Of a stretch of 30,635 nt of DNA, positions 1 through 30,635 are shown one piece after another. This DNA comes from a virus: positions 1 to 30,635 of the IMG/VR virus record IMGVR_UViG_3300037069_001433; one strand, written 5' to 3'. The notes under the pieces are model-generated. The model was not told the origin of the DNA and did not search any database. It saw only the letters and a list, made by a program, of their open reading frames with translations. The position numbers were made by a program, and so were the translations under genes. Numbering within the stretch: the first letter of the stretch is position 1; the number at the start of each line of letters is the position of its first letter.

Positions 1-34
1 GAAGTTATAAGACTACAGGCTAGCTACGACAGTT

Positions 35-247
35 TCAAGCAACTCTAGACCAGGCTACCAGGAAACGAGCTACCTGATTGCCATCATTGTCGGTCAAAAT
101 GAGAGTCGAGGTAGATGTTCCCTCCTTGACTGGAATAGGATCTTCTGCTTCCCAAGAAAGCCATCTATCATTTCCAAGCTCAATATCATTCCTATTTCCA
201 AAGTCAAGGACATCAGTGTAAAAATTAAAACCTTCTATTTCTTTCAT
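35..247 (-). CDS. Hypothetical small phage protein (70 aa)
   Basis: I do not recognise this protein. It is 70 residues, acidic, with no Cys pairs, membrane segment or signal peptide. Its C-terminal half (about residues 44-70) reads like a short beta-rich segment. The ATG at 247 lies 7 bases past the helicase TGA, and the end of the helicase gene supplies a GGAGG 11 bases upstream plus a GAAAGG touching the ATG, so translation is probably coupled to the helicase. It is the last gene of the left-end set in this window. The reading frame is intact, but the function is unknown. Confidence 0.65.
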   Translation of the reverse strand: MKEIEGFNFYTDVLDFGNRNDIELGNDRWLSWEAEDPIPVKEGTSTSTLILTDNDGNQVARFLVAWSRVA

Positions 248-253
248 CCTTTC

Positions 254-2233
254 TCACACCTCCAGAGATTCTAGGTAGTTGACAGCCTCGCTGAGATCGG
301 TGATCACAGGTGCATCGGGCAGGGCCTTCATGACCCGCCCTCCGTAGTTCTTCGCGGTCTTGCCGTAGAGGCGGCTGTCGAGAATGGCAACGACACCCTG
401 GTCGGACACGGTACGGATCAGCCGACCGTAAGCCTGAGTGAGCTTGAGGATCATCGTCGGGATAGCCATCCCGTAGAAGCCACCCTTAGGAGCCCACTGG
501 CCATTCTTCTTGGTGAGCAAGTTGCAGCGAGCGGTGAAGACCACATCGTTAGGGTTTACGAAAGGAGCCTTGTTGATGACGACCAGGCGAAGTGAATCGC
601 CCTGAATGTCGATACCAGTCATGAAGCTGTCGAGACCGAAAAGGACGCTGTGCTCGTCTGCGTCGAACTTCTCCTTCAGAACCTTGTTCGGCTCATCGCC
701 CTGCTTGAGAGCAACGTGACCCATGTTCGTGATCAGAGGGGCCAGAGAACGGTAAGACTCCTCCATCTCAACTCGACTGGTGAAGAGGAGAAGAGCACGA
801 CCGTTCGATGCGCGAAGCAATTCAGCAGTCGTTGCGATCGAGGAAGAGCGCCACTGGTTGGCCGTCTGACCTGCCGGGTGAGCGATCTGCGGGATGAAAG
901 TCCGGGCCTGGGACTTGAAGTTGAAGGGGGTTCCTGCATCGAAGCTGTCGAACCGATCAACACCCAACTCAGAGGCCATGAAGTCGAAGTTGTCACCTTC
1001 AGCCAAAGTTGCGGAGGTGAATACGACGGGGGCCTTCGTCAACAGATTCTCGCGAAGGAAATCGGAGATGTCCATCGGAGCCCACTTGATGACGTTGCCC
1101 TTCTTACCTTCAGCGATCTCCAGCCAACGGACCATCTCCTCATCCTCTGCAATCAGAACGGCAGTCATCCGGTTCATAGCGTTCTCGATACGACGAACCA
1201 GGCGCTTCTTCTTCTGGCCTGCCTGGTCGTTACCGTGAATCTGGAAGTTCGCAACGCGGGTACGAAGTGTGTCAAGCTCGTTGATCAGACTTTCGATGTG
1301 AGGGGCAAGCTCAACCATGATCGAGGAAGTGAAATCTACGGTCTTGGACCGCTTGTCCTGACGCCGATCGAGTGCACGCTGAACGACATTGAAGAGGTCA
1401 GCGGTGACATCATTGATCTTCATCAGTGCATTCCGGTCTGCCAGGAACTTAGCAACCTCAGTGCCCAGTCGATGGTAGCTACCAGAGGTCACCTCGCCAC
1501 CGAGAGCATTGGTCACGAAGGAGTTCATCTCATGAGCCTCATCAACGACCACACCACCGAAGTCAGGGAGAATACCCGTCACTGCGTGATCTGGTACGCC
1601 AGCGGCCTTCTGAGCTGCCTTTACGGCCAGGTCTGCGGCAAGCACCGCATGGTTGACGACTACGACGTTCGATTCCTTCGCCCGATCCTTGGCAAGCTCC
1701 GAGAAGCAGACCTTTCCGAATGGGCACTCCTTCTTACCGGGGCATTCGTCGCTGGTGGTAGAGAGCATCGCCTGCTCCTGAGGAGCGAGAGAAAGCTGAA
1801 GGTCAACGATCTCACCAGAGAAGTCGCTGTTGTCGTCCATCTCCCGGCGAAGATCGTTCTTCAGAGCGAGATTTTCAAGTTCATCGACCTTGGCAAGGCA
1901 GACGTAGTTGCTGCGACCCTTCAGAACAGTGAACTTGAAATCTCCGAGAACGTTCTGGAGGAAGGGAAGATCCTTACTTGCAAGCTGATCCTGGAGAGCC
2001 TTCGTGGCGGTTGCGTAGATGCCGGGCTTGCCTGTTTCCTTGGAACGCCGAATCAGACCGACGACGCCGACGAAAGACTTTCCGGTTCCACAACCGGCCT
2101 GAGCGAACAGGTGGCGCGAGTCGCGGAATGCGGTTTCTACCTGAGTTGCCAGGTGGTCCTGGTTGACACGCGGCTGGTAGCCCGGGAGCGAGATCTGAAA
2201 CTTCTCAGTCGCTTCTTTCCAGGTGAACTTCAC
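254..2233 (-). CDS. DinG/XPD-type Fe-S ATP-dependent helicase
   Basis: A 659-residue superfamily 2 helicase of the XPD/DinG type, which unwinds DNA 5' to 3' using ATP. Visible motifs in order are Walker A AQAGCGTGKS at residues 44-53, a four-cysteine Fe-S cluster set at C112, C164, C170 and C176, VVNHAVLAADL near 192, the DEAH box at 231-234, a VFTSATL motif in the second RecA domain, and a C-terminal QAYGRLIR (motif VI). The length is typical for the family. The start is GTG, chosen because GAAGGAG sits 5 bases upstream. It probably acts in phage DNA replication, recombination or repair. Hand-counted lines within the gene run 53-62% GC against 38-42% in tail genes, so it may have a separate origin. 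The family call is firm; the exact role is inferred. Confidence 0.93.
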   Translation of the reverse strand: MKFTWKEATEKFQISLPGYQPRVNQDHLATQVETAFRDSRHLFAQAGCGTGKSFVGVVGLIRRSKETGKPGIYATATKALQDQLASKDLPFLQNVLGDFKFTVLKGRSNYVCLAKVDELENLALKNDLRREMDDNSDFSGEIVDLQLSLAPQEQAMLSTTSDECPGKKECPFGKVCFSELAKDRAKESNVVVVNHAVLAADLAVKAAQKAAGVPDHAVTGILPDFGGVVVDEAHEMNSFVTNALGGEVTSGSYHRLGTEVAKFLADRNALMKINDVTADLFNVVQRALDRRQDKRSKTVDFTSSIMVELAPHIESLINELDTLRTRVANFQIHGNDQAGQKKKRLVRRIENAMNRMTAVLIAEDEEMVRWLEIAEGKKGNVIKWAPMDISDFLRENLLTKAPVVFTSATLAEGDNFDFMASELGVDRFDSFDAGTPFNFKSQARTFIPQIAHPAGQTANQWRSSSIATTAELLRASNGRALLLFTSRVEMEESYRSLAPLITNMGHVALKQGDEPNKVLKEKFDADEHSVLFGLDSFMTGIDIQGDSLRLVVINKAPFVNPNDVVFTARCNLLTKKNGQWAPKGGFYGMAIPTMILKLTQAYGRLIRTVSDQGVVAILDSRLYGKTAKNYGGRVMKALPDAPVITDLSEAVNYLESLEV

Positions 2234-2271
2234 GGTAACTCCTTCAGTAGGTATATGGACACTCTAGCAGC

Positions 2272-2841
2272 CTAGACCGAGGATAACAAATCCTCTTCTA
2301 GTTCCGAGAAATTCTTCCGAAAAAGGCTCAGAGTATCCAGAACTTCGCGAGCTACCTGCCCAGGAAGTACTTCGAGTTGTCCGTTTTTGAACCAAATCAA
2401 ATTTTTGTAAGCCACGTTCTTAGGGCACTTATTGCATCCGTACCTTTTGCCCGACTGTGGGGCACGTTGGCGACCGCCGATATGTCCGTGTTTGGAACAG
2501 ACAGCCTTCCAAAGGAAGGGGATAGGCTTCACGATGGTCTCGGTATCGAAGCAACGCTTACCGTTTCCACCGAGTTGCCGGAACTTAGCTGACCACACTC
2601 GATCGTGCTTGTGTCCTTGAGTTAAGGCATGAGCCACCTCATGACGAATGGTATCTAGGCTTCCCTCGTAGGTGCGAGATGCCAATAGGTTACGAGAGAA
2701 CGATAACGTTTTAGTCTCGTAATCACATTGACCTGCCCTTCTGAGGGCATTATCTAGCTTCACTGACCAGCCTATGAGGCCATGAGAGAAGATCAAACCG
2801 TCAGCGATTTTGAAGACCTGAGCCTGCGTCATGTGTTCCAT
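2272..2841 (-). CDS. SprT-like zinc metalloprotease
   Basis: A 189-residue protein with the zincin signature RHEVAH at residues 66-71 (His67, Glu68, His71), followed by a HKHD segment whose His77 or His79 would be the third zinc ligand, then W83. This is the SprT/Spartan-like arrangement. The C-terminal part carries a zinc-ribbon-like set of C115-x2-H118 and C136-x2-C139. Spartan proteins cleave DNA-protein crosslinks. A phage version next to a DinG helicase could serve DNA repair or removal of bound host proteins, but that is inference. No good Shine-Dalgarno is visible before M1 or the alternative M4. The upstream gene stops 11 bases before the ATG, so reinitiation is plausible. Confidence 0.87.
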   Translation of the reverse strand: MEHMTQAQVFKIADGLIFSHGLIGWSVKLDNALRRAGQCDYETKTLSFSRNLLASRTYEGSLDTIRHEVAHALTQGHKHDRVWSAKFRQLGGNGKRCFDTETIVKPIPFLWKAVCSKHGHIGGRQRAPQSGKRYGCNKCPKNVAYKNLIWFKNGQLEVLPGQVAREVLDTLSLFRKNFSELEEDLLSSV

Positions 2842-2852
2842 GAGATGGGAGT

Positions 2853-3068
2853 CTAGCCGAAGTCTTGGTTCGGATCAACCCTCAACCCACCTGGATTCAG
2901 ATAGTCAGTGATAGCATCCCCAACCTGGCGGCCTACATCATTCTGTCCAGCTAACAGTTCCGGGTAGGATTCATCTACAGCGGTAGCATAACCATGCTTC
3001 CTGCCGAGAACATATCCCGAACTAAAGATTCTCTTTAGGTATTCTTCGTTATCTTTCGGTGCAGTCAT
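2853..3068 (-). CDS. Hypothetical small protein, leaderless start (71 aa)
   Basis: I do not recognise this 71-residue protein. It has a helical N-terminal half (EEYLKRIFSSGYVLGRKHGY) and no cysteines or membrane segments. The frame is open back to a GTG at 3128, which would add 20 residues. I prefer the ATG at 3068 because a promoter-like TTGACG-N18-TACACT lies inside the extension and its -10 ends 6 bases before this ATG, so the extension would be upstream of the transcript start. No usable Shine-Dalgarno is present (the nearest, AGGTGGGG, is 14 bases away), which fits a leaderless mRNA. The SprT-like gene follows 11 bases later and probably shares the transcript. Confidence 0.65.
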   Translation of the reverse strand: MTAPKDNEEYLKRIFSSGYVLGRKHGYATAVDESYPELLAGQNDVGRQVGDAITDYLNPGGLRVDPNQDFG

Positions 3069-3074
3069 AGGTAA

Positions 3075-3104
3075 AGTGTAAACCCCACCTCGCGCGCGCG
3101 TCAA
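3075..3104 (-). promoter_or_regulatory. Promoter for leaderless 71-aa gene
   Basis: Reading the minus strand, a -35 TTGACG (3104-3099) is followed by 18 bases and a -10 TACACT (3080-3075). Six bases later is the ATG at 3068. A start site about 7 bases past the -10 would put the RNA 5' end at the ATG itself. The 18-base spacer begins with a CGCGCGCG run. Confidence 0.6.
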
Positions 3105-3128
3105 GTTATTGATAACTGTAATAGTCAC

Positions 3129-3244
3129 AGACTTAGTAAATATAGAGTAAAGAGTGAATATAGAAATACAGAGAGAGTAATACTTGACAATCTAACTATA
3201 AATAGGTTACCCTAACAGATCTTTATATAACGCGCGCGATTGTT
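3129..3244. other. AT-rich intergenic stretch, no gene
   Basis: About 116 bases with no reading frame I can support, between the stop of the 118-aa gene and the left-end gene set. It is AT-rich except for a CGCGCGCG run at 3231-3238. On the minus strand a weak promoter candidate TTGAAA (3248-3243), 15 bases, TATAAA (3227-3222) spans that run. I see no convincing rho-independent terminator in it. Confidence 0.5.
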
Positions 3245-3601
3245 TCAAACTGAACTTGATTTGTCAAGTAAACTTTCGAGATGTGAATCTCTTGCGCTTC
3301 TCAAACTCTCTAGGGTATTCTTGACTGCAAGATTTACCCTTTTCTCTGTAATAGAGAATGGAGCCATGATAGCATTCATGTAAACTGAAGGAGTCTCTGG
3401 GTCACCTGTAGGGATTTCCAAATATAGAACTAAGGCTGGTACCATTGAGACAGATGCACCATCTTCAACAGCAGGATCGGGAAAGGTAGCTAAACCATAA
3501 TCCCAAGTAACCTCTTCTTGATCAAGCGAGTGTTCAACTATAGCCTTAGTTATCCAAGGCTTTACTTTATCCGTTAACCTCTTAGGAGTTTTTGTTGTCA
3601 T
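3245..3601 (-). CDS. Hypothetical protein, leaderless start (118 aa)
   Basis: I cannot name the function of this 118-residue protein. It has a basic N-terminus, a central beta-rich hydrophobic stretch (VSMVPALVLYLEIP, near residues 51-64) and a charged helical C-terminus with an ESLRSARDSHLESLL segment. The ATG at 3601 has no Shine-Dalgarno at usable spacing (AAGGG is 16-17 bases away). A perfect TATAAT ends 7 bases upstream of the ATG, so the gene may be transcribed from its own promoter as a leaderless mRNA, separately from the tail operon that ends 19 bases before it. It could be a late accessory gene; no more can be said from sequence. Confidence 0.7.
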   Translation of the reverse strand: MTTKTPKRLTDKVKPWITKAIVEHSLDQEEVTWDYGLATFPDPAVEDGASVSMVPALVLYLEIPTGDPETPSVYMNAIMAPFSITEKRVNLAVKNTLESLRSARDSHLESLLDKSSSV

Positions 3602-3608
3602 AGAATAG

Positions 3609-3614
3609 ATTATA
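3609..3614 (-). promoter_or_regulatory. -10 box TATAAT before 118-aa gene
   Basis: A perfect TATAAT on the minus strand, 7 bases from the ATG at 3601. A TG sits directly upstream of the box. No good -35 is present at 17-19 bases (ACTATT or GACTAT), so recognition would lean on the -10 or on a phage factor. Confidence 0.5.
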
Positions 3615-3619
3615 CACCC

Positions 3620-6600
3620 TTACTTATTTGAAATAGTCTTCTTGAAATTGAACCACCAAGTACGAGGGATCGGCTTATTCCACACCATCCATTTAGGATC
3701 TCTGTCTATCGGACCATAATGATCTGAAGGCACAAGGTTAGGTCCCAGGGGAAGTTGGGTAGGTCTAGGGGGAATACCCTGAGACATACCCTGATAGACT
3801 GGTCTGATAGTTAGATTATTGATCGTAACATCTCCGGAATAGGAAGTTACCCTCCATACTAGATTGTTATAGTTAGTAAGCCTATTTGGGAATATCATTA
3901 TTCCTCTTGGATTATTACGGATATCCCCCGAATTCCAGAATGTCAATCCACCATCGCAAGAGAATGCCCATACAACAGGCTCCCAGAACAGTGCAACACT
4001 TTGAGTGAACCAGTAGTCAAGAGTAGGAGTCTTCTGAATCAATCGAATGATTATATTCTGTACGGATGCTCTTGTTGTCAACGACAACTGATCATAGGTT
4101 CTGGTACCACCATAGGTAACATTTCCCCAAGTTACATTACTTGTATTAGTTGCCAATAGTGAAGCATCTGGATTCCAAGAGAATCCTTCGATGATCGTGT
4201 ATTGACCGGCACTATTTCCGTTATTTGCTCCACCGACTCCTCTTACTGTGGTGTCCCATATCCCAATTCCTGAGTAGACTCCGACAACCGCATTAGATTG
4301 AAGGACAACAATAGCTTGAGTATCGTTGACTCCAATTGACCATGTTGTCTTAAAGCTTGAAGAAAGTGTCTGAGCAGAGATGTACCTGACAGCTATCGGG
4401 CCTGCGGTTGCAGATGCGAACATGCTTGTCTTTACTGTAGATCCAGGATTATTGATAGGATCATAGTAGCCTGCGGATAGGAGGATCGTTCCATCTGCTT
4501 GCAGCGTAAGGATCTTACCTGAAACCGGATTGTAGTTCAGGTATGCGATAGCCTGTTGACTCGTGGCTAGTCCTGATGCTACCTGAGTTACATTGAAATC
4601 CATTGATCCATATTGATCTTTTACATCCACGACAGCCATCGTTCCGGGGATAGTGAATGCACCACCTGGAGCTAATGATGAGGCAGCAGTAGCATTAAGC
4701 ACAGTCGAATACGTAAATGCTCCAGCATACTCCCATCTTTTTGTTGGTAACTGATCCCAGAAGATGCTTCCTGTTCCTGAATCAACCAACTGAGAGGTCT
4801 GAGGAACTGGTAGTGCTAGCTGTTGGTTTACAAGGTTGATCTGGACTGGACTTGGATTCCAAGCAAAATAGGTAAAGGTCTGATTAGCAGCTCCCATGAG
4901 TGCTCTTACTGTTCCGAATGATCTTGTCCCGGAATAGGTCTGTACCCAAGTTTCAGTAGCTGTTGGTGTGTCATTGTTACGAGTGAATACAAGTAACGAA
5001 TACGGTCTAACGGTTGGATCTGCACCAGCTACTTGTTGACCCGCTGGAACGATGGATGTAGGCATGAACTTGAACCTGTAACGGACACCATTCGCTAGAG
5101 CAGTTGTCATAGTTAAAAGGGTAGCTGAGATATTAGTTGACTCGATAGTGGAGTCGTTCATCATCAGCCAACCACCGAGGTCAATAACTGGCACGGCAGC
5201 ACTATGGGTTGCGGTTGTCACGGCCGTTCCTATGGTGACATCAAGGGTCCCCCATGGAGTTCCGGTATCTACCTCGCTTCGGTTACCTGTAGAAACCGCT
5301 TTAGCGGCGCTAGAAGCAACGCTGAGCGACGTTCCTCCGCTTGGAGTGTTCCAGGACTGGCCAGAGGTGAAAAAGCCCAGAGAGGAGCTGTCAGCCCTTT
5401 GGAAGTTATCGCTCCAGGAAGACCAGATCTTCTTTCCGATGAGATCTCCCCATGTGATACCTACTTTTCCTCCGAAGTCCTTGATATCTACAGACGTATA
5501 CCACTCCTTCACTTCGTTTTTTCCGACATTGGATTGCTGTTCGGCCAGGATTCCTCCCGAGTCTGCATCGATTATCTGAATCCATAGAGGTTGTGTAAGA
5601 CTTTGAGTTGCTGTAACTCTAGCGGCAGCGTGAACTTTTCCACCAGGAGGTAATGGAATCGGACTCGACTGGATACCTCCTGTAAAACTCGGTGCCTGTA
5701 ATCCTACAGAGAGATCCCTATAGGAAACCGCTGTGGGGTGAGAGGAATCAGCATAGTTGTAAAGAACATTGATAGCTGTCGAAGTAGGAATGGAGCCCGT
5801 TGACACAATACCTATTGTCGTCACCGAATTAGGGTTAGAACCATTCGTAGCAGAAAGGCTATAGTCAGTTCCAAGTACGTAGTTGATCGTTCCATCGGCT
5901 GATTGAACCTGGATAGAGGTTTGCTGAATACCTTGATGTGTAAGTACTGAAGTAGAAGATGTTGTTGGGAATGTAACCGAATCAGTAGATGATTGATATC
6001 CCTTCCCTACCGCTAATCCTCCCCAGGTTACGTAGTTGATCGAGATGTCTCCCCAGAAACCTTGATTAGTCTGTCGAGAAACAAGAAGAGCTGTATCTCC
6101 ACCAGAAAGTGGTTGTGTCAGACCAAGTATCTTTCCGTCACCCTGCGATGACCAATTGGTTACCTGAGATGGTGAATATGAGGGATCACTGAATTCACCA
6201 TTAGTATTTATTTGCTTATTATCAGTCTGTTGTGATGCAAACTGAATTCCTCTTATTGGTCTCTGAGTAGGAATAAGTACAGAAGTAGTTCTGGCATAAG
6301 AGGAGGATCTGTTTGTTCCACTGTAAAGACCACCACCTGCGGGAATATACCAGTTACCCTGGTTGACTCCAGTTCCATCTGTGAATGACTCCTCTATAAA
6401 GCTATGATCCTGAGGAGAAGACTTCACCGTTCTGGAAAATTGGATTTGCCTTAGACCTGTGTAGTAACTGATATTCGAAGTTTGTCTTATATTCGAGATT
6501 GTGTAGTTGTGCTTTCCGACCTTATTAAACCTGGGAGAGGTTCTATCGGGATGCCATTGACGATACTTCCACTCATTACCGAGGGTACGCAAACGCAACT

Positions 6601-8542
6601 GAGTTTCATAATCTTCAGATACATAAACTTCTGTAGTCGTGAATCCAGTATCTGTCTGACCGGTTCCAATTTGGGTGGGAGCATCATTGAAGGACATCGA
6701 ATTAGCCAATGAAATTTGAACATTGGTTCCCATATCATCTACAGACGACCTATCTCCATCATTGTCGGAGAATTGCTGAATGACTTCTGGAGGGAAGGTC
6801 TTTACGGTACGTTCAACGGGAATGAATTTCTCATTGACTTCAGCACGAAGATTAGTTATTTCTAAATTCCAGAACTTAGCTTTAGTAGGAGGCAATTGCA
6901 TATTACCCCTATGTAATTCATACTCTCTGGGAATAGGGGTCCAGCTCATGTTTTCGTAATTGAAGGCTGGACCGCCTACCATACCTGTAGCTGAGGTATT
7001 TGAGATTAACGAGGAATCAAAGCGGAGAAGGGCATTCTTTGAAGCAACATCCGAGCCTGTTTGGAATCTCGGGATTTTTGAGAATTTCGAAGGTCCCTGA
7101 AGGAACGAGTCATCTATCCAACTTTCTTGTTTTAGAATGAATGCAGATATTACGCTATTGGCGAATTTAGTATTCGTTATATCGGTTCCTATAAAAATTT
7201 GAGCTGGAAGGTTGGAACCGATATTAACCGATGCTGTAATATCAGAGGTAGTTACTATTCCGCTTTGTTGTACACTTAAGTGTAACATTCCGTTATGGTA
7301 AGCACCAATTAGCTGAATAGGATTAGTTGAATCAAGTGACACAGCTAATAGGTTCGTGTCATTAGAGATTGTTTTTAGGAAGACCCCAGTTGAATTGAAT
7401 CCTATCTGGAAACTACCGCAACCAAAAAGAATGTGGTCATTGCCATCTGCTGATTGAGAAAAACCTAATGTAAACTCGATCCCTATCCACCATGGTTGTG
7501 ATGGATCGAATGAGATATATCCATTGTTTACCTGTAAGAAAGAAGCATCTCCATAATTACCTAAATTAATATTCCCAGCAGAGTTGATGCCCGCATTGGA
7601 GAAGGATGCTTGAGTTGTCGTTAATGCCTTTCTGGATGATACAAACTCCCCGCCAACTGCATCGTTCGAATAGTAGAGGGTTACATGACTGCCATCATAG
7701 AGAGGATCAATAAAGATCCTATCGATGATCTGGCCATCGCCAGTCTTATCTCTTAGGTCCGCATAGAAGTTGACCACAGCACGAGGAAAAGGTTGTGGCT
7801 CAGATTTCCAAATCAATGGAGCAGATGCATCAGTATTAAATAGGATACTATTAGCGAAATTGGTCTTCTTAGCGAAACCTATGTTGGAGCCGAATACGTC
7901 TGCTGAGTTAGCGAATACCTTCTCATTCGCTGGTGATCCATCTTCTAGGATTGATCTAGGAATATCATTCTCTGAAGAGATTTCATATCCGATGTAGATG
8001 TTCTGAAGGGCAACTGAATAAGATATTGCATTTCCTGAACTATCTAATGGAGGTTGTCCATTAGGGTTTCTTTGAATTATGAATCTTATCTTTTGCATTT
8101 CATCGGGTGCCACATTAAATTGCAACCTTTCCCAATGTCCATCATAATCATGTTGAGGATGATTATGTCCCTCGACTGTATTTGGAGAAGGAAGAATAGC
8201 AGGGAAAGATCGAAGTATCTCTAATGAGATCGGATTAGAAGTAACAGGATCAATTACTGGGAGCCAATTGTTCCCAGAATCTCTAGTATATTGTATGGTT
8301 ATTGTCGAAGGGAATCTAGAGACATCGAATGAGATACGATTAGTTAAGGAGGCAGTAGAAAAATTCATCTCCAGTACCTCTTGGGTCGTATCATTAATGA
8401 AATGCTTTTCTGATGCCCAGAATCTATCAGAACTTGATGAATTATTAGGGACAGCAACAGTTGGCCGATTGAGATTAAGTGCCTGGCTAACCGAAGATGC
8501 TTCTGATGAGCCTACAAACAAATTTGATAGTGGTTTAGTCAT
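3620..8542 (-). CDS. Large tail fibre / receptor-binding-type protein (1640 aa)
   Basis: The largest gene in the window, directly after the gpI-position gene (2-base gap) and last in the late operon, where P2-like phages place the fibre. It is beta-rich and modular. Residues 1-200 form a discoidin-like region including DGHWERLQF. About 325-485 is LamG/concanavalin-like, around W351-W352. About 855-935 is an about 75-residue module also present in the tail sheath. About 1045-1240 begins DNFQRADSSSLG, typical of concanavalin-type lectin domains. About 1265-1455 looks like a second copy, since both copies end in a VR...WNP segment. The C-terminal about 180 residues are another beta domain. The likely role is a baseplate-attached fibre or host-surface binder; this is inferred from domains and position. 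No enzymatic motif was recognised. Confidence 0.82.
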   Translation of the reverse strand: MTKPLSNLFVGSSEASSVSQALNLNRPTVAVPNNSSSSDRFWASEKHFINDTTQEVLEMNFSTASLTNRISFDVSRFPSTITIQYTRDSGNNWLPVIDPVTSNPISLEILRSFPAILPSPNTVEGHNHPQHDYDGHWERLQFNVAPDEMQKIRFIIQRNPNGQPPLDSSGNAISYSVALQNIYIGYEISSENDIPRSILEDGSPANEKVFANSADVFGSNIGFAKKTNFANSILFNTDASAPLIWKSEPQPFPRAVVNFYADLRDKTGDGQIIDRIFIDPLYDGSHVTLYYSNDAVGGEFVSSRKALTTTQASFSNAGINSAGNINLGNYGDASFLQVNNGYISFDPSQPWWIGIEFTLGFSQSADGNDHILFGCGSFQIGFNSTGVFLKTISNDTNLLAVSLDSTNPIQLIGAYHNGMLHLSVQQSGIVTTSDITASVNIGSNLPAQIFIGTDITNTKFANSVISAFILKQESWIDDSFLQGPSKFSKIPRFQTGSDVASKNALLRFDSSLISNTSATGMVGGPAFNYENMSWTPIPREYELHRGNMQLPPTKAKFWNLEITNLRAEVNEKFIPVERTVKTFPPEVIQQFSDNDGDRSSVDDMGTNVQISLANSMSFNDAPTQIGTGQTDTGFTTTEVYVSEDYETQLRLRTLGNEWKYRQWHPDRTSPRFNKVGKHNYTISNIRQTSNISYYTGLRQIQFSRTVKSSPQDHSFIEESFTDGTGVNQGNWYIPAGGGLYSGTNRSSSYARTTSVLIPTQRPIRGIQFASQQTDNKQINTNGEFSDPSYSPSQVTNWSSQGDGKILGLTQPLSGGDTALLVSRQTNQGFWGDISINYVTWGGLAVGKGYQSSTDSVTFPTTSSTSVLTHQGIQQTSIQVQSADGTINYVLGTDYSLSATNGSNPNSVTTIGIVSTGSIPTSTAINVLYNYADSSHPTAVSYRDLSVGLQAPSFTGGIQSSPIPLPPGGKVHAAARVTATQSLTQPLWIQIIDADSGGILAEQQSNVGKNEVKEWYTSVDIKDFGGKVGITWGDLIGKKIWSSWSDNFQRADSSSLGFFTSGQSWNTPSGGTSLSVASSAAKAVSTGNRSEVDTGTPWGTLDVTIGTAVTTATHSAAVPVIDLGGWLMMNDSTIESTNISATLLTMTTALANGVRYRFKFMPTSIVPAGQQVAGADPTVRPYSLLVFTRNNDTPTATETWVQTYSGTRSFGTVRALMGAANQTFTYFAWNPSPVQINLVNQQLALPVPQTSQLVDSGTGSIFWDQLPTKRWEYAGAFTYSTVLNATAASSLAPGGAFTIPGTMAVVDVKDQYGSMDFNVTQVASGLATSQQAIAYLNYNPVSGKILTLQADGTILLSAGYYDPINNPGSTVKTSMFASATAGPIAVRYISAQTLSSSFKTTWSIGVNDTQAIVVLQSNAVVGVYSGIGIWDTTVRGVGGANNGNSAGQYTIIEGFSWNPDASLLATNTSNVTWGNVTYGGTRTYDQLSLTTRASVQNIIIRLIQKTPTLDYWFTQSVALFWEPVVWAFSCDGGLTFWNSGDIRNNPRGIMIFPNRLTNYNNLVWRVTSYSGDVTINNLTIRPVYQGMSQGIPPRPTQLPLGPNLVPSDHYGPIDRDPKWMVWNKPIPRTWWFNFKKTISNK
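5725..5985 (-). other. Shared beta module within the 1640-aa fibre gene
   Basis: Encodes fibre residues about 855-940: HQGIQQTSI (Gln870), VLGTDYSLSAT, SVTTIGIVS, VLYNYA. By eye about 39 of 77 aligned positions are identical to the sheath module. Confidence 0.75.
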
Positions 8543-8544
8543 AT

Positions 8545-9831
8545 TTAACTCTGATATGTAATTCTGTCGCCGGAATAAGGATATGTGGTAATAACTCCAT
8601 CGCCACTTAATCTAGCTGAGATAGCCTTATGCGTATCCATTAAGCCATCTGCCACATTATATTGATGGGTCTGACCATCTTGATATGTTATCTTCTCATC
8701 ATTACCTTGCTGAGCAATAACGCCATCCTTTATTTGATATGAGATTGTCTTTATAACGTTAGAATTATAGCTCCATGCTTCTCCACTATATTCCGAGAAG
8801 ATAGGTCTAGCGGAAGAGAATTGCCCAGCATTTTTATACAGAGGAACCGTTGGCTGAATTAAATTGATAGCTGGAGTAATCCTATTTTGAATTGTCCAAT
8901 TCTCTGAATCGGCAAACAGAGATCTAGGAGTTACCTGGGCGAAGGATTGATTAGTTACATTAGCAATAGTGATCTGGGTATGTGATGGCTTCAATACCTG
9001 TAATACCTGCATCAATTGATAAGCTTCTTCGGTAGTGATAATTCTTCGAGGTGTAAAGATCAATTCTCCCCTATTACCTAAAGGAGTTGTTCCGGCTCCG
9101 AATAGACCGCCAGATAGAGAATCATATGATTGATTGATATTTCCCCATGTTGAGAACTGAGCTGTTACTTGACCATATGTCTTTCCTGTAGGGGTTAAGA
9201 GAGAGCTGTTGTTAGCCAGCATATCGACTTTAACCCAAGATTCGACTATATCTGTCTCTACCGAGAGGATTGCTTCAGCGATTCCTCTTAATCCTGCGTA
9301 TGATCCTCCCATATTGATAGCTCTTGCTAATTGAAGTATACGAGATCTAAATCTTGCATCACGAGATAGTGCATCATCCCAGATATCAGAGTTAGCACTG
9401 TCTGTAAAAGGATTAACAATCTTTCCATCTACATTCAATGGCATACGTTCAATTCCATTTCTACGGAAATTGAACAATGCTCCGTAGAAGGAGTCTAAGT
9501 CTACGAAATTAGCTCCGGAGATACTTGAGGAGGCCCTTGCTATGAAATTCTGCTTCCTGATTCCACCCACTCCAGAAGATCCAGTTAATGCCCTAATTAA
9601 TCTCATAAGATGGGAGGTTGACTTTAGGTCATATAAATCTGGATCGAAATTCTTTACCACCTCACCAGAATTCTCAGAAGGAATAAGTGGATCTGTTATC
9701 CTTCTTAATGAAGTGATTTGGGGCTGTGTTGGATCTATTTGATCGGTTATCAAATAGGTACCATCGGGATTGTTCTGTTGTGTAGCAAAGAAAGAGCTAT
9801 TGTCTCCACGAGGTTGCACTTGAACTGCCAT
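8545..9831 (-). CDS. Baseplate protein at the gpI/gp53 position (428 aa)
   Basis: A 428-residue protein lying between the gpJ-like gene and the long fibre gene, which is the place of gpI in P2-type baseplates. I see no clear gpI signature, so the assignment is positional. About residues 40-200 are helical and contain FDPDLYDLKSTSHLMRLIRA and a later RILQLARAINMGGSYAGLRG stretch. The C-terminal third is beta-rich with several Thr/Tyr-rich strands. Translation has an excellent signal, AAAGGAGG with 5 bases to the ATG. The role inferred is attaching the fibre to the baseplate wedge. Confidence 0.72.
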   Translation of the reverse strand: MAVQVQPRGDNSSFFATQQNNPDGTYLITDQIDPTQPQITSLRRITDPLIPSENSGEVVKNFDPDLYDLKSTSHLMRLIRALTGSSGVGGIRKQNFIARASSSISGANFVDLDSFYGALFNFRRNGIERMPLNVDGKIVNPFTDSANSDIWDDALSRDARFRSRILQLARAINMGGSYAGLRGIAEAILSVETDIVESWVKVDMLANNSSLLTPTGKTYGQVTAQFSTWGNINQSYDSLSGGLFGAGTTPLGNRGELIFTPRRIITTEEAYQLMQVLQVLKPSHTQITIANVTNQSFAQVTPRSLFADSENWTIQNRITPAINLIQPTVPLYKNAGQFSSARPIFSEYSGEAWSYNSNVIKTISYQIKDGVIAQQGNDEKITYQDGQTHQYNVADGLMDTHKAISARLSGDGVITTYPYSGDRITYQS

Positions 9832-9848
9832 CTATTCCTCCTTTCATC

Positions 9849-11672
9849 TTAGGTGCGGAAGGTATTTCTTGCCTTGACTGTATAGTTGATATTGTAAAGG
9901 ACCGGATATGTTCTATCATCGAAATAGACATCATTCGGTCTACCTGAGATATTGAAGGTGGTGATTAATGATCCAGTTGATTGCACCTGTTGTATCCCAT
10001 ATGTAGTCGAGTTATCGACACTATTTGTTAGTCTGATATTATCGACACCTGGGACATTAGATGCCACATTGTGAATATCTGAAACTTGAAGAGCTGAATT
10101 GAATCCTAGATTAGCCATCCATGCACTTATCGCATTGTTTACTGCTGTATTCACCGAACTTGGCGAATAGTTAGGAGAGTATACGATGGCGAAATTCAAT
10201 TGCATATAGGCAATCTTCCCTGCATGGATTTGTGCATCTGTTCCCACCAATCTCCAGTTGGCAAGATTTTGAGAGACAAGCAATGGAACCTGATTGAAGG
10301 TATATGTCATATTCCATGTTGAATTATTGGCGATTGGGTGCGCAGTATTCTGAGCAGAAGCCATTTTGAATACTAATCCAAATTGTGAAGTGGTGCTATA
10401 ACCAAATGCATCATCTTGATGAACAATATCGTAGTCTGTTCCTATGGTGTAGGTGAATCCACCGACAACTATTGAGGAGGGGATACTAAGAATAGGCCCA
10501 TATGCAAGAGGAACGAACACATCATTAACTGCTGGATTGACACCGGCTAAGGTAACGAACCTTGTATTTAACAAGGAGTCTCCTGCCGTTGCATTGAATT
10601 TAAGCGTATTTACATAATAGATTGGTTGCACAGCTAATCCAGAAGAGTTTCCGTTCACATACACATCTACCCTATTGTTCACTACTCCTTGTCCCCAACG
10701 ACTACCGAATGGATCATTCCTACTAGAAATAGGAACGTAGTCATATTCAAGGTCATAGACACCATCGGGCATTCCAGTTCCCACTGAGGTTATGGTTAAG
10801 GTAGCAGGGACAACTCCATTATTTACAGTAACGGTATAGTTAGACTTAGGGCTTAGAATAGCTCCGGTGCTAATAGAGGGTCCTACAAATACTGATGATG
10901 CGAAATTGTATGAAGAGCTTGTAAGAGATGAAGTAGCTGTCCCAGATACCACTTGTATTTGTTCTACATTATGCTTCGTTGATCCTAGAATATTAACTTG
11001 GGTCACTGCGTTTGAGGAAGGATCTGTAGGATCGGCCAGCGTTTGTAGACAGATCCCCCTGTACATCGAGTCAGTTCCGGCAAGGTTACGAAAGGCTGTT
11101 GTCTTAAACCTATTCCTCAGTTGGGCATCCGTCTCAGAAAGAGTTCCACCAATAAGAGGTTGAGCATTGGTCACATTAGAAATACCATCAATGTTGGTGA
11201 TAAGAGTGGTTAAGGTGCCAGCTAATAGGTTCCCTTGTGGACCAGCAGTAATTGCCTGGACGGGTACATCAACTCCAGTTTGACCAATAGGAATAATGGC
11301 AGCTACCGTTGTCTGAACGTAGACCGGTGGGGTTGACAGAGAAACGATTTGAGTACCGGGAGGAATAACTGCTGACTTTGTTGCTGCAATGGCAGTAGAA
11401 CGACTGAATGTTATAACTCCAGAAGCTCTCTGTCCAGGAAGTCTTGTAAGGCTGAAGTTGCTAACAAAGTCATCCAGATCTCCACCAGTTTTAGAATCAA
11501 CATCATAGGTGTATTGAAGTAGGTAACTATCAACGGTTTGTTGAGAGATCTGATCGGATACTGCATCTATGATCTTACGAAGCGGAGAACCAATAGAGGT
11601 ATCCAATTCAGGGTCGGAAAGGTAGAGAGAGTTAACTATCCTTGATGCAATATCATTGGTAGTGGTTGGCAT
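9849..11672 (-). CDS. Baseplate wedge protein, gpJ/gp6-like
   Basis: A 607-residue member of the baseplate J family (P2 gpJ, T4 gp6), which forms the wedge ring around the tail tip. The N-terminal part has the familiar order: IASRIVNSLYLSDP, SPLRKIIDAVSDQIS, GGDLDDFVSNFSLTR, then a strand region with IPPGTQIVS. Around residues 160-200 it has a GGTLSETDAQLRNRFKTTAF segment matching the family hallmark of Asn/Pro then GG..E.D..LR.RF. It is longer than P2 gpJ because of beta modules at about 260-320 and 385-475. The second, with IGTDYDIV at about 410, resembles the module shared by the sheath and fibre. It follows the gp25-like gene by 8 bases. High confidence in the family. Confidence 0.92.
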   Translation of the reverse strand: MPTTTNDIASRIVNSLYLSDPELDTSIGSPLRKIIDAVSDQISQQTVDSYLLQYTYDVDSKTGGDLDDFVSNFSLTRLPGQRASGVITFSRSTAIAATKSAVIPPGTQIVSLSTPPVYVQTTVAAIIPIGQTGVDVPVQAITAGPQGNLLAGTLTTLITNIDGISNVTNAQPLIGGTLSETDAQLRNRFKTTAFRNLAGTDSMYRGICLQTLADPTDPSSNAVTQVNILGSTKHNVEQIQVVSGTATSSLTSSSYNFASSVFVGPSISTGAILSPKSNYTVTVNNGVVPATLTITSVGTGMPDGVYDLEYDYVPISSRNDPFGSRWGQGVVNNRVDVYVNGNSSGLAVQPIYYVNTLKFNATAGDSLLNTRFVTLAGVNPAVNDVFVPLAYGPILSIPSSIVVGGFTYTIGTDYDIVHQDDAFGYSTTSQFGLVFKMASAQNTAHPIANNSTWNMTYTFNQVPLLVSQNLANWRLVGTDAQIHAGKIAYMQLNFAIVYSPNYSPSSVNTAVNNAISAWMANLGFNSALQVSDIHNVASNVPGVDNIRLTNSVDNSTTYGIQQVQSTGSLITTFNISGRPNDVYFDDRTYPVLYNINYTVKARNTFRT

Positions 11673-11680
11673 CTATTTTC

Positions 11681-12106
11681 CTAAGACATAATTTGATTGA
11701 TATTAACAGTTTGTCTAGAAAGTGTCTGTAACACTACACTTACTACTAGCGAATCATAAATCTGTTGAGCAGTAATATTGGAGATAGATCTAACGACATC
11801 ATCAGTAGTCAGATTGGAAAGCGTTCCAGTATTGCTATCTTGTACTATTCTTGCATTCTGCACAGTAATGTAGTTACCTATCACTCTATTGATTTCGGTT
11901 AATACCTTTGCTTTGATCTCATCAGTAAGAGGATTTCCAATAAATTGCTGAAGTATCGAACCCCAACGAGGATGCAATCTATCTGCCCCATAGGATTCTC
12001 TGAGAGCTAAAGAGAGATCTTGATGGATCTTTTCTACCCCTTCTATCATTAAGTAGCCGCCCGGAGCAGGAGACAGGTCTCCCTGGGCTAGAGCTAATGT
12101 TTTCAT
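11681..12106 (-). CDS. Baseplate wedge protein, GpW/gp25-like
   Basis: A 141-residue protein of the gp25/GpW family, a small conserved wedge component that links sheath and baseplate. Family-like features are the central KIHQDLSLALRESYGADRLHP and RWGSILQQFIGNP segments, followed by two helices and a C-terminal strand region (SVVLQTLSRQTVNINQ). The position immediately before the gpJ-like gene is the conserved order. The ATG is preceded by GGGAGAGG 8 bases away. The 48-base gap before it contains a near-perfect palindrome at 12121-12133. Confidence 0.9.
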   Translation of the reverse strand: MKTLALAQGDLSPAPGGYLMIEGVEKIHQDLSLALRESYGADRLHPRWGSILQQFIGNPLTDEIKAKVLTEINRVIGNYITVQNARIVQDSNTGTLSNLTTDDVVRSISNITAQQIYDSLVVSVVLQTLSRQTVNINQIMS

Positions 12107-12120
12107 TGATTATTCCTCTC

Positions 12121-12133
12121 CCTACTTAGTAGG
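12121..12133. other. 13-base palindrome CCTACTTAGTAGG
   Basis: A 6-1-6 inverted repeat in the 48-base gap upstream of the gp25-like gene, overlapping the region just before its ribosome binding site. The one-base centre makes a hairpin unlikely. A protein-binding site or chance are both possible. Confidence 0.3.
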
Positions 12134-12154
12134 TAGCTTTGATAGCTATACAGT

Positions 12155-12370
12155 TTAAGTGATGATCGGAGGAACGAATGCCTTAGATGCCTGGTCGATC
12201 TCATATTGCTGGGTTACTGCAATAAGGAACTGAATAGCTCGCTGCCTAGCCGTATTGGCATCTATACTTTCAGCTCCAGGAAGGTTGAATCCGACGTTGA
12301 TAGGTGCGCATAAAGCCGCAGTTACTCGACTAAGATCCGAATCAGCAATATCTAGTGAAAAGGCTGCCAT
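12155..12370 (-). CDS. Small hypothetical tail-region protein (71 aa)
   Basis: A 71-residue protein with no family I recognise. It opens with an acidic amphipathic helix (DIADSDLSRVTAALCAPI), has a proline/glycine break and ends with a long helix (NTARQRAIQFLIAVTQQYEID). Translation is well signalled: AAAGGAG with 7-8 bases to the ATG. It sits between the collar/spike-like gene and the gp25-like gene, so a small baseplate or assembly protein is the natural guess. It has no PAAR motif. Confidence 0.7.
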   Translation of the reverse strand: MAAFSLDIADSDLSRVTAALCAPINVGFNLPGAESIDANTARQRAIQFLIAVTQQYEIDQASKAFVPPIIT

Positions 12371-12389
12371 TATTTTTTCTCCTTTTGAT

Positions 12390-13397
12390 TTACGTCTTTA
12401 TAATGTAGTTAAGGGCCAAATAAGGTTGAAGGTTATTGTGCGCTCCATCTCCACCAGTATTGTTGTTTGTTGCAGTTGTGCTATTAATGAATGGAGTCTG
12501 GGAATCCAAGATTCCAGAGTTACCGACAAAAGTAGGACCAGAGGGAGGCATACCGGGCCAGGTAGCACCGCTTCCGCTATTAGACTTGATATTGTGAGTG
12601 TGAGCTGCCTGGGTGTGATTGTGAGGCGATTGAGTGTGAGTGTGAGAAGGCATCTCAGTGACAGTTAAGATATGGGTCTTCTCGCCTCCAGTTACTCCTG
12701 CGGCATTGAATTCTGTCTGTCCAGCATCAATTCCGACTGGTATACGACCTAGCATATTCGGAAGGTTGAAGGTCGTTAATCCGTCGCCGACACCATAGGT
12801 AGTTCCTATGATAGAAAAGAGAGCCGAATATGTTGTTCGACTGATAGCTGTACCGTTGCAGAGAAGGTACCCAGACGGGGCTGAGCTGCCCGCATACGGG
12901 TAAAGGACACCTGTGGGTACTCCTGGTACCGCAGAGACCTGCCCATCGACATAGGACTTAGGAGCAACATCGGCACCGACAACCGGAGTTGCGGCTTGAG
13001 TATTACCGTTAGCGTCTCGTCTGGCTATTGAATTCGGAGTTGCAGCGGTAGCAGATATCAACCACTGCACGTCGTAGTCAGTTCCGCTGTTCTTCGCTAG
13101 AACAGAATTCGTCGTTCCGCCAGCAGGTACCTCATGAAGTGATCTCGGTGGAGCATTAACGTTTACAGCAAAAATCCAGTCACCATATTGCCTGGTGATA
13201 ATCCAATCTTCACCTATAGCAGGATAATTCAGTTGCTTACCCATTGATCTGGTGATACTGACCTGCCGAGGATTACCTAATTGATCGATTACGTGAGCAA
13301 TCTTATTGATGGGATCTACATCTACGATATGGCAATAAGTATATAAGCCATCCGTTGCTGATGTACCAGGACCTAAAGGCTTCTTGTACTCAACCAT
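12390..13397 (-). CDS. Tail collar domain protein with spike-like N-terminus
   Basis: A 335-residue protein. Residues 1-85 form a beta-rich domain reminiscent of an OB-fold spike or baseplate domain (CHIVDVDP, VIDQLGNPRQVSITR, GEDWIITRQYGDWIF). Residues 85-160 are a fibre-like linker with GTDYDVQWLISATAATPNSI. Residues 160-225 are a phage tail collar domain with PSGYLLCNGTAISRTTY and the FNLPNMLGRIPVG signature. Residues 250-270 hold a histidine cluster (HTHTQSPHNHTQAAHTH) like the metal-binding HxH repeats of trimeric short fibres. The ATG overlaps the hub stop by one base (TAATG). It may be a spike or short-fibre protein at the baseplate centre. The collar call is firm; the spike idea is inference. 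Confidence 0.87.
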   Translation of the reverse strand: MVEYKKPLGPGTSATDGLYTYCHIVDVDPINKIAHVIDQLGNPRQVSITRSMGKQLNYPAIGEDWIITRQYGDWIFAVNVNAPPRSLHEVPAGGTTNSVLAKNSGTDYDVQWLISATAATPNSIARRDANGNTQAATPVVGADVAPKSYVDGQVSAVPGVPTGVLYPYAGSSAPSGYLLCNGTAISRTTYSALFSIIGTTYGVGDGLTTFNLPNMLGRIPVGIDAGQTEFNAAGVTGGEKTHILTVTEMPSHTHTQSPHNHTQAAHTHNIKSNSGSGATWPGMPPSGPTFVGNSGILDSQTPFINSTTATNNNTGGDGAHNNLQPYLALNYIIKT

Positions 13398-15919
13398 TAC
13401 CTTCCCCCAATAGGCAATAATCCGAATAGGTCACTTCGTGACTTCTTATCTATTCTGGCAGGAGCAACGATTGTTGCCTTAGTAGTAAATCCACCATTCT
13501 GTCCATAGGAACCAGAGTGTTCTACTTCGGTAACGTATGCCTGGAAGTCAAATGCAGGGATCTTCAATATCATCCCTGGATATAGTTCTGGCATGAAGGT
13601 CATAGGAACTTGGGCTGAGAATTGAGCTGCCCAGTAATACATGAAGTTCCATAGAGCCATGTAAAATTCCTGATCACCAGCTCGGATGTTAGCCATCTGA
13701 TCAAGATTAGGTCTAGCTCCGAATCTTTGAAGATAATCTGATACGAAGGAACCACTTGCTGGCTTACCATAGATAGCCTGGAATATTTGGGGAAAGTCCA
13801 TCGTAGCAATTCCGCGAGTCGCCAGTAGTTGAGTTAAACCTTGATAGGTCGAGTCAGCACCGTTGGCAATACCACCAGAAACATTATCGATCACTGATGG
13901 AAGAGAACCAATCACGAACTCGTGGGTGACGATCTGTTGGTCTGACCAATCAACAGTGAAGTCTTGAAGTTCAATCGGCTGAATTGTCATTGCAGCAGAG
14001 GTACCCCAAACTCCAAAGTAATCGGGAAACCATGCGATGAAGTCCCCGTTCGGCGCAGAACAGAAAGCTCTCATAGAAGAGTTGGTTACAGTTTGCAACC
14101 AAGGAAGAAATGTTTGATTATGGATCAACTGGCGAGCGCCACCGAAGACATCTCCCGAAGCGACTGGAGGATTAGCTACGATAGAGATCAACTGATCGAT
14201 CACCGAAGTGCCATCAGTTGTACTGGCTCCTGATGTTGTGATTGATGGATCTGAGGCTGGTCCTACGGACACCTTAGAGACGGAGGTTGAAGTATGTAGG
14301 ATCTGCTGCAACTTACTTGCGGTATCTGCATCTGTAGCTGCATTTGAGTAATCAATTCCAGGAAGAAGACCTCCGGTCGTGAACTCACCTATGATTGGAT
14401 CTCCTGCCGTTACCTGCTGGGCAAGCGGCACACCATCGGTGTGAGCTGCTACATGTGTATTGTTTCCAAGGGAAACTCCCACATGATGGGCATCGTCGTT
14501 GGATGGATTAACAACGAATACAAGGGCTCCTTGGATCTTTGCCGCAAGCTCAACAGGAATGATAGTCCCGCCAGCAGTTTTACATAATGAATATTGATCC
14601 TCTGATGTTCTATGGTTCAATAGAGATCCGGTTGTATGGTAGTAGACCCACTGAACTAAAGCAGAACAATCAAGAACGGTGGGAACTGTTGACTCGGGTG
14701 GAGAGACACCATCTTGACTATATCTAATAGAACCAGCAGGTCGTGATGTGATCAAGTCACGAGCTACAGATGCCATAGCTGTGCCCGTACCTTTACGAGG
14801 CATCGTGCCGGATGGCTGTCCTGCTGCCAAACCGCCAGAAGCTAGAGTGTTGTTCTGTCCAGACGATAGTTGAGCTTGATAGGCCTTACGACCTGCGGCC
14901 ACAATAGCTGTAGCGAAGTTGAACCATTTGCTGTATTCGGCAGGAGCAGCAGACCTCTGTACGGCTTGAGCAGCCTGTCCGGGGTCGATAGTATCCCAGT
15001 TAGGTACCTTGATGAGGGCAGCGATGAATGCCTTAGTTGAATGAACGATATCCATACATTCAGTCTTAGTTCCCCAACCTTCCGAGGGACGTTGCTGGAA
15101 CAGACCAACAGAATCTCTATCCCCATGATCTAAAACTTCAAGTTGTGATTCTTGCATTACCGTCATGATGGAGATCAGAAAAGCTCTATCCTGTAGGGCT
15201 GCTGTGGATAGATTGGTTTGTCCAAGAATAACCGCATAAATAGATGCGGCATTACTGACCTGGGTATTATCTACAGAGACTCCGCTATATTTTCCCGCAA
15301 TAAGACTAATCTGGCCCACTACCTGATTACCTTGGATAGTTGCTGTTGATCCAAGGATTTGTTGCATGTTAGATGCTTGAGTGATCAGCGTTTCTGTTTT
15401 TTCAGCCCACTTGAACCACGTGTTAGGTACCTGACCAAAATGGATAGCTTTACGATCCCAATTAGTCACCTGTACCATAGCTTCTGTTGCAAGCTTTGAT
15501 AGTCCACCATCACCAACAGCAGAGTTTGTTATCGAGGGACTTCCCAAGAATTGTTGAAACAAATCAACGGCAGCGGTTGTCGTCGGGTCCCACGGCCAGA
15601 ATTGAAGTTTCTTCAATGAACAACTTGCAGATAATGGAAGTGCTCTAGGCCATGCCGAGAAGATAGGACTGTTGTTCAGTGATCCGGTGAAGACACGAAC
15701 CCAAGTGATCCTCTTTAGTTCTACCGTTATCCTATCGGCAGGTCTGAATACTCCGTCATATTTTCTTTGAGAGTTCTGAAGAACAAAATTGAAACTTGAT
15801 ACAGCATTGGATCTGCGTACTAACTGCCAATTGGTAATATCGCCAGAGATGTCGATAATTCCCTTATCTTGGCTTTCGATATGAACTCTGATAGCTGGTG
15901 CGTATACAAATGTTGCCAC
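13397..15919 (-). CDS. Baseplate hub with transglycosylase and NlpC/P60 domains
   Basis: An 840-residue tail-tip protein that probably forms the hub and locally opens peptidoglycan at infection. Residues 1-125 are a hub-like N-terminal beta domain. About 215-340 is a lytic-transglycosylase-type domain: MQES at 255-258 with Glu257 as the likely acid, followed by GDRDSVGLFQQRPSEGWGT and later AAQAVQRSAAPAEYSKW, a motif set I associate with actinobacterial proteins. About 375-510 is an NlpC/P60 cysteine peptidase with Cys418 in LDCSALVQW and His479 in HHVGVSLG. The C-terminal about 270 residues return to hub-like sequence (FSAQVPMTFMPELYPGMILKIP). The start is GTG, overlapping the upstream stop as TAGTG, with GGGGGT about 9 bases away. 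Function is strongly supported; substrate bonds are inferred from family. Confidence 0.92.
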   Translation of the reverse strand: MATFVYAPAIRVHIESQDKGIIDISGDITNWQLVRRSNAVSSFNFVLQNSQRKYDGVFRPADRITVELKRITWVRVFTGSLNNSPIFSAWPRALPLSASCSLKKLQFWPWDPTTTAAVDLFQQFLGSPSITNSAVGDGGLSKLATEAMVQVTNWDRKAIHFGQVPNTWFKWAEKTETLITQASNMQQILGSTATIQGNQVVGQISLIAGKYSGVSVDNTQVSNAASIYAVILGQTNLSTAALQDRAFLISIMTVMQESQLEVLDHGDRDSVGLFQQRPSEGWGTKTECMDIVHSTKAFIAALIKVPNWDTIDPGQAAQAVQRSAAPAEYSKWFNFATAIVAAGRKAYQAQLSSGQNNTLASGGLAAGQPSGTMPRKGTGTAMASVARDLITSRPAGSIRYSQDGVSPPESTVPTVLDCSALVQWVYYHTTGSLLNHRTSEDQYSLCKTAGGTIIPVELAAKIQGALVFVVNPSNDDAHHVGVSLGNNTHVAAHTDGVPLAQQVTAGDPIIGEFTTGGLLPGIDYSNAATDADTASKLQQILHTSTSVSKVSVGPASDPSITTSGASTTDGTSVIDQLISIVANPPVASGDVFGGARQLIHNQTFLPWLQTVTNSSMRAFCSAPNGDFIAWFPDYFGVWGTSAAMTIQPIELQDFTVDWSDQQIVTHEFVIGSLPSVIDNVSGGIANGADSTYQGLTQLLATRGIATMDFPQIFQAIYGKPASGSFVSDYLQRFGARPNLDQMANIRAGDQEFYMALWNFMYYWAAQFSAQVPMTFMPELYPGMILKIPAFDFQAYVTEVEHSGSYGQNGGFTTKATIVAPARIDKKSRSDLFGLLPIGGR

Positions 15920-16578
15920 TAGTTTTGTACCCCCGTATTCTTTCCATCGTGAGTGACCTTAGGGTTGACTAGTGCGGCCACCGCAGCATCCTTGTTAAGG
16001 GCGCTCAGATCGTCGTAGAGCAACGAATCCTTATAGTTGGCTACAGTGACCGGGTAGAAGGATGTGGTGAGGTTAGCGTCGATCTGAGGGCTTGCAAATT
16101 GACTGACATCTGAGGTTCTGATCAGAGATATAGCTGGATCTTGAGGGTCACTGAGAGCAACAAAGATTAGCTCTGGGTTGAATACCATAGCTCCGACCTG
16201 AGTATGGTCATCTATTCCAGAAGTTAGGATTCCGATCTTATGAAAATTCCTGACAGGACAAGAGACATCCATCAAACTTACATTGGAGCTATCTCTTTCT
16301 GCACCTGTTAACAATTCATCGGTATAGGCCAAAAGCCAAGACATCAACTGCTTGAATTCACGATAGCCGACACAATCGATCGTTAAAGAGAATTGACCCT
16401 GAACACGACGATGTGGATAGAAGGCTCTTTCTTCTCTTGCGTGACTTTCATCGGAAGTAACCCCATAATTGTATGAGAGCTTCTTAACTCTCAGGGAGGC
16501 AGAATGGTATCCCTGGCTATCTCTATATGAAAGGGTTCCATTAGATCCATTGACTTTGAATGAGAAACCGTTACCCAT
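15919..16578 (-). CDS. Baseplate/tail-tip protein (219 aa)
   Basis: A 219-residue beta-rich protein with no named family that I can assign. FSLTIDCVGYREFKQLMSWL in the middle resembles tail-associated structural proteins. The frame is open to a GTG at 16584, but I choose the ATG at 16578 because AGGGGAG lies 5 bases before it and would touch the GTG. The gene overlaps the end of the small 63-aa gene and precedes the hub gene with a one-base overlap. Its place between tape measure and hub suggests a tail-tip or baseplate component. Confidence 0.78.
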   Translation of the reverse strand: MGNGFSFKVNGSNGTLSYRDSQGYHSASLRVKKLSYNYGVTSDESHAREERAFYPHRRVQGQFSLTIDCVGYREFKQLMSWLLAYTDELLTGAERDSSNVSLMDVSCPVRNFHKIGILTSGIDDHTQVGAMVFNPELIFVALSDPQDPAISLIRTSDVSQFASPQIDANLTTSFYPVTVANYKDSLLYDDLSALNKDAAVAALVNPKVTHDGKNTGVQN

Positions 16579-16762
16579 TTTCACTCCCCTCGGGAGTAAA
16601 GGTAGGCATCATATAATCTTCAAGGTCAGACTGACTGAGATTATGTACTAAACCGTTAATAGAAAATCCATGTGCACCCATATCGATTATTACGTCATCA
16701 GTAGTGGGTTCAGGCATAGAAATAGGAACATCAGTACCCCAATAAGATCCGGGTTGTGTCAT
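16571..16762 (-). CDS. Small hypothetical tail-tip protein (63 aa)
   Basis: A 63-residue acidic protein rich in Pro, Asp and Met, unrecognised. It starts in a TAATG overlap with the preceding gene and overlaps the next one, so it fits a translated, tightly packed operon gene. No motif is visible. Confidence 0.68.
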   Translation of the reverse strand: MTQPGSYWGTDVPISMPEPTTDDVIIDMGAHGFSINGLVHNLSQSDLEDYMMPTFTPEGSENG

Positions 16763-17418
16763 TACTTCGATGCCCCCTTAGGTACGGTTCCACTTTGTGC
16801 TGTCCCTGAGGTAAGAGCGCTAAGGTAACCCTGGAATGATCCATTCGTTGAATTCTTCTGAATGAAGCTAATTGCATCAGATAGACTCATCGAACCATTG
16901 AACTTACTTCGCTTCCAACCGACTCCATTAGCGATACGGGAAATGAATTTATCTGTAGCAATACGACTCAACAACAGCGAAGTATCTTCTACCAAGAAAA
17001 GGGTCAATTTATATCCATATGAAAATTTACCGTTGCTATGCTCAATAGCACCAGTTCCCTCTAGATCTTCGATCCCTTTAATAAGAACCTTCATATCCCA
17101 ATTAATATCACCATCATGAAAGGTGAAGTTAATAGGCTGATGAATAGGGTCACCTGGCTTCTTCGGAGGAACGGTTTGTCTGTCCATCATAGATCGAATG
17201 CTTGCATGGAAGGCTTCCGCAATCTGCCATGACTGCAAACCATTAGAACGGTCTTGACCAAACATTCCAGAGATCGTGATATCGCCTGTCGTTGCACCAA
17301 GAACTTGAACGACCTGACCGCCAAGGGTATCGATGGTTACATAATCGACTTGATATGCATAGTGAATCTGATTAGGGTTCAACCTGAAACTTAGATTACC
17401 CAACTGTGCGGTACCCAT
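16762..17418 (-). CDS. Tail-tip/baseplate protein after tape measure (218 aa)
   Basis: A 218-residue protein directly downstream of the tape measure gene (TAATG overlap). The N-terminal region has TIDTLGGQVVQVLGATTGDI followed by TISGMFG, a beta arrangement that I recall from tail proteins around the tape measure exit in actinobacteriophages. About residues 95-150 continue as strands (INFTFHDGDINWDMKV). The C-terminus is helical then Ser/Thr-rich. No LysM or enzymatic motif is seen. It probably forms part of the baseplate hub platform; this is inferred from position. Confidence 0.75.
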   Translation of the reverse strand: MGTAQLGNLSFRLNPNQIHYAYQVDYVTIDTLGGQVVQVLGATTGDITISGMFGQDRSNGLQSWQIAEAFHASIRSMMDRQTVPPKKPGDPIHQPINFTFHDGDINWDMKVLIKGIEDLEGTGAIEHSNGKFSYGYKLTLFLVEDTSLLLSRIATDKFISRIANGVGWKRSKFNGSMSLSDAISFIQKNSTNGSFQGYLSALTSGTAQSGTVPKGASK

Positions 17419-19505
17419 TAGCTGCCTGGCACTGGAACTGAATTGCTAGCAGCTCCACCTGTAGCGATAGAAACATTACCGTTAGCCTGGAAGCTCAACA
17501 ACTGAAGAAGCTCCTTAGATGGAGTGATGATGACTGTTCCGCTTGTCTTATCTGCTTTCTTCTTCTGAGATGCATTGAAGGCATCGACACTCATCCCTCT
17601 ATCGGTATCAAGACCAGACTTCTTCGTTGTTTGCCCCCTAGATGCTTGATAATTAGTAGTATCAGTTCCTACATAGTTAGTTTCAGCTTCTCCACCCAAA
17701 GCCTGAGATATAGTTTGACCAACATTGTTTCCATCAGCCATAGTTGCAGTGCCCTTGGCAATCTGATCCGTATAATCCTTAGCAGCCTCCTCTATAGAGA
17801 CAACCCTTGCGCCACCAGCAGAATTAACGATTACATGCTGTCCCTTCAGTTGAGAAAGAGCATCATCAACAACAGGATTAAGCCCCTTAGAAGATCCAGA
17901 TCTAGATCCCCAACTGCCACCACTCTTGCTAGCAGATCCTCCAGCCACACCGAGCTTAGGAACTTTAGAAAGATTCTGTTGCTTCTGCTTCATCAATTCG
18001 CTATGTTGTCCAACTAGATTTCCGAACTGACCAAGATAAGTCTGGATAAGAAGAGTAACGGCTTGATCTGGGTTCAATCCTGTTTGACCAAGCCTACCGA
18101 AAGCGGCAACAATTTCATCAGCATTAACCATTGGTAGGATTCGAGGGGTAATCTGAGCAGCAACGATATCTGGGTTGGATTTTATGGTATTCCTACCTCC
18201 AGGAATACCGGATACGGCAGAATCTATAGCTGCCCTCACTTGAGGAGTCAAGAATCTGCTGGTTACCTGAGCAACCAACGTATCGTTAGCTCTCAGAGCA
18301 TTGGTAGATCCACTTAGAATATCTGATCTGAATGCACTCATAGATTCACCGGGACCATTAAGTCCACCGGATAGTTGAGAAAGTTGAGCTATTCCACCTT
18401 GAGTCGTGTATAGCTGGGTGAAGTTCAATCCCTGCATTGAACGACCGAGACCTACTTGTTGAGTAGAGATAGCAGATGCGATTCCGGCAGCTCCTATACC
18501 AGGGTTAGCGGCAGAGATAGCCGAGTAGTTGCCACTAAACACTTGACGAGCCGCAACGGCACTCTGACCGGTTTCTTTAGCTGCCGAGGTAACTGACTTG
18601 AGGCCGTCCGTTAAACCCTTCAGGGACATGTTCAAGCTCTTAGATGCTGAATCTATTAACTGCAATGACTCAGCTACTCCCATACCCATCGACTTGTAAT
18701 TAGATGAGATGAAGTCAAGATCGGTACCTCTTTGTCTCCCCTGAACTCCGAGCTTAGAAACCCCTTTAAATGCCTCCTCAGACTGCGAACCGGTTAATCC
18801 TCCAGAGAATAATTGACCAAGCCTGAAACCTTCACCTTGGAATCTCTGCCCCATTCCGGCAAGATTACTTCCACCATAGATAGCCTGATATTGAGAGTTT
18901 GCTTGACGTTGCTTTCCGAATTGAACAAAGCCCTCATGAATAGCCTCTGCACCGACAAGCGCTGGACCTAAATAAGGAACAGCTCTTGCTCCCTGAAGAA
19001 GATTAGAGCTAGCGAATCCACTGATTATCTTTGATGATGCGCCTCTTCTTGTTGCAGATCGAACTTCGTCTGCTAATCCATCTTCGCCTAATGCTCTTTT
19101 TACTGTAGTGCCATCAGGATTATATTGGTTATACCCGGTATGATTACCATTTCTGTCATATACCGGTTCAAATTCAGGGCCACTGTTGACTCCAACTTTA
19201 TTATGAAGTTGGTTAGCAACCATAGTTCTTAATCCATGGATGCCTCTACCATGAGTATCTGTCGTTGGGTCTGATCCATGTCGAGGTCTTCTAGTTTGGT
19301 TATCGGAGACAGTTGGTCTATTTCCATTCGGCTGTCCACCACCACGACGAGAACTAGGACCATTCTCTGAAACCGAATTACCCAGCGTAACAGAGAACAT
19401 GTCTGAGGCATTTTTGATGGATTCAGCGGCCTCTCGCATAGCTTGGGCAGCAGCAGATTGGTCGCGCAATAGGCTTTGCATGGCTGCATAAGGTCTTGCT
19501 GCCAT
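17418..19505 (-). CDS. Tape measure protein
   Basis: A 695-residue protein, Ala/Gly/Ser/Gln-rich, placed right after the frameshifted chaperone pair, which is the standard place of the tape measure gene. The N-terminus is helical (QSLLRDQSAAAQAMREAAES), then a Gly/Pro/Arg-rich low-complexity stretch at about 50-105. A long region of short helices and glycine breaks runs to about 530, followed by a Ser/Gly linker and a C-terminal domain. It lacks a clear peptidase motif. Using about 1.5 angstrom per residue, the length suggests a tail near 100 nm. AAGGAG precedes the ATG by 8 bases. The tape measure call rests on composition, size and position. Confidence 0.87.
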   Translation of the reverse strand: MAARPYAAMQSLLRDQSAAAQAMREAAESIKNASDMFSVTLGNSVSENGPSSRRGGGQPNGNRPTVSDNQTRRPRHGSDPTTDTHGRGIHGLRTMVANQLHNKVGVNSGPEFEPVYDRNGNHTGYNQYNPDGTTVKRALGEDGLADEVRSATRRGASSKIISGFASSNLLQGARAVPYLGPALVGAEAIHEGFVQFGKQRQANSQYQAIYGGSNLAGMGQRFQGEGFRLGQLFSGGLTGSQSEEAFKGVSKLGVQGRQRGTDLDFISSNYKSMGMGVAESLQLIDSASKSLNMSLKGLTDGLKSVTSAAKETGQSAVAARQVFSGNYSAISAANPGIGAAGIASAISTQQVGLGRSMQGLNFTQLYTTQGGIAQLSQLSGGLNGPGESMSAFRSDILSGSTNALRANDTLVAQVTSRFLTPQVRAAIDSAVSGIPGGRNTIKSNPDIVAAQITPRILPMVNADEIVAAFGRLGQTGLNPDQAVTLLIQTYLGQFGNLVGQHSELMKQKQQNLSKVPKLGVAGGSASKSGGSWGSRSGSSKGLNPVVDDALSQLKGQHVIVNSAGGARVVSIEEAAKDYTDQIAKGTATMADGNNVGQTISQALGGEAETNYVGTDTTNYQASRGQTTKKSGLDTDRGMSVDAFNASQKKKADKTSGTVIITPSKELLQLLSFQANGNVSIATGGAASNSVPVPGS

Positions 19506-19515
19506 CCTTTACTCC

Positions 19516-20468
19516 TTAAACCCATTCATCATAATAGACATCATCAAGAGAAGTTTCTGAACTAGCTGCTCTAGCCATCATCTCCGCTATCTCTTCTTCT
19601 GCCTTCTTAGGATCAAATTGGGCATTAGAGAAATCGTATTTGGTATTGATTGGATCACCATGGGAATCGACTTCAGCGGGTAATTCTGCATCATCATTTG
19701 TTTCTACCTTGGCAAAAATTTCAGGGAAGAGTAGGTCAACATCGTATTGACCAGATGCAAGCATAGAAAGGCGCAGTTGCCTATCTTGCTCTTTGATTTC
19801 CTTTAGTTTATCCAGTAATTGCAATATAGAAATTGCGTAGTATTGAAGTTGAGATATATGGTAGCCAACTAAACATCCCTGTCTTTCGGCCAGACGGAGT
19901 TGGATTTGCACCCACTTATCTAGTTCTCCAGTCTGACCTAGGATTCCCCCAGGCGTTCCAGTTCCGTAATCGCTTGATTGACCTTTGAATCTAACAGTAA
20001 ACACTGTTCATAGACTCTTGAGATAACAGGACCTTTAAGGTTTTCAATAACCCAAGAAAACCTATCTGTCAGACCAGTAGATGCCGGACCGATAGGTTGA
20101 GGTAGATCTGATCCATCTACTTGATGTAGATATGCAGCAACAGTAATAGCAGCCCATCCAATTTCGGAAGAGATAGTATTCAAGTACTTCTTATGTAGTA
20201 TTCCAGTTTCTAATCTCTCATTCTGAGATGGTGTTACCAACCTGAATTTATGACCAAGAATAGCTACTGTTTCTTCAAGATGACCTAAGAATAGAAGACC
20301 TGTAAATGGGTCTCTAAATCGTTTATCAAATGAAGAAAGTTCATCTCCACCCGGAGTGAGTTCTTGAACCTCCTCTAATTCTACTTCCCTTTCAGGTAAG
20401 GTAAAAGAAGGCCCTAGTAATAAATCCTCTTGAGCAATAGGTTGAAGATCCTCATCTTCTGATAACAA
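19516..20468 (-). CDS. Tail assembly chaperone, -1 frameshift fusion (GT-type)
   Basis: The downstream frame (open 20004 to 19516) has no good start of its own: the first in-frame codon choice is a GTG deep inside the upstream gene with no Shine-Dalgarno. If ribosomes slip -1 at GGGGGAA, the upstream 174 residues (to LERLG) continue as GILGQTGELDKW for 143 residues, giving a fusion of about 317 residues. The C-terminal part is helical with LQLLDKLKEIKEQDRQLRL and an acidic tail (KAEEEIAEMMARAAS). Such fusions coat and fold the tape measure protein before tail tube growth in lambda-like and many contractile phages. The fusion is well supported by overlap, slippery site and hairpin; it is not experimentally shown here. 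Confidence 0.85.
19888..19950 (-). promoter_or_regulatory. Programmed -1 frameshift site: slippery heptamer and hairpin
   Basis: On the minus strand the slippery run GGGGGAA is at 19950-19944 (zero-frame codons CTG GGG GAA). After a 5-base spacer, bases 19938-19926 pair with 19899-19888: a 12-bp stem with one bulged T (19930), one G-T wobble and a 26-base loop. The zero-frame stop TAG is at 19940-19938, between slip site and stem. Confidence 0.85.
19938..20468 (-). CDS. Tail assembly chaperone, short form (G-type)
   Basis: A 176-residue acidic protein made when no frameshift occurs. It sits between the tail tube and tape measure genes, as tail assembly chaperones do. The N-terminus is very acidic (LSEDEDLQPIAQED), with a mixed middle (RLVTPSQNERLETGILHKKY) and a helical C-terminus ending LERLGES. 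The start codon is TTG at 20468, supported by AAGGGG about 6 bases upstream; no ATG or GTG fits. A weak start codon here, with frameshifting at the end, would set the ratio of short to long chaperone. Family assignment rests on position and frameshift, not on sequence similarity. Confidence 0.85.
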   Translation of the reverse strand: MLSEDEDLQPIAQEDLLLGPSFTLPEREVELEEVQELTPGGDELSSFDKRFRDPFTGLLFLGHLEETVAILGHKFRLVTPSQNERLETGILHKKYLNTISSEIGWAAITVAAYLHQVDGSDLPQPIGPASTGLTDRFSWVIENLKGPVISRVYEQCLLLDSKVNQAITELERLGES

Positions 20469-20486
20469 TTAAATCCCCTTCTTGGA

Positions 20487-20978
20487 TTATAACTTCGTGC
20501 TGTGGGTGTATGCAACAACTATTCCTTTAGTCACTGCTAAAGCGCCCACAGTAATTGTATCATTATCAGAAATATCGACAACAACACAATTATGGTAAAT
20601 CTTTCCACGAGGACGACCAACTCCATTAGGTGGAGTGATAGTCGTTTGGCAGGTAACATAAGCAGGATTAGCAGCCAATGCCTCAAAGACATCGACAATG
20701 TTATTTGTGCCAGCTAATCCCTGTAGTTGATTCCAAACAGGGGCATTCCAAAGTTCTCGGATAGTGAGTTGAAGCGTTCCTCCCTGCAATACGCGAGAGG
20801 TTGCGATTTCTACAGGATGTCTAGCACCAATTGGCTGGATGAACTGGTATGGGGCGCCTGCATCACTGAAAGCCCTTTGTCCTGAGTCCTCAACCTGCTC
20901 AAGGAAAGCGATAGGCTTACCCTGATATTGGAATGAGCTATAGCCAGAACCGACAACACGAACCTGCTGGTTAGTCAT
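20487..20978 (-). CDS. Tail tube protein
   Basis: A 163-residue protein immediately after the sheath, the usual place of the tube protein in contractile-tailed phages. It is beta-rich: FQYQGKPIAFLEQVEDS, a central ATSRVLQGGTLQLTIRELW, and a C-terminal VDISDNDTITVGALAVTKG segment. Size and pattern fit tail tube monomers, which form hexameric rings inside the sheath. TGGGAG precedes the ATG. The single sheath-tube pair argues for a myovirus tail. Confidence 0.88.
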   Translation of the reverse strand: MTNQQVRVVGSGYSSFQYQGKPIAFLEQVEDSGQRAFSDAGAPYQFIQPIGARHPVEIATSRVLQGGTLQLTIRELWNAPVWNQLQGLAGTNNIVDVFEALAANPAYVTCQTTITPPNGVGRPRGKIYHNCVVVDISDNDTITVGALAVTKGIVVAYTHSTKL

Positions 20979-21000
20979 TAATTTCTCCCAAATTCATTTC

Positions 21001-22452
21001 TTATCCTGTTGCCGCTGCGGCGTCGGTTGAAGTTGTAATATTGCCAGTACTCAAATCAAGAGTGAACTTAACCGTAATGTAATTCAAAGGATAGGTAGGC
21101 CTATAAGAGAAAATACATTCAATAACTGTAGGGTCTCCAGTTGGAAGGAATTGCTGTCTTACGGCTACATTGTTGTAACCCTGAATTGTGTCACTACTCA
21201 ATGCGGTTTCCAAGGCACCCGTAATAATTCCTTTTACAGAAAGTGGTGTCGTTGCAGTAATTGGAGTACCGATCAAAGCTGCCTGGTCAAGTGACTGCTG
21301 TACCAAAGTGAATAGGGCATCCTGACATCTAACAATTGATAGTTCTCGATTGACAACGGAAGACATATCTGTGGTTACGCCATGTCTGAATACCAACTGT
21401 AGTTGCCTATTAGGTTCGATTACTGCTACACCCTTAGATGACCAGTAATCTCTGTTTGTCTTTGTCATAGATGACAATACCGAAGAGCTAATGCTAGAGA
21501 TTGAGCGTATCTGTCTACGAGTAAGACCTGTATTGATAGGCTGATTAGCTAGGAGCCCTGCTGCGGCTGCGGCTGCGTAACTTCCACCCAGTTGAATAGT
21601 GTTATTCAAAATAGAATTGAAGTAATTGAATTGGTTAGGCCACATCAATGAAACACGACGATAGACGAACATAGAAGAAACGATATCTGGAGTCACAGAG
21701 CTACTAAACGTCTCTGGTAGCCCGACTAATGCAACTCGGGGGAATCCCGCTACATCTGTGTTCTGGAGATGCTGAACCAACCCTGATACGTAAGGAGAGA
21801 ATGCTGTGTCATCAGCGATAGTTCCCGAGTCAAAAACAGGAACAATGAGATCGATATCGAAATTGTTTGCGGTTAATCCGTATGCAGAATTAAACTGATC
21901 TGAAAGTGATCCCAATCCATTGAGAGTAACTGTATAGATCTGATTAGCACCATTTTCAAAGGCAATTTGTGCAGCCAACGAAATAGGAGACTGGACCTCT
22001 CCAGTTGTTGGATTGAATGGGTTTCCGTATACGTTGATGAGGGACGCAAAATCTCCGAACTGGTTAAGGCCAAAGTAATTTGCATTAGCATAGTTGTAGG
22101 TGACTGTGATAGGAACTCCCGCAGGGAGTGTTCCTGAGCTAACGATAGAAAGGGTAGTGGTTGAATCAGGTTGAGAAGAATCGGTAGCTGACTTGGTATA
22201 GTCGGTAGTCAGAGCATACGTCGTAGATCCATTGGAAACTACAATAGAATTCTGCTGAATCCCCTGTTGTAGAAGGGTGATCGTTGAGGTATTATTAGGG
22301 AAAGTAATTTTCTCGGAGAAGGTTTGGTAACCTAGACCTGGGCCGATTAAGCACACGACTGTAGGAGAGACGCCTACAGCACCGGATACTGAACTTGTAT
22401 CGGCACTTACATAGACGCCAGGAGATACGTACCCAGCTCTGAAATCAACCAT
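21001..22452 (-). CDS. Tail sheath protein
   Basis: A 483-residue contractile tail sheath. The N-terminal YVSPGVYVS at 8-16 is the common sheath opening. The core has AAAAAAGLLANQPINTGLT, then a DYWSSKGVAVIEP segment, and the C-terminal domain has VNRELSIVRCQDALFTLVQQ and ends in strands. Residues about 48-122 are an extra beta module, inserted after the first strands, that is shared with the 1640-aa fibre protein. In other sheaths, such insertions lie on the outer surface. The gene is followed after 22 bases by the tail tube. It is preceded by AGAGAGG, 9 bases from the ATG, and a 79-base gap without a gene. This gene identifies the phage as contractile. Confidence 0.95.
   Translation of the reverse strand: MVDFRAGYVSPGVYVSADTSSVSGAVGVSPTVVCLIGPGLGYQTFSEKITFPNNTSTITLLQQGIQQNSIVVSNGSTTYALTTDYTKSATDSSQPDSTTTLSIVSSGTLPAGVPITVTYNYANANYFGLNQFGDFASLINVYGNPFNPTTGEVQSPISLAAQIAFENGANQIYTVTLNGLGSLSDQFNSAYGLTANNFDIDLIVPVFDSGTIADDTAFSPYVSGLVQHLQNTDVAGFPRVALVGLPETFSSSVTPDIVSSMFVYRRVSLMWPNQFNYFNSILNNTIQLGGSYAAAAAAGLLANQPINTGLTRRQIRSISSISSSVLSSMTKTNRDYWSSKGVAVIEPNRQLQLVFRHGVTTDMSSVVNRELSIVRCQDALFTLVQQSLDQAALIGTPITATTPLSVKGIITGALETALSSDTIQGYNNVAVRQQFLPTGDPTVIECIFSYRPTYPLNYITVKFTLDLSTGNITTSTDAAAATG
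22087..22314 (-). other. Shared beta module within the sheath gene
   Basis: Encodes sheath residues about 48-122. It has QQGIQQNSI, Y.LTTDY..SAT, STTTLSIVS and VTYNYA, the same series as fibre residues about 855-935. See the finding on the shared module. Confidence 0.75.
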
Positions 22453-22531
22453 TTAAGTCTTTACCTCTCTAAGAAAGCTTCAGCCGTTACTTAGCTGCCA
22501 CAAGGAACCCTTTGACAGGTCTAGATAGATC

Positions 22532-23194
22532 TTAATGCCAGCTACTAGGATCGAAAGGAACTCCTGAACCATTTCCCACTATATCTGGGAAATCGGGAAC
22601 AGGTTCTCCATCTCTGTAACCCTCCACCTGAATCTCAGAGAGCAATACCAAATTGCTAGTTGAGGGATCAGAGACGAATTCACCGATTACGTCAGCAGAA
22701 AGTGTCTTTTCATAGATGGTTTCATCTGTTGAACCCCAAGGGGTTCCGGGTGAAGCTGCATCACCCGAGGGTTGAAGGACATCGTATTGAACGTTGATCC
22801 CTAAGAAATCGTTGTTTTCCATAATTGCCTTGAAGGTAGATGCATTCGTTTGATCTACACTAGCAAATGCCAATACGCGGACCATCTCATCGTAAAGTCG
22901 ATCTCTTTCGAATGAACTAAAGGCTGCGACAGTGAAGGACAACGAACCAGAGAATCTCCATCTGGTTACCTCATGTGAACCAGATGAATCAATCACAATT
23001 TCTCTATGATCAATACCCGCCCTCTCAAGAGGACCGGTATCTTCATAGTTTATCCAAACACCAGGGTAGGCTTGAGGGGTATCTGGATATTCGATGCTTA
23101 CATGTAGGTTCCTCATATCCGGCTCCGGGTATTCAGGACCAAAAGTTTTCCTTAATGCCTCGACAACAGCACTCTTAAGGGCAGTTAAATACAT
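22532..23194 (-). CDS. Tail terminator / completion protein candidate
   Basis: A 220-residue protein just before the sheath, where neck and tail terminator proteins lie. The start MYLTALKSAVVEALRKTFGP, then SIEYPDTPQAYPGVWINYED, resembles tail terminator openings with an N-terminal helix and a strand of the type seen in the gpU family. The central part (RWRFSGSLSFTVAAFSSFER) and later strands fit an alpha/beta fold. CTGGAGAGACC precedes the ATG. A role in closing the tail at the neck is inferred. Confidence 0.75.
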   Translation of the reverse strand: MYLTALKSAVVEALRKTFGPEYPEPDMRNLHVSIEYPDTPQAYPGVWINYEDTGPLERAGIDHREIVIDSSGSHEVTRWRFSGSLSFTVAAFSSFERDRLYDEMVRVLAFASVDQTNASTFKAIMENNDFLGINVQYDVLQPSGDAASPGTPWGSTDETIYEKTLSADVIGEFVSDPSTSNLVLLSEIQVEGYRDGEPVPDFPDIVGNGSGVPFDPSSWH

Positions 23195-23206
23195 GGTCTC
23201 TCCAGA

Positions 23207-23863
23207 TTATGACTTTGTTGAAATTGGATATGTTGCGGCATCGATAAGCAAAACTTCTGAGGAAAGGATTCCCCACATATCAGCCGTATCTTCCATAGCT
23301 TCATTGAGATATTGCCTACCCTCTATTCCTGGGTGTCGCCATCTGACTCCCACATTACCTGCTGCAATTCTTCCTCCACTTCCGCGAGGATTACCTATAC
23401 GGCCAGGGGCTCCAGGGAATGATCTAGGTACTGAGGTAATCTTCCCATTACGAACTACATTCTTTCTTTCCCCCTTATTAGATGCTTTCCTGAAGATAAG
23501 GGTTTGTCTTCTTCCATCTACAGTGATACGAGTCTTGGCTTTCTTGTTCTCTTTCGCCAGTTTGCCGTCCTCATCAGAGACCCACATAGGGATCACCCTT
23601 CCGGCTAACGAATTCATTGTGAAAGGTCTAGTACCCCTTTCAAGGAACCAAACCTTCTTATCCGGGAAATAGATACCAAAGAAGTTATTGCCGAACACGG
23701 GAGTTAAAGTTTGGGATAAGGCTCCCGTAATCTTAGGCATTCGATCCTTAGCAGCTTGCACCGCTGCATTAGCTAGCATCTCCGTATAAGTGATGTCATG
23801 AGTATCATCCAACATCATGATCATCCTGTCAGGAGCGGTAGTCATCATTCTTTCGGGAATCAT
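23207..23863 (-). CDS. Neck / tail completion protein, HK97 gp10-like
   Basis: A 218-residue protein with the family pattern of HK97 gp10-like neck or tail completion proteins: an N-terminal helix (NAAVQAAKDRMPKITGALSQ), then FLERGTRPFTMN, a basic middle region, and a late RWRHPGIEGRQYLNEAM helix. The HPG motif near the C-terminus is common in this family. It probably joins head and tail. It starts in a TAATG overlap with the 770-aa gene. The middle (about 90-150) is unusually rich in Lys and Arg. Confidence 0.82.
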   Translation of the reverse strand: MIPERMMTTAPDRMIMMLDDTHDITYTEMLANAAVQAAKDRMPKITGALSQTLTPVFGNNFFGIYFPDKKVWFLERGTRPFTMNSLAGRVIPMWVSDEDGKLAKENKKAKTRITVDGRRQTLIFRKASNKGERKNVVRNGKITSVPRSFPGAPGRIGNPRGSGGRIAAGNVGVRWRHPGIEGRQYLNEAMEDTADMWGILSSEVLLIDAATYPISTKS

Positions 23864-26175
23864 TATATTTTTGGTCCTCCTTGATCAGGGTATGGAGTAG
23901 GAATACCCTCTCTTACTCTTTCTGGAAGCGTATTTCCCCATGTCAATGGATATGATATCGTAGAAGGGGTAATTGAATAGTCGGGGATCAAGGGTGCACC
24001 TATGAAAGGGGTCCATCCGCTTATTGATACTGTAGATTTAATTATGAATGGAATGATATTCAATAGTCCTTGACCGGACATGAGAACAGCAGCTCGGATT
24101 ATTGTTTGAATGATTCCGAATATTGCTACCGTTCCAATTCCTGCCATCATTATTTGGCTAGAAATCGTTCCTCTTCCTGAAACTCCGGTTATTGAATTTC
24201 CAGACATTGTGATTTGCCCAATTGCAACCCTAAGCCCAATTACCACCAAGGTTGAGATTGCATTCATCAAGATAGCATTGGAATTTACATCTAATCCAGA
24301 TATGGAGAGTACTCCACTACCCAACATAGCTATAACGCCAGAGTGGGAGATCAGATTAAGAACGACCAGAGAGCTTGATCCGGTCATAGCTACTGAGGCA
24401 GCCTTCACGATCAAAACGGAAGAGATGGATAGAGATGATGCACCAGCCACTAAAACTGCCCCAGATTTGATCTGAGAGCCACCTACGGCCACTGTTGAGG
24501 TACCTGTCATCGTCACTGAGCTAGATTGAATTCCTGAAATAGCTACGACCAGTACACCAGAACCGATAAATGATTCTGTGCCTGATGAGATTGTTGAAAA
24601 TCCAGATACTGTTGATGTGCTCGATCCGACCATAGCGATAGTAGCGATATGGGTAATTTGACCGGCTAATGTCATTATGCCGGAACCCGCTAGAGAAATA
24701 GTCGAAGAGATAAGCAAAGATCCCAGAACAGCCACGGTTCCTGAGCCCGCCATTGCGAGTATCCCGATTACTGTGTGGGAGGCAAGGATCGTTGTCGTAC
24801 CCAATCCAGCCATCGCCAATGCACCCGAGATCGTCTTTAGACCTACAACGACTAGCGTGCTCGACCCCACCATAGCAAAAGCATTCGAATCCTGTAGGAA
24901 TCCGGTAACGATAAGATTTCCGGAACCTGTCATAGCTACGACAGATGATATCGATTGAAATCCTGTAGAAGTCATTATTCCGGTTCCGACCATCGCTACT
25001 GAAGCAACTGCGCCTGAAGTGCCCACAATGCTTGTGACACCAGAGGCAACCATTGTCACTATGCCAGACTCAGTTACTAGTCCAGTAATTGCCAGTATCG
25101 AAGAACCAGTCATCGCGACGGAACCAGAGACCGTCTTAGATCCAGATAGAACGATTGTGCCAGAACCCACCATGGAGACAGTAGATGGAATCGTATCTGC
25201 TGCTGAAACAGACATCGTTCCACTGTCGGCCATGGCTACTGTGCCTATAACAGAGTTTAGGGCGATGATGCCCGTAGTTCCAGAGCTAGTCATTACGACT
25301 GTTCCAGAAATCGTGTCTGTTCCGATAACGCCTGTGGTTGAGGTGCCAGCCATGGTCACTGCACTGGAATCAGTTAGATTTCCCGTAACACTAAGTGTTC
25401 CCGATCCATCCATTGAAATTCCGGCAGTATCTACAGGGGGTCCTACCTGCGAATCCGTAGCACGAAGAGTTGTCTGGAATCGACCAAGACGAAGCTGAGG
25501 TCCTCGACCGGGCGCATGAAGAGTCGATTGAGTAGCTGGACCAGGGGCTGCCTGAACTTCAACAAGACAGCAGACACCAACGGTACTTGTAGATGATCCG
25601 TAGGTTACATTATTTCCAGTAGCTGTAGATTGGATTCCCTCATAGCCGTCTCCATTTGTAGTATCAGAGAAAGATCCATTGGCTGTAGTATTAGCCAATA
25701 ATGTAGGGATGGTTGAGCTACTGAAGTTTGAAACTCCACCGCGCATGATGTTTCCAGGGCCAACACTGAGTGTTGCCTGAAGTGTTCCTGCACTTGTGCG
25801 CGTAACACCATTAGTTCTTGCAGAACTTTGAATGGGGTTTGCACCAAGGAAACACTCTGTTGTGAGCAGCCCACCTCCAGAGGTACCAGAGGTGACAGTA
25901 GAAGTAAGAGAGATTGTGCCTGGTGCAGTATCGTAATATCTACACCATACTTCAACACAGTTCGTGTTAGCGGCCGATTGACGACGAACAAGAGTGTACG
26001 TATTGGTTCCATCAGAAACAGTAGTATTTACGGCAACAGCCCCCGAAGAGACAATAACAGTAAGATACACAAAGGTTCTAGCCTGGGGGGCGAATGAAGC
26101 CGTTGACTTCGACGTACCGAAGGCAGTCGTTGTAACTATGGGTGGCTGATTCGCGGTATCATTGATGATCGCCAC
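23863..26175 (-). CDS. Virion adhesin-like protein with 20-residue repeats (770 aa)
   Basis: Residues 1-220 are a beta-sandwich domain with a FGTSKSTASFAPQARTFVYL opening, TVSDGTNTYTLVRR and VEVWCRYYDTAPGTISL, a type I recall from phage and bacterial surface proteins. After a Pro/Arg/Gln linker (about 220-253), residues 254-718 are about 23 copies of a 20-residue repeat with consensus x-M-x-G-S-G-T-L-x-V-x-G then six variable residues and S-G-x-V. A beta-solenoid or trimeric fibre shaft is likely. The last 45 residues are Pro-rich. The start is GTG with GAGGTAAACC upstream. It sits before the neck gene, so it could be a head- or neck-attached fibre. Function is inferred. Confidence 0.8.
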   Translation of the reverse strand: MAIINDTANQPPIVTTTAFGTSKSTASFAPQARTFVYLTVIVSSGAVAVNTTVSDGTNTYTLVRRQSAANTNCVEVWCRYYDTAPGTISLTSTVTSGTSGGGLLTTECFLGANPIQSSARTNGVTRTSAGTLQATLSVGPGNIMRGGVSNFSSSTIPTLLANTTANGSFSDTTNGDGYEGIQSTATGNNVTYGSSTSTVGVCCLVEVQAAPGPATQSTLHAPGRGPQLRLGRFQTTLRATDSQVGPPVDTAGISMDGSGTLSVTGNLTDSSAVTMAGTSTTGVIGTDTISGTVVMTSSGTTGIIALNSVIGTVAMADSGTMSVSAADTIPSTVSMVGSGTIVLSGSKTVSGSVAMTGSSILAITGLVTESGIVTMVASGVTSIVGTSGAVASVAMVGTGIMTSTGFQSISSVVAMTGSGNLIVTGFLQDSNAFAMVGSSTLVVVGLKTISGALAMAGLGTTTILASHTVIGILAMAGSGTVAVLGSLLISSTISLAGSGIMTLAGQITHIATIAMVGSSTSTVSGFSTISSGTESFIGSGVLVVAISGIQSSSVTMTGTSTVAVGGSQIKSGAVLVAGASSLSISSVLIVKAASVAMTGSSSLVVLNLISHSGVIAMLGSGVLSISGLDVNSNAILMNAISTLVVIGLRVAIGQITMSGNSITGVSGRGTISSQIMMAGIGTVAIFGIIQTIIRAAVLMSGQGLLNIIPFIIKSTVSISGWTPFIGAPLIPDYSITPSTISYPLTWGNTLPERVREGIPTPYPDQGGPKI
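24025..25416 (-). repeat. Tandem 60-bp/20-residue repeat array
   Basis: About 23 degenerate units plus a partial one. Nearly all are exactly 20 residues; a few are 21 or 22. The most constant positions are M at 2, G at 4, S/T-G/S at 5-6 and small-hydrophobic alternation at 8-12. At DNA level the repeats are diverged, so the array looks old and under selection for protein structure. Confidence 0.85.
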
Positions 26176-26254
26176 GGTTTACCTCACGGTTTAGGAATTG
26201 TTTAATTTCACCAATAAAACGTGAAGATATCGCAATCCGTTAGCATAATGAACT

Positions 26255-26794
26255 TTAGTTCTCAGCCCAAAGCTCGTATATATGCAACTGGATGCTATTA
26301 CCAGTTAAGGAAAAAATAGCTTGCAGATCAACTTGTTGAGATACCTGTGTATCAAAAGTTCCGCCTACAGTTGGTGCGCTAGCCGGAAGGTTAACAGATC
26401 CTCGTGTGCCAGCAGCAGCTCCGACAACAGATTCAGAGTTCCATTCCCCTATCCCCATCAGTGTCCCTGACGAACCGATTGTTCGACATGTTAAGGTAAG
26501 ATCCATCCACCAAGAGACGTTCGTTTTAGCTGTAGTATTAAGGGAAACTGCACCGGAAGCGAAGACGTTTGTAGCACCGAAGAGTAAGTTGAAAGTCAAG
26601 GTTCCAGGAGTAGTGACAATATTAGAAATACGTCCAGCAGCTCGTACACGGATGGTCTTGCCGATATCAAAGAAGTTAGCAGGAAGCGTAAATTTGGCAC
26701 CGGAGGGTAGTAATGTACCCGCAGATGTACCAGTGACCGCTGACCCGTCCGACTCTGCCGTGACTAGACATTCTCCCCATCCCTGACGACTCAT
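26255..26794 (-). CDS. Beta-rich virion structural protein (179 aa)
   Basis: A 179-residue Thr/Ser/Gly-rich protein, mostly strands, with FFDIGKTIRVRAAGRISN and TPGTLTFNLLFG in the first half, and a closing SIQLHIYELWAEN. I recall similar proteins among structural genes of actinobacteriophages; a jelly-roll fold is likely. It overlaps the preceding gene by one base and is followed by a 79-base gap in which I see no gene. It is probably a head decoration or fibre-associated protein; unproven. Confidence 0.72.
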   Translation of the reverse strand: MSRQGWGECLVTAESDGSAVTGTSAGTLLPSGAKFTLPANFFDIGKTIRVRAAGRISNIVTTPGTLTFNLLFGATNVFASGAVSLNTTAKTNVSWWMDLTLTCRTIGSSGTLMGIGEWNSESVVGAAAGTRGSVNLPASAPTVGGTFDTQVSQQVDLQAIFSLTGNSIQLHIYELWAEN

Positions 26795-27216
26795 TAGGCT
26801 TCAGTACCCGTAAGAGATCCGATAGGGATAGTTACTGTGTCGCCAGAATTAACTGTCTTTGCAAGGGAAACGGTAGGACCGAAGTTCATTCTCTTCGGAG
26901 TTCCCGTAGAGTCGGTTATTTCGTTTCCTGCCCAAGTTCCTGCCGGTGCATTAGAGACTGTGACAGCGCCCGTATTAGCCTTAGATGCAGCAGATGCAGC
27001 GGTAGCAAATAGACCAGATAGCGATACTCCACCAGCGGTATATCCACCAGAGGTTGACCATTCTGTACCAACAGCTCCAGCAGTTGATAGTGTAGAAAGG
27101 AACTTACACTTCAATGGCAAAGTATAGGTAGTTGCCCCCAGAGTGAATGTTCCTGAAGCTCCGGACTGATAACTAGCATCAAGGATATCGTTGGCGAACG
27201 TTGTAGCCTTAGCCAT
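26794..27216 (-). CDS. Phage tail fibre-like protein (Gp80-type)
   Basis: A 140-residue protein opening MAKATTFANDILDASYQSGA, which resembles the start of Gp80-like phage tail fibre proteins (an N-terminal short helix then an Ala/Thr/Gly-rich beta domain). It continues with TEWSTSGGYTAGGVSL and ends with VNSGDTVTIPIGSLTGTEA. Family resemblance is moderate. GAAGGGG in the end of the upstream gene serves as ribosome site; the two genes overlap by 8 bases. Confidence 0.7.
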   Translation of the reverse strand: MAKATTFANDILDASYQSGASGTFTLGATTYTLPLKCKFLSTLSTAGAVGTEWSTSGGYTAGGVSLSGLFATAASAASKANTGAVTVSNAPAGTWAGNEITDSTGTPKRMNFGPTVSLAKTVNSGDTVTIPIGSLTGTEA

Positions 27217-27466
27217 TTTCTACGACCCCTTCGTGTAGTTGCTGGATGTGTGCAAGAAGATCGTTTCCTCTAGTCCCACCCTCGGCAGCCTCAAAAACCT
27301 TACTTAAAATCCCGCTATCAACAGCATGAACGGCACCACCAAGGATCTCTTCCTTAACCTTGGCTGGAGTGCAATCATGGTGCCAAGTATTTAGACCATA
27401 ATGAACTTTAGGGTGATCGTCAGCTTTTCCGCATTGATCACATGCTGTGATGGCACGAGCAGCCAT
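27209..27466 (-). CDS. Small zinc-finger-like protein (85 aa)
   Basis: An 85-residue protein with C9-x2-C12 and H29-x2-C32, a plausible zinc site in its first 32 residues, followed by a helical C-terminus (LSKVFEAAEGGTRGNDLLAH). Short proteins of this kind, with a CDQCGK start and a histidine-containing second half-site, occur near structural genes of actinobacteriophages as I recall. AAAGGAG precedes the ATG. Role unknown; it may be a virion or assembly protein. Confidence 0.75.
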   Translation of the reverse strand: MAARAITACDQCGKADDHPKVHYGLNTWHHDCTPAKVKEEILGGAVHAVDSGILSKVFEAAEGGTRGNDLLAHIQQLHEGVVENG

Positions 27467-27497
27467 AGTTTCTCCTTTGAATGTGTAGTCTCAATAC

Positions 27498-28157
27498 TTA
27501 GGTAGTTGGATATGGATATCTGGCAGGTTCGGCGAGGATTCCGGCTAGTTGAGAATCATTGGGAGGGATCATATAAGCAACAGAAGTTTCATCTTCTAAT
27601 TGGCCCATAGCACGAACGTAACCCAAGGCATTATCTTTCTGAGTGGGATGTTCAAAACCTGTTCTCAAGGTTACCCTTTGAGGAGTAGTCAATTGCCATC
27701 GAGAATTATCTTGTCTAAAGACGAAATCTCCAGCTCTGAAACGGAAGTCGCTTGTTGATTCAATACTGACATTCTGGGGATGCGTAACACCCTTAGCACC
27801 TCGTTTCTCTTCATCATCAGAATCAGTGAACACAGCGGGTCTTACAACCTTAGCTCTGACTCCACCGGAAAATGTTGTACCAAAGCATTCTGGGCACTTG
27901 TTCTTGGATGTCTGAACGTATACGTTGGCTTTTCTTGCTTCGAGGTCATTTCCCTTGAAGCCACATCTTTGACAACGAGATACTAATCCATCGTTGAAAT
28001 CCTCTACTGTCCACATAAGAACGAATAGTGCATATTCACCAATAGAATACATTGCCTGATCATGACGATAGGTTTCTTGCTTAACAGCCCAGTCTTTATT
28101 TCCTTCTCTTAGGTAGAATGAAGAATTAGAAAGGCCAATTGGTTTAGGTTGAGTCAT
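27498..28157 (-). CDS. Zinc-ribbon protein in structural operon (219 aa)
   Basis: A 219-residue protein with a zinc-ribbon-type set C62-x2-C65 and C88-x2-C91. It has a mixed N-terminal domain (HDQAMYSIGEYALFVLMWTV) and a beta-rich C-terminal domain (FRFRAGDFVFRQDNSRWQLT). I do not recognise the family. Its first codon overlaps the stop of the glycine-rich gene by one base, and no strong Shine-Dalgarno is visible, so coupling is likely. Its place among virion genes suggests a structural or assembly role. Confidence 0.72.
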   Translation of the reverse strand: MTQPKPIGLSNSSFYLREGNKDWAVKQETYRHDQAMYSIGEYALFVLMWTVEDFNDGLVSRCQRCGFKGNDLEARKANVYVQTSKNKCPECFGTTFSGGVRAKVVRPAVFTDSDDEEKRGAKGVTHPQNVSIESTSDFRFRAGDFVFRQDNSRWQLTTPQRVTLRTGFEHPTQKDNALGYVRAMGQLEDETSVAYMIPPNDSQLAGILAEPARYPYPTT

Positions 28158-30635
28158 TACGGAATCACATTACCTATCGATTTAGTAAATGTAGTATTAC
28201 GAACAGTTCGAGGAATTGGGAAACTACTAGCTTCAAATGACATAGTTGAATTGTTAATTCCCGGAACTACTAGATAAGGTCCTTCAAATATTACTTGTCC
28301 ATCTTTGAATTGAAGTGAAGCATGTGCGACAAGAGGCAGTACTTTATTTTCAACCAATATTCCATCCAACTCTAGAGAGGCCTCGACAGACATAGGAACA
28401 ATGGCTAATAGCTGATTTTGGTTACTTACAGATAGCGCAGCTCTGGTATGCAGAGCAAGAATGGAATCATCTCTTAATGAGACATTCTCTATCAATGATG
28501 CGACAGAGACCAAAGCTAAAGTAGCGATAGGCTTTGAGAGCCCCGCTAAGCTCAATTTTGCCGTGGCAAGCAGTTCTGGATCGGGGTCTAGTAAAAGTCG
28601 CCCAGAATCGATCAGAGAGCCGTGAACGACCATCCCTAGAGAAGGGATGAAGGTCCGTTGGCCACCCGCAATAAGCGAAGCAACAATATGTATCGGTATT
28701 GTTGAGGAAATTCCCTTTTGTGTAACTTCGTTCAGAGATGCCAGAGATACCATGCTTAAATTAGGTCTCAATACAGTAGATCCCGGAATAGAGATCAATG
28801 TTGCCAGAGCAGAAAATGCCTGAGAACCTAGAACCACCTGAATAACCAGAGATGCCTGCGACGAGAATGCAAGCTGAGTAGAATCGACCACCTTGTTCCC
28901 ATTAAGAGAAAGATTACCTACTACTTGCAAGCTTAAAGGATATACTTCGGTTTCTAAACCTAAAGGCGAAAGCGAAGTAACAGCACTCATTATTGAACCT
29001 ACACTGATAGTAGCAACAGGTTGTACCGCTAAAGTAGCTAAACTATTGAAAGCCAAATTCGATAATTTCGTTTCGATCCCAACAGATGAAATTGAAGCTG
29101 TTCCTGCCATTATCGAAGATTGAAAAGTATTCTCTATTCCAGCAATGATCATTCCACTTTGTGCAATCATTGTAGTAGCGGGGGGAGATCCTACAAAGAA
29201 ACTCGAAGCCGAGTAGGGTCCGACCGTGCCTTGAGCATCGACTGTTCTTACTTGCCATTCATAGGCTTGATTGGTGACAAAGGTATTCGCTGCCCAGGTA
29301 TAGGATGTTGCTACACCGGGATCGGTGGAATTATAAACCCAATCTGTATCTGAGCCACCAACAATCCGATACCTTATGTTTGCACTTGATTGCGAGTCTC
29401 CGATATCGGGATCACTGAATGTCCAGTTGAAAATTTGATTGACTGTATTATCGATCGTTGAATTATTGATTGGGTAAGTCAGCGTAGGAGCGTTTGGAGG
29501 CTGATTAGTCCAAAAATCAGAAGCAACAGAGGGACTATATAATCCTTGGGGATCTTGAGCATAGACAAGCAAAGAGTAGTGAGTATTAGGAGAAAGACCG
29601 GTGAGAGTAGCCGAAGCAGACGACCCAACAGTAACGTAACTGGAATAGACATCAGTGTATGTAGCAAAATTATCAGTAGAGTATCTGAATAGAGCCCTTA
29701 CGTTACCACCATCAACATCATTCACTACTGCTGAACAATTGACAGAACCGGTAGATCGAGTGAAGGTTCCCGGAGTTGGCACTATCGCTGTAGGTGTAGC
29801 AGGACTGAGATTAGAGAAGAACTGTACAGAGGCATAACTATTAGAATAAACAATACCATCCCATGCATAAACGCGCATGTAATAATGGGAATCTATAGTT
29901 ACAGGTAGAGACGCTGTTGAAGTACTTCCGCTTACTACCGAGGTTCCCCAGACATCTGTGTAAGAAGCAAAGGTACTATCTGTAGTATATCTAAAGAGTG
30001 CCCTGACATTTCCACCATTAGGATCGACTACAGTAGCAGATGCTGCTACAGAGCTATTTTGATTGGTATGGGTTCCGTAGGCAGGAACGACATTAGTTGG
30101 AGTATTTGGAGGAGTATCAGTAGCAGCAGTATAAGTTATGTTTACATAGCCATTACTGTGAGCTAAAGAAGAGAAACCTGTTGTGCTGGAGGTTGCGCTA
30201 TTCATTCCTCCATAGTAGTTAGAACCACCACCACCACCAGAGACAGCTTGGAATCCAGTAGAACCACCAGCTCCACCACCACCTCCGTGTTGGCCTCCAC
30301 CACCACCTCCACCACCAGCTCCGTCGTAGCCTCCAGTGCTACCACCAGCACCACCAGCACCTACAGTATTGCCAGCTCCACCATAGAATTGAGATCCGGA
30401 AGTACCCGTACCGCCAGCTCCACCGCTACCACCAGATATACCTGGAGCGGGGCCAGCGCCATTATTTCCTCCACCAGCGCCACCAGCAGCAGCACCGCCT
30501 CCACCGCCTCCACCAGCGCCACCAGCAACACAAATACGGGCAGCAGTAGCTCCAGTGTTTGGCCCTCTTATATCGGTAGCTCCACCACCACCGTTCCCAC
30601 CAGTAGAAGCACGAGCGACACCGCCATCGCCGCCA
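28157..30635 (-). CDS. Glycine-rich, Fn3 and repeat tail fibre protein (5' partial)
   Basis: The frame is open to the right edge: 143 codons before the first internal ATG at 30205 are all sense, so the real start is outside the window and at least 825 residues are present. The window starts in a glycine-rich domain with poly-Gly runs, ending at SNGYVNITYT, like Gly-rich tail fibre domains. Three Fn3-like domains follow (about 30112-29812, 29812-29500, 29500-29180). The first two are near-copies, with NVRALFRY in each. Then comes an about 13-unit 20-residue repeat array and a C-terminal unit ending RTVRNTTFTKSIGNVIP. Such modules suit a host-binding or decorating fibre. Function is inferred. 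Confidence 0.85.
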   Translation of the reverse strand, partial: GGDGGVARASTGGNGGGGATDIRGPNTGATAARICVAGGAGGGGGGGAAAGGAGGGNNGAGPAPGISGGSGGAGGTGTSGSQFYGGAGNTVGAGGAGGSTGGYDGAGGGGGGGGQHGGGGGAGGSTGFQAVSGGGGGSNYYGGMNSATSSTTGFSSLAHSNGYVNITYTAATDTPPNTPTNVVPAYGTHTNQNSSVAASATVVDPNGGNVRALFRYTTDSTFASYTDVWGTSVVSGSTSTASLPVTIDSHYYMRVYAWDGIVYSNSYASVQFFSNLSPATPTAIVPTPGTFTRSTGSVNCSAVVNDVDGGNVRALFRYSTDNFATYTDVYSSYVTVGSSASATLTGLSPNTHYSLLVYAQDPQGLYSPSVASDFWTNQPPNAPTLTYPINNSTIDNTVNQIFNWTFSDPDIGDSQSSANIRYRIVGGSDTDWVYNSTDPGVATSYTWAANTFVTNQAYEWQVRTVDAQGTVGPYSASSFFVGSPPATTMIAQSGMIIAGIENTFQSSIMAGTASISSVGIETKLSNLAFNSLATLAVQPVATISVGSIMSAVTSLSPLGLETEVYPLSLQVVGNLSLNGNKVVDSTQLAFSSQASLVIQVVLGSQAFSALATLISIPGSTVLRPNLSMVSLASLNEVTQKGISSTIPIHIVASLIAGGQRTFIPSLGMVVHGSLIDSGRLLLDPDPELLATAKLSLAGLSKPIATLALVSVASLIENVSLRDDSILALHTRAALSVSNQNQLLAIVPMSVEASLELDGILVENKVLPLVAHASLQFKDGQVIFEGPYLVVPGINNSTMSFEASSFPIPRTVRNTTFTKSIGNVIP
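28310..29100 (-). repeat. 20-residue repeat array in glycine-rich/Fn3 protein
   Basis: Units are anchored on ASL-like triplets (ASI, ATL, TSL, GNL, ASL, ATL, ASL, ASL, GSL, AKL, ASL, AAL, ASL, ASL). Successive distances are 20, 20, 20, 21, 17, 21, then 20 for the rest. The pattern is L-x-M/F-x-S/V-x-A-S-L followed by about 11 variable residues. It is highly diverged at DNA level. Confidence 0.8.
30190..30635 (-). repeat. Glycine-codon low-complexity region
   Basis: On the plus strand this is a run of cca/acc triplets; on the coding strand it is GGT/GGA codons with Ala and Ser. It continues to the window edge. Such DNA is prone to slippage, so length may differ between relatives. Confidence 0.8.

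Follow-up and report, generated by a model that had tools for sequence, protein, structure and literature searches.

A likely copy of a tail sheath domain in the putative fibre gene of an uncultured contractile-tailed phage

The stretch of DNA analyzed here, referred to as the window, belongs to an uncultured phage with a contractile tail; it is a linear fragment of 30.6 kb in IMG/VR (IMGVR_UViG_3300037069_001433, positions 1 to 30,635). Its tail genes all lie on the minus strand in the order sheath, tube-like protein, chaperones, tape measure, hub, baseplate, baseplate J, DUF7297-type protein, large minor tail protein and helicase, the same order as in Gordonia phage RedWattleHog, Rhodococcus phage Finch and the Mycobacterium phages Myrna, Phrappuccino and LinStu. 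The sheath gene (21001-22452, minus strand; 483 aa; phrog_2839 tail sheath, E 8e-71) encodes a type 2 sheath, which has a conserved core and one additional beta domain. The large minor tail gene (3620-8542, minus strand; 1640 aa) matches the phrog_2840 minor tail protein over residues 208-592 (E 5e-30) and follows the baseplate J and DUF7297 genes, the position it also has in relatives. Judging from its size and position, this protein, which an earlier note on the same DNA had called a long fibre, is likely a fibre and is referred to as the window fibre below. The phrog_2840 proteins of Bixzunavirus, Myrnavirus, Stormageddonvirus and Finchvirus occupy the same gene position and have a homologous stretch of 600 N-terminal residues, but they are 1093-1282 aa long and lack the sheath domain that is the subject of this work.

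Elsewhere in the window, a 541-codon open frame at 650-2275 (plus strand) lies antisense to a helicase-like gene at 254-2233 (minus strand) and is probably an effect of composition and not a gene. Beside the head and tail genes, 23863-26175 (minus strand) encodes a repetitive virion fibre or decoration protein of 770 aa, in which degenerate repeats of about 25-28 residues (SVAMTGSGTLAVTG...) are numerous. An open-ended 825-aa protein (28157-30634, minus strand), interrupted by the end of the contig, has a glycine-rich start followed by repeated sandwich-like segments (PPNTPTNVVPAYGT..., PATPTAIVPTPGT...).

Comparison of the two window proteins by BLASTP aligned sheath residues 39-126 (22075-22338, minus strand) with fibre residues 846-935 (5738-6007, minus strand), with 43 of 90 positions identical (48%), 62 of 90 positive and an E-value of 8e-20. 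The earlier note had counted 39 of about 77 identical residues by hand for a shorter sheath segment (22087-22314, minus strand; residues 47-122), a count that agrees with the 39 of 80 found by TBLASTN, and the homology reaches about eight residues further upstream (GxGYQ...TFP). When the whole window was searched by TBLASTN, only the sheath and the fibre matched the module, at 70.5 bits as opposed to 20 bits for the next match. Both segments are rich in serine and threonine, as would be expected if two Ser/Thr-rich beta proteins resembled each other by chance or composition. However, the Smith-Waterman score of sheath against fibre was 222 whereas 300 shuffles gave a mean of 58 and a maximum of 96, and a profile built from nine other sheaths recognized, across all frames, the window sheath with an E-value of 5e-9 and the fibre with one of 7e-6. 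Together with the BLASTP E-value and a matching indel in the fibres of relatives (see below), these results rule out a chance resemblance, the probability of which is practically nil. Thus, the module similarity described in the earlier note is real, and both the pairwise alignment and the profile search that it had proposed place this similarity well above background. In the nine annotated loci and the window, this profile, made from sheaths of other phages only, matched the sheaths and the window fibre alone, with baseplate J next at an E-value of at least 0.02.

The identities shared by the two copies fall into distinct groups and do not reflect low complexity or composition. Of 43 identical residues in 88 aligned columns, 15 occupy positions conserved throughout the sheath family (G-Y, L...GI, V, Y...DY, G and V.Y.Y), as maintenance of the fold would give, while 17 are private to the window pair, being rare or absent in other sheaths. 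At two of the strongly conserved positions both window copies depart in the same way: I912 replaces an arginine found in 83% of sheaths, and A931 replaces a threonine found in 96%.

The identity of the window sheath to sheaths annotated in myophages of Gordonia, Rhodococcus and Mycobacterium is 28-33%, with gene order conserved. We found the domain at the same place in the sheath in all nine annotated relatives examined. Among the complete IMG/VR sheaths of the family, a domain profile missed a single one, from locus L013, which does carry the domain, with longer loops. In a TBLASTN search of 50,697 annotated phage records, the sheath module matched actinophage sheaths and, weakly, one hypothetical protein of a Rhizobium phage. 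By sequence comparison, then, the sheath copy is a standard additional domain of about 90 residues that is ancestral in this sheath family. Rather than an unusual extra surface module, it is a domain present in essentially all complete orthologous sheaths. An AlphaFold2 model of the sheath, based on 30 aligned sheaths, has a pLDDT of 81 and places six beta strands (residues 43-50, 57-63, 71-73, 85-89, 98-103 and 114-121) ahead of the alpha/beta core. In Foldseek this model matched the sheath in the neck-tail structure of phage 812 (E 2.5e-17), and further sheath-containing matches included Desulfitobacterium DSY3957 and contractile injection systems, among others.

The assignment fits what has been described for related sheaths. 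The 482-aa sheath of Mycobacterium phage Phabba, an orthologue that is 29% identical to the window sheath over its whole length, is classed as type 2, with a core and one additional domain (PMC9230969); in both the Phabba-type and the window sheath, a single beta-sandwich domain is inserted in the N-terminal part. That paper describes the additional sheath domain as commonly an Ig-like beta-sandwich that faces away from the tube (Evseev et al. 2022, PMC9230969). Sheaths of Pupper, Skog, LinStu, Tonenili and L043 contain a further insert of about 95 residues within the domain. This nested gain lies in the first loop of the domain in Bixzunavirus- and Pupper-type sheaths (L008, L010, L011, L012 and L043), consistent with the type 3 label given to Bixzunavirus (PMC9230969).

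The segment in the fibre is recognizable as sheath-type without its partner in the window. Searched alone, its best PHROG was the tail sheath family phrog_2839 (E 7e-7). It also matched phrog_807, a major tail protein with an Ig-like domain (E 9e-4), to which 4 of 25 members of the domain family gave a match. Among these 25 members there was no match to the Pfam Ig-like or FN3 families (Big_1, Big_2, I-set, FN3) beyond scattered chance-level scores, one of them Fn3-like (E 0.045), and neither Pfam, a sequence search of solved structures nor Foldseek against the PDB supplied a named family. Because of the lack of a Pfam match, we refer to a sheath-type beta-sandwich and not to a formal member of an Ig family. 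The fibre module gave zero TBLASTN matches in the same 50,697 annotated phage records. When modeled with AlphaFold2, the fibre copy formed six strands, mostly with pLDDT above 90, that pair one to one with those of the sheath model. The fold predictions proposed in the earlier note thus reveal no difference between the two segments, but sheath sequences were included in the alignment for the fibre model, which makes this agreement a demonstration of compatibility and not an independent test of the fold. One of the viral proteins whose structures matched the fibre model is the 70 kDa structural protein of Bixzunavirus I3, which has the size of a sheath and which we take to be the I3 sheath. Matches in the PDB (8vbx, 8ck1, 8i4m and 9jz0), which bear on a possible likeness to the N-terminal tail-anchoring domain of T7-type fibres, were weak, with E-values of 0.08-1.6, none below 0.001, and query TM-scores of 0.38-0.49.

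Both copies keep the conserved positions and loop lengths of the family, and from their sequences the fibre domain most likely folds and is maintained. At the DNA level the two copies are 60, 72 and 36% identical at codon positions 1, 2 and 3, respectively; third positions are thus close to random, and the same codon is used at 19 of the 43 identical residues. The G+C content and GC3 of the insert equal those of the rest of the fibre gene. Together these values indicate an old copy whose protein sequence has been conserved, and an insertion that has left no scars in the DNA.

To compare the fibre gene with its relatives, we used IMG/VR loci found by alignment-based scans. When IMG/VR was scanned with a single sequence, either the window sheath or the fibre module, there was no match other than to the same phage (L003, which differs at 2 of 4923 bases). 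Two scans of fibres covered 26 and 46 loci, which overlap in part and include some incomplete loci. Apart from duplicates of the window phage, the domain was absent from all of the related fibres scored, about 60 in number. Among the nearest relatives, full-length fibres (32-50% identical) match the window fibre on either side of the domain, and most have 1-9 residues where the window fibre has about 91. In the L013 genome, which has a close sheath and the fibre L103/L119, the BLASTP alignment covers window fibre residues 1-847 and resumes over 939-1635, with no more than one residue separating the two parts. The L116 fibre (40% identical) likewise passes from 846 to 939 with a single residue between, and a similarly short join is present in the fibres of L117, L118, L121, L122, L123, L124, L138 and L142. 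A multiple alignment of eight fibres, including L104 (the same fibre as L140), shows the gap directly. The L103/L119 and L116 joins define an inserted stretch of 91 codons, fibre residues 848-938 (5729-6001, minus strand; edges within a few residues). On this comparison the fibre copy is a late, lineage-specific insertion, with edges uncertain by a few residues. The fibres that lack the domain at a collinear site rule out its being ancestral to both genes.

One relative departs from this pattern. In the L115 fibre, whose N-terminal half is 50% identical, the insertion site is occupied by an unrelated stretch of about 25 residues. A search of L115 for a remnant of the domain found nine residues that match the sheath locally (p 0.012 by shuffling, two tests) and none that match the fibre copy, and this match is unconvincing as a remnant. 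The 25 unrelated residues leave some likelihood to an older insertion that was partly lost in L115. The surrounding part of the fibre, residues about 790-940, contains other inserts in relatives: besides the one of about 25 residues in L115, the insert in the phrog_2840 proteins of Myrna, LinStu, Phrappuccino and Pupper is a different one, a domain of about 120 residues that is W-rich and, by eye, CBM-like. This region looks like a hot spot for the gain of domains.

To place the fibre copy among sheath domains, we built domain trees from 42-47 sequences and about 106 columns, with several long branches. The fibre copy was sister to the window sheath with support of 98/94, 96/86 and 96/83, the last after removal of four long branches. 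Outside the domain, the sheaths nearest to that of the window are L160 (59% identical) and L013 (49%); the L160 sheath lies on one contig with the L116 fibre, which is without the insert. A clade of the window sheath and L160 that leaves out the fibre copy was rejected (p-AU 0.015 and 0.0015), as was one of the window sheath, L160 and L013 without the fibre copy (p-AU 0.043). A clade of the fibre copy, the window sheath and L160 was rejected in one reduced set (p 0.011), while a clade of all four, the two window copies with L160 and L013, was not rejected in the full set (p 0.30). The simplest reading of these sequence relationships is that the copy was made from the sheath of this lineage after its split from L160/L116. 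Since the four-member clade is not rejected, the donor may have been a very close phage rather than the same genome; a later conversion of the sheath domain is also possible. The suggestion in the earlier note of recombination between tail genes is therefore supported, and can be given a direction, from sheath to fibre, because the domain is ancestral in the sheath and lineage-specific in the fibre, and the fibre copy is closest to its own sheath.

A different origin of the likeness would be a later transfer in reverse, in which the window sheath had its domain replaced or converted, with the fibre copy as one conceivable template, and the resemblance would reflect gene conversion. Such an event would account for the drop in identity between the window and L160 sheaths from 59% outside the domain to 37% inside it (residual -2.2 s.d.), for the failure of the domain tree, unlike the backbone tree, to join these two sheaths, and for a short loop found in both window copies but longer in L160, L013 and L014-L016. 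However, residuals as large or larger occur in other sheath pairs (L048, L013/L160), the four-member clade is not rejected in the full set, and third codon positions of the two copies are dissimilar. The discordance is suggestive yet within the range of other pairs, and we consider replacement of the sheath domain very improbable.

Alternatively, mobile Ig-like domains could form a common pool from which each gene acquired its copy separately, with the window's own sheath not the source. Exchange of this kind has been documented (Fraser 2006, cited by PMC9230969 and PMC9022992), and related domains are present in other proteins. In locus L057 (IMGVR_UViG_3300031718_000001), a 924-aa virion protein encoded upstream of the sheath at 100-2871 (plus strand) contains two clear copies of a sheath-type domain (residues 197-257 and 459-527) and a doubtful third. 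In comparison with the window fibre, this is another gene with several, more diverged copies, which may or may not derive from its own sheath; as a second, independent carrier other than a sheath among the loci retrieved, it indicates that the domain has moved more than once. The baseplate J proteins of relatives (L097:1054-3246 and L080:2719-4551) weakly match the domain profile in two stretches each (E 8e-5 to 0.05), and residues of about 400-460 of the window baseplate J (9849-11672, minus strand) are similar by eye; baseplate J possibly contains a distant version of the domain. These copies, the weak baseplate J matches and the match to phrog_807 would all fit a shared pool. On the other hand, the supported sister relationship of the fibre copy to the window sheath, the 17 private common residues, the tail sheath as best PHROG of the fibre copy and the inheritance of the sheath copy through the whole family make two independent acquisitions quite unlikely. 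In a search of 34 related virus records, the fibre copy matched sheaths and one other protein.

We conclude that a copy of the whole sheath domain, about 91 codons, very probably entered the fibre gene of this lineage by recombination and gave the fibre an extra beta-domain. The sheath of this phage has the universal core and one additional beta-sandwich domain, predicted to be six-stranded. The sequences show that, after the fibre lineage had separated from L116, L117, L118 and L119, a copy of about 91 codons covering the whole domain was inserted in frame within a short fibre segment between residues 847 and 939. Illegitimate recombination, either between two genes of the same phage or between two very close phages in one cell, probably brought this about. 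If a domain is self-contained and the two ends of its chain are near each other, it would presumably be tolerated at a domain junction, leaving the rest of the fibre undisturbed.

What the domain does in the fibre can be addressed more tentatively. The copy may serve as an extra exposed beta-domain that lengthens the shaft and perhaps makes weak contacts with the cell surface, a role we regard as possible although somewhat short of an even chance; it might alternatively act as a spacer. For Ig-like domains of virions, adhesion is the function most often proposed (PMC9230969, PMC9022992). The earlier note had also raised a common surface interaction of the two modules, either weak sugar binding, which is unsupported, or docking of the fibre along the sheath, which is possible but unsupported. 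In one form of this idea, which concerns function and is compatible with an origin of the copy from the sheath, the fibre copy was kept because it packs on the sheath lattice or on the domain copies there, with the fibre folding back to dock along the tail before contraction. Fibre and sheath have the domain in common, the additional domains of sheaths point away from the tube (PMC9230969), and several of the structures weakly matched by the fibre model in the PDB come from T7-like phages, as nozzle-fibre or tail-fibre complexes. However, relatives with long fibres manage without the domain, the PDB matches have E-values of at least 0.08, and the 15 of 43 identities conserved in all sheaths are explained by the fold, so that packing on the sheath seems unlikely. 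A fibre copy that works as a docking handle, replacing or pairing with the sheath domain on the tail surface and linking release of the fibre to contraction, is more doubtful still.

That Ig-like domains move among the virion proteins of phages was described years ago (Fraser et al. 2006, cited by both PMC9022992 and PMC9230969). PMC9022992 lists five classes of virion protein, among them tail fibres, baseplate and tail tube but not the sheath, and sheath domains are covered by PMC9230969. The main text of the latter, as searched, mentions no tail fibre and thus describes no fibre copy of the additional domain. No report of a phage fibre carrying a domain of its own sheath was found in the literature searched, which was that outside subscription journals. 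Like Ig-like domains, the domain described here is a mobile beta-sandwich of the virion genes, about 90 residues long. It differs in having no Pfam Ig match and in that the donor (the sheath of this phage or of one very close to it), the recipient site and the direction can all be named.

Thus, the window provides a well-polarized case of known domain traffic among tail proteins, one that is clean and not revolutionary. Beta-sandwich domains are common on phage virions, while donor, recipient and direction are seldom nameable, and the case adds a route from tail sheath to fibre to the known traffic of Ig-like domains. It also cautions against annotating genes from domain content alone, since a portion of a fibre could then be taken for a sheath. 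Should the domain bind or dock, the pair of copies would offer a natural test of the role of additional sheath domains.
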